NCBI RefSeq assembly: GCF_019904235.1
Contig: NZ_CP063202.1
Span: 744,001 to 808,000 of the forward strand
Reading direction: 5' to 3'
Origin: Erythrobacter sp. SCSIO 43205
GTDB lineage: Bacteria; Pseudomonadota; Alphaproteobacteria; Sphingomonadales; Sphingomonadaceae
DNA: 64,000 bases
Shown: positions 1 to 64,000 of the stretch, one piece after another
Layout of the letters: each line of letters starts with the position of its first letter
How positions within the stretch are numbered: the first letter of the stretch is position 1
Made by a program: the position numbers and the translations under genes
Notes under the pieces: generated by a model
What the model was told of the DNA's origin: nothing
The model's database searches: none
What the model saw: only the letters and a program-made list of their open reading frames with translations

Positions 1-639
1 TTGAGCTAACGTAGCCTGCGGCATCCCTTGCGCGCCATCAACCAGTTTGAGATAGGCCTTTTGCGGCATCTCGACCGCACCCATGCTCGCCAGATGATCG
101 GTCATAAACTGGCAATCGAGTACCTTGTAACCAGCCCGGTTGAGGCAAGCGACGAGCCAGCACAGCGCGACCTTGCTCGCATTATCTGCGCGGCTGAACA
201 TACTTTCCCCGCAGAACACCCGATTAAAGGATACGCCATAAAGCCCGCCGACAAGGCGCGGGGGGGCATCGTCCTGTGTATCCCAACATTCGATCGAATG
301 GGCATAGCCTGCCCGGTGAAGCCCGGTGTAGCTGTCGACAATGCGCCCGCTGATCCAGCTTTCAGGATGGCCCGGACGCGGAGCCGCACAGGCGTGCATC
401 ACGCCTTCAAAATCGCGGTCCATCGTCACATGATAGCGATCTGAGCGCAGAACTTTGCGCAAGGATTTCGAAACGTGCAGCCCTTCCAGAGGAATAATCG
501 CCCGCTCGCGCGGTTCGACCCAGAAAATCTCATCGTCCTCGCGGTTGTCGGCCATCGGGAAAATGCCGCTGCGATAGGCCAGCAGCAAGGTTTCAACCGG
601 GATGGGAGCCTTCTGGTCCGGGTGGTGGGGCGAGTGCAT
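1..639 (-). CDS. aat: Leucyl/phenylalanyl-tRNA--protein transferase (partial, C-terminus outside window)
   Basis: Transfers Leu or Phe from aminoacyl-tRNA to proteins with N-terminal Lys or Arg, creating N-degrons read by ClpS/ClpAP in the cytoplasm. The minus-strand frame is open for 213 codons to the window edge. It carries the family motifs in order: YRSGIFPMAD (residues 22-31), FWVEP, SWISGRIVDSYTGLH, GYAHSIECW, LVGGLYGV, CGESMFS, ALCWLVACL, VLDCQF and HLASMGA. The usual family length is about 220-240 residues, so only the tail is missing. ATG at 639 is the first ATG in the frame. The frame stays open back to a TAG near 716, so an earlier TTG start cannot be excluded, and no strong ribosome binding site is visible. 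Confidence 0.93.
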   Translation of the reverse strand, partial: MHSPHHPDQKAPIPVETLLLAYRSGIFPMADNREDDEIFWVEPRERAIIPLEGLHVSKSLRKVLRSDRYHVTMDRDFEGVMHACAAPRPGHPESWISGRIVDSYTGLHRAGYAHSIECWDTQDDAPPRLVGGLYGVSFNRVFCGESMFSRADNASKVALCWLVACLNRAGYKVLDCQFMTDHLASMGAVEMPQKAYLKLVDGAQGMPQATLAQ

Positions 640-711
640 GACGAGGGGGCGCTTACCAGCGAGAGTGATCTGCGTCAGCCAAGATTCGACCAAACGGGTA
701 AATGCAGCGCT

Positions 712-739
712 TGCCTAACGCGGCTCCTCGCTCTAAAGG
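712..739 (+). promoter_or_regulatory. Possible sigma-70 promoter of tRNA-Trp
   Basis: TTGCCT (712-717) and TAAAGG (734-739) are separated by 16 nt and end 14 nt before the tRNA. The match to consensus is only moderate; the position is the main argument. Confidence 0.3.
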
Positions 740-753
740 CCCTTCTTCCACGT

Positions 754-829
754 AGGGGTGTAGCTCAGTTGGTAGAGCATCGGTCTCCAAAACCGAGGGC
801 CACGGGTTCGAATCCTGTCACCCCTGCCA
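754..829 (+). tRNA. tRNA-Trp (anticodon CCA)
   Basis: A 76-nt cloverleaf with an encoded CCA end. The 7-bp acceptor stem pairs AGGGGTG with CACCCCT, the D arm is TAGCTCAGTTGGTAGAGCA, the anticodon loop CTCCAAA places CCA at 787-789, and the T arm contains GGGTTCGAATCC. tRNA-Trp directly upstream of secE-nusG is a common bacterial arrangement. Here a symporter gene on the other strand lies between them. Confidence 0.97.
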
Positions 830-1283
830 TTTCCTTTCAACGGCGATATTTTGAGGTTTAAGACCCCTAGGTCTTGAGCCCGTTTTGCCGTGCCCTGCGC
901 GCCTGACGCTAACGCAGGTAATTTTCCGGATGTGCCAATTTGCACAGAGCCGCTCGCTCCACCTCGTCATTATGCCGCATGAGCCTAGCGATTCGAGGCA
1001 ATGGGGGCTTCAACTGAGGCAAGGGCCGAGACACTCTCTCGCTTGACCCCGTGATGAAAGCTTCGAACTGGGGGGTAAGAACTTTCACCCCATTGTCTTG
1101 ATCCGCTGGCTCGCTGCCTTCGGCTTGGCGTCAAGTCCGGTCAGTGGTTCAGCGTGCGGCCCGGTCATAGGTGCAATGGATATGGCAGGGTCCGCAACCG
1201 CTTGAAGGCTGCTTAAACATTGGGGGCAGGAGGCGCTTTTCTGCGAGTAAAGCGCCTCCATTCCCCTTTCATCTATCAACCGA
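830..1283. other. 454-nt stretch without a supported gene
   Basis: Lies between tRNA-Trp and the 3' end of the symporter gene. It holds a small inverted repeat AAGACC-CCTA-GGTCTT (860-875), which could close off the tRNA transcript, and the terminator-like hairpin at 1229-1259. Short open frames here show no recognisable protein motif. Confidence 0.6.
1229..1259 (-). terminator. Terminator-like hairpin after the symporter gene
   Basis: Perfect 11-bp stem GGAGGCGCTTT / AAAGCGCCTCC with a 9-nt loop, 24 nt past the symporter stop codon on the minus strand. No T-run follows the stem, so it may act as a factor-dependent or 3'-end-protecting hairpin rather than a classical intrinsic terminator. 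Confidence 0.55.
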
Positions 1284-2801
1284 TCAATATTCTTCCGGCT
1301 CTTCGGGTGTTTCCACATGGTGGTTTTCACCGGCGGTCTTGTCGCCCTGAGCAAGCTTGAACACCACGCCTGAAAGCAGCAGCAGGGCGAGCAGGTTCGG
1401 CAGCGCCATCGCTGCGTTGGAAATATCGCCGAGACGCCAGACAAGCTCTGATGGTTGGGCGGCGGCAAGGAAGATCACCACGCACCACAATACGCGCCAA
1501 CCGATGTGCAGGATTTTCTCGCCACCACGACTTGACCCGGGGATGCGATCATAAAGATAGGTGATCGCGCGCTCGCCGTAATAGCTCCAGGTCAGGAGCG
1601 TGGTGAAGACGAAGAGGATCAGCGCGGTCGATGCGACCAGTGTGCCAATAGCTATCCCTGCGATCTCGAACGGGAAAGCTGCGGCAAAAGCGCCGCTGGT
1701 CATTTCGAAACCAACCCGGTCGGATTGCCACGCATGGGCCACCGCTTCGCCGCCCGCGGTAAAGTCGCCGCGAACAGTAAGGATGACCAGCGCTGTCATG
1801 GTGCAGATCACGATGGTGTCGATGAACGTGCCGAGCATCGCCATGCGGCCTTGTTGCTCGGGATCGTTGGTTTGCGCGACCGCGTGTGCAATCGCGGTTG
1901 AACCCTGACCCGCCTCATTCGAGAACAGTCCGCGCGCCACACCAGCCCGCAGCGCCATGATCATCGCCGCGCCCGCGAACCCGCCTACGGCAGCCGATGG
2001 ATTGAAGGCGCTGTAGAAGATCAGGTAAAACGTCTCTGGAATATCGGCGATGTTAATGATCAGAGCGATGATCGCCATGATGATGTAGGCAACCATCATG
2101 AAAGGAATGACCTTTTCGGCCACGCTGCCGATCGATTTGATGCCGCCGATGATAACGACAAATACCAGCCCGGCGACAATCGCTCCGCCGAGCCACTCTT
2201 CAATTCCGAAAAGCTCCTGCAAACCATCTGCCACTGCGTTCGCTTGAATAGAATTGCCGGTCACGAGTGCAGAGAACAGCGTACCAAGGCAGAAAACCAC
2301 CGCCAGCCATGTCCACTTCGTGCCAAGGCCCATGGTAATATAGGTCATTGGACCACCACGCTTCACGCCATCGCTGGTCGTCTCGCGATATCGGATCGAC
2401 AAAGAGCCTTCAGCAAAAGCCAATGCCATTCCGACAAGGGCGGTGATCCACATCCAGAAAATTGCACCTGGACCACCAAGCGCAATTGCCGTTGCGACAC
2501 CGGCCAGGTTACCTGTGCCAACTTGTCCAGAAAGCGCGGTTGAGAGCGCTGCGAATGGCGAAATCTCGCCATCACCTTCGCCCTTGCGGCTCGTCAGCAA
2601 GCCTTTGAACGCTGCGCCAAGGTTTCTCAGCGGATAGAATTTGAGGCCAACCATGATCCACAGCCCGATGCCGAGCAGGATGATTGTCATAGGCGGGAAC
2701 GGGATGATCGTGTCCCCGTTCCATGTGCCGCCCCAGATGAAATCCGAAACATTGGTAATTGGCGCGATCCAAGCTTCCGCGCCTGATACGTCTGCAGCCA
2801 T
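1284..2801 (-). CDS. Sodium:alanine/glycine symporter, AGCS family
   Basis: Inner-membrane carrier coupling alanine or glycine uptake to Na+. It has 505 residues, normal for the family, with about ten hydrophobic segments. Family signatures include GTGNLAGVATAIALGGPGAI and FWMWITALVGMALAFAEGSL in the N-terminal half, RYRE, GGPMTYI, and later ARGLFSNEAGQGSTAIAHA. Start ATG at 2801 is preceded on the minus strand by AAGGGGAT at suitable spacing. The charged C-terminal tail is cytoplasmic-like. The gene runs against the neighbouring tRNA-secE-nusG genes and interrupts that conserved string. Substrate specificity cannot be read from the sequence. Confidence 0.92.
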   Translation of the reverse strand: MAADVSGAEAWIAPITNVSDFIWGGTWNGDTIIPFPPMTIILLGIGLWIMVGLKFYPLRNLGAAFKGLLTSRKGEGDGEISPFAALSTALSGQVGTGNLAGVATAIALGGPGAIFWMWITALVGMALAFAEGSLSIRYRETTSDGVKRGGPMTYITMGLGTKWTWLAVVFCLGTLFSALVTGNSIQANAVADGLQELFGIEEWLGGAIVAGLVFVVIIGGIKSIGSVAEKVIPFMMVAYIIMAIIALIINIADIPETFYLIFYSAFNPSAAVGGFAGAAMIMALRAGVARGLFSNEAGQGSTAIAHAVAQTNDPEQQGRMAMLGTFIDTIVICTMTALVILTVRGDFTAGGEAVAHAWQSDRVGFEMTSGAFAAAFPFEIAGIAIGTLVASTALILFVFTTLLTWSYYGERAITYLYDRIPGSSRGGEKILHIGWRVLWCVVIFLAAAQPSELVWRLGDISNAAMALPNLLALLLLSGVVFKLAQGDKTAGENHHVETPEEPEEY

Positions 2802-3095
2802 GTGTGGCTATCCCCTTAAATTTGCGTCCCTGAAGACGGATTGCTTCCATCAACCCGTATTGGAAAGCGAGCACGCTAGAGCGGCGGGGGAGCTTATGCC
2901 AGCGTAAATGACACTTTGGTTGCATTTGCAGGCCAAGTGACTTGCCAAGTGCGGCTTTTCGCCGTAATTCGCGACTCAATTCCGACATTGGTAGTACTTA
3001 GAGCCAGCCCAAGACCTTGTTCCTGGCGGCGATGAGCCCTACCTGAAAGCCGGAAAAAACGAACGACACCCAAGTGTAGCGGAAAGATCAGGCAC

Positions 3096-3320
3096 ATGGC
3101 CCAAACGCCCAAGGCTCACGACAAAAAGCGCAAGACCTCGATTCCTGAATTTGTGAATCAGGTCCGCACCGAAACCAGCAAGGTCGTATGGCCGACGCGC
3201 GAAGAGACGGTTCGCACCGCGATCTTCGTCTTCATCTTCATGGTCGTGCTCGCGCTGTTCTTCTTCGGTGTCGACAGCCTGTTCAACGCTGTTGTGAACT
3301 TCCTTCTGACGCTTGCCTAA
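3096..3320 (+). CDS. secE: Protein translocase subunit SecE
   Basis: Small essential subunit of the SecYEG channel. The 74-residue protein has the single-helix SecE layout: a basic N-terminus, the amphipathic segment FVNQVRTETSKVVWPTREET with the invariant VxWPxxxE core, then one membrane helix (about residues 41-63). It lies 39 nt upstream of nusG, the usual partner, and the two are presumably co-transcribed. Confidence 0.96.
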   Translation: MAQTPKAHDKKRKTSIPEFVNQVRTETSKVVWPTREETVRTAIFVFIFMVVLALFFFGVDSLFNAVVNFLLTLA

Positions 3321-3359
3321 GCCAAACGCATAAGCGCGATATTTCAAGGACAAATTTCC

Positions 3360-3896
3360 ATGTCTCGTTGGTACATCATCCACGCCTATTCCGGTTTTGA
3401 AAACAAGGTCAAAGAAGCGATCATCGCCGAAGCGGAGCGCCTTGGCCTGTCTGAAGGCGTCGAAGAAATCGAAGTGCCCACCGAAACCGTGACCGAAGTA
3501 AAGCGCGGCAAAAAGGTTCAGGTCGAGCGTAAATTTATGCCGGGATATGTTCTGGCCAAACTGCGCATGAACGATGACATTTATCACCTTGTGAAGAACA
3601 CGCCCAAGGTGACGGGCTTCCTTGGCAACAACAACAAGCCACAGCCGATTTCCGAGCGCGAAGCTGCGCGTTACTTTGGCGGCGTGGAGGAAGCGAAAGC
3701 TGCACCCAAGCAAGACATCAGCGTCGACTATGAAATCGGCGACAGCGTCAAAGTGCTCGATGGACCGTTTGCCAGCTTCAACGGCGTGGTCGAAGAGCTC
3801 GACTTCGACAAGGCGAAGGTCAAAGTTTCGGTTTCGATCTTTGGCCGTGCAACGCCGGTTGAACTCGACTTTGAACAGGTCGAACTGGTCAAGTAA
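3360..3896 (+). CDS. nusG: Transcription termination/antitermination factor NusG
   Basis: Binds the RNA polymerase clamp helices and couples transcription to Rho or to the ribosome. The 178 residues contain the NGN domain (WYIIHAYSGFENKVKEAI at the N-terminus, FMPGYVLAKLRMND, VTGFLG) and the C-terminal KOW domain (GDSVKVLDGPFASFNGVVEE, followed by KVKVSVSIFGRATPVELDF). Length and domain order are typical. It is followed by an opposite-strand gene after only 25 nt rather than by rplK. Confidence 0.97.
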   Translation: MSRWYIIHAYSGFENKVKEAIIAEAERLGLSEGVEEIEVPTETVTEVKRGKKVQVERKFMPGYVLAKLRMNDDIYHLVKNTPKVTGFLGNNNKPQPISEREAARYFGGVEEAKAAPKQDISVDYEIGDSVKVLDGPFASFNGVVEELDFDKAKVKVSVSIFGRATPVELDFEQVELVK

Positions 3897-3921
3897 GGTC
3901 TTCGCTTAGGCGACGCTTAAT

Positions 3922-4704
3922 CTAAAACTGCTCCACATTCGCGGTGCAGGTCGCCGGGTTTCCTGCGCGCTGGATACACAGCGCGATGGCTGCCTGGCCC
4001 GCTTCCATAATGTCATATGAGGCAGCGCCACCTGCCTGCGCGCACATCTGCGGCCCCATTGGACAGCACGTGCTGCAATAGGTGCGTGCCCTGACAAGGC
4101 CCGGGGCCATCGAATAGGTGTCGTTATACGGATTGTTGAGATAGCCGGGCCCGGGAACATAGGTGGCAGCGGCAGGCGGCGCTGTATCAAGCGGTATCGC
4201 AGCCTCCGGCTCGCTCCAGTCTTCGGTAAACTCTTCCTCTTCAAATGGTTCGTCGGCATCGCTGATTTCTGCGGCAAGCGCTCCATCTTCTGAACCGACA
4301 CTCGTCTCGGTCTGCTCTGCAGCGACAGTCTCGCCGCCGTTTGAGGCATTTTTGGCCGCCTCGATGGATTGCCCATTGCTGAGATAGATAAAGCCCAAAG
4401 CGATCAGGAAAACAGCAGCGCCGCCGCTTGCTTTGACATCCACGCCAAGCGGCTGGATTTTTTCACCGTTCACTTCGATTGTGTGCGGCAGAAGCACAGA
4501 GGCGACAAGACCTGCGCCAAGGGCTGCAAGCAATGCGCCGATGGCAAGCATCGAACTGTTTGTGCCTGCCTCATCCGGGATCACGGCAACCAGACCAAAC
4601 AACAATAGGCCAAGCCCGATTATTGTCGTCAGGATCGCTTTGAGCGCGCCGCCAAACGAGCTTTCATTTGCGCTGCCTGCAGAGTTACCGGTGTTTTCTG
4701 ACAT
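3922..4704 (-). CDS. Hypothetical membrane protein with acidic linker and Cys-rich tail
   Basis: Function unknown. The 260-residue product has three predicted membrane helices near residues 22-43, 51-73 and 94-109, then a long Ala/Glu-rich acidic linker and a C-terminal part with six or more cysteines (YCSTCCPMGPQMC, LCIQRAGNPATC). The start is set at ATG 4704 because AGGGGGG lies just upstream and a longer reading to 4896 would overlap the divergent small gene at 4768. It converges with nusG. The cysteine spacing could support disulfides or metal binding; neither can be shown from sequence. Confidence 0.7.
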   Translation of the reverse strand: MSENTGNSAGSANESSFGGALKAILTTIIGLGLLLFGLVAVIPDEAGTNSSMLAIGALLAALGAGLVASVLLPHTIEVNGEKIQPLGVDVKASGGAAVFLIALGFIYLSNGQSIEAAKNASNGGETVAAEQTETSVGSEDGALAAEISDADEPFEEEEFTEDWSEPEAAIPLDTAPPAAATYVPGPGYLNNPYNDTYSMAPGLVRARTYCSTCCPMGPQMCAQAGGAASYDIMEAGQAAIALCIQRAGNPATCTANVEQF

Positions 4705-4767
4705 GAAGCCCCCCTTGCTTGCGTTTGACTTCATATCACGCAAGGCAATTGCGCGAAAGGAGCGCCA

Positions 4768-4989
4768 GTGAAAACAAGTCCCCGAATCTGCAATCGCAAG
4801 AAGCGTTTTGCCACGCGCGAAGCGGCCGAGGATGTGGCGGAGCGCGCTAATGACCCTTTGCGCGCATACAAGTGCGAGCTGTGCCACCAATACCACCTCA
4901 CCTCGCGGACCAAGGGGATGCGGCTACCGAGTTTTGAGGTTGAACGTCGGAAAAAGGCTAAGAAAGGCGCCAAGCAGACGCCCCGATAG
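4768..4989 (+). CDS. Small basic zinc-ribbon-like protein
   Basis: A 73-residue, Lys/Arg-rich protein. The N-terminal part reads KTSPRICNRKKRFATREAA, the middle contains YKCELCHQYHLTSR, and the C-terminus is a basic tail. CxxC followed by a W/YHLT-type motif is typical of tiny zinc-ribbon proteins in alphaproteobacteria and phages; Cys8 may also take part. The ATG is preceded by GGAGCG at a workable distance. It is divergent from the membrane protein gene. No specific function is assigned. Confidence 0.65.
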   Translation: MKTSPRICNRKKRFATREAAEDVAERANDPLRAYKCELCHQYHLTSRTKGMRLPSFEVERRKKAKKGAKQTPR

Positions 4990-5105
4990 CCACATTTTCC
5001 TACTGGTTTCAGGCCGCCTAAATGGGGCAAATGAAACGCGAATTTCCTCTTTATCGCTGCCATTTGGGGCCGCCTTGCAGGAGGGAGCAGATTTTCCGCC
5101 CCTGA

Positions 5106-5125
5106 ACAGTGTCTCAAGTGTCTCA
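5106..5125 (+). repeat. Interspersed 20-mer, copy 1
   Basis: ACAGTGTCTCAAGTGTCTCA, internally a near-tandem 9-bp repeat (AGTGTCTCA twice, sharing no bases). An exact inverted copy lies at 37169-37188, 32 kb away, also between genes. Confidence 0.8.
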
Positions 5126-5149
5126 AACGCATGGAGCGCACGAGGTGTT

Positions 5150-5179
5150 TTGCCTTGCATCGCGCACACAAAACGCTAT
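5150..5179 (+). promoter_or_regulatory. Candidate rplKA promoter
   Basis: TTGCCT (5150-5155) and CGCTAT (5174-5179) are spaced by 18 nt, about 125 nt before rplK. This is a pattern match only. Confidence 0.3.
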
Positions 5180-5306
5180 GTGCACGCCTTCGCGTTTTAT
5201 GGCGCGATTCCCGTGCGGGAGGTTGGCGACAAGTCAGCCGTTTGACCGCTTAACATGACTTCGGATCGACACGAACCGGAGAATAGTGAGAAAAGGAGGC
5301 CTTTTC

Positions 5307-5738
5307 ATGGCCAAGAAGATTGAGGGCTACATCAAGCTCCAGGTGCCTGCTGGCACCGCAAACCCGTCACCGCCAATCGGCCCTGCTCTGGGTCAACGCG
5401 GTGTGAACATCATGGAATTCTGTAAGGCGTTTAACGCTGCCACACAGGACCTTGAGAAGAACGCGCCGATCCCCACCACGATCACGGTTTACGCAGACCG
5501 CTCGTTCACCTTCACCACCAAAACCCCACCTGCATCTTACCTGCTTAAGAAAGCGGCGAAGATCAAATCGGGTTCAGGTGAGCCGAACAAGAACAAGGTT
5601 GGCAAAATCACCCGCGCACAGCTCGCTGAAATCGCTGAGACGAAAATGAAAGATCTCAACGCGAACGACATCGACGCTGCTGTCAAAATCATCGAAGGCT
5701 CCGCACGCGCGATGGGCCTCGAAGTGGTGGAGGGCTAA
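5307..5738 (+). CDS. rplK: 50S ribosomal protein L11
   Basis: Part of the ribosomal GTPase-associated centre. The 143 residues start [16 protein letters not shown] and contain [20 protein letters not shown], the classic N-terminal proline-rich switch, and the C-terminal rRNA-binding part with [18 protein letters not shown]. An in-frame start 21 nt earlier exists, but ATG 5307 is preceded by AAGGAGG and gives the normal length. It is followed by rplA after 4 nt. Confidence 0.98.
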
Positions 5739-5742
5739 ACCC

Positions 5743-6435
5743 ATGGCGAAACTGACGAAAAAGCAAAAAGTCCGTGCAGAGATGGACTCTGAGAAGCTCT
5801 ACACCGTGGACGAAGCCATCGCGACGCTGCGTGAGCACAAAGCGAAATTCGACGAAACCGTTGAGCTTGCAATGAACCTCGGCGTTGACCCACGTCACGC
5901 TGACCAGATGGTTCGCGGCATGGTCTCGCTGCCATCGGGCACGGGTAAAGACGTGAAGGTTGCTGTATTCGCACGCGGCGAAAACGCTGAAAAAGCGACT
6001 GCCGCCGGTGCTGACAAGGTAGGCGCTGAAGATCTCATGGAAGATATGCAGAACGGCAACCTCGACTATGACCGCGTGATCGCAACCCCTGACATGATGG
6101 GTGTTGTGGGCCGTTTGGGTAAAGTGCTTGGTCCAAAAGGCCTTATGCCAAACCCCAAGCTTGGCACGGTTACCCCGAACGTTGAGCAAGCCGTCAAGGA
6201 CGCCAAGGGCGGCCAGGTTGAGTTCCGTGTTGAGAAGCAGGGCATCATCCACTCTGGCATCGGAAAGCTCTCGTTTGACGACGCTGCGCTCAAAGCAAAC
6301 TTCAAAGCGCTGACCGACGCTGTTGTGAAAGCCAAGCCATCGGGTGCCAAAGGCAAATATGTGCGCAAGGTTTCGCTGACTTCGACCATGGGCCCGGGCC
6401 TTAAGGTTGACCTGAGCGAGGTTGAAGGAGCGTAA
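5743..6435 (+). CDS. rplA: 50S ribosomal protein L1
   Basis: Binds 23S rRNA at the L1 stalk and in many bacteria represses its own operon. The 230 residues contain the family motif [20 protein letters not shown] and [10 protein letters not shown], plus [17 protein letters not shown] near the end. Co-transcribed with rplK. A strong terminator follows, so rplJ-rplL are not part of this transcript. Confidence 0.98.
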
Positions 6436-6504
6436 GGCGCTCAAGGTGCGGAAGCGGTATCGCAACTAAAGACACCGCTTTCCTACTTCGACACAATTTG
6501 AAAA

Positions 6505-6539
6505 GGGGCCGGAAGCAGATTGCTTTCGGCCCCTTTTTC
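6505..6539 (+). terminator. Rho-independent terminator of rplKA
   Basis: Stem GGGGCCGGAAGCA / TGCTTTCGGCCCC (13 bp with one G-T pair) around a short loop, followed by five T. Located 69 nt after the rplA stop. Confidence 0.9.
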
Positions 6540-6558
6540 ATAATCTTCCCGCTTGGTC

Positions 6559-6963
6559 CTAACCGCCGGAGCGCTCTGTCCAGATCAAGAGAACCAGCCC
6601 TGTGATAATGAAAATCGCAGCGCCTGATAGCAGCCACGGATTGATGAACCACATCTCGCCCCACTCAAATTCGCCCTTGTTCATCCGGGCATAGCCTCCA
6701 AAGTGCTGAGTGGTTGCAACGCCAAGCCCAAATACGGCGAACACGGCCGAGAGATAGCGCACCAGCCAGTGCCGCAAATTCGGGGCGAGGAGAAGCAGGC
6801 CAAGTAGGCCGATCACCGAACGCTGCGCCCGGCAATAGGGGCAATTATAAACGAGATCGAGCAAATCCACGGTCCATGTGCCTGCACAAATGAGGATCGC
6901 GAGGAGCCCAACCCAAATGCGGTAGTTAAGCAGAATGCTCGGCAAGTTATTGAATGCTGTCAT
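6559..6963 (-). CDS. DsbB-like four-helix membrane protein with a single CxxC
   Basis: 134 residues with about four membrane helices. After the first helix comes YNCPYCRAQRSVIGLLG, which resembles the first periplasmic CxxC and following Arg of DsbB-type thiol oxidoreductases (C-x-x-C-x-x-QR). The second cysteine pair expected in DsbB is absent: the second loop (HFGGYARMNKGEFEWGEMWF) contains no Cys. It could be a quinone-linked thiol reductase variant or an unrelated membrane protein, and the name is tentative. ATG 6963 is preceded by TTGGAGGG. It converges with rplA. Confidence 0.55.
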   Translation of the reverse strand: MTAFNNLPSILLNYRIWVGLLAILICAGTWTVDLLDLVYNCPYCRAQRSVIGLLGLLLLAPNLRHWLVRYLSAVFAVFGLGVATTQHFGGYARMNKGEFEWGEMWFINPWLLSGAAIFIITGLVLLIWTERSGG

Positions 6964-7083
6964 ATTGTCCCTCCAACTGAAGGAGGGTTTACCACAGCCA
7001 ACTTGGCGAACAAGCAGGCCTGCATTTCATCCGTTGATGCATCGAAACATCCGCTAGGATTGAAGAAAGGGAAAGGGCAGTCC

Positions 7084-7473
7084 CTAGGTTACCAAGTGCC
7101 AGGCGGTAATGAAAATTGCGGCAAGGCCCATAGCGTATCCCGCCGAACGCAAGCCGAAAGTTCCAGTAAGATAGAACAACGTGAAGACCAACCGTCCTGC
7201 GATCATCAGCCAAGCGGCAATCTGTGTGAACGAGTTCGTCTTATCCAAGGCAATAACCAGCCCCATCAGCGGGACATAGATCAGCATGGCTTCGGCATGG
7301 TTTTGAACGGTCCGGGCAAAACGGCCTTGCATGACGCTTTTCTCAAGCGGTTCATCGCGACTGCCCAACCCCCACCGCAATCCTTGAGTCGCGGGGACCA
7401 AGCCGCCTTGAACCATTGTGATGGCCAGCAGAATGAACGACAACACTGCGATCGACCACATTTCTATCGACAT
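7084..7473 (-). CDS. MAPEG family membrane protein
   Basis: 129 residues with four hydrophobic segments and the MAPEG (membrane-associated eicosanoid/glutathione metabolism) features: GRFARTVQNHAEAMLIYVPL in the second helix region, then GRLVFTLFYLTG. Eukaryotic members are glutathione-dependent; bacterial roles are mostly unknown, often detoxification. ATG 7473 is preceded by GAGGGAGG. It is divergent from the HxlR regulator, with a palindrome between them, suggesting control by that regulator. Confidence 0.85.
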   Translation of the reverse strand: MSIEMWSIAVLSFILLAITMVQGGLVPATQGLRWGLGSRDEPLEKSVMQGRFARTVQNHAEAMLIYVPLMGLVIALDKTNSFTQIAAWLMIAGRLVFTLFYLTGTFGLRSAGYAMGLAAIFITAWHLVT

Positions 7474-7500
7474 AGATACCTCCCTCGAAATCAGATGAAG

Positions 7501-7521
7501 TAACTACAGAAAATGTAGTTA
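7501..7521. promoter_or_regulatory. Palindromic operator between MAPEG and HxlR genes
   Basis: TAACTACA-GAAAA-TGTAGTTA, a perfect 8-bp inverted repeat with a 5-nt spacer, 36 nt before the regulator ATG and 27 nt before the MAPEG ATG. Size and place fit a dimeric winged-helix regulator of the HxlR type controlling both genes. Confidence 0.6.
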
Positions 7522-7557
7522 GTAGTCAATTTGCGAACGAACGATTATGGAGCCTCT

Positions 7558-7872
7558 ATGGACAGACATGACATCCCACTTTGTCCGATTTCGCGTACGG
7601 CGGTCTTCTTGGGTTCCAAGTGGACTGCACAGATTATGCGCGAAATGCTTCGCCATAAGCGCAGGCGCTTTCAGGACTTGCAAGATGCGCTGGTTGGGAT
7701 CGCGCCCAATACGCTATCGCACAGGCTCAAGCTTCTGGAACAATCTGCTATTCTCGAACGTGAGTTCTATGAGAACAACCCGCCTCGGGCAGAATATGTG
7801 CTGACCGAAAAGGGAGCAGCCATGGGCAAAATACTCGCCGCGATGCACGAATGGGGCGAGAAATACGAATAA
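7558..7872 (+). CDS. HxlR family transcriptional regulator
   Basis: Winged-helix DNA-binding protein of 104 residues. The family pattern is clear: CPISRTAVFLGSKWTAQIMREML, RRFQDLQDALVGIAPNTLSHRLKLLE, and the wing ending EYVLTEKGAAMGKILAAMHEWG. Many relatives sense electrophiles or redox state, but the conserved N-terminal Cys (in LCPIS) is shared by most of the family. Start ATG 7558 has GGAG at good spacing; an in-frame TTG at 7531 lies closer to the palindrome and has no ribosome binding site. Divergent from the MAPEG gene. Confidence 0.93.
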   Translation: MDRHDIPLCPISRTAVFLGSKWTAQIMREMLRHKRRRFQDLQDALVGIAPNTLSHRLKLLEQSAILEREFYENNPPRAEYVLTEKGAAMGKILAAMHEWGEKYE

Positions 7873-7907
7873 TCTTTAGGGATGCGACGAGGTTGTTAGT
7901 CCCTCGC

Positions 7908-8669
7908 TTAAATACCGCCGGGCGTAAAATCCAAGCCATTGGTTGCGAGGCCATCGGTGAGGCTATCGACCGCGCTCTTCACCGTTTCCGCATCGGTTGA
8001 ACGGATCACGAAATTCGCGCCCACTCGGCCTTCGCGGAAGAACGGATAAGAACCAATCTGGCAATTCTCATGCGCCTCTTCGACTTCGCGAAGCAGGGCT
8101 GCGACCTCGCTTTCAGCCGTCCAGCAACCCACTGTTTCCGAGATCAGCGGCGCGCCGCCTTCAAGCTGGCCGGTGAGCGCATCGAGCATCCCTGCTGCGA
8201 TGTGCGGGACGCCAGCCATAACGAAAATATTGCCGTGACGAATACCGGGTGCGCCTGATTTCTCATTGCGGATAAGCTCAGCCCCATCAGGCACACGCGC
8301 CATGCGAAGGCGGCCTTCATTCAGTCCTCCGCGGCCCGAATAATATCCTTCGAGGATAGAGCGCGCCTCCGGGTGGATCACCACCTCCACGCCCAAGGCT
8401 TTGGCAATGGCATCGACTGTGATGTCATCATGGGTTGGGCCAATGCCGCCGGTGGTGAACAGGTAATCGTTTTCTGCGCGAAGAGCGTTCACGGCCGCGA
8501 CGATTCTTTCCTCGTCATCGGCCACCACGCGCACTTCGGCCAAGCGAATGCCCTGCACCTGAAGCCAGGTCGCGATTTGCCCGATGTTCTTGTCATGGGT
8601 GCGGCCCGACAGGATCTCGTCACCGATAATGACGAGCCCTGCGGTCCAGATTTTTTCAGCAGAAGTCAT
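7908..8669 (-). CDS. CinA-like molybdopterin-binding domain protein
   Basis: 253-residue stand-alone version of the CinA N-terminal (MoCF biosynthesis) domain. Motifs: AGLVIIGDEILSGRTHDKN at the N-terminus, then VADDEERI, FTTGGIGPTHDDITVDAIA and VMAGVPHIAAGML. Full CinA has an additional nicotinamide-nucleotide amidase domain, which is missing here. Proteins of this group have been proposed as ADP-ribose pyrophosphatases; the activity of this one is not known. Converges with the HxlR gene. Confidence 0.88.
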   Translation of the reverse strand: MTSAEKIWTAGLVIIGDEILSGRTHDKNIGQIATWLQVQGIRLAEVRVVADDEERIVAAVNALRAENDYLFTTGGIGPTHDDITVDAIAKALGVEVVIHPEARSILEGYYSGRGGLNEGRLRMARVPDGAELIRNEKSGAPGIRHGNIFVMAGVPHIAAGMLDALTGQLEGGAPLISETVGCWTAESEVAALLREVEEAHENCQIGSYPFFREGRVGANFVIRSTDAETVKSAVDSLTDGLATNGLDFTPGGI

Positions 8670-8714
8670 AGGCGTGAGGTAAGCGAAACTGTCCCTAACG
8701 CAAAGCCTCTTTCG

Positions 8715-10226
8715 TCACTCTGCTGCCTCAAGTTGCTCGTCCGCCTGCCTTGCGTTGGCACCAGCTTTCGAAAACACCAGAATCCCGTCATCGACCGGAT
8801 CATTCATCATGCGTTTCTTGTCGACCACATATTCCTGATTCAGTCGCCAGGGGTACTCGGTCGCATTCTTGGGATTGATGTCCTTGGCCCGCTCAAGATA
8901 GCCGCTGGAATAATCGCCGAATATGTCTTCATCGACGATATTGGCCTTTATCTCTGGGGTCATGACCGGGTTGACCACATCGGCCCCGCGGCGGCGCATT
9001 TCGTTGAGAACGCGGCACACATAATCGGAATTGATGTCGGCCCGCAGCGTCCAGCTGGCGTTGATGTAACCGAACACGACAGCAAGGTTGGGAAGGTCGG
9101 AATACATACAGCCTTTGTAGTAATAGCGCTTCGAGAAATCGACAGGTTCGTCATTGACGCTGACCGCGATCTTACCCGCGATGGCGAGCTTGAGGCCGGT
9201 GGCGGTCACAATGATGTCTGCTTCAAGGAACTTGCCCGATTTCAAGCGGATCCCGTTCTTTTCGAACGCCTCAATGTGATCGGTCACGATGTCGGCTTTG
9301 CCCGATTTCATCGCTTTGAACAGATCGTCGTCCGGCACGAGGCAAAGGCGCTGCTCCCACGGGTTGTAAGGCGGGGTAAAGGTCGCTTTGTCATAGCCCG
9401 GGCCAAGCGCCTTCTCGATACCTTTGTAAAGCGCCTTTTTAACTCTCTCAGGCTTGTTGCGGGCGGCTTTGAAGGAAAGATCCTGCAGCTTGATGTTCTT
9501 GAACCGCGTGATCGCATAGGCGACGCGGTCAGGCAGGATCTTGCGCAGGAAGTTGGCGATGCCATCCTTGGCCGAACGCGCAAACATCCAAGTGGGCGTG
9601 CGCTGAAGCATGGTGACCTTTGCTGCCTTGTCCGCCATGGATGGAACGATCGTTACAGCGGTTGCACCAGAGCCGATCACGACCACCTTTTTGCCGGTGT
9701 AATCGAGGTCGTCCGGCCAAAATTGCGGGTGGACAACTTCGCCTTCGAATGCGCCCAACTCAAAACCTGCATCATGCGGATTGTCGTAGTCGTAATAGCC
9801 CGAACCCAGATAGAGGAAGTTGGCGGTCATATGCTTGCGCGAACCGTCATCCAATTCCATCTCGACGTGCCAGCGCGCTTCGTCTTCGCGGAAATTGGCG
9901 CTGATGACCTTGTGGCCAAAGCGGATGTGCTTGCGAATATCGCGATCATCGACAATTTTGTTGAGATATTCGAGAATGGCAGGTGCATCAGCGATGCTTT
10001 TTTCATGCCGCCAAGGCTCAAACTCAAAGCCAAGTGTGTGCATATCGCTGTCAGAACGGATGCCGGGATAGCGGAACAAATCCCACGTCCCGCCCAGATT
10101 TTCGCGTCGCTCCACGATGGCATAGCTATGATTGGGCGACTTCATTTGCATATGCGCAGCCATGCCGATGCCGGAAATGCCCGCGCCAACGATAAGGACG
10201 TCAAAGTCAGCTGGTGTTGCTAGCAT
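8715..10226 (-). CDS. FAD/NADPH-dependent monooxygenase, Baeyer-Villiger type
   Basis: 503-residue flavoprotein. It has an FAD-binding GxGxxG (VGAGISGIGMAAH near residue 12), the fingerprint FEGEVVHPQFW that matches the Baeyer-Villiger pattern FxGxxxHxxxW, and a second NADPH-binding Rossmann motif KVVVIGSGATA just after it. Such enzymes insert oxygen next to a ketone, producing esters or lactones, or oxidise soft heteroatoms. Start at ATG 10226 is chosen because GGAGAGAGAGAAAA lies before it; a longer frame to 10265 has no such signal. The next genes are a TBDR and fatty-acid-type degradation genes, so a role in breaking down cyclic or long-chain ketones is plausible but unproven. Confidence 0.88.
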   Translation of the reverse strand: MLATPADFDVLIVGAGISGIGMAAHMQMKSPNHSYAIVERRENLGGTWDLFRYPGIRSDSDMHTLGFEFEPWRHEKSIADAPAILEYLNKIVDDRDIRKHIRFGHKVISANFREDEARWHVEMELDDGSRKHMTANFLYLGSGYYDYDNPHDAGFELGAFEGEVVHPQFWPDDLDYTGKKVVVIGSGATAVTIVPSMADKAAKVTMLQRTPTWMFARSAKDGIANFLRKILPDRVAYAITRFKNIKLQDLSFKAARNKPERVKKALYKGIEKALGPGYDKATFTPPYNPWEQRLCLVPDDDLFKAMKSGKADIVTDHIEAFEKNGIRLKSGKFLEADIIVTATGLKLAIAGKIAVSVNDEPVDFSKRYYYKGCMYSDLPNLAVVFGYINASWTLRADINSDYVCRVLNEMRRRGADVVNPVMTPEIKANIVDEDIFGDYSSGYLERAKDINPKNATEYPWRLNQEYVVDKKRMMNDPVDDGILVFSKAGANARQADEQLEAAE

Positions 10227-10351
10227 AGGTTTTCTCTCTCTCCAGTTGGCGCAATCTAACCACACACCATAATCAAAAGCGAGTCATCATTGCAAAAAGC
10301 AACTGACTTTGGGTTGCGTGCAGTCTGGCGAAAGCGCTAGGCGCTGGGCTC

Positions 10352-12367
10352 ATGAAAACCCTGTTACGGCTCAGCGCCTGTTCCATCCTTGCTCTGTCAC
10401 TCCCCGCCACCGCTTTGGCGCAGGAGGATGAAAAAAGTGGCGAGATCATCGTCACAGGCGAAGGGCTGCAGCCTGCTCTTTCAACGATTGTCTATTCCTC
10501 GACCACCATTGAGCGCGAGGCGATTGTCTCGACCGGATCGGGGCGGTTGGAAGACGTTTTGTCCAATGTCGCAGGGTTCCAGCAATTCCGCCGTTCGGAC
10601 AGCCGTTCGTCCAATCCGACCGCGCAAGGGGTAACGCTGCGCGCGCTGGGCGGCAATGCGACGAGCCGGGCGCTCGTGCTTTTGGACGGAGTGCCGATTG
10701 CCGATCCGTTCTTTGGCTATATCCCCCTGTCAGCGATTGCGCCTGAGACGCTGTCGAGCATTCGGGTCACGCGCGGGGGCGGTTCGGGTCCGTTTGGCGC
10801 GGGCGCTTTGGCGGGCACGATCGAGCTTGAGAGCGCAGGGCCACAGGTGCTTGGGCGCGCGGCGGCGAGCCTTTTGATCAATGACCGCGAGGAGACAGAG
10901 GCAAGCGCAGCCATAACGCAAGACCTTGGCGCAGGCTTTGCGGTGGTAAGCGGACGATGGGACCGGGGGCAGGGGTTCTTTACCGCTCCGCAAGAGCAGC
11001 GCGTGCCCGCAAGCGCGCGCGCCGCTTTCGACAGCTGGCAAGTCGGGCTTCGCGCAGTCGCACCGATTACACCCGATATCGAACTGCACGCCCGGGCGAG
11101 CGCCTTTAGCGATGACCGCACGCTTCGTTTTGAAGGCGCGGATTCGAACCATCAGGGGCAGGATGCGAGCCTGAGGGTCGTTGGCCGGGGCGATTGGGCG
11201 TTTGACGCGCTCGCCTATGTTCAGGCGCGCAATTTCAACAATATCATCATCAGCTCGACCCGCTTTGTGCCTGTGCTCGATCAGCGCGACACACCCTCAA
11301 CCGGGCTTGGCGCAAAGTTCGAGCTGCGCCCGCCGGTTGCAGAGGGGCATGAGCTCAGGATCGGGGCCGATTACCGCCGCGCGGACGGCGAGCTTCAGGA
11401 AGATGCGTTCAGCGCCTTTACCGGAAGTTTGCGCGAGAGCCGGCGCGCAGGCGGAGTGAACACCAACCTAGGCCTGTTTGTCGAGGACGATTGGTCGATT
11501 GGCCCGCTGGTGCTCAATGGCGGTCTTCGCGCAGACTACACGCAAATCGAGGATGGTTTTTTCCGTGCTTTCAATCCTGCGGGCGCTGTGGTGAGCGAGA
11601 GCCTTGCTCCTGATCGCAGCGATTGGGCGGTGAGCTGGCGCTTTGGCGGTTCGATTGCAGCAGCGCGCGGGCTCGATGTAAGAGCGGCGGCCTACACCGG
11701 GATGCGCCTGCCGACACTGAACGAGCTTTACCGCCCCTTCGTGGTCTTCCCCGTTGTGACACAGGCCAATGCCGCGCTTGAAAACGAGCGGCTGGAGGGC
11801 TTTGAGCTGGGCTTCGATTGGAGCCTGTCGCGCGATGTATTCGTTTCGCTGACCGCGTTTGACAACCGGGTGAAAAACGCAATTGCCAATGTGACGCTGG
11901 AGCCAAACCTGCGCCAGCGGCAGAACCTGCCAGCGATTGATGCGAAAGGGATTGAGGCAGGGCTCGCCGCCAAGTTCGGCAGTGTCAGCTTTGATGCCTC
12001 GCTTGCCTACACCGATGCAACAATCGACGGGGAAGGGGCCTCGATTGCGCTTGATGGCAATCGACCGCCGCAAACGCCCAAATTCTCAGCCTCGGCAACG
12101 CTTGGCTGGGAACCTGCGGAAGGCGTGCGCCTGTCTGGCACGCTGCGCCATGTGAGTGCGCAGTTCGAGGATGATCAGGAGACAGACGTCCTGCCCGCTG
12201 CCACCACGCTCAACCTGTTTGTGCAAGCGCGCGTGACGGATGAAATCTCGCTCGTCGCGCGGGCCGAAAACCTGTTTGATGAAACGATCGTCACCCGTAA
12301 TTCAGGCGGCGCGATTGATCTTGGTGTGCCGAGAACCATGTGGCTGGGGGTGCGGCTGGACCTTTAG
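10352..12367 (+). CDS. TonB-dependent receptor (671 aa)
   Basis: Outer-membrane active transporter. A signal peptide (MKTLLRLSACSILALSLPATALAQ) is followed by EIIVTGEGL, a plug domain (VLSNVAGFQQFRR, GVTLRALGGNATSRALVLLDG, SIRVTRGGGSGPFGAGALAG) and a beta-barrel ending in the aromatic-type MWLGVRLDL. The relatively small barrel resembles receptors for iron chelates or small cofactors, but the ligand is not deducible. It is divergent from the monooxygenase gene. No clear ribosome binding site is visible before ATG 10352. Confidence 0.92.
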   Translation: MKTLLRLSACSILALSLPATALAQEDEKSGEIIVTGEGLQPALSTIVYSSTTIEREAIVSTGSGRLEDVLSNVAGFQQFRRSDSRSSNPTAQGVTLRALGGNATSRALVLLDGVPIADPFFGYIPLSAIAPETLSSIRVTRGGGSGPFGAGALAGTIELESAGPQVLGRAAASLLINDREETEASAAITQDLGAGFAVVSGRWDRGQGFFTAPQEQRVPASARAAFDSWQVGLRAVAPITPDIELHARASAFSDDRTLRFEGADSNHQGQDASLRVVGRGDWAFDALAYVQARNFNNIIISSTRFVPVLDQRDTPSTGLGAKFELRPPVAEGHELRIGADYRRADGELQEDAFSAFTGSLRESRRAGGVNTNLGLFVEDDWSIGPLVLNGGLRADYTQIEDGFFRAFNPAGAVVSESLAPDRSDWAVSWRFGGSIAAARGLDVRAAAYTGMRLPTLNELYRPFVVFPVVTQANAALENERLEGFELGFDWSLSRDVFVSLTAFDNRVKNAIANVTLEPNLRQRQNLPAIDAKGIEAGLAAKFGSVSFDASLAYTDATIDGEGASIALDGNRPPQTPKFSASATLGWEPAEGVRLSGTLRHVSAQFEDDQETDVLPAATTLNLFVQARVTDEISLVARAENLFDETIVTRNSGGAIDLGVPRTMWLGVRLDL

Positions 12368-12580
12368 CACCATCTTGGCCCGGCAAGGCCGTCTGAAACA
12401 AAATTAGGCCTTTTTGCGCAAAACCGCATTAATGCTGCGTTGCAGCGTAAAATGTGGCATATTTGCATCACACTTACGTTAACTTGCTCAAGTCTCTTGG
12501 CAGGGGAAAAAGCGCTGATAGTCTCCATCCTCAGGGAACCGTACTGACAAAAAAGTCAGGCGGAAGTGGAGAGAGAGAAT

Positions 12581-15181
12581 ATGACACGTAAGCTTGCGGC
12601 TTATGCCGCCGGCCTGATGGCCTGCAGTTCATTTACAGTTCCAGCATTTGCTCAAGACAATGAGCCGCTCGCCGCGCCAGAGGCGGATGATGGCGTCATC
12701 ATCGTGACCGCGACACGGCGGGCGCAAGACGTTCAGGACATTCCTATCGCTGTGACGGCGATCTCGCCACAAGCGCTCGACAACCAGGGCGTTGACAACA
12801 TTCAGGAAGTGACTTCGCTGGCGCCGAGCTTCACCTCATCGCAGGCGCAGCTTGCATCGGGTTCTGTCGTGCTGCGTGTTCGCGGTGTTGGTACAACCTC
12901 CAACAACATCGGTTTTGAAAGCGCGGTCGGGATCTTCATCGACGGCGCATATCAATCGCGTCCCGGCGTCGCATTGAGCGAATTTGTTGATATTGAACGG
13001 GTCGAAGTTCTGCGCGGTCCCCAAGGCACTCTGTTTGGCCGCAACACCTCTGCTGGTGCGCTTAACATCGTAACCAAGCGTCCTGAGCTCGATACCTTCG
13101 GTGGCTTCGTCAACGCAGGCTATGGCAATTTTGACGAGATCAGCCTTCAAGGCGCGATCAACGTGCCTCTCGTTGAGGATACGCTCGCGCTGCGGGTCAC
13201 AGGTGCTTATCGCGAACGTGATGGCTTTATCACGCTGGTCGATGGCGATGGTGTTGCGTTCGACGATTCCAACGACGTTGACCAATATATGGTCCGTGCC
13301 CAGCTCGGCTTCGAAACCGAAAGCGGACTGCGTGGGCGATTGATCGGTGACTTTTCCAACAGCCAGTCGAGCTGCTGTAGCCCGATCCAACTGTATGAGG
13401 CGCCGATCGTAACCGGCGGCGCATTCGCTGCAATTGGTCGCGATCCGGCAGGCGGGAACGGCCAGCCTGTTACTTCAACCAATCCGTTTGGTCAGAGCGA
13501 GTTTGAAGATGCTCTCGACAACCGTATCGCGGCTGCCAATTTCGCGCCGGTCGCCGATATCGATAACTATGGCTTCACTGGCGAGATTGAATTTCCGATC
13601 TCGGACAATGCCGACCTGATCTTCATCGGTTCCTATCGTAAATATGAAAGCTTCGAGAATTACGATACCGATTTTACCGCGCTTGATATCTTCAATGTTG
13701 ATGCGCTTGAACTCGATCTTGAAACCTGGACTGCGGAACTGCGGCTGCAGGGCGAGGCGTTTGATGGGAAACTGAATTACATTTTCGGTGCCTATTATTC
13801 CGATGAAACCATCGACCAATCATCGAGCTTTTCGCTGGGTGACGATTACGAAGCGAACTTCGCTGCCGCTTTCCTTGGCGGTGCCTTTGGCCCGACCCCG
13901 TTCCAGCTCCTCACTGGCGCTACGCCAGGTGTCGGCCCGGTCAGCCCTGCCGGCACGTCCAACACCAACCGGTTCCAGCAGGACGCGAAAAGCTATTCGC
14001 TATTCACAAATAACACCTTTGAAATCACCGACGGGCTCAACCTGACACTTGGCGCGCGGTATTCGTGGGAGGATAAGTCGGGTGGCTTCACGCAAACGGC
14101 TGTGAATAACGACATTTGTCCAGCGACACTTGCGTCGCTGGGCACATTGCCTGCTCTTTTCCCGGCGGGCACTCCGGCTGAAACGATCACGGCAACAAGC
14201 AATGCGTTCTTCGGGCTCGGCTGCTTTGGTTTTACAGCACCAGCAGACCTTCCGGCATCAGCCGTTTTGCCGCTGGTTCGCACTTTCCAGACTGACTTTA
14301 ACGATGAAGAGCTCATCTACACTGTCAATCTGGGCTACGAATTCGCTGCTCCGGTGAATGTGTATGCAAGCTTTACGCATGGTTATAAATCGGGCGGGAT
14401 CAACCTTGATACGACCGCTGCTGTTGGTGGGGCTGACCCCAGCTTCCTTTCGGAAGAAGTCGATGCCTATGAAGTGGGCTTGAAGAGCCGCCTGATCGAC
14501 AATGCGGTAACCCTTAACATCGCTGCCTTCTATGAGGAGTTTTCAAACTTCCAGGTTCTCGAATTCACGGGAACGGCGTTCCAGACCTTCAATGTGCCGA
14601 AAGCTGAATCTCGCGGCGTCGAGCTTGAGTCGCTAATCAAGCCTCACCCTGAGTTGACTTTCAACCTGTCGGGCACCGTGCTCAAAGCGAGCTATCCTGA
14701 TGATTGTGCCGGCACCCAAACGGCGCCGCAGGTTGTGTCGCTGTGCGGCTATGACCTGACCAACGCACCGCAATTCGTTGCGATCATGGGCGGGCTTTGG
14801 GAAAAACCGATCAATGATACGACCGAGTTTTTCCTTTCGGGTCAAATTCGCATGGAAGGTGACCAGCGCACCTCGACACAGGCAATCGTGCCACCCAGCG
14901 CGGCACAGATTGCTGCGGTGGGTGCAGATGCGGCCGTCGCAGCGCAGCCACTCATCATCGGTGACGTTCAGGACGGCAAAGCCTTCGTGAACCTGCGTGC
15001 TGGTCTGCGGTTTGCAGACGGCGCCTATTCGATTGAGGGCTTCGTCAACAACCTCACTGACGAGGTGGTCCGCGGGGTCACGTTTAACACCACCCTTCGC
15101 AACACTGGCGCAACGAATGCTCGTTCAGCCTTCTCGCTTCAGCCGCGCACCTATGGTGTGGTGGTTCGCGCCAAGTTCTAA
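12581..15181 (+). CDS. TonB-dependent receptor (866 aa)
   Basis: Outer-membrane transporter with a signal peptide (LAAYAAGLMACSSFTVPAFAQ), the TonB-box-like VIIVTATRRAQDVQDIPIAV, and a plug with RVRGVGTTSNNIG and VEVLRGPQGTLFGRNTSAGA. The QDIP/RNTSAG signature marks a receptor subgroup common in sphingomonads and often found next to genes for degrading hydrophobic or terpenoid substrates. Start ATG 12581 is preceded by GGAGAGAGAGAA; an upstream in-frame ATG at 12566 would place that sequence inside the gene. A terminator follows at 15207. The neighbouring beta-oxidation genes make a fatty-acid-like or alicyclic ligand plausible, as inference only. Confidence 0.93.
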   Translation: MTRKLAAYAAGLMACSSFTVPAFAQDNEPLAAPEADDGVIIVTATRRAQDVQDIPIAVTAISPQALDNQGVDNIQEVTSLAPSFTSSQAQLASGSVVLRVRGVGTTSNNIGFESAVGIFIDGAYQSRPGVALSEFVDIERVEVLRGPQGTLFGRNTSAGALNIVTKRPELDTFGGFVNAGYGNFDEISLQGAINVPLVEDTLALRVTGAYRERDGFITLVDGDGVAFDDSNDVDQYMVRAQLGFETESGLRGRLIGDFSNSQSSCCSPIQLYEAPIVTGGAFAAIGRDPAGGNGQPVTSTNPFGQSEFEDALDNRIAAANFAPVADIDNYGFTGEIEFPISDNADLIFIGSYRKYESFENYDTDFTALDIFNVDALELDLETWTAELRLQGEAFDGKLNYIFGAYYSDETIDQSSSFSLGDDYEANFAAAFLGGAFGPTPFQLLTGATPGVGPVSPAGTSNTNRFQQDAKSYSLFTNNTFEITDGLNLTLGARYSWEDKSGGFTQTAVNNDICPATLASLGTLPALFPAGTPAETITATSNAFFGLGCFGFTAPADLPASAVLPLVRTFQTDFNDEELIYTVNLGYEFAAPVNVYASFTHGYKSGGINLDTTAAVGGADPSFLSEEVDAYEVGLKSRLIDNAVTLNIAAFYEEFSNFQVLEFTGTAFQTFNVPKAESRGVELESLIKPHPELTFNLSGTVLKASYPDDCAGTQTAPQVVSLCGYDLTNAPQFVAIMGGLWEKPINDTTEFFLSGQIRMEGDQRTSTQAIVPPSAAQIAAVGADAAVAAQPLIIGDVQDGKAFVNLRAGLRFADGAYSIEGFVNNLTDEVVRGVTFNTTLRNTGATNARSAFSLQPRTYGVVVRAKF

Positions 15182-15206
15182 GCGCGATTACAAGCAAACA
15201 AAAAAG

Positions 15207-15237
15207 GGCCGCCCGGACAAACCGGGCGGCCTTTTTT
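15207..15237 (+). terminator. Rho-independent terminator
   Basis: Perfect 10-bp stem GGCCGCCCGG / CCGGGCGGCC with loop ACAAA, then six T. It ends the TBDR transcript and, read on the other strand (preceded by A-run), could also serve the acyl-CoA dehydrogenase operon. Confidence 0.95.
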
Positions 15238-15344
15238 GTTACGCAACGCCCAGTCTGAGAAGTCCTTGGCAGCGTTCGAGCGCAAAGAAAAAGGCGCCGC
15301 AAATCAATGCGACGCCTTTCTTAAGTTTGGAATTGAGTGCGATC

Positions 15345-16508
15345 TCACATCGACCTTGCGATCAGCATCTTCATCACCTCATTCGAACCGCCAAAGATCC
15401 GCGTGATGCGGCTGTCGCGGTACATTTTGGCGATGGGGTATTCATTGATGTAGCCAGCGCCGCCATGCAACTGGAGGCATTTGTCGACGACTTCGCCTTG
15501 CAGCTCAGTGCACCAGTATTTCGCCATGCTCGCGGTTGCGACATCAAGCTCGCCTTTGAGAAGCTTTGCAATGCAATCATTGACGAACACCCGCGCCGCT
15601 GTGCCGCGCGCTTTGAGATCGGCGAGCACGAATTGGGTGTTCTGGAAGTCCCAGATGGTCTGACCGAAAGCCTTGCGGCTCTTCACATAATCGACCGTGG
15701 TATCAAGCGCTTTCTCGATCCCCGTGCACGCGCCCATGGCAATGACGAGGCGCTCCTGAGGAAGCTCACCCATCAGCTGGTAAAAGCCTTTGCCTTCAAC
15801 GCCGCCAAGCACGTTTTCGGCTGGCACAAAGACATTGTCGAAGAAAAGCTCCGATGTGTCGGCTGCATCAAGCCCGATCTTGTCGAGTTTCTTGCCGCGC
15901 TCAAACCCTTCAGCGCCTTCGGTTTCGAGCAGCATCAAGGAGATGCCCTTGGCGCGCTCATTCGGGTCGGTCTTGGCGACGACGACGATGAAGTCAGCCG
16001 TTTGGCCGTTTGAAATATAGGTCTTGGCCCCGTTGATGCGGTAGCCATTGCCGTCTTTAAGCGCGGTCGTGGTGATCGACTGAAGGTCGGAGCCGACGCC
16101 CGGCTCAGTCATGGCAATCGCGCTGACGAGTTCGCCGGTGACGAGCTTGGGAAGATATTTCTGCTTTTGCTCCTCGGTACCGTGACGCACGAGGTAGGGC
16201 AGGATGATGGTGTTGTGCAAGCTCGCTGCAAAGCCATCGACATCGTGCTTCGATTGCTGGTCGATGACGACCATATCGTGGCGAAAATCGCCGCCGTGGC
16301 CGCCATATTCGACCGGGACCGAAACGCCAAGAAGGCCCGCCTGGCCTGCTTCGTTCCAAAACTCGCGCTCCACCTGACCCTCATCGCGCCATTTCTGGAC
16401 GCGTTTTTGGGGGGCGTGTTGCTGATAGAATTTGCCCACGGCATCAGCGAAGATTGCGATCTCTTCGTCTTCCATGAATTCGGGCTGTGGCACGTCAATG
16501 ACGGGCAT
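15345..16508 (-). CDS. Acyl-CoA dehydrogenase
   Basis: FAD enzyme introducing the alpha-beta double bond into acyl-CoA. The 387 residues show the family signatures AMTEPGVGSDLQSI and QLHGGAGYINEYPIAKMYRD and the C-terminal RIFGGSNEVMKMLIARSM. The Glu that is the catalytic base in medium-chain enzymes (IYEGT) is Gly here (IFGGS). The Glu in GELPQERLVIA is placed as in long-chain and isovaleryl-CoA dehydrogenases, so that type is favoured. ATG 16508 is preceded by AGGAGAGAGAT. It is second in an operon after the enoyl-CoA hydratase gene, which lies 65 nt upstream. Confidence 0.94.
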   Translation of the reverse strand: MPVIDVPQPEFMEDEEIAIFADAVGKFYQQHAPQKRVQKWRDEGQVEREFWNEAGQAGLLGVSVPVEYGGHGGDFRHDMVVIDQQSKHDVDGFAASLHNTIILPYLVRHGTEEQKQKYLPKLVTGELVSAIAMTEPGVGSDLQSITTTALKDGNGYRINGAKTYISNGQTADFIVVVAKTDPNERAKGISLMLLETEGAEGFERGKKLDKIGLDAADTSELFFDNVFVPAENVLGGVEGKGFYQLMGELPQERLVIAMGACTGIEKALDTTVDYVKSRKAFGQTIWDFQNTQFVLADLKARGTAARVFVNDCIAKLLKGELDVATASMAKYWCTELQGEVVDKCLQLHGGAGYINEYPIAKMYRDSRITRIFGGSNEVMKMLIARSM

Positions 16509-16573
16509 ATCTCTCTCTCCTAAAATCCCGCTAAGTTACGAAGGAGCGCGTGCGAAAGACGCGCTCCCCAAGA

Positions 16574-17335
16574 TCACTTGCCCTTCCAATTGGGCGCGCG
16601 TTTTTCTGCAAAGGCGGCTGCGCCCTCGCGCGCGTCTTCGGAGACGAACACAGGTGCAATCAGCTTGCCCTGACGGTCGTAACGCTCATCCATGGGCCAG
16701 CCGCGCGATTCCTTGATGATCTGCTTGGATACGCGAACCGCAAGCGGGCCGTTGGCCACGATCTTGGCAGCGAGTTCCTTCGCGCCCTCAAGCGCGGAGC
16801 CTTCGGTCACCGTGTTGATAAGGCCGAGCTCATAGGCGCGGGCAGCGTCGATGAAATCACCGGTCAAAGCAAGCTCCATCGCGATCCGCTCAGGGATCTG
16901 GTCAGGCAGCATCATCACCCCGCCAGCCGCCGCCACAAGGCCGCGCTTTGCCTCAGGGATGCCGAATTTCGCGCCCGCATTGGCCACCACAAGGTCGCAC
17001 GCGATCATCAGCTCAAGACCGCCAGCAAGCGCGTATCCCTCGACCGCTGCGATCAAAGGCTTTGCAGGAGGGGCTTGCACAACGCCGCCAAAGCCGCGTC
17101 CCTCAACGCTGGGACTTTCGCCGCGAAGGAAGCCTTTCAAATCCATGCCTGAGCAGAATGTGCCGCCGGCCCCTGTCAGAATGCCGACGCGCAGATCATC
17201 TTCTGCGTCAAGGCGATCCATCGCCGCCGCAATCGCTTCGGAGGCGGCCTTGGTCATGGCGTTTTTGGCTTCGGGACGGTTGATCGTGACGATCAGCACG
17301 CCATTGTCGACTTCGGTAAGAACTTCTTCGCTCAC
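16574..17335 (-). CDS. Enoyl-CoA hydratase/isomerase (crotonase family)
   Basis: Crotonase-fold enzyme of 253 residues, expected to hydrate 2-enoyl-CoA. The oxyanion-hole segments are visible: GGTFCSGMDLKGF and AVEGYALAGGLELMIACDLV. Only one of the two usual catalytic glutamates is clearly placed (FGIPEAKRGLVAAAGG); the other position (GGLEL) also carries a Glu. The start is set at GTG 17335 because GGGAGAGAG precedes it; an ATG start at 17380 would run through the divergent promoter. First gene of a two-gene operon, divergent from the thiolase. Confidence 0.92.
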   Translation of the reverse strand: MSEEVLTEVDNGVLIVTINRPEAKNAMTKAASEAIAAAMDRLDAEDDLRVGILTGAGGTFCSGMDLKGFLRGESPSVEGRGFGGVVQAPPAKPLIAAVEGYALAGGLELMIACDLVVANAGAKFGIPEAKRGLVAAAGGVMMLPDQIPERIAMELALTGDFIDAARAYELGLINTVTEGSALEGAKELAAKIVANGPLAVRVSKQIIKESRGWPMDERYDRQGKLIAPVFVSEDAREGAAAFAEKRAPNWKGK

Positions 17336-17379
17336 AGGTACTCTCTCCCTTTGGACACCTCGTGGTGCCATAATTGGCA

Positions 17380-17392
17380 TTTCAAATTGAAA
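17380..17392. promoter_or_regulatory. Palindrome in the divergent beta-oxidation promoter
   Basis: TTTCAA-A-TTGAAA is a perfect 6-bp inverted repeat around one base. It is flanked by AATTG (17372-17376) and CAATT (17395-17399), nearly symmetric. It sits in the 143-nt gap between the enoyl-CoA hydratase and thiolase starts, and resembles the inverted repeat upstream of hppD at 20401. Likely operator for a dimeric regulator. Confidence 0.45.
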
Positions 17393-17478
17393 CTCAATTC
17401 TTGTGTAAGGAGTGCAGACGCTTTACGCACCCGTCAACCGCATTTTTTGCAAAAGACAAAACCAAGGGAAGAGAGAGA

Positions 17479-18747
17479 ATGGCACAGGCATATATCATCG
17501 ACGCAGTGCGCACACCGCGCGGGATCGGCAAACAGGGCAAAGGCGCGCTTGCTGCATCCCACCCGCAGCATCTGGCGGCAACGGTTCTGAAAGCCATCGC
17601 CGAGCGAAACAGCCTAGACACCTCGACAGTCGATGATGTGATCTGGTCGGTGTCGACCCAGGACGGAATGCAGGCAGGCGACCTTGGCCGGATGGCTGCA
17701 CTTGATGCGGGCTATGACATCACCTCGTCCGGCACCACGCTCGACCGTTTCTGCGGCGGCGGTATCACCTCGGTCAGCCTTGCAGCCGCGCAGGTGATGA
17801 GCGGGATGGAAGATTGCGTGGTTGCCGGCGGCACAGAGATGATGAGCCTTACCTCGGCCATGAGCCAGGAAAAGATGAAAGCAGGGCTCAAACCGCCGAT
17901 GATGGGCAGCTATAACGAGCGCCTTCAGGCCAAGCATCCGCAAAGCCATCAGGGCATTTGCGGCGATGCGATTGCGACCATCGAGGGCTTCACCCGCGAG
18001 GAGTTGGACGAGGTGGGCGTGCGCTCTCAGGAACGCGCAGCGGTCGCGATTGCCGAAGGGCGCTTTGACAAATCCGTCGTTCCGGTCCTCGATGATGATG
18101 GCAATGTCATCCTCGATCGTGAAGAATATCCGCGCCCCGGCACAACCAAGGAATCGCTGGCAGAGCTCCAGCCTGCTTTCACCAAGATCGCCGATGTTCC
18201 GCTCGATGCAAAAGGCACGACGTTCCGTGGCCTCATCAACCAGAAGTATCCGGACGTCGAAATCCAGCACTTCCACCACGCGGGCAACTCTTCGGGCGTT
18301 GTCGATGGCGCGGCTGCTGTGCTCATCGCGTCTAAGGACTATGCGCAAAAGCATGGCCTCAAACCGCGCGCGCGCATCGTGCAGACCGCCAACATGGGCG
18401 ATGATCCCACGCTGATGCTCAACGCGCCTGTGCCAGCGGCGAAGAAAGTGCTTGAGAAGGCAGGGCTTACCAAGGACGATATCGACCTTTGGGAAATCAA
18501 CGAAGCCTTCGCAGTGGTCGCGGCCAAGTTTGTCAAAGACCTCGAGCTTGATTGGGACAAGGTCAACGTCAACGGCGGCTCGATTGCTCTTGGCCACCCC
18601 ATCGGCGCAACCGGCTCGATCCTCATCGGCACCATGGTCGATGAGCTTGAGCGTCAGGGCAAGAAACGCGGCCTTGTCACCATGTGTGCAGCCGGCGGCA
18701 TGGCCCCTGCGATCATCATCGAGCGCGTCGACGATTTCGTCGACTAA
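17479..18747 (+). CDS. Acetyl-CoA C-acyltransferase (thiolase)
   Basis: Cleaves 3-ketoacyl-CoA with CoA, the last step of beta-oxidation, or runs in reverse. The 422 residues carry all catalytic parts: nucleophile Cys92 in TLDRFCGGGITSVS, the NEAF motif (WEINEAFAVVAAKF), LGHPIGATGS with the activating His, and the second Cys in VTMCAAGGMAPA. Start ATG 17479 follows GGAAGAGAGAGA; a frame extending back to 17374 lacks such a signal. The next gene, a thiolase-like protein, follows after 12 nt. Confidence 0.95.
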   Translation: MAQAYIIDAVRTPRGIGKQGKGALAASHPQHLAATVLKAIAERNSLDTSTVDDVIWSVSTQDGMQAGDLGRMAALDAGYDITSSGTTLDRFCGGGITSVSLAAAQVMSGMEDCVVAGGTEMMSLTSAMSQEKMKAGLKPPMMGSYNERLQAKHPQSHQGICGDAIATIEGFTREELDEVGVRSQERAAVAIAEGRFDKSVVPVLDDDGNVILDREEYPRPGTTKESLAELQPAFTKIADVPLDAKGTTFRGLINQKYPDVEIQHFHHAGNSSGVVDGAAAVLIASKDYAQKHGLKPRARIVQTANMGDDPTLMLNAPVPAAKKVLEKAGLTKDDIDLWEINEAFAVVAAKFVKDLELDWDKVNVNGGSIALGHPIGATGSILIGTMVDELERQGKKRGLVTMCAAGGMAPAIIIERVDDFVD

Positions 18748-18759
18748 GGGCGCGGTTCG

Positions 18760-20298
18760 ATGATTGCTGACGACACCCCCGTCATCATCGGGGTTGGCCA
18801 GTTTTCGCACAAGGTCACTGACCCGGACTATACGCCCCTTTCCTATGCGGATCTGGGCGGCCGGGCTTTGGCCGAGGCGATTTCTGACACCTCGGCTTCA
18901 GGCGGCACTCAGGCGGTCGCAGACGCGATCAACGCGCTCGCTGTGATCCGCGCCTTCGAAATGTCGCGTGCTGATCGCAAACCCCCTTTTGGCGCGCCTG
19001 ACAACGTCCCTGCCGCCTTTGCAGCGCGCGTGGCAGCAAACCCTGAGCGCCTCATCCTCTCGCCCACCGGCGGGCAGACCAACCAGCAGATGCTGGGCGA
19101 ATTTGCCGCCGATATTGCCGAGGGAAGGATCGAATGTGCCGCGATTGTCGGGGCAGAGGCGATTTCGACAGTCCTTGCCTTAAGCGCCAAGGGTGAGGCA
19201 CCCGACTGGTCCGAGCAGCGCGGGGGCGAATGCGAAGACCGGGGGCTTGGGGTGGAAGGCCTGATGGAGATGGAGCTGTTTGCGCATGGCGCAACCGGCG
19301 CGATCCCGCTTTATGCGCTTGCCGAAAACGCGCGGCGGGCAAAGCTTGGGCTCAGCCTTGAGGAATATCGCCTTAGGATCGGCGAATTGTTCGAGCCCTT
19401 CACGCGCGTGGCGGCAGAAAACCCTCACGCTGCCGCTCCGCAAGAGCGCAGCGCCGAGGAACTTGCTACGATCACCGCGCGTAACCGCATTGTCGCAGAA
19501 CCCTACACCCGCATGACCGTGGCGCGCGATCAGGTGAACCAGGCCGCCGCCATCATCATCGCCAGTGCCAGCAAAGCGCGCGCGCTGGGTGTGCCGGAAA
19601 GCCAGTGGGTGCACATCCATTCGGTCACCTCTGCAAGCGAGCTCAAGCTGATCGAACGCCCCGCGCTCGAAGCCAATCCGGCCTCTATCGCCAGCGTCGA
19701 AGCGGCGCTTGAAATGGCGCACACGGGCCTTGGCGAGATCGACTTTCTCGATTTCTATTCGTGCTTTGCGATCCCGGTGTTCAATCAGTGCGACCACTTT
19801 GGCCTTGCGATTGACGATCCGCGCGGGCTCACGCTCACCGGCGGGCTGCCGTTCTTTGGCGGGGCGGGCAACAATTACTCGGCCCATGCCATTTGCGAAG
19901 CGGTGGCGCGGGTGCGGGCCAATCCGGGCAAGACGGCCCTGGTGGGCGCGAATGGCGGTTGGATGAGCAAATATTCGACCGGCATCTATTCCACCACGCC
20001 TGCCGACTGGTCCGATCCAGCCACGCGCGTGAGGGCGCTTGCCAAAGCGAGCAACGGCGTGCCGGTGTGCAAGGGCGATTTCAGCGAGGCATTGGTCGAA
20101 ACCTACACCATCAACCGCAACAAGGGCGGTGATGTGGCGGTCTTTATCGGGCGCACACCCGAAGGCGAGCGGGTGGCGGGCAATGCCGATCTGAGCGATG
20201 AGCCAACGCGCGCGCTGTTTGAAGGCGGGGAGCCTTTTGGCGAGCGCCTGACCGTGACCCGCGATGGGCAGGGCCGCAATATCGGGCGGCTCGCCTAA
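18760..20298 (+). CDS. Thiolase-like protein (TLP1 type) lacking catalytic cysteines
   Basis: 512 residues, about 100 longer than a thiolase, with a thiolase fold followed by an extra C-terminal domain like that of thiolase-like protein type 1 (beta-rich, ending with TVTRDGQGRNIGRLA). Where thiolases have the nucleophilic Cys loop, this has LSPTGGQTNQQML. The NEAF position reads LDFYSCFAIP, GHPxG reads FGGAGNNYSAHAI, and the last Cys loop reads GANGGWMSKYSTG. Both catalytic cysteines are therefore missing. It may bind acyl-CoA, hydrolyse it or act with the upstream thiolase; the reaction is not known to me. Co-transcribed with the thiolase gene (12-nt gap). Confidence 0.82.
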   Translation: MIADDTPVIIGVGQFSHKVTDPDYTPLSYADLGGRALAEAISDTSASGGTQAVADAINALAVIRAFEMSRADRKPPFGAPDNVPAAFAARVAANPERLILSPTGGQTNQQMLGEFAADIAEGRIECAAIVGAEAISTVLALSAKGEAPDWSEQRGGECEDRGLGVEGLMEMELFAHGATGAIPLYALAENARRAKLGLSLEEYRLRIGELFEPFTRVAAENPHAAAPQERSAEELATITARNRIVAEPYTRMTVARDQVNQAAAIIIASASKARALGVPESQWVHIHSVTSASELKLIERPALEANPASIASVEAALEMAHTGLGEIDFLDFYSCFAIPVFNQCDHFGLAIDDPRGLTLTGGLPFFGGAGNNYSAHAICEAVARVRANPGKTALVGANGGWMSKYSTGIYSTTPADWSDPATRVRALAKASNGVPVCKGDFSEALVETYTINRNKGGDVAVFIGRTPEGERVAGNADLSDEPTRALFEGGEPFGERLTVTRDGQGRNIGRLA

Positions 20299-20400
20299 AC
20301 CAGCCACTTTCCCAGCCGGGGGCCTGTTGTGATCTTGAACCGTTCCAACGAGCGGGCGAGGGGCGCTGCCCTTTGACAAATCGTGCCTCTGTCGCTAGAT

Positions 20401-20426
20401 AGTTTCAAACGAAACTAAATTTCGTT
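20401..20426. promoter_or_regulatory. Overlapping inverted repeats upstream of hppD
   Basis: Two perfect inverted repeats share bases: AGTTTC-AAAC-GAAACT (20401-20416) and AACGAAA-CTAAA-TTTCGTT (20408-20426). They end 46 nt before the hppD start codon, a typical operator position. The first resembles the palindrome at 17380. Confidence 0.5.
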
Positions 20427-20472
20427 GATTCCTGCGCTACGGCAGTGTTTCATCAACTAAAGGTATTGGCAC

Positions 20473-21603
20473 ATGACCCTTCAAGAGCCCCTCCACCCCG
20501 GTGACTTGTTCGCAAACCCCGCTGGCCTCGACGGCTTTGAATTCGTCGAATTCTCCGCGCCTGAGAAAGGTATGCTGGAGCCTGTGTTTGAGAGCATGGG
20601 CTTTACCCACATCGCCAACCACCGTTCGAAAGACGTGGCATTGTGGCGTCAGGGCGGGATCAACTTGATCGTGAATTATGAGCCAAAGTCCGCCGCATGG
20701 TACTTCGCACGCGAACACGGCCCGGGCGCGTGTGGCATGGCCTTCCGCGTGCGCAATGCAGCCAAAGCCTATACCCATGTGCTTGAACAAGGCGCAGAGC
20801 CGGTCGCTAATGCGCCTGGCCCGATGGAACTCAGCATCCCCGCAATCCGCGGCATCGGCGGCTCGATCCTCTACTTCGTTGATCGCTATGCGGATGAGGC
20901 GGGCGAGGGCCTGTCGATCTACGACATCGATTTTGAATATCTCCCCGGCGTCGACAAGCACCCGGAAGGCTGCGGCTTCAAGTTGATCGATCACCTCACT
21001 CACAACGTCTATGGCGGACGCATGGCCTATTGGGCCGACTTCTACGAAAAGCTCTTCAACTTCCAGGAAATCCGCTATTTCGACATCAAGGGCGAGTACA
21101 CCGGCCTCACTTCCAAAGCGTTGACCGCGCCCGATGGCAAGATCCGCATCCCGCTCAATGAAGAGGGCGAAAATGGCAAGGGCCAGATCGAGGAGTACCT
21201 GCGCGAATACAATGGCGAAGGCATCCAGCACATCGCGCTGATCTGTGACGATATTGTGGCCGCATGGGACAAGCTCAAGGAGCACGGCGTGCCCTTCATG
21301 ACCGCGCCGCCAGAGACATATTACGAGATGCTGTCCGCGCGTCTTCCCGGCCACGGTCAGGACGAGAGCGCGCTCAAATCACGCGGCATTCTGCTCGACG
21401 GCACGACCGAAGGTGGAAGCCCGCGCCTCCTCCTCCAGATCTTCGCAGAGCCGCGCATTGGCCCTGTGTTCTTCGAATTCATTCAGCGCGTGGGCGATTA
21501 CAAGGATGGCTTTGGCGAAGGCAATTTCAAGGCGTTGTTTGAAAGCATCGAGCGCGACCAGATTGCGCGCGGCGTGCTGAACGCTGAGGAGCCTGCCCAA
21601 TGA
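20473..21603 (+). CDS. hppD: 4-hydroxyphenylpyruvate dioxygenase
   Basis: Fe(II) enzyme converting 4-hydroxyphenylpyruvate to homogentisate in tyrosine catabolism. The 376-residue protein has the vicinal-oxygen-chelate domains with the three iron ligands visible: His174 (LIDHLTHNV), His253 ([11 protein letters not shown]) and Glu335 (FFEFIQR). The C-terminal gating region [18 protein letters not shown], a hallmark of the family, is present. ATG 20473 follows AAAGG. Its stop overlaps the next start (ATGA). The homogentisate dioxygenase gene is not in the window. Confidence 0.97.
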
Positions 21604-22172
21604 CGCACGGAGCGAGCCATCCTGTGAAACTGGGCGGGGTTCACCACACGGCATTGCGCTGCAAGGATGCCAAGGAAACCGTCGAGTGGTACGCCCGCGT
21701 GCTCGGCATGGAGTACACCACTGCGTTCGCCGAGGATCATGTGCCCTCAACCGGTGAGTATGACCCTTATATGCACGTCTTCCTCGATGCAGGGAACGGC
21801 AACATCCTCGCCTTCTTCGAGCTGCCTAATCAGCCCGACATGGGCCGCGATGAAAACACGCCGGCATGGGTCCAGCATTTTGCGTTCAAAGTGGGCTCGG
21901 AAGAGGAATTGCTCGCTGCCAAAGCCCATATCGAAGGCGAGGGCGTGGATGTGCTTGGCCCGACCCACCACGGTATCTTCAAGTCGATCTATTTCTTCGA
22001 CCCCAACGGGCACCGCGTGGAACTTGCCGCCGATATTGGCACCGAGGAGCAATACGCAGAATTGAAGCGGGTGGCGCCGGTCATGCTCGAAGAATGGAGC
22101 AAGACGAAAACCGCCCCGCGCCATGCCGACTGGCTACACGAGATCGCGCGCAAGGAACACGGCAACGCCTAA
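21600..22172 (+). CDS. VOC family (glyoxalase/dioxygenase superfamily) protein
   Basis: 190-residue metal-binding vicinal-oxygen-chelate protein. It has two beta-alpha-beta-beta-beta modules, starting [26 protein letters not shown], with a second His in VQHFAFKV and the metal-ligand Glu in [12 protein letters not shown]. It starts within the hppD stop codon (ATGA), so translation is coupled and a role in tyrosine or related aromatic breakdown is likely. The substrate is unknown; it could be an extradiol-type dioxygenase or an isomerase. Confidence 0.82.
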
Positions 22173-22199
22173 AGCGGGCATCACCAAGACAAGGAAAAA

Positions 22200-22234
22200 G
22201 GGGCGCGAAGGTCAAACCTGCGCGCCCCTTTTTT
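22200..22234. terminator. Bidirectional terminator between VOC gene and large TBDR
   Basis: Stem GGGGCGCG ... CGCGCCCC, extended inside by AGGT/ACCT, flanked by AAAAA on the left and six T on the right. It can stop transcription from both converging genes. Confidence 0.9.
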
Positions 22235-22252
22235 GTGTGTTCTGAGTGGGAC

Positions 22253-25200
22253 TTAGAACGAGCCCGAGACACCCACGAAGAAGAAGCGACCACGCGGACC
22301 AACCGGACGGATCAGACTGCCAAGGAATGGCTTGCGATCTGTAAGGTTGTTCACGCCGCCGAAAACCTGAATGTCGTCAGTGACATCGTAGCTCACGTTG
22401 ATGTTGTGCTCCAACGCGCTGCCCGTCTTGAACTGAGATGCGTCAAGGAGGCCCTCGTTCTGGTTCACAACCACAGCGCCATTCTCGATAGAAGCGACAA
22501 AGCTTGCCGAGTTCGGCCGTTGGAAGGACGAGTCAACGTAACGCCCGGTCCAACCGATGTTCAGGCGGTCGAGGTCCCAATTGATGCCAAAATTGATGAT
22601 AACATCTGGAACACCGATCACATTGAGAAGGTCGCTAACGAGCGCTTGGTCTGCAATTTGCAGCTCTTGCTCTAATGGATCCTCAATTCCGGCGATGATC
22701 TCCCCAATGACAGGATCGCTTTCAGTAGAACGCTCAAGGAAGTACGTCCCCGTGGCGCTCAAGCGGAAGGTCCCCCAATCGCCGTTCCCGAACGGAGCGT
22801 CGAAGGTGTAACGTGCTTCAAAGTCGACACCGCGCGCGCGCAGAACGGCGAGGTTGATATTGCCGGACGTAAACCCGGAAATCGCACCGCCGTTGTTCGG
22901 ATCACGTTGAATGTTGTCACAGAACTGGTTGTCCGTTGAAGGAAGGTCAACACACGCAGCTGCGATTTGCGCACCAGTAAGTGTGCCCACAGCGTCTGTG
23001 ATCTCGATGTCGTAATAGTCGGCAATGACGACCAAGTTATCGAGAGCGCCGCCGAGGATGCCCCGAGGCTCGAAGATACCACCGATAGTGAAACTGTCGG
23101 AGGTTTCCTCGATCAGGTTGGGGTTACCACCTGTCGTCCCTGTCACAAAAGCTGTCAGGAAGTCGGATGAATCGAACCCGTCGATAGGATTGTTTGCGTC
23201 AACAGCAACGAATTCTGCGCAGTTTTGAAGGCGGTTGTTCGACCCTTCATTGCCGGCCAGTGCGTTGTTATCACAAGGGTCAGCGTCCACGCCGATGAAG
23301 GCTGGGCCTTGCGGTGCGAACAGTTCACCAATGTTTGGCGCCCGGATAGCACGCGAATATGTGCCGCGAAGTGTAAACCAGTCCACCGGCTTGTACGTGC
23401 CGCCGAAAGAATAGGTCTTTGTCGTGCCGATGGTATTGTAATCGGAATAGCGGCCAGACGCCGTTACCTCGAGATACTCAATGCCGGGAAGTCCTTCGAG
23501 GAGCGGGAAGCGAAGCTCGCCAAACCCTTCTTTGACAGAGATGCCTTGCCCGTCGGTGGGCGAGATGTTGATAATCGCCGATGTGTTACCCACCACATTG
23601 CCTTCGATGCGCTTGAAGGAATCAGGCACGAAGTTCGAAGTGTCGCGGCGATATTCAAAACCGGTTGCAAAACCAATTGGACCACCTGGCAACTCAAAGA
23701 GATTGCCCGTGTCGCCTGATACGACGGCCAGGAATTGCTGCTGCTCGATCACCGTGCGGTCCGTGAGGTCAACGAACGCAAAGTCGCGGCCTGCGCCCTG
23801 GATCGCTTGCGAACCAAGGATGTTGATAGGCGCACAGCGACCATCGCCGATTTGGAAGGTCACCGGACGGGTCAGATCGTTTTCATCGAGGGGCGGGCCA
23901 CCAACGAACAGGGCCGCCGGTGAACGCTCACCGGTAAGCTCGGCGCGGCAGACGATGTCGCCCACTTGTGCAGAGCTGCCAGTGATCTGAATGTCCTGAC
24001 CGTTGCGGATTGCATTGAGGTTAGGGACACCAGCGTCGATATCAGCCTGCGTCAGGGCAACAGCGTCGATAGCGGTGAAATACCGGTCATTGATACGCGC
24101 GCCAACATCGATGCTGTCAACTTCCGTGCGGCCCCACGCATAGGACACCTCGAACTTGACATTATCGGTGATGTCGCCGCGGAAGCCACCGGTGGCCCGG
24201 ATGGTTGACCGCTCAACTGCAGAACCAGAACCGGTTTCCGAACCAAGGTTATCGCGCGCAACAAAAATACTAGGCGTGGAGTTGGGATCGAGGGCATCCA
24301 CAATCGCGATCTGATCGACCAGCGCCTGCGGCAGGAACGGGTTGTCGAGAGCGATTGGAATATCGTCCGAGAATGGAATGCCGTTGATGCTGTTCGATTC
24401 GGTGTAGGCGAATTTCGCATCTGCGAAGAATTCGATTCCTTCAGTGATCTCATAGTCAACACCAGCAGCAGCGACCACACGGGTGATCTCTGGAATCAGC
24501 GTTTGGCCCAAAGCCGTCTCACCAATCGGGATGCCATCGCCGCCAATAGCGTTAAATGCGCCGGTCGAAATGCCAGGATTGAACGCACGCAATTCACCCG
24601 TCACCGGGTCGATGACTTGGAGCACTGGAATGTCGGTACCGTCAATTGTTGGGATCGTGCCAGTGCGCCCGTCAAAATCGGTCACGAACGAAAGCAGAGC
24701 ACCGAAGGGAAACGCAAACGGTGTCGGGTCAAGAGCAATGGTAGAGCCGGGGCTCGAAACCGGAAGCGTGCGGTTCGGGAAGAACGCATTTCGCGTGCCA
24801 GGAGCGAGGCCAAGGATTTCGTTGGCAAATTCGCTAGAGCCGTTGAACGAAGAAAAGCCAGGTCCCGCAATATCAGGGCGATCACTGTTAAGGACTGCGG
24901 TTGAGTGGGAATATTCAAGCGCAAAGACTGCGCTGCCGCGACCTTCGGCAAATTCACCGCCGCCTGCGACTGACAGGAAGTATTCCTCAGCATCGCCTTC
25001 ATCGCTAATCCCTGTTTGAGCGCGATATTCGATGCCATCAAAATCGCGACCGTCGCGCGTGATGAAGTTCACAACGCCCGAAACAGCGTCTGCACCGTAA
25101 ACCGCCGATGCACCGCCGGTCAGCACTTCAACGCTGCCGATCAAGGCTTGTGGGATCGTGGCTACGTCGACTGTAGCCGTGCCTGCGAAACCTGGAACAT

Positions 25201-25579
25201 GACGACGGCCATCCTGTAGCACCAGCGTCCGGGCCGTGCCCAGTTGGCGAAGGTTAAGCGTACTTGCGCCGGTAACATCACCACCATCAGCGCTGTCGAG
25301 CGTTGCTGGCAATGCGCCCTGCAGTGCAGGAATGTCGCGAAGTGTTTCGGTTATATCGATTTGACCGGAATCCCGGAATTCTTCAGCGGTCACAACCTGA
25401 ACCGGGCTGGCAAGAGCGGTGGTTGAATCGGTAGCAATACGCGAGCCGGTTACGACGATTTGGTTGTCGGTATTTTCCTCACCGGAATTGCCTGTCACTT
25501 CCTGAGCAGAAGCAGCGAAAGGCATCGCGCTTGCCGCTGCGAGCAGCAGGGCCTGGGAGGATATTTTGAGAGGTTTCAT
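22253..25579 (-). CDS. Large TonB-dependent receptor (1108 aa)
   Basis: Outer-membrane transporter with a signal peptide (KISSQALLLAAASAMPFAASAQ), the box QIVVTGSRIATDSTTALASP, and a plug containing LRQLGTARTLVLQDGRR, VEVLTGGASAVYGADAVSGV and VNFITR. The AVYGADAVSGVVNFI pattern with a barrel above 1000 residues defines a receptor class frequent in Sphingomonadales, often thought to import oligopeptides or polysaccharide fragments. The C-terminus ends GVSGSF. Start ATG 25579 is preceded by AAGGGACC. It is divergent from an exported zinc carboxypeptidase-like protein, supporting a peptide substrate. Confidence 0.93.
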   Translation of the reverse strand: MKPLKISSQALLLAAASAMPFAASAQEVTGNSGEENTDNQIVVTGSRIATDSTTALASPVQVVTAEEFRDSGQIDITETLRDIPALQGALPATLDSADGGDVTGASTLNLRQLGTARTLVLQDGRRHVPGFAGTATVDVATIPQALIGSVEVLTGGASAVYGADAVSGVVNFITRDGRDFDGIEYRAQTGISDEGDAEEYFLSVAGGGEFAEGRGSAVFALEYSHSTAVLNSDRPDIAGPGFSSFNGSSEFANEILGLAPGTRNAFFPNRTLPVSSPGSTIALDPTPFAFPFGALLSFVTDFDGRTGTIPTIDGTDIPVLQVIDPVTGELRAFNPGISTGAFNAIGGDGIPIGETALGQTLIPEITRVVAAAGVDYEITEGIEFFADAKFAYTESNSINGIPFSDDIPIALDNPFLPQALVDQIAIVDALDPNSTPSIFVARDNLGSETGSGSAVERSTIRATGGFRGDITDNVKFEVSYAWGRTEVDSIDVGARINDRYFTAIDAVALTQADIDAGVPNLNAIRNGQDIQITGSSAQVGDIVCRAELTGERSPAALFVGGPPLDENDLTRPVTFQIGDGRCAPINILGSQAIQGAGRDFAFVDLTDRTVIEQQQFLAVVSGDTGNLFELPGGPIGFATGFEYRRDTSNFVPDSFKRIEGNVVGNTSAIINISPTDGQGISVKEGFGELRFPLLEGLPGIEYLEVTASGRYSDYNTIGTTKTYSFGGTYKPVDWFTLRGTYSRAIRAPNIGELFAPQGPAFIGVDADPCDNNALAGNEGSNNRLQNCAEFVAVDANNPIDGFDSSDFLTAFVTGTTGGNPNLIEETSDSFTIGGIFEPRGILGGALDNLVVIADYYDIEITDAVGTLTGAQIAAACVDLPSTDNQFCDNIQRDPNNGGAISGFTSGNINLAVLRARGVDFEARYTFDAPFGNGDWGTFRLSATGTYFLERSTESDPVIGEIIAGIEDPLEQELQIADQALVSDLLNVIGVPDVIINFGINWDLDRLNIGWTGRYVDSSFQRPNSASFVASIENGAVVVNQNEGLLDASQFKTGSALEHNINVSYDVTDDIQVFGGVNNLTDRKPFLGSLIRPVGPRGRFFFVGVSGSF

Positions 25580-25803
25580 AGCGGGTCCCTTGTTGTTGTG
25601 GGCAAAGTTGGACAATGCTCAGGCCGCTTGTGTCAAGAATGCACCAGATGAAACCGACCAATTTCCGTCATAATTTGCAGTATTGTTGCAGCAAAGGCAC
25701 ATATTGCTCATGCAGTCGACAGGTCACAACAATTAAGCAGCCGCCATGTGCCTCTTTTGCGGGCTCTCTTGCGCTCGGCGATGTTCTGGCTAAGACCAGC
25801 GTC

Positions 25804-28437
25804 ATGAAACATCATCTGGTTCGGCGGATCGCCGCATTTGTCGCCTTTGGATTTGCTTCGATTTCTCTTGCAGGAGCCGCGCTCGCGCAGTCTTTTGTCG
25901 AGGCCGAATTTGATCCCTCGATACCGACTTTGACCCAGCTTATCGGCCACCAGCCTGGTGAGCGGATAACCAGTCCTGAAGAGACGGTGCGTTATCTTGA
26001 GGCTCTCGTTGCTGCCGCTCCTGACCGCGCCCGCATGATGGAATATGCAACAAGTTGGCAGGGCAGGCCGCTGCACTATGTGGTTCTGACGGCCCCTGAA
26101 AACATGGCTCGCATTGATGCGATCAGGGCAGATATGGCCAATATTGCGGCAGGTCGTCCAAGCAATGGTGATGCTCTTCCGGTGACATGGCTTGCCTATT
26201 CGGTGCATGGCAACGAAATCGCCTCGACCGATGCAGCGATCATGATGGCCTATCACCTGCTGGCGGCGACCAATGATCCGCGTGTGCAGGAAATCATGTC
26301 CAAGACCATCGTCGTGCTTGATCCTGTCCAAAACCCCGACGGGCGCGCGCGCTTTGTCAGTCATTTCCGCAATGCACTTGGCCTTGAGCCTATCGGCGAC
26401 CGTCAGGCGGCTGAACATGACGAAACCTGGCCCAGCGGGCGGGTCAATCATTATATGTTCGACCTCAACCGCGACTGGTTCACGCTCAGCCAGCCAGAGA
26501 CGCGCGGCAAAGTGAAAGCGATGCTTGAGTGGAACCCAGTCGTGGTCGCTGATGTGCACGAAATGGGCGGCGATGAGACGTACTTTTTTGCGCCAGCGGC
26601 AGATCCGGTGAACCCCAATATTACGTCTGCACAACTTAGCCTATACGAGCTGATTGGCCGCAACAATGCGCGCAATTTTGATCAAATCGGCGAACCTTAC
26701 TTCACCCGCGAAGTCTTCGACCTCTTCTACCCCGGCTATGGTGACACCTGGAACGCGCACCAGGGGGCGATTGGGATGACCTATGAACAAGGCTCGTCGC
26801 GCGGCCTCGTTTGGGAACGGCGGGACGGGACTGTGCTTCCCTATGCAGCCGGTGTGCGCAACCACTTCGTCGCGAGCCTGTCGACAGCAGAAGCGGTCGC
26901 GATGAATGCCGAGCGTTTCCTTAGCGATTACGCCCAATATCGCCGCGCCAATGCAAACGGCTCAACGGGAAGTGGTGCCTATGTCATCGACTTGTCGCAG
27001 CGCCGTTGGAACGCAGAGCATTTGGGCCGAAGACTGGCTTTGCAAGGCGTTGAGGTTTTGCGTCAATCCGGTCCAGCGAGCGTGTGTGGGCGATCCTATC
27101 CGCAAGGCTATATCGCGGTCCCGCAAGCCCAACCTTCGGGAAAACTGGTACGCAGCCTGCTTGATAAAAACACGCAGCTTCCGCGTGAGTTTGTTGTCGA
27201 ACAGGAAAAGCGTCGGTCGGTTGATTTGGACCACGAACTCTATGATGTGACAGCATGGTCGGTGGGGGCGATGTCGGGCGTGAAAATCGACGTTTGCAAT
27301 GGCGCCCTTGGGGGCACTCCTCTTACCGGCGCGGAGCCTATTGCTTCAGTTGGTGACGCATCGGCGGCCTATGCTGTAGCCGTTCCGTGGACGGATAGCG
27401 GTCAGGCGCGTCTTGTCGCTTTGGCGCTGCGCGAAGGGATCGAGGCAAGCTCAACCGATGAGGCTTTCACAAAGAACGGACGCACCTTCCCTCGTGGAAC
27501 CGTGTTGTTCCCGGTCGCTAGGAACACTCCAGAAAAGATGGCCCGTTTGCGTGAACTTGCCGCCGAAATCGGCGCAGAGACGGTTGCACTCGGCGATAGC
27601 TGGGTGGAAGATGGCCCTAACCTTGGCAGCTCAGCGTTCAAACGCCTGGCAGTGCCCAAGATCGCTATCGCGTGGGATGAGGGCGTGTCTCAATTGAGCG
27701 CCGGGGCCTTGCGCTATGTGATTGAGCAACGCCTTGGCTTGCCTGTTGTCCCGATCCGCACCAATCGCTTTGGCCGCGCTGATCTATCCGACTACGATGT
27801 CGTAATCGTCCCCGATGGATCCCCGCGCGGCGCGATGGGTTCGGGCGGTATCAGTAATTTGCGAAGCTTCGTCGCTGGCGGCGGCGTGCTGGTGGCGGTC
27901 GGCAATTCTCTTCGCACCTTTGCCTCAGGTGAGGACGCGCTTCTCTCGGTCGAGCGCGAGGCAGCTCTGGGACGGTCGGCCAAAGATGAAAGCGCAGAAG
28001 CAGGCTCGCTCACTAAGGCGGAAGAGATCAAAAGCGAGGAAGAATATCGTGAGCTTATCGCGGATCAGCAGGCATTGCCCGATACGCTGCCCGGTGCACT
28101 GCTCAACACCGTAGCCGACACAGAGCACTTCCTGTCGGCTGGCTACGATGGCGGGGCAGTCGTGCTTGCCAGCGGGTCGCAAATTTTCACCCCGCTTGAT
28201 CGCTCCAATGGTAGCAATGTCATGCGTTTTGCAGCCGCAGATGCGCTGGTGGAAAGTGGTTACGTGTGGGACGAGAACCGTCGTCAGTTGGCTTTCAAAC
28301 CCTATATGATGGCGCAAGGTACGGGCCGGGGCATGACCATCGGTTTTGCGCACGACCCCTCGACCAGGGCTTTCCTTGACGGGCTCGATCTTCTGATCGC
28401 AAACGCGGTTTTGGTCGCACCATCGCGTGTGCGCTGA
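25804..28437 (+). CDS. Exported M14 family zinc metallopeptidase, large form
   Basis: 877-residue secreted protein with a signal peptide to about residue 29 (ASISLAGAALAQ). The M14 carboxypeptidase domain is at residues 40-360: zinc ligands in HGNEIAS (His135, Glu138) and His252 in ADVHEMGGDETYF, substrate-binding NPDGRARF and NRDWFTLSQPETR, and a C-terminal catalytic Glu in IGMTYEQGSSRG. The second half includes a beta-rich region and a glutamine-amidotransferase-like fold (VIVPDGSPRGAMGSGG, LRSFVAGGGVLVAVGN). Periplasmic trimming of peptides is the likely role. It lies divergent from the large TBDR. ATG 25804 is chosen from the signal peptide; its ribosome binding site is weak. Confidence 0.88.
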   Translation: MKHHLVRRIAAFVAFGFASISLAGAALAQSFVEAEFDPSIPTLTQLIGHQPGERITSPEETVRYLEALVAAAPDRARMMEYATSWQGRPLHYVVLTAPENMARIDAIRADMANIAAGRPSNGDALPVTWLAYSVHGNEIASTDAAIMMAYHLLAATNDPRVQEIMSKTIVVLDPVQNPDGRARFVSHFRNALGLEPIGDRQAAEHDETWPSGRVNHYMFDLNRDWFTLSQPETRGKVKAMLEWNPVVVADVHEMGGDETYFFAPAADPVNPNITSAQLSLYELIGRNNARNFDQIGEPYFTREVFDLFYPGYGDTWNAHQGAIGMTYEQGSSRGLVWERRDGTVLPYAAGVRNHFVASLSTAEAVAMNAERFLSDYAQYRRANANGSTGSGAYVIDLSQRRWNAEHLGRRLALQGVEVLRQSGPASVCGRSYPQGYIAVPQAQPSGKLVRSLLDKNTQLPREFVVEQEKRRSVDLDHELYDVTAWSVGAMSGVKIDVCNGALGGTPLTGAEPIASVGDASAAYAVAVPWTDSGQARLVALALREGIEASSTDEAFTKNGRTFPRGTVLFPVARNTPEKMARLRELAAEIGAETVALGDSWVEDGPNLGSSAFKRLAVPKIAIAWDEGVSQLSAGALRYVIEQRLGLPVVPIRTNRFGRADLSDYDVVIVPDGSPRGAMGSGGISNLRSFVAGGGVLVAVGNSLRTFASGEDALLSVEREAALGRSAKDESAEAGSLTKAEEIKSEEEYRELIADQQALPDTLPGALLNTVADTEHFLSAGYDGGAVVLASGSQIFTPLDRSNGSNVMRFAAADALVESGYVWDENRRQLAFKPYMMAQGTGRGMTIGFAHDPSTRAFLDGLDLLIANAVLVAPSRVR

Positions 28438-28568
28438 TCTTGAGGGTTTTCCCCTAGCGATTGTTCCGAGGGATTAAGGTTAACCAATCGTCACCATCGT
28501 GACCTAGCACCTTTGTGAAGCACAAAGGCCAGCAATCCTGCAGGCTTTTCACGAAGCACGCGGGGGCG

Positions 28569-29759
28569 ATGATGCGGGTTCTTTTCTATTTACCGGGAGT
28601 AACCCCGTGGTGGTTTGAGCACATCATCGTACCGCTTCTGGAAAAGCTGGTGGTCGATCATGAAGTTCACATCCTTGCGCCTGTTTTTTGGAAAGGGACC
28701 GGCGTTGGGCAGTCCCAATATGACCTGTGTCAGCATATGCCGCAGATATGCTGGCACGTTGTCACCGATCAGGACCACCCATCAATGCGCACGAAGGCCA
28801 AACAGGCCGACGCAATCATCGACTTTGTGCAAAGCTTAAATCCCGATTTCGTCCTGTGCCGTTCAGCGGACTTTGACACCGTACGGCAATTTCCCGGCAT
28901 TGTGAGGCATATCACCGAAGGCGGTGCAGAGCCCCTCTTGCTCCCGGTGGGCGCAGTGCACTTTGCCCAAGAGCCGTTTGCGCACGGGCTTTTGCCCGAT
29001 TTGAGCGATGAGCATATCGCGCAGCTTGATGCTCTGATTGAACCATACTGGCAGCCGTTGGTCGATGCGCCGTATGCGAAGGTGGCGGCGCAAAACAGCT
29101 TTCGCGAATGGGCGAAGCTTGCGTGCGACCGCCCCGTTCTCTTTGTGCCGCTTGAATATGAGCACGACGAAAACTTCTATACCATTCATCGCAATGGCCC
29201 GGTTCCCAATGCACACCTTGTCGAAGAGCTGCTTGAGCGGCTCGATCCGCGGGTTTTTGTTGCTCTTACGAACCACCCATTGAATGAACTTTACGTCGAT
29301 AATAGCGCGGTAGAGATCCTGGCGGCGACTTATCCCGAAAGGCTCACGCTCTTGCCCGGAGAAATGCCCGATGGCGCGCGCACATCGCCATCGCTGATGC
29401 GCGCGGCCGATGGTGTTTTGCTTGGCGATTCCAAAGCGTTTTCTCTAGCAGCCTTCAGCGGCACACCGATCCTGCGCCAGTCACGCTTTGCAACCGGTGG
29501 CTGGCTTTGCGCGAGCGATAATCTGGACGAGTTCACCGATGCGATGATCAAGGGGAGTGCGCAGCCGCCCAATCTCGCCAAAGCGCGCACTTGGTTCGCC
29601 TACCACGCGGCCAACAATCTTGTCTGGCCCAAGGATCCCTGCCTTTCCGGAAACGGGATTTTAGAGCGCCTTTCCAATCCTTTTGAGCCTGACCGCTGGG
29701 AGCGGAACCTTGGCGTTTTCGCAGTTGGTTGGGAGCGCGGCGAAAAGGTGGCTGTATGA
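28569..29759 (+). CDS. Putative GT-B-like glycosyltransferase / polysaccharide protein of a Kdo operon
   Basis: A 396-residue protein without a clear family name. It starts MMRVLFYLPGVTPWWFEHII, like the N-terminal Rossmann half of GT-B enzymes. A second half contains RPVLFVPLEYEHDENFY, VFVALTNHPLNELYV and LMRAADGVLLGDSKAFSLAA, resembling the donor-site half of capsule (KpsC/KpsS-like) transferases. It has no signal peptide or membrane helix. It is first in an operon with arabinose-5-P isomerase, a cytidylyltransferase fusion and kdsA, with a 4-nt overlap to the next gene, so transfer of Kdo or a related sugar is inferred. Start is ATG 28569 or 28572; the ribosome binding site is weak. Confidence 0.55.
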   Translation: MMRVLFYLPGVTPWWFEHIIVPLLEKLVVDHEVHILAPVFWKGTGVGQSQYDLCQHMPQICWHVVTDQDHPSMRTKAKQADAIIDFVQSLNPDFVLCRSADFDTVRQFPGIVRHITEGGAEPLLLPVGAVHFAQEPFAHGLLPDLSDEHIAQLDALIEPYWQPLVDAPYAKVAAQNSFREWAKLACDRPVLFVPLEYEHDENFYTIHRNGPVPNAHLVEELLERLDPRVFVALTNHPLNELYVDNSAVEILAATYPERLTLLPGEMPDGARTSPSLMRAADGVLLGDSKAFSLAAFSGTPILRQSRFATGGWLCASDNLDEFTDAMIKGSAQPPNLAKARTWFAYHAANNLVWPKDPCLSGNGILERLSNPFEPDRWERNLGVFAVGWERGEKVAV

Positions 29760-30745
29760 ACGCTCTTACCGCGATAAAGGGGCAGAACGCTTCGATTTGC
29801 GATGCTTTTTACGCAGCGATTGCCAGTGAGAAAGCGGCCCTGCAGACCTTTTTGCAAGCTCCACCGCAAGCGTCAATTCAACGTGTCATTGCGCTGTTGG
29901 CAGCGCAAACCAAGCCAGTGATCGTGACGGGCATTGGCAAGTCCGGGCACATCGCCGCGAAAATCGCTGCCACCATGTCCAGTCTGGGCACTCCAGCATT
30001 GTTTCTCAATGCCGCTGAGGCAGCGCATGGCGATCTGGGCGCTGTGCAAGAGGGAAGCGTGGTCATCATGCTTTCAAATAGTGGCACCACTCAAGAAATC
30101 ACACGCCTTGTTCCCATGTTCCGCGCACGCGGTTGTGTTCTCGTTGCGATTGTCGGGCGCAAGGGCTCTCCGATAGCCCGTGCGGCTGAACATCTCATCC
30201 TTGCCGAAGTGGAGAACGAGGCAGACCATATCGGTATGGCGCCAACATCCAGCACGACGCTACACCTTGCAATCGGTGATGCATTAGCGGTTGCCGCGAG
30301 CCAGTTGCGCGGGTTCACCCGTGATGACTTTCTGCGCCACCACCCCGCAGGTCTTTTGGGAAGGCAGATGATCCCCGTCGCCAATCTTATGCGGCAAGGA
30401 GACGATCTGCCGACGGTGCAGACCAAGACCAAGTTGATCGATCTTCTCACCGTTATGTCAGCCAAGCGCATGGGGGCAGCCTGCGTAGTTGGAGAAGACG
30501 GTCATCTTCTGGGTCTGGTGGTTGATGGCGATGTGCGAAGGCACCTCCAATGGAGCATGGACCTGTCGAGGGTGACGGCTGGCGACATCATGCAGACCGA
30601 TCCGCAAACGGTGTGCGATGGAGCGCTTTTGGGCGACGTTCTTTCCGCGCGTGCCCAGGCGAAGCGCGCGTGGCTGGTCCTGCCTGTGATCGACAATGCC
30701 GGACGGCTCAACGGCATGATCCATGCGCAGGATATTTTGGACTAA
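29756..30745 (+). CDS. kdsD: D-arabinose 5-phosphate isomerase (KdsD/KpsF family)
   Basis: Converts ribulose 5-phosphate to arabinose 5-phosphate, the sugar precursor of Kdo. The 329 residues have an N-terminal SIS domain (VTGIGKSGHIAAKIAATMSS, EAAHGDLGAV, MLSNSGTTQEI), the linker HHPAGLLGRQM and two CBS domains (TVMSAKRMGAACVVGEDGHL; LVLPVIDNAGRLNGMIHAQDI). The start codon overlaps the stop of the GT-like gene (ATGA) and the next gene begins 3 nt after its stop, so the operon is translationally linked. KpsF (capsule) and KdsD (core LPS) cannot be told apart by sequence alone. Confidence 0.94.
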   Translation: MNALTAIKGQNASICDAFYAAIASEKAALQTFLQAPPQASIQRVIALLAAQTKPVIVTGIGKSGHIAAKIAATMSSLGTPALFLNAAEAAHGDLGAVQEGSVVIMLSNSGTTQEITRLVPMFRARGCVLVAIVGRKGSPIARAAEHLILAEVENEADHIGMAPTSSTTLHLAIGDALAVAASQLRGFTRDDFLRHHPAGLLGRQMIPVANLMRQGDDLPTVQTKTKLIDLLTVMSAKRMGAACVVGEDGHLLGLVVDGDVRRHLQWSMDLSRVTAGDIMQTDPQTVCDGALLGDVLSARAQAKRAWLVLPVIDNAGRLNGMIHAQDILD

Positions 30746-30748
30746 GAC

Positions 30749-32065
30749 ATGAAAATCGTTGCCTTTATCCCTGCCAAAGGTGAGAGCACCCGCGTGCCGG
30801 GGAAAAACCGCGCGATTTTGGACGGTGAGCATCTCTTCAAACGCAAGCTGCGACAGGCTCTGGACTGCCCGCTCATCTCTGAAGTGTGTCTTGATAGCGA
30901 GGATGAAACGCTCGCTTCTTTGGCCGATGATTTGCCTGTGACATGGCTGAAACGCCCCGTAGAGCTGGCAAGCAATGCAACCGATGGACACGCGATGTTT
31001 GCATGGGAGTGCCGCCAGAGGCCTGACGCCGACATTTACGTCCAATTGCTGTGCACCGCGCCTTTTGTAACCGCTGACACCATTAGCCGCGCTCTCACGG
31101 CTCTGATCGAAAACCCTGACGCCGACAGCCTTGTGGGAATTGCACGCGACAAACAATATTGCTGGGCGGGTGGAAAGCCTCAGTATCTCGATGCCGAGGG
31201 CCGCGTCCCGAACAGTATCGATCTGCCCGATACGCAGACGGAGGCGATGAGCCTTTATATGGTGCGCAGGGGCAAGAATAGCGCGCCGCCGACCAAGCGG
31301 TTTGGCACCTCGCCCATTCTTTTTGAGCTTGATAGAATCGAGCAGGTCGACATCGACACTCCTGCCGATTTCGCTTTTGCTGAAACCATCGCCGCTGGAC
31401 AGCGCGCGGGCGAAGTTGCGCGCTTTCGGTCGATGATGGGTGTGCTCTCTTCGAGCGTTCTTGCCGATATCACAAAGGAATTGGGCATAGCGGCGGTGCT
31501 GCCTGCTCATATTCGTCCAACGACCGGCGGTAGGATGATGGGGCGCGCCAAAACCTTGCAACTGGGCGAGGTCGCCCCTGATGCGCCAAAGGATGCGTGG
31601 AAGGGTATTTACGACGCGCTCCAGTCCTATGATTTTGTTCGTCAGGGCGATGTGATCATGGTCGCCAATGAAGTGCCAACACGCGCGTATTTCGGTGATC
31701 TCAATGCATCGCTTGCGATCAGGTCCGGCGCGGCGGGGGCCGTAATCGATGGCGTCACCCGCGATACCGAGGACGTGCGCCGCCTCGGCCTGCCGGTCTA
31801 TGCGCGCGCAAGCCATTGCAACGATATCAAGTTTGAAGGCACGCTGAAGTCGATGAACACGCCCATTCAAATCGGCGATGTTTCTATCGCCAACGGAGAC
31901 GTGGTCTTTGCCGATGAAGACGGGGTGGTGGTCGTCCCGCAAGGGCGTTGGAGCGAAGTTGAAGAACGAGCTTGGCAAGTGCTCGAAACAGAGGCCCGCA
32001 TCCGTCTAAGCGCGGCGCGCGGCGATGATGTGCAGCGCATCCTTTCCACTCATGGCGCTTTTTAG
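30749..32065 (+). CDS. Fusion of acylneuraminate/Kdo cytidylyltransferase and RraA-type pyruvate aldolase domain
   Basis: 438 residues with two domains. Residues 1-225 are a CMP-sugar synthetase of the NeuA/KdsB fold: FIPAKGESTRVPGKN at the N-terminus, VCLDSEDE, QLLCTAPFVTADTI and VDIDTPADFAFAE. Residues 232-425 match the RraA/HMG-aldolase family: GDVIMVANEV, AGAVIDGVTRD with Arg338-Asp339 in the catalytic position, LGLPVYAR, and the signature GDVVFADEDGVVVVP. Class II RraA-like enzymes cleave 4-hydroxy-2-keto acids to pyruvate, a chemistry related to 3-deoxy-2-ulosonic acids such as Kdo. The fused domain may therefore act on the same sugar, or regulate. It lies in a Kdo operon next to kdsA. 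I do not know of a described protein with this domain pair. Confidence 0.85.
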   Translation: MKIVAFIPAKGESTRVPGKNRAILDGEHLFKRKLRQALDCPLISEVCLDSEDETLASLADDLPVTWLKRPVELASNATDGHAMFAWECRQRPDADIYVQLLCTAPFVTADTISRALTALIENPDADSLVGIARDKQYCWAGGKPQYLDAEGRVPNSIDLPDTQTEAMSLYMVRRGKNSAPPTKRFGTSPILFELDRIEQVDIDTPADFAFAETIAAGQRAGEVARFRSMMGVLSSSVLADITKELGIAAVLPAHIRPTTGGRMMGRAKTLQLGEVAPDAPKDAWKGIYDALQSYDFVRQGDVIMVANEVPTRAYFGDLNASLAIRSGAAGAVIDGVTRDTEDVRRLGLPVYARASHCNDIKFEGTLKSMNTPIQIGDVSIANGDVVFADEDGVVVVPQGRWSEVEERAWQVLETEARIRLSAARGDDVQRILSTHGAF

Positions 32066-32074
32066 GAAGGCTCG

Positions 32075-32899
32075 ATGAAGCACGTCTGCATCGACAATCT
32101 CACCATTGGCAATGATTTGCCGTTTACCCTGATCGCTGGACCGTGCGCGATGGAGAGCCGCGCTCACGCGCTCGAAATGGCTTCGGGTCTTCACGAAATA
32201 TGTGAGGTGCTTGGCCTTGGTTTGATCTACAAATCGTCCTTCGACAAAGGCAATCGAACAGATGTCAATGCGCCGCGCGGCATTGGCCTTGCTAAGGCTC
32301 TGGAAGTGTTTGCAGAGGTGCGCGAGACGTTTGGCTGCCCGGTGATAACCGACGTGCATGAACCAACTCAATGCAAAGCCGTGGCGGAAGTGGTCGATGT
32401 TTTGCAAATTCCCGCATTTCTTTGCCGTCAAACCGACCTTCTTCTCGCAGCAGGCAAAACCGGGCGTACCATCAATGTCAAAAAGGGGCAGTTTTTGGCG
32501 CCATGGGATATGACCAATGTTGCCGCCAAAATCGCCAGTACGGGAAATGAGAATATCCTCCTTTGTGAGCGGGGGACCAGTTTCGGATACAATACACTCG
32601 TCAACGATATGCGCAGCCTGCCGATCATGGCCGAAACCGGCTATCCGGTGGTGTTCGATGCGACCCATTCGGTCCAACAACCCGGAGGCCAAGGCACGTC
32701 CTCGGGTGGTCAGCGCGAATTTGTCGCGCCCCTTGCACGCGCTGCTTTGGCAGTCGGAGTAGCAGCTGTTTTTATTGAAACGCATCAGGATCCGGATCAT
32801 GCGCCAAGCGATGGGCCAAACATGGTTCCCTTGGCGAAGATGCGCACTTTGCTGGAAAATCTGATGCCTTTTGACGCCGTTGCAAAATCGCTTTCTTGA
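32075..32899 (+). CDS. kdsA: 3-deoxy-8-phosphooctulonate synthase (Kdo-8-P synthase)
   Basis: Condenses PEP with arabinose 5-phosphate to Kdo 8-phosphate. The 274 residues carry [74 protein letters not shown] and [14 protein letters not shown]. The Asn in KGNRTD/CPRGTSFG context and the Cys in GPCAME suggest testing for metal dependence, which varies in this family. It follows the fusion gene after 9 nt. KdsC phosphatase and WaaA are not in the window. Confidence 0.96.
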
Positions 32900-32992
32900 A
32901 CGCACGCGAGGCGAATTTTCTGCGACCGAACGTGAATACACTGCAAACGTCGTAATTGACGCTCGATTGCGCGATGAGACAGTGTATGGCTT

Positions 32993-34267
32993 GTGGAAGG
33001 GAAAGTTGCACGGGGCATTCAAGTGAAGCGAGTATTGGCTTGGGTTAAAAGACATCCGATCATCACGGGGGTGCTCGCGCTCATCGTTCTGGCGATCTTT
33101 GTCGCGATCTTTTCGTCGGGCGAGCGCGACTATGAATATGTTGAGGAAGAGGCGAGCCTTGGCGAAGTATCGCGTGTAGTCTCTGCCAGCGGCACTTTGC
33201 GCGCGCTCAATACAATCAACGTCGGCGCAGAAGTTTCCGGACAGATCACGCAAGTATACGTCGATTTCAATTCGCCTGTGACCGCCGGCCAATTGCTTGC
33301 CGAAATTGATGCAACCCGTCCGCGTGCCCGCGTGACACAGGCGCGCGCTCAGGTCGATCTCGCCCGCGCAAGTCTCGCACAGGCACAGGCCTCGATCGCT
33401 CGCTCTCGAACCGATGTCGATGTGCAGACTCGCGAATTTGAACGGCGCAAGGACCTGGCTCAGAAAGGCTTTGTATCGACTGCCGGGCTTGATCAGGCGG
33501 AAAATGCACTAGTTGCGGCCAAAGCCAATTTGAGCAGCGCGCAAGCTCAGGCACAAAGCGCACGGGCACAGATTGCGCAAAGCATGGCGGAATTGGAATC
33601 CGCGCGCCTTGATCTCTCGCGCACCCGCATCATCGCGCCTACCAGCGGGGTGGTGATTGATAAGCTGGTGGAGCCGGGAACCACGGTTGCTGCCAATTTC
33701 CAGACACCCAACCTTTTCACCATCGCTGCCGACACAAGCCGGATGCAGGTAGAAGCATCGGTTGACGAAGCCGACATTGGCCAGGTGCGCGAAGGACAAA
33801 CCGTGCGCTTCACCGTGGACAGCTATCCCGACGCAGATTTCGAAGCATCGGTCCAACAAATCCGCCAGTCCGCGACGCAAAGCGGCAATGCGGTGAGCTA
33901 TCTCGTTATCCTTGATGTCGACAATTCCGACGGGCGTTTGCTCACCGGCATGACCGCCAACGTTGAGATCATAACCGGGACGAAGGCAAACGTCCTTCGC
34001 GTGCCAGTCGCCGCGACCCGCTTCTTGCCGCGCGAAGAAGATCGCGGCGAGCAGCCTGAGGATGAGGCCGAGGAGAAGCCGGGTGAAGGCAAGCAGACTT
34101 ATGTTTGGGTGCCGGGTGACGATCCTTACACGCCAAGGCGGATTGCCGTTGAAACGGGCCTTGAGGGCGAGGATTATATCGAGATCACTGGAGGCCTTGA
34201 GCCGGGGCAAAATGTTCTTGTGCGCTCCAGATCCCTGCGCGGTGATGGTTCGGGCGAGGGCTCTTGA
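32993..34267 (+). CDS. MacA-like periplasmic adaptor of an ABC efflux pump (HlyD family)
   Basis: Bridges an inner-membrane ABC transporter and an outer-membrane TolC-type channel. There is an N-terminal membrane anchor (ITGVLALIVLAIFVAIF), then the lipoyl half-motif with VSRVVSASGTLRALNTINVG, a long Ala/Gln-rich coiled coil (residues about 110-195), the second lipoyl half RIIAPTSGVVIDKLVEPGTT and beta-barrel and membrane-proximal domains. The acidic insertion EDRGEQPEDEAEEKPGE is variable. No ATG is available: GTG 32993 is used here with GTG 33023 as a good alternative. Followed after 9 nt by the ATPase gene. Confidence 0.9.
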   Translation: MEGKVARGIQVKRVLAWVKRHPIITGVLALIVLAIFVAIFSSGERDYEYVEEEASLGEVSRVVSASGTLRALNTINVGAEVSGQITQVYVDFNSPVTAGQLLAEIDATRPRARVTQARAQVDLARASLAQAQASIARSRTDVDVQTREFERRKDLAQKGFVSTAGLDQAENALVAAKANLSSAQAQAQSARAQIAQSMAELESARLDLSRTRIIAPTSGVVIDKLVEPGTTVAANFQTPNLFTIAADTSRMQVEASVDEADIGQVREGQTVRFTVDSYPDADFEASVQQIRQSATQSGNAVSYLVILDVDNSDGRLLTGMTANVEIITGTKANVLRVPVAATRFLPREEDRGEQPEDEAEEKPGEGKQTYVWVPGDDPYTPRRIAVETGLEGEDYIEITGGLEPGQNVLVRSRSLRGDGSGEGS

Positions 34268-34276
34268 GAGACGGCT

Positions 34277-35053
34277 ATGGCTATTCCTGCAATGCCTCTT
34301 AATACGACGCCTTTTACTGGCACCGATCAGCCGCTTATTCAGACCCGTAGCCTCGTGAAAAGCTACAATCTGGGCGGTGAGACGATCCATGCGGTGAACG
34401 GTGTTTCGCTGTCCATCGCCAAAGGCGAATATGTCGCGATCATGGGGACGAGTGGCTCTGGCAAATCGACTTTTATGAATATGATCGGGTGCCTTGATGT
34501 CCCGACGTCGGGTCAGGTGTTGATCGATGGAACCCCGACCGCATCCATGTCGAGCGATGACCTTGCGACCTTGCGCAATGAGAAGATCGGTTTTGTGTTT
34601 CAGCAGTTCAACCTGCTCGCTCGCACCTCTTCCATCGACAATGTCGCCGTTCCGCTCATCTATGCGGGTGTGGACAAGGCAGAGCGCCGCGAAAGGGCGA
34701 CGGCCAAGCTCATCGACATGGGGTTGGGGGAACGCCTCCTTAACACACCTGCCAAGCTTTCCGGTGGTCAGCAACAACGCGTCGCCATCGCAAGAGCGCT
34801 TGTCACAGAGCCTTTGGTACTGCTCGCGGATGAGCCGACTGGCGCACTCGACACCCGCACAAGCGAAGAGATCATGGAAATCTTCGAGACGCTTAACGCA
34901 GATGGCATCACTGTGATCATCGTTACCCACGAGGACGAAATCGCAGACCACGCCAAACGCCGGATCGAGTTTCGCGATGGCAAGGTGGTCGAAGACCGTG
35001 CGGTTGAGGGTCGCACAATTGCTCGCGCGACAACTCAGGCGGAGAGCGCGTGA
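34277..35053 (+). CDS. MacB-type ABC transporter ATP-binding protein
   Basis: 258-residue ATPase with Walker A GTSGSGKSTFMN, Q-loop FVFQQFNLLARTS, signature LSGGQQQRVAIARAL, Walker B LVLLADEPTGALD and switch His in VTHED. These are the features of the MacB/LolD group. Here the ATPase is a separate protein, whereas E. coli MacB is fused to its permease. Its stop overlaps the permease start (TGATG), so the two are translationally coupled. Confidence 0.95.
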   Translation: MAIPAMPLNTTPFTGTDQPLIQTRSLVKSYNLGGETIHAVNGVSLSIAKGEYVAIMGTSGSGKSTFMNMIGCLDVPTSGQVLIDGTPTASMSSDDLATLRNEKIGFVFQQFNLLARTSSIDNVAVPLIYAGVDKAERRERATAKLIDMGLGERLLNTPAKLSGGQQQRVAIARALVTEPLVLLADEPTGALDTRTSEEIMEIFETLNADGITVIIVTHEDEIADHAKRRIEFRDGKVVEDRAVEGRTIARATTQAESA

Positions 35054-36291
35054 TGGACAAATGGATCGCCAGCTGGAGCGTCAATATCGCCATCGCCTTC
35101 ACAGCGCTGCGCACCAATCTGATGCGTTCGATCCTTACCATGTTGGGCGTTTTGATTGGCGTCTTTGCCGTCACTCTTGCGGTCGCTGTGGGCAATGGCG
35201 CGCAAGTTTCCGTGATGCAGTCGATCAACAGTTTTGGCTCAAACATGGCGATCATCGTGCCCGAGCCAGACAACGAGGGCGGGCGGCGTTCATTCGACCG
35301 TGGCCGTCTGACGAGCCGCGATCTGCGCGCGATTGAACGCGAGGTGCCCGGTGTCATCGCGACCGCCCCGCAACTTCGCTCCACGCTCGATCTGGTCACA
35401 TCGGGCGCAAACGCTTCGACCAGTGCGACCGGCAGCACGCCAGGCTTTGGTTCGATCACCAATCACCCCGCCGATCAGGGGCGATACATCACTGAGGCCG
35501 ACGTGCGCTCTGCGGCAAGGGTGCTGGTGCTTGGTCGCACCACGGCGGAGACATTGTTCGGCGAATTTGATCCCGTGGGCGAAACCGTTCGGGTCGATGG
35601 AGTCCCGTTTCAGGTGATTGGCCTTCTTGAAGAGAAGGGCTCCACCTTTGGAACGGATAACGACGACACTGTGGTCATGCCAATTTCGACCATGCGCCAG
35701 CGCTTTGTCGGGGACACTCTGCCGGGGCCCGATGATCTGCAACTTGCTTTTGTTGGGTTCGAGGAAGGCGCATCACTGGTCCAGGGCAAAATCGACATCA
35801 CCAATGTTCTGAAAGACCGCTACCGCGTGCGCGACGGGGACATAAACCCATTCCGCGTTCGCACCACGCAGGAATTTATGGAGGAAAGCCAGTTCATCAC
35901 CGGCATCCTCCAAGCCGTTCTGGTCGCGATTGCTTCTATTTCTCTGCTTGTTGGCGGGATCGGCATCATGAACATCATGCTCGTTTCCGTGACTGAACGC
36001 ACCCGCGAGATTGGCCTTCGCATGGCATTGGGCGCCAAGCGTTCTGACATTCGCAATCAATTTCTGGTCGAAGCGGCCGTGTTGTGCGTGCTCGGCGGAG
36101 CAGTTGGCTTGGCGCTGGCATGGCTCGCAGGGACCGCGCTTACCGCATATGCTGATTTCCCCGTACCCATCGGTCTTGGCGTTGCGATTGGCTCGCTCAT
36201 ATTTTCCGCCGTCATCGGCCTTGTGTTTGGCGGTTATCCGGCCGTACGCGCCTCGCGATTGTCTCCGATTGAAGCGCTTAGGACGGAATAA
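35053..36291 (+). CDS. MacB-type ABC transporter permease (FtsX fold)
   Basis: 412-residue membrane protein with one N-terminal helix (SILTMLGVLIGVFAVTLAVAVG), a large periplasmic domain (MacB_PCD) and three C-terminal helices in the FtsX domain, including the typical SLLVGGIGIMNIMLVSVTER and TREIGLRMALGAKRSDIRNQ. It uses mechanotransmission to expel substrates from the periplasm with the adaptor encoded upstream. Macrolides, peptides or siderophores are known cargos of the family; this one is undetermined. No TolC gene is near. ATG 35053 is preferred over GTG 35050 because of the TGATG overlap. Confidence 0.93.
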   Translation: MDKWIASWSVNIAIAFTALRTNLMRSILTMLGVLIGVFAVTLAVAVGNGAQVSVMQSINSFGSNMAIIVPEPDNEGGRRSFDRGRLTSRDLRAIEREVPGVIATAPQLRSTLDLVTSGANASTSATGSTPGFGSITNHPADQGRYITEADVRSAARVLVLGRTTAETLFGEFDPVGETVRVDGVPFQVIGLLEEKGSTFGTDNDDTVVMPISTMRQRFVGDTLPGPDDLQLAFVGFEEGASLVQGKIDITNVLKDRYRVRDGDINPFRVRTTQEFMEESQFITGILQAVLVAIASISLLVGGIGIMNIMLVSVTERTREIGLRMALGAKRSDIRNQFLVEAAVLCVLGGAVGLALAWLAGTALTAYADFPVPIGLGVAIGSLIFSAVIGLVFGGYPAVRASRLSPIEALRTE

Positions 36292-37128
36292 GTGCTGACC
36301 AAGGCCCATAAGGACAAGTTCGCCGCCCAAGGATATTGCGCGCTTGAAGGGTTCAAGCAGGCCAGCGAGTTGGAGGAGCTTCGCGAAGCGGCTGCGCGCA
36401 TCGTCATGAATTTCGACGCCGAGGGCGAGCGGGCGATTTTCACCACCAAGGATCACGCCAAAACGCGTGACGAGTATTTCTTGAGTTCGGCCAATACGAT
36501 CCGGTGTTTCTTTGAAGAAGAAGCCTTCGATGAAAGCGGCAAGCTGCGCCAAGAAAAGGCGCTGTCGATCAACAAGATCGGGCACGCGATGCACGACCTT
36601 GACCCGGTGTTCGAGCGTTTTGCGCGCGATCCCAATTGCGAGGCTGTAGCCAAAGGCTTGGGCCAGCAAGATCCGCGCATTTACCAGTCGATGTACATAT
36701 TCAAGCAGCCGCGCATTGGGGGCGAGGTCAATTGGCATCAGGATGCGACCTTCTTTTACACCGCACCCATTTCGGTTCTGACCTTCTGGTTTGCGATTGA
36801 TGATGCGACGATTGACAACGGCTGCCTGTGGGTGAGCGATGAGGGGATCGATACGCCCCTGCGACAGCGCTTTTGTCTGCGCGATGGCGCGGTTGAGATG
36901 GACACTCTGTCCGATGCGCCCTGGCCCACTCAGGACGCCGCAAAACCGCTGGAAGTTGAAGCGGGTACGCTGGTGATGCTGCACGGCCTCCTGCCGCATT
37001 ACAGCCCGCCTAACCGCTCGGACAAGGCGCGCCATGCCTTCACGCTTCACGTGTGCGACGGTGCGGCGGACTATTCGCCGCAAAACTGGATCCAGCGGCC
37101 TGATGATTTCCCGGCGCGCGGGTTTTAG
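36292..37128 (+). CDS. Phytanoyl-CoA dioxygenase (PhyH) family protein
   Basis: 278-residue Fe(II)/2-oxoglutarate oxygenase-like protein. The HxD pair lies in VNWHQDATFFY, and the distal His in LLPHYSPPNRSDKARHAFTLH with the Arg that binds 2-oxoglutarate. In bacteria the family hydroxylates lipids, mycosporine or small natural products, so the substrate is open. The GTG start follows directly on the permease stop codon (0-nt gap), linking it to the MacAB-like operon. Possibly it modifies or detoxifies the exported molecule; this is inference. Confidence 0.85.
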   Translation: MLTKAHKDKFAAQGYCALEGFKQASELEELREAAARIVMNFDAEGERAIFTTKDHAKTRDEYFLSSANTIRCFFEEEAFDESGKLRQEKALSINKIGHAMHDLDPVFERFARDPNCEAVAKGLGQQDPRIYQSMYIFKQPRIGGEVNWHQDATFFYTAPISVLTFWFAIDDATIDNGCLWVSDEGIDTPLRQRFCLRDGAVEMDTLSDAPWPTQDAAKPLEVEAGTLVMLHGLLPHYSPPNRSDKARHAFTLHVCDGAADYSPQNWIQRPDDFPARGF

Positions 37129-37168
37129 CTCGTGTCGCTGCGCGTATACTTCCCCAATGTTGGAAAAG

Positions 37169-37188
37169 TGAGACACTTGAGACACTGT
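37169..37188 (-). repeat. Interspersed 20-mer, copy 2
   Basis: Exact reverse complement of 5106-5125, again between genes (232-nt gap between the convergent PhyH and GH97 genes). Written on the plus strand it is TGAGACACTTGAGACACTGT. Confidence 0.8.
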
Positions 37189-37360
37189 CCAAGAGCAGAA
37201 AACGGATTGATCAATAAGAGGTGATTTGATCGAAAAAATCGATTGAAAGGACGTTGGAACACAGCGCAGCATCGCCGCCGGATTTACCAAGCAGGTGGGC
37301 TGTAGGAAAACGTTTGGGATCAGCGTCTTCCCGAAGTTCTTGGCTGGCTGCTGGCCTAGC

Positions 37361-39433
37361 TCACTTCTCGATAAAGCGAACAGCCACCCCGCCCGAAGAC
37401 GCAAGTTTCACGGGCAGAGTGCCGCCACTCATCACCTCAATCTCTTCGATCACATAGTCGTAAGGGTTGGTGTCCCAATGCGCGTCATCGCCATCACGGT
37501 AGACTTGCGCTGTGTAGGTCTTGCCATCTTCAAGGAAGGTGAGCGGCAGGTCGAGCGCGCGGCTTTCCTCGTCGGTCACTGCGCCAAGGAACCACTCGCC
37601 ACCAGCGCGGCCCTTACGCGCAATCGCGACATATTCGCCAACCTCGCCGGCAATCGCGACGCTCTCTTCCCAATCGGCTTCGACGTCCTTGATAAACTGG
37701 AAGGCGTCCATGCGCGCTTCGTAATTCTCTGGAAGGTCCGCTGCCATCTGGAGCGGAGAATAGAGCACCACATAGAGCGCCAATTGCTTGGCGAGCGTCG
37801 TTTGCGGACGGTTCGAGGGATCGCCGCGCTGCATATCTTCGCGAAGCGGCGGCTTTTCATTGGGGCGAAGGTCGAAGATGCCGGGTGTGAAGTCCATCGG
37901 CCCTGACAGCATACGCGTGTAAGCGAGGATCGAGATGTGATCGGTTGGATTGGGCGGCGTGCCCCAGGCGTTGAATTCCATCCCGCGCGCGCCCTCTCTG
38001 GTCATCCAGTTGGGATAGGTCCGCCTCAGCCCTGTGTCCTTCACGGGCTCGTGAGCATTGATCGAAATGCGGCGTTTGGCCGCCTCTTCCAGAACGCGCA
38101 GGTGATGGCCGACCATGAATTGACTGTCATGCCATTCGTATTGCTTTATGCCGTTCTCGTCATAGCGAACGATATCGCCCGCATCGGCGACATAGCCGGT
38201 TTTGACCTCGCGGATGCCATGGCTTTGATAGAGGTCGAAGGCTTCCTCCATCTGCGCTTCGTAATTGGCGACATTGCCGCTCGTCTCGTGATGGCCGATG
38301 AGGCGCACGCCCTTGTCGGCGGCATATTGGCTCAGCATCGGCAGGTCGAAATCGGGATAGGTTTCGGTGAAGCTGAAAAGCTCGCCATTGTTGAACCAAT
38401 CGCCGTCCCATCCGGTGTTCCAGCCCTCGACGAGGACGCCGTTGAAGCCATGCTTGGCCGCAAAGTCGATGTGGCGGATCACATCGGCATTGTTCGCGCC
38501 GTGGATGCCGTCATTGCCCCAAGTGCGGTCGCGGATGTGCATCTCCCACCAGACACCCACATATTTGCCCGGCTCCACCCATGAGACATCGCCAAGCTTG
38601 TTGGGCTCGTTGAGGTTGAGGATGATGTCGGAATTGATGAGTCCGACCGCATCGGGGGCGATCTGGATCGTGCGCCAAGGGCTCTTGAAAGGAGCGGAGG
38701 TGTGCACCTTGATGCCATCAGAGCCCGCGCGCAGCTGTGCCTCGAAATCGCCGGGACGAAGCGCGAGGAGCGACATCGCTGAGTAATCCACCAGCGCCGC
38801 TTCGTGGATGGAAATGTGCACGCCGTTTTGCCGGCGGAAGGTAACGGGCGTGTGCGCATCATCGACTGTGCCAGCTTGGCCCTTGCGATAGATGTATTCG
38901 TAGCGGTTGAACTGGCGGCTTGGCGTCCACCATGCGTCAGCGTCATTGGCGATTGCGAATTGGGTCAACTCGTCGGTGATGGCGATGTGGCCTTGGAAAG
39001 CCTCTTGTTCTTCAAGCTCGTAGCGCAAACCAACACCCGTATCGAAGACGCGAAAGCGCACAGTGATCTCGCGCGCTGGCCCCTTTTGCGCGGCGAAGGT
39101 GACGGCGAGCTCATTGTGATGATCGCGTACCAAGCGGCGCTCACCCCAAGGCTGCTCCCATGTCGCATCGTGGCTTGCGGTGGCGTGGTCGCTGATCGCG
39201 AGGTCGCCTTCAAAGCCATGGTGGTCCCTGAACAAGATGCCGAGGCGTGATGGCCGGATCGCTTCGTTCCCATCGTGGGAGATTTCGTAGGTCGCGTGCC
39301 CGCCATCATCCTTGACCGTAAGGACAATCGCGCCATCAGGCGAGGTGATCGCAAGCTCGGCAGCCTTTAGCGGCAGCGTGGCCATGATGCCAAGCGCTAC
39401 AAAAACAACGCATTTGATCCAGTAGGCTGGCAT
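37361..39433 (-). CDS. Glycoside hydrolase family 97, alpha-glucosidase (SusB-like)
   Basis: 690-residue exported enzyme (signal peptide to about residue 26, MATLPLKA). N-terminal beta-sandwich, then a TIM barrel with GFNGVLVEGWNTGWDGDW, REVKTGYVADAGDIVRYD, HHLRVLEEAAKRRISINAHEP and LRRTYPNWMTREGARGMEF, and a C-terminal beta domain. The Glu in NAHEP and in GMEFN fit the calcium-binding, inverting SusB type. It trims malto-oligosaccharides in the periplasm. ATG 39433 is chosen because GGGAGAGAG precedes it. Last gene of the MFS-GH13-GH97 operon; same content as Caulobacter and sphingomonad mal loci. Confidence 0.94.
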   Translation of the reverse strand: MPAYWIKCVVFVALGIMATLPLKAAELAITSPDGAIVLTVKDDGGHATYEISHDGNEAIRPSRLGILFRDHHGFEGDLAISDHATASHDATWEQPWGERRLVRDHHNELAVTFAAQKGPAREITVRFRVFDTGVGLRYELEEQEAFQGHIAITDELTQFAIANDADAWWTPSRQFNRYEYIYRKGQAGTVDDAHTPVTFRRQNGVHISIHEAALVDYSAMSLLALRPGDFEAQLRAGSDGIKVHTSAPFKSPWRTIQIAPDAVGLINSDIILNLNEPNKLGDVSWVEPGKYVGVWWEMHIRDRTWGNDGIHGANNADVIRHIDFAAKHGFNGVLVEGWNTGWDGDWFNNGELFSFTETYPDFDLPMLSQYAADKGVRLIGHHETSGNVANYEAQMEEAFDLYQSHGIREVKTGYVADAGDIVRYDENGIKQYEWHDSQFMVGHHLRVLEEAAKRRISINAHEPVKDTGLRRTYPNWMTREGARGMEFNAWGTPPNPTDHISILAYTRMLSGPMDFTPGIFDLRPNEKPPLREDMQRGDPSNRPQTTLAKQLALYVVLYSPLQMAADLPENYEARMDAFQFIKDVEADWEESVAIAGEVGEYVAIARKGRAGGEWFLGAVTDEESRALDLPLTFLEDGKTYTAQVYRDGDDAHWDTNPYDYVIEEIEVMSGGTLPVKLASSGGVAVRFIEK

Positions 39434-39456
39434 CTCTCTCTCCCAATTTCGTGTCA

Positions 39457-40824
39457 TCATTTCGCTGTGAATATCCGGTAGCCCCACGGCTCCATTGCAA
39501 GGCTTGTCATTCCCACAAATGTCACATCCTCGCCGCTCATCGCGTCCGCAAACGCGCCGTGGTGACGTGCAAGCTCAAAAGTCACGTCCTGACCGCGTGG
39601 CGATAGGTTGAAGACTGCGAAAACGCGTGCCTCGCCCTCGCCGCGCACAAAGCTCAGCACGTTGGATGAAGCGGAATTAGGCACCTCGACAAGCGGTGCG
39701 CCATGCGGACCATTGTGCAGTGCCGTCTCAGCGGTCTTTAAAGCAATCAGTCGCTTGAACAGGGGCGCGTACTCACCCTCTTTCCACTCAATCTCATCCT
39801 TCTCGAAGAATGCGAGCTGGCGGTCCAAATCCGCTTCTTGACCGTTGTAGATGAGCGGGATGCCTGGAGCCACAAAGCTCAGCGCAATCGCACCTTCATA
39901 GGCAGGGCCGTAAATTTCGCTTGCCACACCGTCCCAGGAATTTTGGTCATGATTGTCTGTGTACATCATGCGCATCGCACCATCGGGCCAGGAAACCTTT
40001 TGCGTGGTAAAGTAATTGCGCATGGCATTGGCATTGGCATCACCGCGCGCAATCTCTTGCATGACATCTTTCCAGCTCCACGCATAAGTCGCTTCAAACG
40101 CGCCATAGTGCATATCGCGGCTGTCCCATTCAGCGAGCATGAATACAGGTTTGATCGCATCAAGCTCAGCGCGCGCGTTCTGCCAAAAATCGAGCGGTAC
40201 ATAGCCAGCCACATCCGCGCGGTAACCGTCAATGTCGAACTCGCGCACCCAGTAGGTGAGGCTGCCGGTCATATATTCGCGCAAATCCGGGTTGGAAAAA
40301 TCGAAGTCGGCAACATCGGACCAATCGGTGCCCTCAGGCGGCATCATCTCGCCTTCTGGTGTCTTTGTGTACCACTCTGGATGCTTTGTAACGAGCGCGT
40401 TATCCCACGCCGAATGGTTTGCCACCCAATCGAGAATGACCTTGAGGCCTAGTCGATGCGCCTCATCCACAAAGGCGCGGAACTCATCCTCTGTGCCCAA
40501 ATCGGGGTTCACCGCGCGGTAGTCTTTCACCGCATAGGGGCTGCCCAATGTGCCTTTGCGCTTCTCCTCGCCAATCGGATGGATCGGCATCAGCCAGATG
40601 ATATCGACGCCCATTTCGGCAAGGCGCGGCAATTGCGCTTGCGCGGCCTTGAACGTTCCCTCGCTTGTAAACTGGCGCGTGTTCATCTGGTAGATGACGG
40701 CATCGGCGACCCAGTCAGGCGACTGCACCTGCGCCAAGTCACTCGGTTCATAGGAGGAAGTTGAAGCGGTGTCGCAGCTCGCCAAAGCCAGAGCAGCGGC
40801 AGCGGTTAAAAGCAGATTACGCAT
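39457..40824 (-). CDS. Alpha-amylase family (GH13) lipoprotein
   Basis: 455 residues with a lipoprotein signal (lipobox LASC, Cys17, followed by Asp at +2, which in E. coli favours inner-membrane retention). The four GH13 regions are present: LDWVANHS (I), GYRADVAG with the nucleophile Asp (II), MLAEWD with the acid Glu (III) and YTDNHDQN (IV). The short C-terminal domain ends GYRIFTAK. It would degrade maltodextrins at the periplasmic face. Start 40824 is set by the signal peptide, with GGGGG upstream. It overlaps the MFS gene stop by 8 nt. Confidence 0.94.
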   Translation of the reverse strand: MRNLLLTAAAALALASCDTASTSSYEPSDLAQVQSPDWVADAVIYQMNTRQFTSEGTFKAAQAQLPRLAEMGVDIIWLMPIHPIGEEKRKGTLGSPYAVKDYRAVNPDLGTEDEFRAFVDEAHRLGLKVILDWVANHSAWDNALVTKHPEWYTKTPEGEMMPPEGTDWSDVADFDFSNPDLREYMTGSLTYWVREFDIDGYRADVAGYVPLDFWQNARAELDAIKPVFMLAEWDSRDMHYGAFEATYAWSWKDVMQEIARGDANANAMRNYFTTQKVSWPDGAMRMMYTDNHDQNSWDGVASEIYGPAYEGAIALSFVAPGIPLIYNGQEADLDRQLAFFEKDEIEWKEGEYAPLFKRLIALKTAETALHNGPHGAPLVEVPNSASSNVLSFVRGEGEARVFAVFNLSPRGQDVTFELARHHGAFADAMSGEDVTFVGMTSLAMEPWGYRIFTAK

Positions 40825-42379
40825 AGGTTGTTCCCCCGGTGGTTTCGCCCGGCACTTGCACGCGCAGCATCGCAAGGGCAGCAATCGTCCAACTGGCGGC
40901 GGCAAAAAGCATGGTCCAGATGGGTTCGCCCGGGAAGAACGCGAGCATGACGCTGCCCATCACCGTCGCCACGAGCAATTGCGGTACCACAATGAAGACG
41001 TTGAAAAGGCCCATGTAAATGCCGAGCTTTCTCTGTGGCAGGCTGCTTGCAAGAATGGCGTAGGGCATGGCGAGGATCGAGGCCCAGGCGATGCCTTTGA
41101 GCACCTCGCAGATAATCAGAAGGTTCGGATCGCGCAGCACGAAATAGCCGAAGAAACCGAGCGCCCCCAGTAAGAGGCACGTCATATGCGTTTTCGCCTT
41201 GCCAATTTTTCCCGAAAGCCACGGCAGCACGAGTAGAGCTGCGATAGCGGCGACACCGTTCTGGACGGTGTAGATGACGTTCCACCAATTCGCGCCTGCG
41301 TTATACGCCTCGCTTGTTGGGTCGGTGCTGCCGTAGAAATATTGCGAGACAATCGGCCCTGAATATATCCACATGATGAAAAGCGCTGACCAGCTGAAAA
41401 ACTGCACCAGAGCAAGGCGCTTCATCGTTTCAGGCATTCCGGAAAAATCGCCAACGATGCTGGAGAGCATATTGGCGGCCTTCCCTTGCTTGGCCATTGA
41501 AATGCCGATGGCAGAGAGCACGCCATAGGTCGCAAGGAGGCCGCCAAGGAGAAAGATTTCCTTCTCAAGGCCGAGCGGGGCGACCGACAATGTGACAAGG
41601 GCACCTGCTGCAAGCCACAGGGCAGGGCTGATAAAGCCTTTCGCTGCCAATCCTTCGATCCCTGCGCTGTCTTCGACATCGCGCTCCTCTTCGAAGGCGG
41701 CCATTTCTTCGGGCGAGTATTCTTTGACCGTTATCACGGTCCACGCGATCGCGCTGAACAAAGCAAAGCTGCCTGCCCAGAAGCTCCATCTGACAGTATC
41801 GGGGATCTGGCCGTCGGCGGCCGTGTTGCTAACCCCGAACTGTGCGAGCAGCCAGGGGAAGATCGCCGCCACCACTGCGCCTGCTCCGATGAACGCGGTC
41901 TGCACGGCATAGCCGGTTGCGTGCTGCGACTTGCTGAGCATATCGCCGACAAAGGCGCGAAAGGGCTCCATCGCGATATTGAGGCTCGCATCGAGGATCC
42001 AGAGCAGCATAGCGGCAAACAAGAGCGGGGCAGCAAAGGCTGGCGCGATAGGCATCAGGAAAAGCGAGATCGCCGAGAATAAGGCGCCCGTCATAAAGTA
42101 AGGCCGGCGGCGTCCGAAGCGGTTCCAGGTCTTGTCCGAGAGGTGCCCGATAATCGGCTGCACAATAAGCCCGGTCAGCGGCGCTGCCACCCAAAGGGCG
42201 GGAAGGTCGTCCATGCTCGCGCCGAGCGTCTGAAAGATGCGGCTCATATTGCCGTTTTGCAACACAAAGCCGATCTGGATGCCGAAAAAGCCGAAGCTCA
42301 TATTGGCAAGGCTCATCCAGCCCAGTTGTGGCTTTTGCCTCGTGCTGGTAACACCGCCAGCGCTTCTGGCTATCGCCAT
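40817..42379 (-). CDS. MFS sugar transporter (SLC45/GPH-like maltose carrier)
   Basis: 520-residue inner-membrane carrier with about twelve helices. SMANMSFGFFGIQIGF-like opening (here LANMSFGFFGIQIGF), then the loop GHLSDKTWNRFGRRRPYFMTG, a D-x-x-RRR signature typical of sucrose/maltose carriers of the SLC45/GPH group. The central loop (EEMAAFEEERDVEDSAG) is acidic. In maltodextrin loci of sphingomonads and Caulobacter this type imports maltose. ATG 42379 has GGAGAG before it. First gene of the minus-strand operon, divergent from the GH13 gene at 42685. Confidence 0.92.
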   Translation of the reverse strand: MAIARSAGGVTSTRQKPQLGWMSLANMSFGFFGIQIGFVLQNGNMSRIFQTLGASMDDLPALWVAAPLTGLIVQPIIGHLSDKTWNRFGRRRPYFMTGALFSAISLFLMPIAPAFAAPLLFAAMLLWILDASLNIAMEPFRAFVGDMLSKSQHATGYAVQTAFIGAGAVVAAIFPWLLAQFGVSNTAADGQIPDTVRWSFWAGSFALFSAIAWTVITVKEYSPEEMAAFEEERDVEDSAGIEGLAAKGFISPALWLAAGALVTLSVAPLGLEKEIFLLGGLLATYGVLSAIGISMAKQGKAANMLSSIVGDFSGMPETMKRLALVQFFSWSALFIMWIYSGPIVSQYFYGSTDPTSEAYNAGANWWNVIYTVQNGVAAIAALLVLPWLSGKIGKAKTHMTCLLLGALGFFGYFVLRDPNLLIICEVLKGIAWASILAMPYAILASSLPQRKLGIYMGLFNVFIVVPQLLVATVMGSVMLAFFPGEPIWTMLFAAASWTIAALAMLRVQVPGETTGGTTYA

Positions 42380-42501
42380 GATTGCTCTCCCGTTCGGGGC
42401 TTGACGCGCCCTTAGCGCACGCACCCCCATCCCTTTCGCGTTTTGTCACGCGCGACTAGGGCGTGAAACACAGCTTGTTCTCATCGCGCAATTTGCCGAG
42501 A

Positions 42502-42517
42502 TTGCAAATTTTTGCAA
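42502..42517. promoter_or_regulatory. Candidate LacI-family operator
   Basis: TTGCAAA-TT-TTTGCAA, a perfect 7-bp inverted repeat with a 2-nt centre, 123 nt from the MFS start and 168 nt from the GH13 start. LacI-family sites are typically palindromes of 14-20 bp. The same architecture recurs at 52108-52127. Confidence 0.6.
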
Positions 42518-42634
42518 GTTATTGTGAAGAATTTCAGTTTCCTGGGCCATGTGCGTGCGGCATTATAACGAATATATTTCTGAAATTCAGAGGCATAGAC
42601 TCGTGCTGTCGTCCTCTCGTGCGGACCATCAAGG

Positions 42635-42644
42635 ATTTGCAAAT
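42635..42644. promoter_or_regulatory. Second TTTGCAAA palindrome before the GH13 gene
   Basis: ATTTGCAAAT, a perfect 10-bp palindrome 41 nt before the start codon. It may be a second half of the operator system or an overlapping promoter site. Confidence 0.35.
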
Positions 42645-42684
42645 ATTCTCAACTAATGCCAATCAGGCATCAGGAGAGGATGGG

Positions 42685-44505
42685 ATGAAACGAATCTTTT
42701 TAGCTTGCCTTCTGGGGCTCGGAGTCGTTGGTGGCGCCGCTTTTGCGATGAATGAAGCTCCGGCGCAGGCGCCTTCTTTCAGAGAGCGCCCCGCTGAGGA
42801 TGAAGTTGTCTACTTTGTGCTACCGGACCGCTTCAGCAATGGCGATGCGTCCAATGACACAGGTGGCATTGAGGGTGGCCGGCTGGATCACGGGTTCGAC
42901 CCCGCTCACAAGGGCTTTTACCACGGCGGCGACCTTGCAGGGCTGACGGGGAAGCTAGATTACCTGGAAGGGATGGGCGTGACCGCGATCTGGTTCGCGC
43001 CGATCTTTGAAAACAAGCCCGTTCAAGGGCCAGAGGGCGATGAGAGCGCGGGCTATCACGGCTATTGGGTCACTGACTTTACCAGCATCGACCCGCATTT
43101 TGGCACCAATGAAGAGTTCAAGGCTTTCGTCGATGCGGCGCACGCGCGCGGGATGAAGGTCTATATGGACATAATCACCAACCACACCGCCGACGTGATC
43201 CAGTATGAAGAGGGCTACGATTATCGCAGCCTTGCAGACTTCCCCTATTCGCGCCGTGGCGGCTCTGAAGGTGAGCTTATTAACGAGGGCTTTGCAGGCG
43301 ACAGCGACCAGTCGGTTGAAAACTTCGCTAAGCTGACCTCGCCCGATTTCGCTTACACGCCCTATATTCCCCAAGGCGAAACGGGCGTGAAAGTCCCCGC
43401 CTGGCTCAACGACCCGATCTACTACCACAATCGGGGCAGCACGACCTTTAGCGGCGAAAGCAGCCGCTATGGCGATTTTGCCGGGCTCGATGACCTTTAC
43501 ACAGAGCACCCGCGCGTCGTCGAAGGCATGATCGACATCTACGCCAGTTGGATCACGAGGTTTGGTATCGACGGCTTTCGCATCGACACCGCCAAGCACG
43601 TGAACTCTGAATTCTGGCAGGCTTTTGTGCCTGCGATGCAAGAGACGGCCGAAGCGAAGGGGATTCCCAACTTCCTCATCTTTGGCGAGGTCTATTCCGA
43701 CAGTCCTAACAGCGGTTTTCTAGCGCAGTTCACACGCCGCGATGGTTTTCCAGCGGTTCTCGATTTCGCCTTCCAATCCGCCATCCGCGCGAGCCTCGGC
43801 AAAAACGCACCGCCAAGCGTCATCGTCGATATGTTCGATGGCGATGTGAACTATGAAGGCGGCGAGGCTGCTGCGCGAAAAATGCCAACCTTCCTTGGCA
43901 ATCACGATATGGGGCGTTTTTCAACGCTGGTGAAAGCGGACAATCCAGGTATTTCGCGGGACGAGCTTCTGGCCCGCGTCAAGCTTGGCCATGCTATGTT
44001 GATGTCGCTGCGTGGCAATCCGGTGATCTATTACGGCGACGAGCAAGGGTTTGTCGGTGATGGCTGGGACCAGGCGGCGCGCGAAGATATGTTTCCGAGC
44101 CTGACCGAAAGCTACAATGACAATGACCTTATCGGGACTGATGCGACCACGGCGCAAGATAACTTTGACCGTTCTCATCCATTGTACGTTCTGATTAGTG
44201 AGCTTGCAGCTATCCGCGCCAAGCATCCCGCGCTTCGTCGCGGCACGCAAGCGGTGCGCAGCTATAATGATGAAGCGCCCGGCCTTGTCAGCTTCTCGCG
44301 CTTCGATCCTGAAACCGGCGCGGAATATCTTCTGGCCTTTAATACGAGCGATACAGCCATCGAAGTCAATTCGGCCATCGGGTACAAGACAAATGCCCTC
44401 AAAACCCTCAGTGGTAATTGCCCTGCGACGGTTGTGGCCCCTGGCTCTGTCCGTCTCAGCCTTCCTGCCTTTGGGTGGTGCATAGCCAAAGCGAGATCCA
44501 ATTAA
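42685..44505 (+). CDS. Exported GH13 alpha-amylase/cyclomaltodextrinase-like enzyme
   Basis: 606 residues with a signal peptide (IFLACLLGLGVVGGAAFA). The GH13 barrel has MDIITNHTAD (I), GFRIDTAKHV with nucleophile Asp301 (II), FLIFGEVYSDS with acid Glu335 (III) and FLGNHDMGRF with Asp408 (IV). An insert after region I (residues 175-290) carries DDLYTEHP. A C-terminal beta domain follows. Related periplasmic enzymes degrade alpha-1,4 or alpha-1,6 glucans. Start ATG 42685 follows AGGAGAGG; an ATG five bases earlier is out of frame. First of four close-spaced genes. Confidence 0.94.
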   Translation: MKRIFLACLLGLGVVGGAAFAMNEAPAQAPSFRERPAEDEVVYFVLPDRFSNGDASNDTGGIEGGRLDHGFDPAHKGFYHGGDLAGLTGKLDYLEGMGVTAIWFAPIFENKPVQGPEGDESAGYHGYWVTDFTSIDPHFGTNEEFKAFVDAAHARGMKVYMDIITNHTADVIQYEEGYDYRSLADFPYSRRGGSEGELINEGFAGDSDQSVENFAKLTSPDFAYTPYIPQGETGVKVPAWLNDPIYYHNRGSTTFSGESSRYGDFAGLDDLYTEHPRVVEGMIDIYASWITRFGIDGFRIDTAKHVNSEFWQAFVPAMQETAEAKGIPNFLIFGEVYSDSPNSGFLAQFTRRDGFPAVLDFAFQSAIRASLGKNAPPSVIVDMFDGDVNYEGGEAAARKMPTFLGNHDMGRFSTLVKADNPGISRDELLARVKLGHAMLMSLRGNPVIYYGDEQGFVGDGWDQAAREDMFPSLTESYNDNDLIGTDATTAQDNFDRSHPLYVLISELAAIRAKHPALRRGTQAVRSYNDEAPGLVSFSRFDPETGAEYLLAFNTSDTAIEVNSAIGYKTNALKTLSGNCPATVVAPGSVRLSLPAFGWCIAKARSN

Positions 44506-46164
44506 GTGAACCGACAAACCGAAATACTTGCAGCCTCGCTCGATCCACAGGCCAAAGAATGGTGGCGCGGCGCGGTGATCTATCAGATATACCCGCGCAG
44601 CTTCCGCGACAGCAATGGCGACGGGATTGGCGACCTTAAAGGCATCGCTGACAACCTAGATTATGTCGCCTCGCTTGGCGTGGATGGCATCTGGATTTCG
44701 CCTTTCTTCACCTCGCCGATGAAGGACTTTGGCTATGACGTGGCGGATTATTGCGGCATTGATCCAAGTTTTGGCACCTTCGACGATTTTGACCAGCTGA
44801 TCGAGCGGGCCCATGCGCTTGGGCTTAAGGTGATTATCGATCAGGTCTATTCGCACACCTCGGATGAGCACGCGTGGTTTCAGGAAAGCCGCCAGGATCG
44901 CACCAACCCCAAAGCGGATTGGTATGTCTGGGCCGACCCCAAGCCCGATGGCTCGCCACCGTCCAATTGGCAGTCGGTCTTTGGCGGCTCGGCATGGGCG
45001 TGGGATGGGCCGCGCAAGCAGTATTATCTGCACAATTTCCTCGAAGAACAGCCCGACCTCAACGTGCACAACCGCGACGTGCAAGACGCGCTGCTGGACG
45101 TTGCTCGTTTCTGGCTCGATCGGGGAGTGGACGGGTTCAGGCTTGATGCTTTGAATTTCTCAATGCACGACCCAGAGTTTCGCGACAATCCGCCCTCGGG
45201 CGCGTCGATGGAGCAGGTCACGCGGCCGTTCGATATGCAGATCAAAATCTTCAATCAGAGCCACGCTGATATCCCGGCATTCATTGAGCGCATTCGCGAG
45301 ACTATCGATGAATACCCCGACCGCTTTACCGTTGCAGAGGTTGGTGGGCCTGAGCCGCTTGAGGAAATGAAGGCCTTCACCGCAGACGGCAAACGCCTCG
45401 ATTCTGCCTACAATTTCGATTTTCTGTATGCGCCCGACTTTACCGCTGAGCGGATCAAGGCATCGCTTGGCAATTGGGATGGCACACCGGGCGAGGGGTG
45501 GCCTTCGTGGGCCTTCTCGAACCACGACGCGCCGCGTTCGACCACGCGCTGGATGGGCGATGCGGACTATGGTCAGATGGCGCGGCTTGCGATGATGGTG
45601 CTCCTGTCGCTGCGCGGCAATCCGATCATCTATCAGGGCGAGGAACTGGCGCTGCCACAAGGAGAGGTGGCGTTTGAAGACTTGCAAGACCCGGAAGCAA
45701 TTGCCAACTGGCCGCACACTCTGGGACGCGATGGATCGCGAACGCCGCTCCCGTGGGTCAAGAATGCACCGCAAGCAGGTTTCTCTGATGCAAATCAGAC
45801 GTGGCTCAAGGTTGACCCGGTTCAGGCCGAGCGGGCCGTGGATCAGCAGACCGACGATGATGGTTCAGCGCTGAACCACACCCGCCGTCTTCTCGCGCTG
45901 CGTCGGTCTTTGCCGCCTCTGATTAGTGGGTCCAGTGAGCTCCTGAAGACGCCGTGCGACATCATCGCCTTTATCCGCCGTACCGAAAATCAAGCAGTGT
46001 TGTGTGCCTACAACCTTGGCTCGGCTGCGTACCAGTGGACACCGCCTGCTGAGTTTGCGCACAGCAACATCGTGGTGAGCGAGGCCGTCGGGGATGGTAG
46101 CGCGAAGCTTACTGAGCTAATGCCCCCTCACAGCGGGTATTGGGCGGTGAAGAAGGGCGCATAA
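44506..46164 (+). CDS. Cytoplasmic GH13 alpha-glucosidase (oligo-1,6-glucosidase type)
   Basis: 552 residues without signal peptide. Opening WWRGAVIYQIYPRSFRDSNG and GDLKGI are typical of the GH13 alpha-glucosidase group. Catalytic Asp214 lies in GFRLDALNFS, acid Glu278 in TVAEVGG, and Asp341 in FSNHD. It would hydrolyse imported maltose or isomaltose to glucose. GTG start 44506 begins right after the previous stop codon (TAAGTG), so translation is probably coupled. Confidence 0.95.
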   Translation: MNRQTEILAASLDPQAKEWWRGAVIYQIYPRSFRDSNGDGIGDLKGIADNLDYVASLGVDGIWISPFFTSPMKDFGYDVADYCGIDPSFGTFDDFDQLIERAHALGLKVIIDQVYSHTSDEHAWFQESRQDRTNPKADWYVWADPKPDGSPPSNWQSVFGGSAWAWDGPRKQYYLHNFLEEQPDLNVHNRDVQDALLDVARFWLDRGVDGFRLDALNFSMHDPEFRDNPPSGASMEQVTRPFDMQIKIFNQSHADIPAFIERIRETIDEYPDRFTVAEVGGPEPLEEMKAFTADGKRLDSAYNFDFLYAPDFTAERIKASLGNWDGTPGEGWPSWAFSNHDAPRSTTRWMGDADYGQMARLAMMVLLSLRGNPIIYQGEELALPQGEVAFEDLQDPEAIANWPHTLGRDGSRTPLPWVKNAPQAGFSDANQTWLKVDPVQAERAVDQQTDDDGSALNHTRRLLALRRSLPPLISGSSELLKTPCDIIAFIRRTENQAVLCAYNLGSAAYQWTPPAEFAHSNIVVSEAVGDGSAKLTELMPPHSGYWAVKKGA

Positions 46165-46168
46165 CACG

Positions 46169-47197
46169 ATGGCTTCAGCCGGGGGTAAGGCGGGAAAAAA
46201 TGCAAGGCTGGAGGATATTGCCCGCCAGGCAGGGGTTTCGATCTCGACCGTCAGCCGTGCGCTCAACGACAGTCCGGCAGTTAACCGGCGCACCAAACAA
46301 GAAGTCTGGCGCATTGCGCGCGAGCATGATTATGATTTTCGCAGCACAATGCCGAGCGGTCCCGTCGGAGCGGACGCGACCATCGCGGTGATCGTTCCCG
46401 CTCCGCAAGCCCGCGAAACGCGGGTGGCCGACCCCTTCTTCCTAGAGCTTCTGGCCGGTATCGCTGAGGCGGCGCGTGATCGTAAGGTTGATCTTGTGAT
46501 CAGCCATATGTTCCCGCGCTCTGTCGAAGACCTTGAGTTTGCGATGACGACGAGCCGCGCGAAAGGCATGATCTTCATCGGGCAAAGTTCGCTTCACAAC
46601 GGTTTCAATGAACTTGCCAAGCGTGATCACAGCTTTGTTGTCTGGGGCGCGGACTTTCCCGATGCGCGTTATTGTACGGTTGGCTCTGACAATATGGCGG
46701 GCGGGCGGCGTGCTACGTCGCACCTCTTGAGGCTCGGGAGAGAACGGATATTGTTCCTAGGGGACACCGAGGCACCGGAGGCCGAACAGCGCTATCGCGG
46801 GTATCGCAACGCATTGGAGCAGGCCGGACGCGACGTTGACGACAGTCTGGTTCTGCCAGCGCATTTCGATGTGCAATCCGGAGAATCCTCAGTGCGCTCG
46901 GCTATCGAAAGCGGCCTCAAATTCGACGCCGTCTTTGCGGCGAGTGATCTTATCGCCATTGGCGCAATCCGCGCGCTTGCCCTCACGGGTCGCTGTGTCC
47001 CCGGCGATGTCGCCGTGGTCGGCTATGACAATATTCCGGCCGCGCGCCTCGTCACCCCGCGCCTCACAACAATTGATCAAGACACCAACCTTGCAGGGCG
47101 GATGCTCGTATCTAAACTGATCGATACACAAGGCGGACAGGCTATTTCGGAAAGGCTGGAGACAAGCCTTCTTATTCGTGAGAGCTGCGGAGCTTAG
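46169..47197 (+). CDS. LacI family transcriptional regulator of the maltodextrin locus
   Basis: 342 residues. N-terminal helix-turn-helix RLEDIARQAGVSISTVSRALND with hinge SPAVNRRTKQEVWRIAREHDYD, then the periplasmic-binding-protein-like ligand domain (IAVIVPAPQARETRVADPFF, SDLIAIGAIRALALTGRCVPGDVAVVGYDN). The position inside the GH13 operon (4 nt after the glucosidase) points to a maltose-responsive repressor similar to Caulobacter/Xanthomonas MalR-type proteins. Likely targets are the palindromes at 42502 and 52108. The halogenase gene starts 3 nt after its stop. Confidence 0.94.
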   Translation: MASAGGKAGKNARLEDIARQAGVSISTVSRALNDSPAVNRRTKQEVWRIAREHDYDFRSTMPSGPVGADATIAVIVPAPQARETRVADPFFLELLAGIAEAARDRKVDLVISHMFPRSVEDLEFAMTTSRAKGMIFIGQSSLHNGFNELAKRDHSFVVWGADFPDARYCTVGSDNMAGGRRATSHLLRLGRERILFLGDTEAPEAEQRYRGYRNALEQAGRDVDDSLVLPAHFDVQSGESSVRSAIESGLKFDAVFAASDLIAIGAIRALALTGRCVPGDVAVVGYDNIPAARLVTPRLTTIDQDTNLAGRMLVSKLIDTQGGQAISERLETSLLIRESCGA

Positions 47198-47199
47198 CG

Positions 47200-48720
47200 A
47201 TGAGTGACGCAGGCGGACCCTTGCGCAAAATCGTCATAGTCGGCGGTGGGAGCGCCGGCTGGATGACGGCCGCCGCCCTTTCCGATGCCCTGGACACGTT
47301 CTGCGACATTACCCTAATCGAATCCGAAGCAATCGGCACGGTGGGTGTGGGCGAGGCAACAATCCCGCCCATCCGCAATTTCAACAGCCGCATCGGGATT
47401 GACGAAGCCACTTTCGTCAAGGAGACCGCAGGCTCCTACAAGCTGGGTATCCAGTTCGTTGATTGGTCGCGGCTGGGGCACGCCTACTTCCACCCCTTCG
47501 GCCAATATGGCGCAGAATTCGATAAGGTCCCGTTCTACCACTATTGGATGCGCGAGAGCCTTGCGGGGCGGATTGATGGCCCAATTGATGACTTTTCCAT
47601 GTGCTGGGCAATGGCAAAGGCGGGCAAGTTCGCGCATCCCGAGGCAGACCGGCGCAAGATCCAGTCGACATTCGATTATGCCTATCACTTCGATGCAGGG
47701 CTCTATGCTGCATTCCTGAGACGCCTTTCCGAAGCGCGAGGGGTCACCCGGATCGAGGGCCGTGTCACTGACGTAGCCCAGCGCGCCGAAGATGGCTTTA
47801 TCGAGAGCGTTACGCTCGACAATGGCCAGACGGTAGCAGGCGAGCTCTTTATCGACTGCAGCGGCTTTCGCGGGCTCCTGATCGAGGGCACACTCGAAGC
47901 GGGCTATGAGAATTGGCAGCGCTGGCTTCCGTGCGACCGGGCGGTCGCTGTACCTTGCGCCAAGCAAGCCGAGATCACGCCCTACACCCGCTCGACCGCC
48001 AAGACCGCAGGCTGGCAATGGCGCATCCCTCTGCAGCACCGCACCGGCAATGGCTATGTCCATTGCAGCGAGTTTATCAGCGAAGATGAGGCAACCGAAA
48101 CCCTGATGTCCTCGCTCGATGGAGAGGCGCAGGCCGATCCGCGAACACTACGATTTGTGACTGGCAAGCGCCGCAAGTTCTGGGATAAAAACTGCGTTGC
48201 GATTGGGCTGTCCGCTGGGTTCATGGAGCCGCTCGAATCGACCAGCCTCCACCTTATCCAATACGGTATCCTGCGGCTCATTGCGCTCTTGCCCGACCGT
48301 TCGATGTCGCCGCTTTTGGCGCGCGAGTACAATAGGCAGACCACAGGGGAATACGAGCGCATCCGCGATTTCCTGATCCTGCATTACAAAGCGACATCCC
48401 GCGATGACGCAGAGCTTTGGCGTTATTGCAGCGCCATGGAAGTGCCAGAGACACTGCAATACAAGATGGATCATTTCCGCGAGTACGGGATGCTGGTGTC
48501 TGATGAGCGCGAGCTATTCGCCAACCCAAGCTGGATCGCGGTTTATCTGGGGCAGGACATCGTGCCCGCTAAAGCCCCCGCCATCACGCAGATGCGCGAA
48601 GGCGTACCAGTGGCTGAGCGGATGCAGATGGTTGCAAGCGCAATGGACAGCGCCGTCGCCGAAATGCCGGCCCACGCAGACTTCCTCGCGAAATTCTGCC
48701 CCTCACCCATCGCGGCCTGA
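47200..48720 (+). CDS. Flavin-dependent halogenase (tryptophan-halogenase family), copy 1
   Basis: 506 residues. FAD motif VIVGGGSAGWMTAAAL at the N-terminus, VGVGEATIPPI, the Lys that would form the haloamine or position HOX at Lys81 (GSYKLGIQF), halogenase signature GWQWRIP at 271-277, and catalytic Glu346 in EPLESTSLHLI. All the catalytic residues of PrnA-type enzymes are thus kept. It belongs to the subgroup found with TBDRs and carbohydrate genes in Caulobacter, Xanthomonas and Sphingomonadales, whose substrate is not established; some relatives (BrvH) brominate indole in vitro. It is the last gene of the maltodextrin operon, 2 nt after the LacI gene. A reductase partner was not seen. 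Confidence 0.9.
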   Translation: MSDAGGPLRKIVIVGGGSAGWMTAAALSDALDTFCDITLIESEAIGTVGVGEATIPPIRNFNSRIGIDEATFVKETAGSYKLGIQFVDWSRLGHAYFHPFGQYGAEFDKVPFYHYWMRESLAGRIDGPIDDFSMCWAMAKAGKFAHPEADRRKIQSTFDYAYHFDAGLYAAFLRRLSEARGVTRIEGRVTDVAQRAEDGFIESVTLDNGQTVAGELFIDCSGFRGLLIEGTLEAGYENWQRWLPCDRAVAVPCAKQAEITPYTRSTAKTAGWQWRIPLQHRTGNGYVHCSEFISEDEATETLMSSLDGEAQADPRTLRFVTGKRRKFWDKNCVAIGLSAGFMEPLESTSLHLIQYGILRLIALLPDRSMSPLLAREYNRQTTGEYERIRDFLILHYKATSRDDAELWRYCSAMEVPETLQYKMDHFREYGMLVSDERELFANPSWIAVYLGQDIVPAKAPAITQMREGVPVAERMQMVASAMDSAVAEMPAHADFLAKFCPSPIAA

Positions 48721-48768
48721 CACAAGCCCCGCCGATAGGCACAACCAAATCACCTGCATGGTAAATGC

Positions 48769-48797
48769 AAAAGGGCCCGCTGTTGCCAGCGAGCCCT
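48769..48797 (-). terminator. Terminator of the TBDR (minus strand), near the halogenase end
   Basis: On the minus strand: stem AGGGCTCGCTG / CAGCGGGCCCT (11 bp with one T-G pair), loop GCAA, then TTT. It lies 37 nt past the TBDR stop codon and may also stop the halogenase transcript. Confidence 0.85.
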
Positions 48798-48833
48798 CTC
48801 TCAGTGGAAGTGCGACCCGGATCGCGTTTGTTT

Positions 48834-51599
48834 TTAGAAGTTCTTCCGAAGTGTGACGTTGAACGTGCGTCCGTAGATCTCGTGACGGCTTGGGAAGGCC
48901 CCCCCCGTCGCGGTGCCGTTCGAGAACAGGTCGTTCTGTGTCACGAACGGCTCGTTGGTAAGGTTGAACACTTCAAACAGAACGCCCAGACCTTTCAACG
49001 CACCGCTTTCTTCCTGGAATGTGTAGCCGATCTGCGCATCGATGATCGTCTCGTTTTGTGCATCTGCACCACTGAGAGAACCGTCGAAATTCTGCACTTC
49101 AGACAAGAAACCACTGCGGTAACGAGCCGCCAGTTTTGCCCGGAAACCATCTTTCTCGTAAAAGATGTCGCCTGACCACGTCGTCTCTGAGTAACCAGGA
49201 ATGTCGAGCGGGGTCATCGTTTCATCTTCGATCTCAGCGTCGGCATAGGTGTAGCTGAAGAAGCCGCCAAAGCCGTCGAGCGCAGGTGTCAGATCGCCGA
49301 AGTCGATCCGCACCGTACCCTCGATGCCCGTGATAGAGCCATCGGCAAAGTTGACCGGACCGCTGAACGAACCAGTTGCCAACTGAGGCTCGGCTGCAAG
49401 AATATCGCCAAACCCGGCGTTGTTGATCGGTTGCGTAAGGTCGATCACCTCGTTGAAGTCGATGATCCAGTCGGAAAGGTCCTTATGAAAGGCAGCGACA
49501 ATGATTGCAGAACCTGGCGAGAAGTACTTCTCGACTGAAAGGTCGAATGACTTCGATTCATAAGGCTGCAGGAACGGGTTGCCACCACCAAGGTTGAAGC
49601 AAACCAACGACGGCGGGTTAAACCCAATTACCGTGTCAGGGAATTGATCACCGTCTGTGTCAGTACAACTGAGCGGGTTGAAATTGATATTCTGATTTGC
49701 TGCCATCTGGTCAAGGCGTGCACGGGTCACGGTCTTTGCCGCTGCGAGGCGAACAAATGTATCGGTTCCAACTTCAAAGCTCAGGTTCAAACTGGGAAGC
49801 CAGTCATCGTAGCTTTCGCTGACGGTGTTCGTCAGGCCACCTCCGATGGTGCCAGTCGAGCTTTGCTTTGTATCTGCATAGCGCAGGCCGATGTTACCGC
49901 GTACCGGGATGGAACCCAGATCGCCATTGATGTTGGCTTGAACATAGAAGTTGTGAACTTCCTCATTCACCACCCACTCGGTGTCGAAGGTTCCGGGCTC
50001 AACGTCATAAGTGCCGTCAGTCAGGAAGCTTGATGGGTCATAAGCCAGGATGTTCTGCCCCAGATTGCCGGTATCAGTTGACCCGATGATTGAGCTTTGC
50101 GGCACTGCCAGAGAACCGCCAACAAAGGCGGGAGACGCGCGCAGGAATGCTTCGTTGGAATCGAAGTCTTTCTCACGGTCGGTGTACAGCCAGCCAAAGT
50201 TGATGCTCTCGATCAGGCCGCCACCAGATTCCCAAGTCGCTTGGGTGCGCAACTGGTGCAGTTCGTCATTGATGATCGGGCGCTTGATAAAGCCGACCTG
50301 GCCCCAGCCTCCCGGATCGGTGAGCAGGACGTTCGAAGGATCGGTGTAGTCGAGCAGGCCGTCGATTGAATACTCACCATTCTCAGGGAAGGTGAAGTTC
50401 AGAATGTCTTGCGCACCCGAACGGCCAGCGCCCGTGCCAGCATAGCTCTCATAATCGATGTCGTCGCGGTCAAGCTTGGAATAACCATAGTCGACCATGA
50501 AGCTCAGGCTATCGGTGATGCCGAAATCGGCATTGGCACCGATCGCAAAGATCTGTGCCTCATTGCCTTCGGTATCGGTGCGCAGAATAGGCACAACAGC
50601 CGAATAGGTCGCGCTGTCGGCAAATTCGCCGCTCTGGCCTGTTGCACTATCGAACGATGCACCGCTCCATGAGGCAATCGGAGTTTCTGTACCGCGGAAT
50701 ATACCAGAGTCCTTGGTGTCGGTATAGAAACTGTCGATCATGATGGCGACGCTGTCGCTAGGCTCGAACTGAAGCGAGCCAGCAATCGATGTGCGCTCAA
50801 ACTCGCGGCTCACCGCCCCTTGGCGCGGATTGTCCGAAGGATAGATAACGCCATTGGCATCAGTCGAAGTTTGGAATTGGTTGGTTTTCAACTCGCGCGA
50901 GATGAAATGCGTCGGGTTCGATTGGACTGTCACACCTAACGACCAGCCAAGGGTACCTGCATCATTCTGGTCGATATACGAACCAAAGAAGCGATAGCCA
51001 TTATCGGAGAAGTCAGGGTTGCGTGAGCCGCTGTCATTGTGGACGAATGTACCCGACACAGTCAATTGGCGGTCGGTATAGTCAAGCGGACGAACGGTGC
51101 GAAGATCAACTGCACCGGCGATGCCGATGGCAGCAAGACTTGCATCTGCTGTCTTGTAAACAACACCTTGCGAGATCAGTTCTGACGGGAACTGGTCAAA
51201 CTCAATGCCGCGGTTGTTGCCAGCCGATACGACTTCGCGTCCGTTCAAAAGCGCGAGCGAGAAGTCCGGGCCAAGGCCGCGGATCGAGATCTGTTGCGAA
51301 CGGCCGCGAACACGCTGCGCGGTAACGCCGGGGAGACGTGCAAGCGAGTCCGCGATCGACAGGTCAGGAAGCTGACCCAGATCTTCCGCAGAAATCACTT
51401 CAACAATTGAGGTCGCATCGCGCTTTGTTTCGAGCGAGCTCTCGATTGCGCTGCGGATCCCCGTCACCAGAATTTCGTTATCGGCACTTTCAACTTCCTG
51501 CGCAAAGGCAGGTGTTGCGGTCGCCATAAGCGCAAGCCCAGTTGCTGCCCCTGACAGCAAGCGGGCACTAACGTTCAAACGCTTCAGTCCCATAATCAT
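48834..51599 (-). CDS. TonB-dependent receptor next to the halogenases (maltodextrin-type)
   Basis: 921-residue receptor with a signal peptide (LLSGAATGLALMATATPAFAQ), box NEILVTGIRSAIESSLETKRDATSIVEVI, plug motifs LGQLPDLSIADSLARLPGV, ISIRGLGPDFSLALLNGR and a C-terminus RTFNVTLRKNF. The LETKRDATSIVEVISAEDIG-like plug defines the receptor class seen in Caulobacter MalA and Xanthomonas carbohydrate loci. Start ATG 51599 is set by GGAGAGGAC just upstream. It is convergent with halogenase 1 and divergent from the DUF6445-like gene, so it may be the outer-membrane porter for maltodextrins. Confidence 0.93.
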   Translation of the reverse strand: MIMGLKRLNVSARLLSGAATGLALMATATPAFAQEVESADNEILVTGIRSAIESSLETKRDATSIVEVISAEDLGQLPDLSIADSLARLPGVTAQRVRGRSQQISIRGLGPDFSLALLNGREVVSAGNNRGIEFDQFPSELISQGVVYKTADASLAAIGIAGAVDLRTVRPLDYTDRQLTVSGTFVHNDSGSRNPDFSDNGYRFFGSYIDQNDAGTLGWSLGVTVQSNPTHFISRELKTNQFQTSTDANGVIYPSDNPRQGAVSREFERTSIAGSLQFEPSDSVAIMIDSFYTDTKDSGIFRGTETPIASWSGASFDSATGQSGEFADSATYSAVVPILRTDTEGNEAQIFAIGANADFGITDSLSFMVDYGYSKLDRDDIDYESYAGTGAGRSGAQDILNFTFPENGEYSIDGLLDYTDPSNVLLTDPGGWGQVGFIKRPIINDELHQLRTQATWESGGGLIESINFGWLYTDREKDFDSNEAFLRASPAFVGGSLAVPQSSIIGSTDTGNLGQNILAYDPSSFLTDGTYDVEPGTFDTEWVVNEEVHNFYVQANINGDLGSIPVRGNIGLRYADTKQSSTGTIGGGLTNTVSESYDDWLPSLNLSFEVGTDTFVRLAAAKTVTRARLDQMAANQNINFNPLSCTDTDGDQFPDTVIGFNPPSLVCFNLGGGNPFLQPYESKSFDLSVEKYFSPGSAIIVAAFHKDLSDWIIDFNEVIDLTQPINNAGFGDILAAEPQLATGSFSGPVNFADGSITGIEGTVRIDFGDLTPALDGFGGFFSYTYADAEIEDETMTPLDIPGYSETTWSGDIFYEKDGFRAKLAARYRSGFLSEVQNFDGSLSGADAQNETIIDAQIGYTFQEESGALKGLGVLFEVFNLTNEPFVTQNDLFSNGTATGGAFPSRHEIYGRTFNVTLRKNF

Positions 51600-51986
51600 G
51601 TCCTCTCCATATGCATCACGGCTTCCCACGTGATTTGCACTTTTTTTCATAGCGCAGAGTTGTCGGAAGGCAAATCAGGAATCGAGGTGACGTGTCGTCC
51701 CAACTCATTTCTATTTTTTTATCCTATATTCAGATATTTAAGGGAAATTTGGACCAATTCTCACCTTGTAAGGTACAAGTTGATACTTTTGTGTGGCGAG
51801 CGGGCCACACTTTGGCGGTCGCTTTTTCATCGCGCTGAGTTTCTTTCCGTCTGCTATCTGGCTGAGTTCGTCCGCCGATTCAAATTACCTTTTTTATACA
51901 GTGCATTGTTGCACTCGATTGGCAATCAGTGACGTGGCTGATACGGTGTATCGCTGCGTAATTGCATGGAGAAGGGGGTGCCAGTC
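51600..51986. other. 387-nt divergent region between TBDR and DUF6445-like gene
   Basis: AT-rich for this genome. It holds an inverted repeat AGTGCA-TTGT-TGCACT (51900-51915), a small one ATACGGTGTAT (51941-51951), and distant GATTTGC/GCAAATC arms (about 51632-51678) related to the TTTGCAAA sites. No gene is supported. Confidence 0.55.
51900..51915. promoter_or_regulatory. Inverted repeat upstream of the DUF6445-like gene
   Basis: AGTGCA-TTGT-TGCACT, perfect 6-bp arms with a 4-nt spacer, 72 nt before the gene start. Possible regulator site. Confidence 0.4.
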
Positions 51987-52688
51987 ATGCGAAATTGGAA
52001 GATGTCCCTTGAGGAGTGGGAGATGAAGAGTTTCTCTGAGGGGAATCATGAATTTGTGTCCATTTCGAACTTTTTGCAAAGCCCTCAAGAAGCAGTTGAG
52101 GATGCCTGTTTGCAAAAATTTGCAAACATCACTCCGGCATATCCTGGCGTGCGTGCAGCAATCCCAAGCGCCTTTGCGATGGAGTTGCTCGCGGCTTTAT
52201 CCCCTTTGCTCGATACCCACTTTGGAAAGAGTGAGCGGGGTTGGGAGCTACAAGCCTGGTATTCTCTGGTTACAGCCCGCCCGGACGATTTGGTTCCGAT
52301 GCAATGCCTGCCCCACGTGGATGGAACTGATCCTGATCAGATCGCGATGATGCTGTATCTTCATCACACTGCGCATGGTGGAACGAGCTTTTTCAGACAT
52401 CGCTCCACTGGGCTTTCAGCTCTTACGGAGGAAACTTTTCCGAAATATCGCGAGGCACTAAAACGAGATGTTGAGCAATCTGGCTTGCCCAATCGTGCAT
52501 ATGTGACCGATGGTGCGCCGTATTTTGAAAAAATCCATGAAACTGATGGCGCGTTCAATCAGGCCATTCTCTACAGGGGAAATGTGCTTCACTCCGGCAT
52601 GATTGATAACAATGAACCACTGCCACCTGGCCCGCGTGAAGGGCGTTTGACGATCAATGCTTTTTTCCGTCCGACTGACACAAGATGA
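51987..52688 (+). CDS. DUF6445-like protein, 2-oxoglutarate oxygenase-like fold
   Basis: 233 residues, no signal peptide. The N-terminus contains FVSISNFLQSPQEAVEDAC and YPGVRAAIP as in DUF6445 proteins. The middle has LPHVDGTDPDQIAMMLYLHH, where HVD could be the HxD metal pair of cupin-like oxygenases, and ILYRGNVLHSGMIDN holds a possible distal His. The last strand is GRLTINAFFRP, with Arg for an anion. The family is usually next to flavin halogenases and TBDRs; its reaction is unknown. ATG 51987 with AAGGGGG upstream is preferred to ATG 51966. The halogenase follows after 9 nt. Confidence 0.7.
   Translation: MRNWKMSLEEWEMKSFSEGNHEFVSISNFLQSPQEAVEDACLQKFANITPAYPGVRAAIPSAFAMELLAALSPLLDTHFGKSERGWELQAWYSLVTARPDDLVPMQCLPHVDGTDPDQIAMMLYLHHTAHGGTSFFRHRSTGLSALTEETFPKYREALKRDVEQSGLPNRAYVTDGAPYFEKIHETDGAFNQAILYRGNVLHSGMIDNNEPLPPGPREGRLTINAFFRPTDTR
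52108..52127. promoter_or_regulatory. 20-bp palindrome inside the DUF6445-like coding region
   Basis: GTTTGCAAA-AA-TTTGCAAAC, a perfect 9-bp inverted repeat with a 2-nt centre, same core as the site at 42502 (TTGCAAA-NN-TTTGCAA). A further TTTGCAAA lies at 52073-52080. It starts 121 nt after the start codon and codes for CLQKFAN. Possible internal operator. Confidence 0.5.
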
Positions 52689-52697
52689 GAAATTCGA

Positions 52698-54185
52698 ATG
52701 AGTGATAAGAGCGTACAAAAGCTGGTCATTGTGGGTGGAGGGACCGCCGGATGGATTTGTGCAGCCGCTTTTGCTCGCCTGATGGGGAAAGCCCTTTCGA
52801 TTGAGCTGGTTGAATCGGATGCAATCGGCACGGTAGGCGTGGGCGAGGCGACAATCCCTCAGATCATTCGGCTCAACACGATCCTTGGTCTTGATGAACG
52901 TGAGTTTGTGAAGGCGACCAATGGAACCTTTAAGCTGGGTATTGAGTTTGTCGATTGGGGCAAGGTTGGCTCCAAATATCTGCACACTTTCGGAGATCCC
53001 GGCCTCAGCTTGGCGGGCGTGCCGTTCCACCAATATTGGTCTAGGGCCGCAGCCGAAGGGCACGAACACGACCTGTGGCATTATTCTCTGCACCAATACG
53101 CCGCCGACACAGCCAAATTTGGGAAGCTAGACCGGGTGGGCGACACGGCCATGACCGGGCTCGCCTATGCCTATCACTTCGATGCAAGCCTCTACGCCGA
53201 CTATCTGCGCGCCTACTCAAAACAACGCGGGGTCACCCGCACTGAAGGCATTGTTAGCGAAGTTGCGCGCGATGCCGAAAGCGGTGACATCACCTCGATC
53301 ACCTTAGGTGACGGGCGCAAAGTGGCGGGCGACTTTTTCATCGATTGCACGGGCTTCCGGGCGCTTCTTCTCGGCAAAGAACTTGGCGTTGGCTATAAGG
53401 ACTGGTCGCATTGGCTGCCGTGCAACAGCGCGCAAGCCGTGCCAAGTGAACGGCTCAAGACGGTTGTCCCCTATACCCGCGCGACCGCCAAGAGCGCAGG
53501 ATGGCAATGGCGCATTCCATTGCAGCACCGCACCGGCAATGGTCATGTCTATTCAAGCAATTTCATCTCGGACGATGAAGCGGGCCAAGTCCTGCTCGAA
53601 GGGCTCGATACAAAGCCGCTTACTGAACCCCGCCCTATCCGCTTTACCACCGGGCGGCGCGAGGCGTTCTGGTCGCACAATTGTGCCGCCATCGGGCTTG
53701 CGAGCGGTTTTCTCGAACCATTGGAATCGACCAGCATTCACCTTATCCAATCTCATGTGAGCCGCTTGATCCAATTGTTCCCCGGCAACAATAATGCGAG
53801 GGCCGAACGTAACGAATACAATCGCCGCTGTGCTGCGGAGTTCGAGCAAATCCGCGATTTTCTCATCCTGCATTACCACTGCACGACGCGAGAAGATTCG
53901 GAGTTCTGGTGCTATTGTAAGAATATGAACGTGCCTGACAGCGTCACAAACAAGATGGAGCTATTTGGCTCAAGCGGGCGGGTGGGACGCGATGCCGATG
54001 ACCTTTTCCGCGTTGCGAGTTGGGTGCAGGTGATGCTGGGGCAGGGCATAATGCCGCAAAGCTATGATCCAATGGCAAACCAGCTAAGCGATGCCGAACT
54101 TGCTGAGTTCCTTGGCAATGTGCGTAGACTGATTGAGCGTGCAACTGATCCTTTGCCAACGCATGAGCAATTCCTCGCGCAATAG
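52698..54185 (+). CDS. Flavin-dependent halogenase (tryptophan-halogenase family), copy 2
   Basis: 495 residues. FAD motif VIVGGGTAGWICAAAF, VGVGEATIPQI, Lys79 in GTFKLGIEF (same number as in PrnA), GWQWRIP at 268-274 and catalytic Glu343 in EPLESTSIHLI. It shares long identical stretches with copy 1 (IPLQHRTGNG, PLESTS, LGIQF/LGIEF) and is clearly a paralogue of the same subgroup. It is co-transcribed with the DUF6445-like gene. It converges with kynU, 7 nt apart, but a link to tryptophan breakdown is not shown. No flavin reductase is in the window. Confidence 0.9.
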   Translation: MSDKSVQKLVIVGGGTAGWICAAAFARLMGKALSIELVESDAIGTVGVGEATIPQIIRLNTILGLDEREFVKATNGTFKLGIEFVDWGKVGSKYLHTFGDPGLSLAGVPFHQYWSRAAAEGHEHDLWHYSLHQYAADTAKFGKLDRVGDTAMTGLAYAYHFDASLYADYLRAYSKQRGVTRTEGIVSEVARDAESGDITSITLGDGRKVAGDFFIDCTGFRALLLGKELGVGYKDWSHWLPCNSAQAVPSERLKTVVPYTRATAKSAGWQWRIPLQHRTGNGHVYSSNFISDDEAGQVLLEGLDTKPLTEPRPIRFTTGRREAFWSHNCAAIGLASGFLEPLESTSIHLIQSHVSRLIQLFPGNNNARAERNEYNRRCAAEFEQIRDFLILHYHCTTREDSEFWCYCKNMNVPDSVTNKMELFGSSGRVGRDADDLFRVASWVQVMLGQGIMPQSYDPMANQLSDAELAEFLGNVRRLIERATDPLPTHEQFLAQ

Positions 54186-54192
54186 CGCAGGA

Positions 54193-55428
54193 TCAGGTGA
54201 CCGCTGCTTTGGTCCGATATTCCTCGCGGTCCCATTCGGCGTTCACACAAATGGCGCGTAAACGCTCCACTGCCTCAGCAATATCGGCGAAAGCGAGATA
54301 AAGCGGGGTTACACCAAAGCGCATGATGTTTGGCGCGCGGAAATCGCCGACTACATCTCGTGCTTTTAGTGCCTGCATCATTTCATATGCGTGTGGGTGG
54401 GCGAAAGCGACCTGACTGCCGCGCTGTGCTGGATCGCGCGGGCAGATGAACTCAAAGCCGAACTCGCCGCATCGCTCTTCCATCAAAGTGACGAACAGCT
54501 CAGTCAATTGAACTGATTTGGCGCGCACCTTTGCCATGTCAGCTTCAAGCATGATGTCGACACCCTCTTCCAACGCTGCAAGGCCGAGCACCGGAGGCGT
54601 GCCGCATTGAAAGCGGTCGATGCCGCTGGCAGGTTTGAACTCTCCATCAAAATCGAAAGGCGCTGCGTGTCCGAACCATCCTGAAAGGACGGGCTGTGCG
54701 TCATGGTGGCGCTTTGCCGCAAAAAGGAAGCCAGGGGCTCCGGGGCCACCGTTCAGGAACTTATATCCGCAACCCACAGCGAAGTCTGCTTCCGCGCCAT
54801 TGAGATCGACCTCAATCGCGCCGCTTGAATGGCTAAGATCCCAGACGGTGAGCACGCCTTTTGCGTGGGCCTTTGCGGTGACCTCAGCCATATCGCGGAT
54901 GCGCGATGTCTTGTAATGTACTTGAGTGAGGAGCAGCACCGCGACATCCTCATCAAGCGCGTCTAGCACATCCTCTGGCGCAACCTCCCGGCATTCGAGC
55001 GAGCCGCCAGAGAAGCGCGCAAGGCCTTGCATCATGTAATTGTCGGTGGGGAAATTACCCGTCTCGGTGAGCAGAACCTTGCGACCTTCCTGCAAGGATA
55101 GCGCAGCGGTGAGCGCCTTGAAGATATTGATCGACGTGCTTTCGCCAGCGATAATCTCGCCCGGTTCCGCGCCCAGCAGCCGTGCAATCTTGTCGCCAAT
55201 GCGCGTCGGAGCGTTCACCCAGTCGGCGCCGACCCAAGAGGTGATCAGGCCTTGGGCCCACTCCTCATTGATGGTTGTGTTCATGCGGGCAATTGTCCGC
55301 TTTGGCAGCACGCCGAGCGAATTACCGTCGAGGTAGATGAGGCCATCGCGGATTACGAATTCGTCGCGAAATTTCGCCAGGGGATCGGCGGCATCCATCG
55401 CGGCAATATCAGCAGCAGTTATCGTCAT
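54193..55428 (-). CDS. kynU: Kynureninase
   Basis: PLP enzyme hydrolysing kynurenine to anthranilate and alanine. The 411 residues include YLDGNSLG, GESTSINIFKAL, TETGNFPTDNYM, VWDLSHSSGAIEVDL, the PLP Lys in GCGYKFLNGGPGAPGF and the C-terminal FRAPNIMRFGVTPLY. Length is typical. It is last in the four-gene phhA-kynA-kynB-kynU operon, and its start overlaps the kynB stop (ATGA). Confidence 0.97.
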   Translation of the reverse strand: MTITAADIAAMDAADPLAKFRDEFVIRDGLIYLDGNSLGVLPKRTIARMNTTINEEWAQGLITSWVGADWVNAPTRIGDKIARLLGAEPGEIIAGESTSINIFKALTAALSLQEGRKVLLTETGNFPTDNYMMQGLARFSGGSLECREVAPEDVLDALDEDVAVLLLTQVHYKTSRIRDMAEVTAKAHAKGVLTVWDLSHSSGAIEVDLNGAEADFAVGCGYKFLNGGPGAPGFLFAAKRHHDAQPVLSGWFGHAAPFDFDGEFKPASGIDRFQCGTPPVLGLAALEEGVDIMLEADMAKVRAKSVQLTELFVTLMEERCGEFGFEFICPRDPAQRGSQVAFAHPHAYEMMQALKARDVVGDFRAPNIMRFGVTPLYLAFADIAEAVERLRAICVNAEWDREEYRTKAAVT

Positions 55429-56060
55429 TTGGGAAGCTCTCTCAGCACCGCGCGAACCGGGCTCGCATCAGCCCCTTCAAGCGGCAAGGGCAGGGCAATC
55501 AGCTCATATTCTCCGGGCGGAACATCGTCGAGAACCAGCCCTTCAAGGATGCGCATATCGCCTTTAAGCACTTCGTGATGGGCATCCATGGTTTTACTGG
55601 TCTGCGGGTCAAGTGAAGGGGTATCGACCCCAATCAAATTTGTTCCGCCTTCTTTTAACCGGGCAATTACGCCGGGCGAGATTGCTTTGAAATGTTCGTC
55701 CCAGACATCGTGTGGGAAGGCATTGTAAGTGCGAAAAAGCACACGCTCTGCCCCTTCGAGAACCTCCCAATCACAGTCACTTACCTCGACACGGGTGCCT
55801 GCATGGCGCACGTCGGCAACCACGCAGGGACCAATATATGGGGTGAGTGAAGAGCCCGCGCTATCCACCCCTTCGTTCGAATAATGCACTGGCGCATCGG
55901 CATGGGTGCCCGCGTGCAAGGGCATTGAAACCTCGCCGATATTAACCGGACAATCTGGCCCTATTTCGACATTGCGCTTGACCACAAGGTCGGGTTCTCC
56001 CGGCCAGAGCGGTGTCTTGGTGCCGAGTGGCTGCGTGATGTCCCAAATCTTAGTGGCCAT
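55425..56060 (-). CDS. kynB: Kynurenine formamidase (arylformamidase)
   Basis: Zn-dependent hydrolase turning N-formylkynurenine into kynurenine. The 211 residues contain IWDITQPLG, PLWPGEPD and the metal-binding MPLHAGTHADAPVHY (HxGTHxDxPxH), plus IGVDTPSLDP and HHEVLKGDMRILEGL. The start at ATG 56060 (ATKIWD) is preferred to 56078, which would add six residues and deepen the overlap with kynA. It overlaps kynA by 11 nt and kynU by 4 nt. Confidence 0.95.
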   Translation of the reverse strand: MATKIWDITQPLGTKTPLWPGEPDLVVKRNVEIGPDCPVNIGEVSMPLHAGTHADAPVHYSNEGVDSAGSSLTPYIGPCVVADVRHAGTRVEVSDCDWEVLEGAERVLFRTYNAFPHDVWDEHFKAISPGVIARLKEGGTNLIGVDTPSLDPQTSKTMDAHHEVLKGDMRILEGLVLDDVPPGEYELIALPLPLEGADASPVRAVLRELPK

Positions 56061-56973
56061 AGGGGCACTCGCCTCCATCGTCCGCGTAGTTTCCGCCCTC
56101 TTTGGGAGCCGTCATTCGCGTGCGCATCGCCCAGAGTTCTGGGAAGAAGGGAAGGTCCAGAGCCTTGACCAGATAATCCACTCCCGAAGAACCGCCCGTG
56201 CCGACCTTCTGGCCGATGACACGCGCGACGGTCTTCATGTGCTTGAAGCGCCATTCCTGAAAATAGTACTCCACCGCTGTCACCTTTTCAGCGAGCGTGT
56301 AAAGGTCCCAGTGGTCGCCCGGATTGGTGTAAATCTGAAGCCATGCGTCCTCAACGGCCTCTGATGGCTCGTAAGCTCTTGAGAAATCGCGCTCAAGCTT
56401 GCCGGCAGGAATCTCAAACCCTCGCCGGGCGAGAAGCCTCAAAAGCTCATCATAAAGAGATGGTGCGTGGAGCACTTCCTCCAATGCCGCGCGGCGTTCC
56501 TCATCGTCGTTGTGAACAAGCACAAGGTCCGCGCGTTTCAGGCCAAGGCAGAATTCCAGCGTGCGATATTGGTGCGATTGGAAGCCGGAGGCTTTTCTCA
56601 AGAACCCGCGGAAGGTGAGGAAATCATGGGGGCTAAGCGTTGCCAGCACTTCCCACGAATGGATCATATGGCGCAGCACCGTCGCTATCCGGTCAAGGGT
56701 TTTCTCCGCCTTGCCAAGCTCATCCTTGCGCAAATGCTCCATCGCTATGCCCGCTTCGTGGATCGCCAGCTTGATCCAAAGCTCCATCGACTGATGCATG
56801 ATGATGAAAAGCATTTCGTCGGGTTTGTCCGACACGGGCACTTGGCTTTTCAAGAGGGCATCAGTCTGGATGTGGCGCGCGTATGAGAGGCCGCGATCCC
56901 ATTGGATTGTCTCGCCATCAATCTCGGCCTCGAAGGTTTCTACTCCGTCTTCTATGGTTGTCTTGATGCTCAT
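56050..56973 (-). CDS. kynA: Tryptophan 2,3-dioxygenase
   Basis: Haem enzyme opening the indole ring of tryptophan to N-formylkynurenine. The 307 residues contain FIIMHQSMELWIKLAIHE, SPHDFLTFRGFLRKASGFQS, HQYRTLEFCLG and the proximal haem His in WRFKHMKTVARVIG. The tetramer-type length (about 280-310) is normal. The start overlaps the phhA stop by 4 nt. Confidence 0.97.
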   Translation of the reverse strand: MSIKTTIEDGVETFEAEIDGETIQWDRGLSYARHIQTDALLKSQVPVSDKPDEMLFIIMHQSMELWIKLAIHEAGIAMEHLRKDELGKAEKTLDRIATVLRHMIHSWEVLATLSPHDFLTFRGFLRKASGFQSHQYRTLEFCLGLKRADLVLVHNDDEERRAALEEVLHAPSLYDELLRLLARRGFEIPAGKLERDFSRAYEPSEAVEDAWLQIYTNPGDHWDLYTLAEKVTAVEYYFQEWRFKHMKTVARVIGQKVGTGGSSGVDYLVKALDLPFFPELWAMRTRMTAPKEGGNYADDGGECPYGH

Positions 56974-57827
56974 CCGGCTTCTCCAGAAGGGCTCGCCGCT
57001 TCGTATGTCACATCGCTTGGTTCCGCCTCGCCAATCGGGATAAGCGGCAAATCGCGAACCTCGTCATACACATGGGCGAGGCTGGTGGTTTCCATCTCTT
57101 CAAGCAACGCCTCAAAGCTTTCGATCACGAAGTACGTAGGCTGAAATGTATCAAACGGCCAATCGGTCCGCATCAGGCGCGGCAGATCGAACCGCAGGCG
57201 GCGCGGGACATCACTGGTAAGCGCATGGACCGCCTCGGCATAGCTCGACATCAGGCCAGCGCCATAGGCGCGAAGCTGTCCGCCTTCCTTGATAAGACCA
57301 AACTCGACCGTGTGAAGGTAAAGGCGGCCCAGATAATCGGACATTCCAAGCTTCTCGGCGCGAATGCCTGCACGGCCGTATGCAGACATGAATTCGCCAA
57401 AGGTTGGATCGATGAACATCGGCATATGTCCAAAGACATCGTGAAACATATCGGGCTCGTCGCTGTAATCGAAGGATGGGCCTTGGCGCAGGAAATTGGC
57501 TACGGGAAATTGGCGTTTGGCCAGCATTTCAAAAAAGGGCGCATTGGGAATGACACCCGGCACAGCGACCACTTCCCATCCGGTAAGCGCTCGCAGTTTC
57601 TCGTTCCAAACGTCAAACTGCGGCACGCCCATGCGATCAAGCTCAAGCGCGCGCACCCCATCAAGAAAAGTGTCGCAGGCCAACCCTTCCAATGCTTTGG
57701 TCTGCTTGGCGGCAAAGTCGCTCCAACGCTGGTGATCTGAGGCGGAAAATTGCTCCCAGTTCTGAGGCACGGACCAATCGGCATTGGCTCCGTGGGGAGG
57801 GGCGGTGAGGGAAGTGGATTTGTTCAT
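56970..57827 (-). CDS. phhA: Phenylalanine 4-hydroxylase
   Basis: Pterin-dependent non-haem iron enzyme making tyrosine from phenylalanine. The 285 residues carry iron ligands in DMFHDVFGHMPMF (two His) and HTVEFGLI (Glu), as in bacterial enzymes of this length. The first residues MNKSTSLTAPPHG lack a regulatory ACT domain, as usual in bacteria. ATG 57827 is favoured over 57836 since AGGA lies 8 nt before it. It feeds tyrosine to hppD, which lies 36 kb away. First gene of the phhA-kynABU operon. Confidence 0.96.
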   Translation of the reverse strand: MNKSTSLTAPPHGANADWSVPQNWEQFSASDHQRWSDFAAKQTKALEGLACDTFLDGVRALELDRMGVPQFDVWNEKLRALTGWEVVAVPGVIPNAPFFEMLAKRQFPVANFLRQGPSFDYSDEPDMFHDVFGHMPMFIDPTFGEFMSAYGRAGIRAEKLGMSDYLGRLYLHTVEFGLIKEGGQLRAYGAGLMSSYAEAVHALTSDVPRRLRFDLPRLMRTDWPFDTFQPTYFVIESFEALLEEMETTSLAHVYDEVRDLPLIPIGEAEPSDVTYEAASPSGEAG

Positions 57828-57891
57828 AGCAAACATCCTGAAAGGAGGGTGCTTGGATAAGCCATGATAGACTGCTTTGCGAAGGGTGGTG

Positions 57892-57899
57892 TTGCGCAA
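57892..57899. promoter_or_regulatory. Possible regulator half-site upstream of phhA
   Basis: TTGCGCAA, a perfect 8-bp palindrome 65 nt before the phhA start in a 202-nt gap. It could belong to an Lrp/AsnC-type regulator, which often controls such genes; short palindromes also occur by chance. Confidence 0.2.
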
Positions 57900-58029
57900 T
57901 GGACGAATATCGACTTCTTTAACGGGCAAAAGTCGGTTTCAGAAGGTTGATGCGGGTCGATAGCCTTTTCATCGGATACGTCAGGAGCCACGCTCGCTCA
58001 ACATTCCAACGGGCGTTGATTGGGCGCTT

Positions 58030-58482
58030 TTACAACCAGCGCCTTACGCGCGATTTATAGCTCTCATAATCAGCGCCAAACACTTGCGCCAATCGCGCTT
58101 CTTCCGGCACAATCTGAAACCCGGTGATATAGGCCACAAAGGCGATCAGCATGATCACATTCACAGGTGAGCCCAACCAGATTGCAATTCCTATAAGGAT
58201 GAACAGCATCCCCAGATACATCGGATTGCGGGTGTAGCGATACAGGCCTGTTACAACGAGGCTCGACGCTTTTTCAGGGGCAAGGGGCGTAACGGTCGTC
58301 TTTGCTTTGCGAAAGGCCCCGACTGAAACAAGGTCGATGGCAAGCCCGACCGCAATAAAGACGCCGGCAAGAAAGCGCTGGAAGGCAAAGGCAAGCTTCG
58401 TTTCAGGGAGAAAATGCGCAAGCCCCCACATTGCAAGGCCGCAAAGCGCAGCGACAATTGGGGGTGGTATCAGCAGTTTCAT
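58030..58482 (-). CDS. Membrane methyltransferase (isoprenylcysteine/phospholipid methyltransferase family)
   Basis: 150 residues with about four membrane helices and the signature GLYRYTRNPMYLGMLFILIG plus EEARLAQVFGADYESYKSRVRRW. This is the SAM-binding ICMT/PEMT fold. Substrates in bacteria are mostly unknown, possibly a lipid or a thiol. ATG 58482 is preceded by GTAGGGGT. Next in line after the SAM methyltransferase gene upstream, 25 nt apart. Confidence 0.87.
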   Translation of the reverse strand: MKLLIPPPIVAALCGLAMWGLAHFLPETKLAFAFQRFLAGVFIAVGLAIDLVSVGAFRKAKTTVTPLAPEKASSLVVTGLYRYTRNPMYLGMLFILIGIAIWLGSPVNVIMLIAFVAYITGFQIVPEEARLAQVFGADYESYKSRVRRWL

Positions 58483-58507
58483 CTCGGACCCCTACCTAGC
58501 GATTGAC

Positions 58508-59131
58508 TTACCCCGGACGGCGCGCAATCAGATCGATCAGCGCTGACATCCCTTCATGCCCATTCCCTTCGCTGATTTCGGCATCATAGCTTTCCAGATG
58601 CTCGATTTCGAGCGCATCGAATGCTTCGCGCAAAACAGCTTCGGTGTACATATTTTCCGCTGTCGGTGGACCGCCAGTGCCATAGTCCAGCTGTTCAGGG
58701 CGATACCCTTCGAGCAGCAGCAGGCCACCGGGCTTCAAAGCTTTTGCCATCTGCTCAAACAATTGATCGCGTAAAGGCGGGGCGGCGAATTGGATGAAAA
58801 TGCCGACCACAGCGTCAAAGGCATTTTCGGGCCAGTCCCAGCTTGCCAGATCCGCCTGAATAAAATGCACCTCAACGCCGCTCTTGGCAGCCAGCTTTTC
58901 GGCCTTTTCAATCGCGCGCGGCGAAATGTCGGTTGCTGTCACCTTGTGCCCGTGCCGCGCAAGAAAGACGCTGTTGCGCCCCTCTCCATCGGCAATCGCG
59001 AGTACGCGAGAGCCTTCTTTTAGACGGTGGGCTTCTCTTGTGAGAAAGGCATTGGGCTGAGTGCCAAAGACATACTCGTCGCTTGCAAAACGTTCGTCCC
59101 AAAACGCTTGCCCATCAATCGCATCAGCCAT
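58508..59131 (-). CDS. SAM-dependent methyltransferase (class I)
   Basis: 207 residues. Motif I VLAIADGEGRNSVFLARHG binds SAM; ATDISPRAIEKAEKLA, VHFIQADLASWDWPENAFDAVVGIF and LKPGGLLLLEGY follow. The N-terminal FWDERFASDEYVFGTQPNAFL resembles TehB/thiopurine-methyltransferase-type proteins, so thiols or tellurite/selenium-like compounds are possible substrates, as inference. The start ATG 59131 overlaps the persulfide dioxygenase stop by 8 nt. Confidence 0.88.
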   Translation of the reverse strand: MADAIDGQAFWDERFASDEYVFGTQPNAFLTREAHRLKEGSRVLAIADGEGRNSVFLARHGHKVTATDISPRAIEKAEKLAAKSGVEVHFIQADLASWDWPENAFDAVVGIFIQFAAPPLRDQLFEQMAKALKPGGLLLLEGYRPEQLDYGTGGPPTAENMYTEAVLREAFDALEIEHLESYDAEISEGNGHEGMSALIDLIARRPG

Positions 59132-60476
59132 TCGCTGCCTTCCATGCGCCCATTGATCCAAGATAGACATCAATATTGCGAAATCCGCGACTTGCAAGCC
59201 ATCCCGCCGCAACGGTCGCTCGCATACCGCTTGCGCACATGAGGGTGTAGGATTTGTCCTTGTCGAGCTCGCTCCAGCGTTCATTGAGTTCGCCCACATA
59301 AATGTGCTCAGAACCCTCGATTGCAGCAGCTTCACGCTCGTCCGCATCGCGCACGTCGAGCAGGGTCCAGTCGCCGTCCGCACCATCAAGCCGCGATTTG
59401 ACCGTATCGGTGTCGACCATGGGGATCGCGTTCATCGTCGCGCCATTGGCCGCCGCTGGAACAACGCCGTTGTAGCCGCCCATGACATTGTCGAGCCCAA
59501 TGCGGGTGAGGTGCGACATGGCGCTGGAAAGCTGTTCCTCGTCCGACCCGACCAGAAGCATTGTCTCGCCTTCGCGGACAAACCATCCGGCAAAGGCGGA
59601 AATCATGCCGACGGGAAGACACATGGAGCCGGGGAAATGACCGGACGCATAGGCAAGCGGTTCGCGCAGGTCGATCACATGATCCGCCTGGGCTTGGCGC
59701 ATTTCCGGCAGAGTCAACCGCTTGGGGCGAAGAACGCGAGGAGCCGCCTCAGCACCTTCGATGTTCAAGCGCTCCATCAGGCGGAAATAGGGCGGCTGGT
59801 AATGGTTTTCTGCGATCTTGGCCTCGATAAACGCCTCGCGCTCGCCAAGCTGCAAACGCGGATTGTTGCGGCGTTCGTGGCCAATGGTCGAAAACTCACG
59901 CTCGGCCATGCCAGAGCCGCACACCGAACCTGCCCCGTGCGCAGGGTAGAGGATCGCCTGATCGCCGAGCGCGAGCAGCTTTTGCAGAGAATCGTAAAGC
60001 AGCCCTGCGACTTCGCGCTTGCGGTCAGGGTAAAAGTCGGTGCGTCCGACATCGCCCACAAACAGCGCATCGCCCGTGAAAACGCCCACCGGACCATCGG
60101 CATATTCGCGGTCATGGATGACAAAGGCGAGGTGATCGTCGGTGTGTCCCGGCGTTTCAAGCACTTCGATGGTAAGCTGCCCGATTTCGAACGTGTCACC
60201 TTCGCGCGCTGTTTGCGCAAAAGCAATTTCGCCTGCTGCATTGGGGCCGTGCAGCACCTTTGCCCCTGTCATTTCAGCGAGAATGGGCGAGCCTGTGATA
60301 AGGTCTTCGTTGCGGTGCGTTTCGAAGATATGGGTGATCTCCAACCCCTCAGCGCGCGCTTTTTCGAGGTAAATCTCGCAATCCCGGCGCGGATCAATCA
60401 CCGCTGCTTTGCCGCCAGAACCGATGAGATAGGACAGGTGCGAGAGGCCGGGCGTCTTGATCTTTTCGAGCAACAT
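59124..60476 (-). CDS. CstB-like persulfide dioxygenase-sulfurtransferase
   Basis: 450 residues in three parts: an MBL-fold domain (1-240), a rhodanese domain without Cys (VGSDEEQ at 309-315) and a C-terminal rhodanese with Cys414 (LMCASGMRA). This is the CstB layout, coupling persulfide oxidation to thiosulfate formation. The metal site differs: ETHRNEDLITG carries Asn where HxHxDH has the second His, with His54 and Asp58 kept; PGHTDDH, TGDALFVGDVGRTDF and PAHGAGS remain. Cys186 (SVCGSG) lies near the CstB active-site Cys. ATG 60476 is preceded by AAAGGAGAA. Confidence 0.88.
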   Translation of the reverse strand: MLLEKIKTPGLSHLSYLIGSGGKAAVIDPRRDCEIYLEKARAEGLEITHIFETHRNEDLITGSPILAEMTGAKVLHGPNAAGEIAFAQTAREGDTFEIGQLTIEVLETPGHTDDHLAFVIHDREYADGPVGVFTGDALFVGDVGRTDFYPDRKREVAGLLYDSLQKLLALGDQAILYPAHGAGSVCGSGMAEREFSTIGHERRNNPRLQLGEREAFIEAKIAENHYQPPYFRLMERLNIEGAEAAPRVLRPKRLTLPEMRQAQADHVIDLREPLAYASGHFPGSMCLPVGMISAFAGWFVREGETMLLVGSDEEQLSSAMSHLTRIGLDNVMGGYNGVVPAAANGATMNAIPMVDTDTVKSRLDGADGDWTLLDVRDADEREAAAIEGSEHIYVGELNERWSELDKDKSYTLMCASGMRATVAAGWLASRGFRNIDVYLGSMGAWKAANG

Positions 60477-60559
60477 GGCGGTTCTCCTTTCAAAATTGTC
60501 TTTATTGTCGAACACCTAAGGGCACTGGCGCGTTCCATCTGGGCACAGGCCCTTAGTGT

Positions 60560-61159
60560 TCAGGGCTGTGTCCGCTCCTGCACCAGAAAAGCGCCGCGAA
60601 GTTCGCCCGGCGCAAATCCGGTGGCAAGGTCAGCGGGATAGGCTTCGGTGATGGCATCGCTGATCGCTGGGGCGATGTTGGTACCATGGCAGGCAGAACA
60701 CGGCTGTTCCTTCATCGGGATCGCTTGCAGATAGACCATGCGGTCCTCCACCGATCCGTGAACCTTGCGCGGGGCGCCATTGTCCATCGGCGCCGCTTCA
60801 AGCTGAGCGTAAAGCGGCTCAAGCTCGGATGGAAGGCCACCGTTTGCATTGCGATTGCGCCGCGCGATGCGGCTGACGGCAAGGCCGCTTTCTTCAGAGA
60901 GGGCTTGCGCAATGGCGGGCGCTGCCGATTGGCACACGCCGATTGCTCCCACCGCGCCCACTTCGCCAATTGCGGTAGCAAGCGTGGTTTGCAGTTCGGA
61001 TTGAAACCGCTCAGTCACGGCTTGTGACTGGCTCAGAAATTCGGCCCTTTGTTCCTCGCTTGGCTCACCGGGAGCGTTCGTCGAACATCCGCCAAGAGAA
61101 AGGCTTCCTGCGATTGCCGCGAGCATCACAGCCCGGGGGTATCCATTCTGGGTCATCAT
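60560..61159 (-). CDS. DUF3365 c-type haem lipoprotein
   Basis: 199 residues. A lipobox SLGGC (Cys25) indicates a lipoprotein. The DUF3365 (Tll0287-like) core includes AVGAIGVCQSAAPAIAQALS and SRIARRNRNANGGLP, and the haem-binding CSACHG lies near residue 157. Some relatives sense redox or small ligands. It sits between the persulfide dioxygenase and cyd genes. Start is ATG 61159 or 61156, with GGGAGG upstream. Confidence 0.88.
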   Translation of the reverse strand: MMTQNGYPRAVMLAAIAGSLSLGGCSTNAPGEPSEEQRAEFLSQSQAVTERFQSELQTTLATAIGEVGAVGAIGVCQSAAPAIAQALSEESGLAVSRIARRNRNANGGLPSELEPLYAQLEAAPMDNGAPRKVHGSVEDRMVYLQAIPMKEQPCSACHGTNIAPAISDAITEAYPADLATGFAPGELRGAFLVQERTQP

Positions 61160-61172
61160 CGCCTCCCTTGTT

Positions 61173-61301
61173 TCACGCCTTGAGCCAGAGGCGGATGATC
61201 ATTGCCACCACGCCCAGCGCTGTCACACTTGCCAGCCAAATCCCTGCCATCCACGCAAGGCGCTTCCAAAGCGGCGGCTCATTGTCTGGTGGCGCGAGCA
61301 T
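61173..61301 (-). CDS. DUF2474 family small membrane protein of the bd oxidase
   Basis: 42-residue product MLAPPDNEPPLWKRLAWMAG followed by IWLASVTALGVVAMIIRLWL and KA. One membrane helix with an aromatic/basic start and a terminal R-x-W, as in DUF2474 proteins that accompany CIO-type cydAB; it is probably the functional analogue of CydX. Its ATG overlaps the cydB stop by one base (TAATG), so it is translated with the oxidase. Confidence 0.82.
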   Translation of the reverse strand: MLAPPDNEPPLWKRLAWMAGIWLASVTALGVVAMIIRLWLKA

Positions 61302-62296
61302 TAATGATACCCCTCATCGCCGACTTTGCCGCGAAACACCCAATAGGCCCAGGCGGTGTAGCCGATGATCAGCGGCATGGTGAGCGCAACGCCGACCAGC
61401 ATGAAAATCTGGCTCTTTTCAGGCGCGGCCGCATCCCAGATCGTGATGCCAGGGGGGACGACAAAGGGCCACATGGTCACGCCAAGTCCCACCGTGCCAG
61501 CGAAGAACAGTGCAATCGCAAGCCAGAAGGGTTTGCTGTTGCGTTCTTTCCTGATCGCCTGAATCATTGAGAGCGCGATGATGCCAGTGATGATTGGCAC
61601 GGGCGCTGCGAAATAGATTTCAGGCGCGGTAAGCCAGCGCTCGGCATATTCGGCGTTGAGGAAGATGTTATAAAGGCTGACCGCGCCCATGAGCACAATG
61701 GTCGCAATCGCTGCGCGAAGCGCGAGGTAGCGCGCGTGTTTTTGCGCCCCGCCGTCCAGCTTCCAGATGAGCCACGTGCTGCCCAAAAGCGCATAGCCAG
61801 CCACAACCCCAAGGCCGCACAGCAAGGTGTAGGGTGTGAGCCAGTCAAACCAGCTTCCGGCATAGCTGCGATCAACCACCTCGATGCCTTGCAACAGCGC
61901 GCCCAATGTCATCCCTTGCGCCATGGCCGCGACAAGCGAGCCGCCGAAGAAAGCGGCGTCCCAAAAGGCGCGGTGATTGGGGTCGCGCCAGCGGTATTCG
62001 AATGCCACCCCGCGAAACACCAGACCCAAAAGCATGGCGATGATAAGCGGATAGGTGGCTGGCAAGATGACTGCATAAGCGAGCGGGAAAGCAGCAAACA
62101 GACCGCCTCCGCCCAGGACCAGCCACGTCTCATTCCCGTCCCATACAGGCGCGATGGAATTCATCGCCCTATCGCGGCCCTGTCCGACGCGAACGGTGGG
62201 GAATAAGATGCCGATGCCAAGATCAAACCCGTCCATGACGACATAGGCAAAGACAGCGAAGGCGATGATAAACGCCCAGATGACAGTGAGGTCCAT
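61301..62296 (-). CDS. cydB: Cytochrome bd-type quinol oxidase subunit II
   Basis: 331 residues, about eight helices. N-terminal FAYVVMDGFDLGIGILFP, VWDGNETWLVLGGGGLFAAFP and AFEYRWRD are family landmarks. With CydA it oxidises quinol and reduces O2 with low cyanide and sulfide sensitivity. ATG 62296 (TGATG overlap with the cydA stop) is preferred over GTG 62299. Confidence 0.96.
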   Translation of the reverse strand: MDLTVIWAFIIAFAVFAYVVMDGFDLGIGILFPTVRVGQGRDRAMNSIAPVWDGNETWLVLGGGGLFAAFPLAYAVILPATYPLIIAMLLGLVFRGVAFEYRWRDPNHRAFWDAAFFGGSLVAAMAQGMTLGALLQGIEVVDRSYAGSWFDWLTPYTLLCGLGVVAGYALLGSTWLIWKLDGGAQKHARYLALRAAIATIVLMGAVSLYNIFLNAEYAERWLTAPEIYFAAPVPIITGIIALSMIQAIRKERNSKPFWLAIALFFAGTVGLGVTMWPFVVPPGITIWDAAAPEKSQIFMLVGVALTMPLIIGYTAWAYWVFRGKVGDEGYH

Positions 62297-63750
62297 CACA
62301 CGTCCTCCTTGTGCGCGGGAAGGGGGTCGTCATGCCCCGGATTTTGCGTGGGTCCAGGCGTAATGCCCGCTGTGCGGATCGGTCCGGTATCGCCCTCCAT
62401 CGCATCAACTTCACCTGTATGCGGTGTCTTGCTCATCAGGCGCAGGATATACCAAACGCCGACGCCGAAGACGGTGAAATAGACGATGATGAAGGCAAGC
62501 AGCGAAGCGGCGACCGCAGGCGCGTCAAGCGGGCTTGCCGCATCGGCTGTGCGCAAGAGGCCATAGATTACGTAAGGCTGGCGGCCCACTTCTGTCGTGA
62601 TCCAGCCTGCCAGCACCGCTGCAAAGCCGCTGGGCGCCATCAGGACCGCAGCACGGTGGAGCCAGGGCATATCGTACAGCTGCTTTCGCGCGCGGCCATA
62701 CAGGCTCCACAAACCGATGCCCAACATCGCGAAACCGATCCCCACCATCACGCGGAACGACCAGAAAACCATGCCAACAGGGGGCTCTTCATCGTCCGGG
62801 ATCGTGTCGAGCCCGTCCATCGGCGCGTCCCATTCGTGTTTGAGAATAAGTGAGGAGGCCTTTGGGATTTCAATCGCGTATTTGACGGTCTTCTCCTCGC
62901 TATCAGGGATACCGAAAAGGATCAGAGGCGCGCCTTCCGGATGGCTGTCAAAATGCCCCTCCATTGCCATCACTTTGGCCGGTTGATGCTCAAGCGTGTT
63001 GAGGCCGTGAAGGTCGCCGGCAAAGATTTGTGCAGGCGTGACGATCGCTGCCATCCACATTGCCATTGAAAACATCTTGCGCGCGTGCGGGTTGGTAGAG
63101 CCCGTCTTACGCTCTTTCAAAAGGTGCCATGCGCCCACACCCCCGACCACAAACGCAGTCGTGAGATAGGCCGCCATAACCGTGTGCACGAGGCGATAGG
63201 GAAAGCTTGGGTTGAAAACGATGTCCCACCAGCTGTCACCGGGGAGGAATTGACCGTTCTCACCTAAGATATGACCCACCGGCGTTTGCATCCAGCTGTT
63301 GACCGAAAGGATCCAGAAAGCAGACACAAAGGTACCGAGCGCGACCATAAGCGTTGCGGTAAAGTGCAGTTTCTTGCCCACCTTGTTCATGCCGAACAGC
63401 ATGACGCCAAGAAAACCTGCCTCAAGAAAGAATGCAGTCAGAACCTCATAAGCCATAAGCGGGCCGATCACCGGGCCGGCGACGTCGGAAAACACCGACC
63501 AGTTGGTGCCAAACTGATAGCTCATCACAATGCCAGAGACGACGCCCATCGCAAAGGCGACGGCAAATATCTTGAGCCAGTATTTGAACAGGTCGAGATA
63601 GACCTGTTTGCCTGTCTTCAACCACAGCCCTTCGAGCACGGCGAGATAGCTTGCCAGCCCGATGGAAAAGGCGGGAAAGAAGAAATGGAAGCTGACCGTG
63701 AAAGCGAACTGGATACGCGCCAGCAAAAGAGCGTCGAACTGATCAAACAT
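62296..63750 (-). CDS. cydA: Cytochrome bd-type quinol oxidase subunit I
   Basis: 484 residues with nine helices. Haem b ligands: His in FTVSFHFFFPAFS, MFGMNKVG near the D channel, and a His/Met pair around the short Q loop. GDLHGLNTLEHQPAKVMAMEGHFD and GWITTEVGRQPYVIYG match the family. The Q loop is short, as in the CIO (cyanide-insensitive oxidase) subgroup. Likely first gene of cydA-cydB-DUF2474-DUF3365; a 13-bp terminator hairpin for the upstream peroxiredoxin gene precedes it. Confidence 0.96.
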   Translation of the reverse strand: MFDQFDALLLARIQFAFTVSFHFFFPAFSIGLASYLAVLEGLWLKTGKQVYLDLFKYWLKIFAVAFAMGVVSGIVMSYQFGTNWSVFSDVAGPVIGPLMAYEVLTAFFLEAGFLGVMLFGMNKVGKKLHFTATLMVALGTFVSAFWILSVNSWMQTPVGHILGENGQFLPGDSWWDIVFNPSFPYRLVHTVMAAYLTTAFVVGGVGAWHLLKERKTGSTNPHARKMFSMAMWMAAIVTPAQIFAGDLHGLNTLEHQPAKVMAMEGHFDSHPEGAPLILFGIPDSEEKTVKYAIEIPKASSLILKHEWDAPMDGLDTIPDDEEPPVGMVFWSFRVMVGIGFAMLGIGLWSLYGRARKQLYDMPWLHRAAVLMAPSGFAAVLAGWITTEVGRQPYVIYGLLRTADAASPLDAPAVAASLLAFIIVYFTVFGVGVWYILRLMSKTPHTGEVDAMEGDTGPIRTAGITPGPTQNPGHDDPLPAHKEDV

Positions 63751-63792
63751 GGTGGAAACCGTGATTCCTCACTTTGCGAAACTTGTGATGCG

Positions 63793-63828
63793 AAAAGGCG
63801 CGCCCGCAGTTCTATCTGCGAACGCGCC
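63793..63828 (-). terminator. Rho-independent terminator of the peroxiredoxin gene
   Basis: On the minus strand: stem GGCGCGTTCGCAG / CTGCGGGCGCGCC (13 bp with two T-G pairs), loop of 6 nt, then TTTT. It lies 12 nt after the gene's stop codon. Confidence 0.88.
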
Positions 63829-63840
63829 CCCTTGCGACCC

Positions 63841-64000
63841 TCAGTCGACCTTTGTCGTCCTCAGATATGGTTTGATGGTGGTAAATCCTTGCGGGAACAT
63901 CGCGCTTGCCTTTTCATCGTCGATCGAAGGCGGGATGATCACCTCATCCCCGGGCCGCCAATCAGCAGGCGTTGCAATGGTGCAGCGGTCAGAGAGTTGC
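63841..64000 (-). CDS. 1-Cys peroxiredoxin (Prx6 type), partial C-terminus
   Basis: Only the last 52 residues are in the window: QLSDRCTIATPADWRPGDEV and then IIPPSIDDEKASAMFPQGFT with TIKPYLRTTKVD. This is the Prx6/AhpC-TSA C-terminal domain pattern. Peroxidase Cys and the fold core lie outside. Reduces H2O2 and alkyl hydroperoxides. Confidence 0.88.
   Translation of the reverse strand, partial: QLSDRCTIATPADWRPGDEVIIPPSIDDEKASAMFPQGFTTIKPYLRTTKVD

Follow-up and report, generated by a model that had tools for sequence, protein, structure and literature searches.

Halogenases and a predicted 2-oxoglutarate oxygenase encoded beside a maltodextrin-type TonB-dependent receptor, with a receptor tryptophan as candidate target

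Among solved structures, the closest relatives of the flavin-dependent halogenases described here, HAL1 and HAL2, are BrvH from Brevundimonas (PDB 6frl), Xcc4156 from Xanthomonas (PDB 6y1w) and PDB 9luq, all three being the nearest PDB entries to HAL1. According to PMC7336383 and PMC5945002, it is unknown what BrvH and the Xanthomonas enzymes act on in the cell; neither paper contains the term 'TonB'. By their motifs these enzymes belong to group C, as tabulated in PMC8269204, and so do HAL1 and HAL2. The MibH-type peptide halogenases are members of the same superfamily but more distant (PDB 5uao matched HAL1 with E 3.6e-52); PMC8269204 gives the MibH substrate as a lanthipeptide bearing a tryptophan. 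BrvH and Xcc4156 have been studied as isolated enzymes, whereas HAL1 and HAL2 are described here in their locus context.

That context resembles the loci for TonB-dependent carbohydrate utilisation (CUT loci) of Xanthomonas and Caulobacter, in which a receptor, glycosidases, an inner-membrane transporter and a LacI regulator are found together. The same kinds of genes lie side by side here; unlike CUT loci, however, this locus also places two halogenases and a predicted 2-oxoglutarate (2OG) oxygenase under a common predicted operator. The word 'halogenase' does not occur in PMC1790865, which deals with CUT loci. A sequence-only reading of this DNA had treated the association of such halogenases with TonB-dependent receptors as established knowledge, but in the literature searched we found nothing on point that links halogenases with these receptors, SapC or polysaccharide.

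Gene content, conservation and predicted sugar control

The locus, a predicted region for maltodextrin uptake, lies within a window of 64,000 nucleotides from Erythrobacter sp. SCSIO 43205 (Table 1). Profile matches at each position bore out the gene coordinates and families of the sequence-only reading, as well as the 2-nt spacing between the LacI and HAL1 genes. The receptor scored above the curated TIGR01782 cut-off of 310 bits, and the minus-strand MFS, GH13 and GH97 genes (37361-42430) are also part of the locus. Judging from ribosome-site-like sequence and operator position, three listed starts are probably too early: the first GH13 gene of the operon would begin at an ATG near 42685 instead of the GTG, the receptor gene at ATG 51599, and the DUF6445 gene perhaps near 52023. 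One database entry for DUF6445 is 19 residues shorter.

Table 1. Genes and predicted sites of the locus (positions within the window)
Feature	Position	Strand	Evidence or remark
GH97 glycosidase	37361..39487	-	Pfam PF10566, 360.7 bits
GH13 glycosidase	39457..40905	-	Pfam PF00128
MFS transporter, sugar type	40817..42430	-	Pfam PF07690 / PF13347
GH13 glycosidase, first of operon	42463..44505	+	Pfam PF00128, 231 bits
Predicted LacI operator TGCAAATTTTTGCA	42503..42516	.	before GH13-GH13-LacI-HAL1 operon; 1 of 3 exact genome matches
GH13 glycosidase, second of operon	44506..46164	+	Pfam PF00128, 417.2 bits; NCBIfam
LacI-family regulator	46169..47197	+	Pfam PF00356, PF13377
HAL1, flavin-dependent halogenase	47200..48720	+	PF04820, 632.7 bits
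TonB-dependent receptor	48834..51650	-	TIGR01782, 525.6 bits; model and PDB matches
Codon of receptor Trp449 in LTDPGGWGQVG	50304..50306	-	candidate modification site
Diverged operator copy	51636..51649	-	overlaps predicted receptor -10 box
Predicted receptor promoter TTTGCC-17-TATGAA	51674-51646	-	
DUF6445, predicted Fe(II)/2OG oxygenase	51966..52688	+	PF20043, 211.7 bits, above curated cut-off
Exact operator TGCAAAAATTTGCA	52111..52124	.	inside DUF6445 gene
HAL2, flavin-dependent halogenase	52698..54185	+	PF04820, 608.3 bits
Tryptophan 2,3-dioxygenase, formamidase and kynureninase genes	54193-56973		convergent with HAL2

The gene arrangement is more than chance, since the order GH13-GH13-LacI-HAL1, receptor, DUF6445-HAL2 recurs complete, with the same orientations, in 27 of 80 DUF6445 loci (the best 80 of 330). 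The co-occurrence of halogenase, DUF6445 and receptor anticipated by the sequence-only reading is thus found in relatives, and their status as a conserved unit is supported. Families present in at least 5 of 41 regions were DUF6445, halogenase, two receptor types, LacI, GH13, MFS and GH97. No scaffold-making or biosynthetic enzyme is among these, the unclustered neighbours being partly annotated. Related cassettes neighbour GH13/GH97 genes in some loci and different gene sets in others, and sister cassettes have Cupin_8 and SapC as partners (32 strong of 49 Cupin_8 rows and all 34 SapC rows were counted). DUF6445 itself lies within 8 kb of just 6 of the 13 clade C receptors of the family set. 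Its counts in clades B and C and among unlinked receptors, first made with 11 matches, gave the same results with all 24 (22 genomes). The DUF6445 tree comprised 33 of 51 matches, leaving aside weak ones and two strong ones on short contigs, among them L018, which lies beside a halogenase; L048, a broken copy, was used unaltered.

A 14-bp palindrome, the predicted LacI operator, has exactly three copies in the 3.38-Mb genome, two of them within this locus. Near the operon start it is present with at most one mismatch in all 27 complete related loci (exact in 22), and inside the DUF6445 gene in 28 of 31 related loci (exact in 21). At the receptor promoter, where the window has a diverged copy, 28 of the 29 intergenic regions of relatives contain TGCAG[AGT]TTTTTTCA, the exception being L082, from which the motif is absent. 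Since the palindrome stands at three sites of the locus and is conserved in relatives, control of the locus by sugar through LacI is supported, though as a prediction, and with it the earlier view of a carbohydrate-responsive system.

DUF6445, on which we found no paper by name, is predicted to be an Fe(II)/2OG oxygenase. The facial triad HxD...H and the 2OG-binding Arg (H117, D119, H209 and R227) are invariant in 11 sequences. The structure model (pLDDT 89.9) has a double-stranded beta-helix fold, and both lists of fold matches are headed by 2OG oxygenases, with the ribosomal-protein hydroxylase OGFOD1 as the top structural match. OGFOD1/Tpa1 and the bacterial EF-Tu prolyl hydroxylase share the facial-triad logic and are among the best matches; they act on proteins, but DUF6445 is only 13-15 percent identical to them. 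Small-molecule oxygenases follow closely (PasI 14.0, SnoN 13.1, HygX 13.0). A PDB sequence search with DUF6445 returned a single match with E 4, which we took as chance. The triad, the model and the fold matches are in line with the role of second tailoring enzyme that the sequence-only reading proposed for DUF6445.

Halogenases and their linkage to receptor types

Both halogenases have the GxGxxG, Lys, WxWxIP and Glu signature of flavin-dependent halogenases. As the sequence-only reading had noted, the catalytic motifs are K81, WQWRIP (at 272) and E346 in HAL1, and K79, WQWRIP (at 269) and E343 in HAL2. They do not share the pattern of the free-tryptophan halogenases PrnA, RebH and PyrH (groups A and B); ATIPPI/HPFGQ in HAL1 and ATIPQI/HTFGD in HAL2 correspond to group C in the motif list of PMC8269204. 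That list includes the tryptophan-binding motifs up to the C-terminal Trp4; both enzymes lack Trp4, and neither contains YHG. Inspection by eye revealed no recognisable export signal in either protein. Halogenases lacking the Lys or the Glu (11 of 89) all lie within arrays of two or more, so the HAL1/HAL2 pair is not of this degenerate type, a possibility that we rejected.

Such flavin-dependent halogenases are abundant, with up to 13 per genome in the set of 22 genomes, and 114 of 124 have a TIGR01782 receptor within 10 kb (124 of 126 rows counted, two fragments of one broken gene being dropped). Conversely, 75 of 135 such receptors lack a halogenase within 5 kb (135 of 153 rows counted; 16 were below the cut-off and two were split-match fragments). 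A further count covered 146 of 148 receptor rows and 89 of 90 halogenase rows. Linkage to a halogenase required 5 changes on the receptor tree versus 30.5 when shuffled, and comparison of the receptor and halogenase trees revealed that halogenase type tracks receptor type. Halogenase linkage is therefore a property of receptor types. The receptor tree held 55 of 60 linked receptors and 40 of 75 unlinked ones, the latter chosen non-randomly, by list order and so as to spread over genomes. Receptors count as unlinked here when the nearest halogenase is more than 5 kb away; L204, some 6 kb from an array, is one of them. Once filtered by length and distance, 89 of 98 frames remained for the halogenase tree. 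In these tree tests, as in the motif tests below, kinship is handled by shuffling only, and relatives inflate the results.

Conserved receptor tryptophans

Trp449 is invariant in all 50 linked maltodextrin-type receptors, the one in the window included (9 of 58 loci were left out by score or distance), and it is the only Trp among 80 invariant receptor residues. Linked receptors of the family set also have extra Trp-Gly (WG) motifs, the replication of which outside the family is mixed. In a test set beforehand, WG motifs per receptor were 1.64 in linked versus 1.03 in unlinked receptors (p 0.035), while any WG was present in 34 of 47 versus 25 of 38 (p 0.64). The narrower C-type motif, defined from the family set and run on the family and outside sets in one script, occurred outside in 1 of 47 linked versus 3 of 38 unlinked receptors. 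Having replicated weakly, the WG count was dropped as a general criterion for recognising linked receptors. Each clade has its own invariant, private Trp at a different alignment column (1226, 777 and 1110), and 6 conserved Trp are likewise present in a small group of 3 unlinked rows. The idea of a dose effect, more halogenases going with more receptor Trp, was not borne out by the correlations, either across all loci (rho 0.21, p 0.12) or within clades (-0.17, -0.46 and +0.22).

Possible substrates

We tentatively propose that HAL1, HAL2 and DUF6445 modify the receptor chain itself before its export, with Trp449 as the predicted site. When maltodextrin is absent, LacI would occupy the palindromes at the operon, at the receptor promoter and inside the DUF6445 gene and keep the three units low; with maltodextrin, all three would be made together. 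As the halogenases have no recognisable export signal, their place of action would be the cytoplasm and their target the still unfolded receptor, whose loop tryptophan would be brominated or chlorinated; DUF6445 would add a hydroxyl group to this residue or to one close by. The modified loop would then face outward, where it might adjust how sugar is bound or protect the receptor. Stacking on sugar would explain an invariant loop Trp equally well.

The enzymes might instead act on another peptide or protein, such as a short secreted peptide or an envelope protein encoded elsewhere, the receptor being a co-regulated neighbour. The open, lid-less active site of Xcc4156, suggested for peptides in PMC7336383, fits this idea, as do the several protein hydroxylases that rank high among the structural matches of DUF6445 and the Cupin_8 and SapC partners of sister cassettes. 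We nevertheless consider it doubtful. A precursor peptide, as expected of a RiPP biosynthetic cluster, was sought in the three locus gaps of the window and of 26 related loci (27 regions); in contrast to what a MibH-type system would call for, no conserved small ORF emerged, only a promoter block and the neighbouring cytochrome c gene. A distant substrate gene alone would also leave the match between halogenase and receptor types unexplained.

Another alternative follows the sequence-only reading: sugar would switch on a pathway whose diffusible product is a halogenated or hydroxylated small molecule, aromatic or serving as a signal, and the receptor would import the sugar or this product. The conserved unit, second tailoring enzyme and carbohydrate control of that reading have held up; its substrate has found no support here, and we judge it unlikely. 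Intact catalytic residues and predicted sugar control are compatible with such a pathway. BrvH brominates indole at C3, although its action on free indole in vitro is slow (PMC5945002). PMC7336383 states that free tryptophan is not accepted by BrvH or the Xcc enzymes, yet KrmI, also of group C, accepts it according to PMC8269204, so that the group C pattern would be compatible with free tryptophan as a substrate of HAL1 and HAL2. Against such a pathway stand the missing Trp4 motif, the lack of any scaffold-making enzyme among the families present in at least 5 of 41 regions, and halogenase copies that track receptor type.

Less plausible still is a catabolic role, in which the enzymes would act on aromatic moieties of what has been taken up, for example the phenolic substituent of a glycan from plants or algae. 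The varied gene neighbourhoods of related cassettes, with GH13/GH97 in some loci only, would allow it, but maltodextrin has no aromatic part and halogen addition is unusual in catabolism.

A halogenated kynurenine or anthranilate pathway is attractive because the kynurenine genes directly adjoin HAL2, 7 nt after it and convergent, and for taromycin a chlorokynurenine pathway using a Trp halogenase and a dioxygenase is reported. Synteny makes this link very improbable, as in none of 29 loci where a HAL2 orthologue is followed by 3 kb or more of sequence is there a kynureninase, formamidase or dioxygenase gene, and Trp4 is missing, even if group C KrmI still takes free tryptophan (PMC8269204).

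Returning to modification of the receptor, its generalisation reaches further and is accordingly held with more reserve: outer-membrane sugar receptors of many Proteobacteria may be halogenated and hydroxylated by enzymes encoded beside them, with a loop Trp (here W449) as the target and with halogenases and oxygenase partners (DUF6445, or SapC with Cupin_8) particular to each clade. To our knowledge, no halogenated receptor has been described, and receptor modification would be a new use for halogenases. Linkage to receptors that follows clades, the predicted common operator and the oxygenase partner make the substrate question directly testable on the receptor. If the receptor is the substrate, surface proteins would be halogenated in response to food. 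This would be the first protein-halogenation system of the bacterial envelope known to us and would give the orphan BrvH and Xcc4156 halogenases a native role, with possible consequences for sugar uptake, phage and toxin recognition and the engineering of peptide enzymes.

The halogenase locus and its conservation

The source genome is a single contig of 3.38 Mb, of which the window covers bases 744001-808000. The locus encodes two flavin-dependent halogenases (PF04820), HAL1 and HAL2, a TIGR01782-type TonB-dependent receptor and DUF6445, a predicted Fe(II)/2OG oxygenase (table). Genome-wide, there are three full-length halogenases and three receptors above the TIGR01782 cut-off, two of which adjoin halogenases. 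Two details of the sequence-only reading were borne out: HAL1 directly follows the LacI regulator with a spacing of 2 nt, and both halogenases retain the catalytic Lys, the Glu and WQWRIP.

Features of the halogenase locus, with positions in the window
Feature	Position	Strand or orientation	Placement
GH97, GH13, MFS genes		minus	flank of the halogenase locus
GH13-GH13-LacI-HAL1		plus	
Receptor gene		minus	after HAL1
DUF6445-HAL2		plus	after the receptor gene
Exact TGCAAANNTTTGCA	42503		upstream of the GH13 operon
Exact TGCAAANNTTTGCA	52111-52124		within the DUF6445 reading frame
Kynureninase, putative cyclase (kynurenine formamidase kind), tryptophan 2,3-dioxygenase, biopterin-dependent aromatic amino acid hydroxylase	54193-57929	convergent	directly after HAL2

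A DUF6445 alignment search gave 330 named loci, of which we compared the 80 that scored best; Erythrobacter and Porphyrobacter are the nearest named relatives among them. The arrangement GH13, GH13, LacI, HAL1, receptor, DUF6445, HAL2 is complete, in identical orientations, in 27 of these 80 loci; some of the remaining loci end at contig boundaries. Identities to the window in the 27 complete loci are 75-84 percent for HAL1, 71-78 for HAL2, 66-76 for the receptor, 74-81 for LacI and 54-62 for DUF6445. By sequence search, a halogenase is encoded in 60 and a receptor in 58 of the best 80. Beyond the Erythrobacter group the same genes are still clustered, in different orders. No published report was found in a literature search, which is weak evidence of novelty because most subscription journals lay outside its scope.

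A link to kynurenine metabolism is unlikely: the kynureninase, formamidase-like and dioxygenase genes are missing from all 29 related loci holding the region. At this place after HAL2, many of the related loci L076-L102 have a small c-type cytochrome-like gene (named by eye), common to up to 22 loci. Locus L126, from a record titled Arthrobacter sp. TPD3018, is arranged as in Sphingomonas loci L130 and L132; the record is probably a mislabelled or mixed assembly.

A predicted operator

The palindrome TGCAAANNTTTGCA occurs at three exact places in the genome, against about 0.1 expected from base composition, and its pattern at up to one mismatch has 15 genome places versus four for the reversed pattern. 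With the same tolerance, it is present near the operon start in all 27 complete loci (22 exact). The copy within DUF6445 is shared by 28 of 31 loci, 21 of them with an exact match (the L103 sequence is cut there), and is retained while its centre and some encoded residues vary. For L078, L082 and L087 the palindrome lies at or just past the start of the tblastn match, because the query frame itself starts upstream of the site. A Hyphomonadaceae locus (L104) carries an exact copy upstream of its receptor gene. Of 29 related regions, 28 have the motif TGCAG[AGT]TTTTTTCA in the receptor leader, the exception being L082 with TGCATTTTTTTTCA; the window has the variant TGCACTTTTTTTCA, which overlaps a -10-like box separated by a 17-nt spacer from a -35-like box. 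We infer that LacI binds the palindrome sites. Elsewhere in the genome, two operator-type near-palindromes 24 bp apart (G000:C1:1021836-1021873) possibly belong to another LacI-family regulon.

Receptor linkage and partner genes

Across 22 family genomes, a TIGR01782 receptor is encoded within 5 kb of 98 of the 124 halogenases and within 10 kb of 114 of them; 60 of 135 such receptors have a halogenase within 5 kb (hereafter, linked receptors). Seven out-of-family genomes (loci L143, L148, L125, L153, L123, L137 and L139) gave 78 of 89 halogenases within 10 kb of a receptor and 51 of 146 receptors with a halogenase within 5 kb. In a 95-receptor tree, linkage requires 5 changes versus 30.5 when shuffled. 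The linked receptors form three clades, A with 30 members, B with 12 and C with 13, one of which is the window receptor. A tree of 89 halogenases labelled with receptor clade likewise requires 5 changes versus 27.0.

Partner genes differ by clade. Within 8 kb, SapC and Cupin_8 each accompany 12 of 12 clade B receptors (as at G136:C1:1659223-1665468 and similar loci, with a halogenase), Cupin_8 accompanies 10 of 30 in clade A, and neither is found near any of 75 unlinked receptors in the 22 genomes. SapC itself is encoded in each of these genomes, 22 of its 34 matches lying more than 5 kb from any halogenase. DUF6445 is within 8 kb of 6/13 clade C, 1/12 clade B and 1/75 unlinked receptors, and 10 of 24 DUF6445 matches in these genomes have a halogenase within 5 kb. 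What is conserved is thus the receptor together with tailoring genes of its own. In a family sample of 149 genomes, DUF6445 occurs in 41 and halogenases above cut-off in 102. A DUF6445 tree was built from 33 proteins, 17 with a halogenase within 5 kb and 16 without; proximity requires 4 changes on it versus 11.4 shuffled (0 of 500 shuffles as low). The second DUF6445 of the window's genome (G000:C1:1597209-1597868, L055) falls in a stand-alone clade, with no halogenases close by in the regions fetched.

Arrays beside clade A receptors may hold one degenerate halogenase, perhaps a non-catalytic partner, in which the catalytic Lys or the Glu is missing; 11 of 89 halogenases are of this kind (L051, L053, L156, L159, L161, L178, L182, L066, L176, L052, L190). 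A halogenase in three pieces (G125:C11:85646-87022) and several split genes in G007 (L048) seem to be either disrupted genes or misassemblies, and were kept as they stand.

Candidate substrates of the halogenases

The solved structures closest to HAL1 and HAL2 are 9luq, BrvH (6frl) and Xcc4156 (6y1w). BrvH slowly brominates indole and does not accept tryptophan (PMC5945002), and the active site of Xcc4156 is open, perhaps suited to peptides (PMC7336383). A motif scan using the groups defined in PMC8269204 found group C motifs in both enzymes; they are a pointer rather than proof, because KrmI, also of group C, accepts free tryptophan (same source). The enzymes may act on a peptide or another protein, on a small aromatic molecule, as the sequence-only reading had proposed, or on an aromatic part of imported food.

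We considered that HAL1, HAL2 and DUF6445 may modify the receptor itself. Clade A receptors have Trp at one alignment column in 30/30 cases, mostly as N/T-W-G, and clade B receptors have W-G there in 9/12; clade C has an LTDPxGWG-like sequence with Trp in 13/13. Unlinked receptors have Trp at these columns in 1/40 (A/B) and 4/40 (C). The candidate site, Trp 449, is invariant among 50 linked receptors of the maltodextrin type, which come from many groups, and is the sole Trp among 80 invariant residues. In the receptor model (pLDDT 82.9), it sits just ahead of strand 453-474, in the segment (406-452) that separates this strand from strand 382-405. From general receptor topology it follows that its side would face outward in this clade C-type model. 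Unlinked clades of at least five rows have no private conserved Trp; one group of three has some.

Halogenase number is unrelated to receptor Trp number. The out-of-family test, set beforehand, gave a weak difference in WG per receptor (1.64 linked vs 1.03 unlinked, p 0.035) and none in receptors with any WG (34/47 vs 25/38); the narrower [NTDSG]WG occurs in 28/47 vs 10/38 (p 0.0025, uncorrected for kinship). Because the Trp pattern speaks for the receptor, and the null result on number and the weak out-of-family test speak against it, we only tentatively, at well short of even confidence, consider it the likeliest single substrate.
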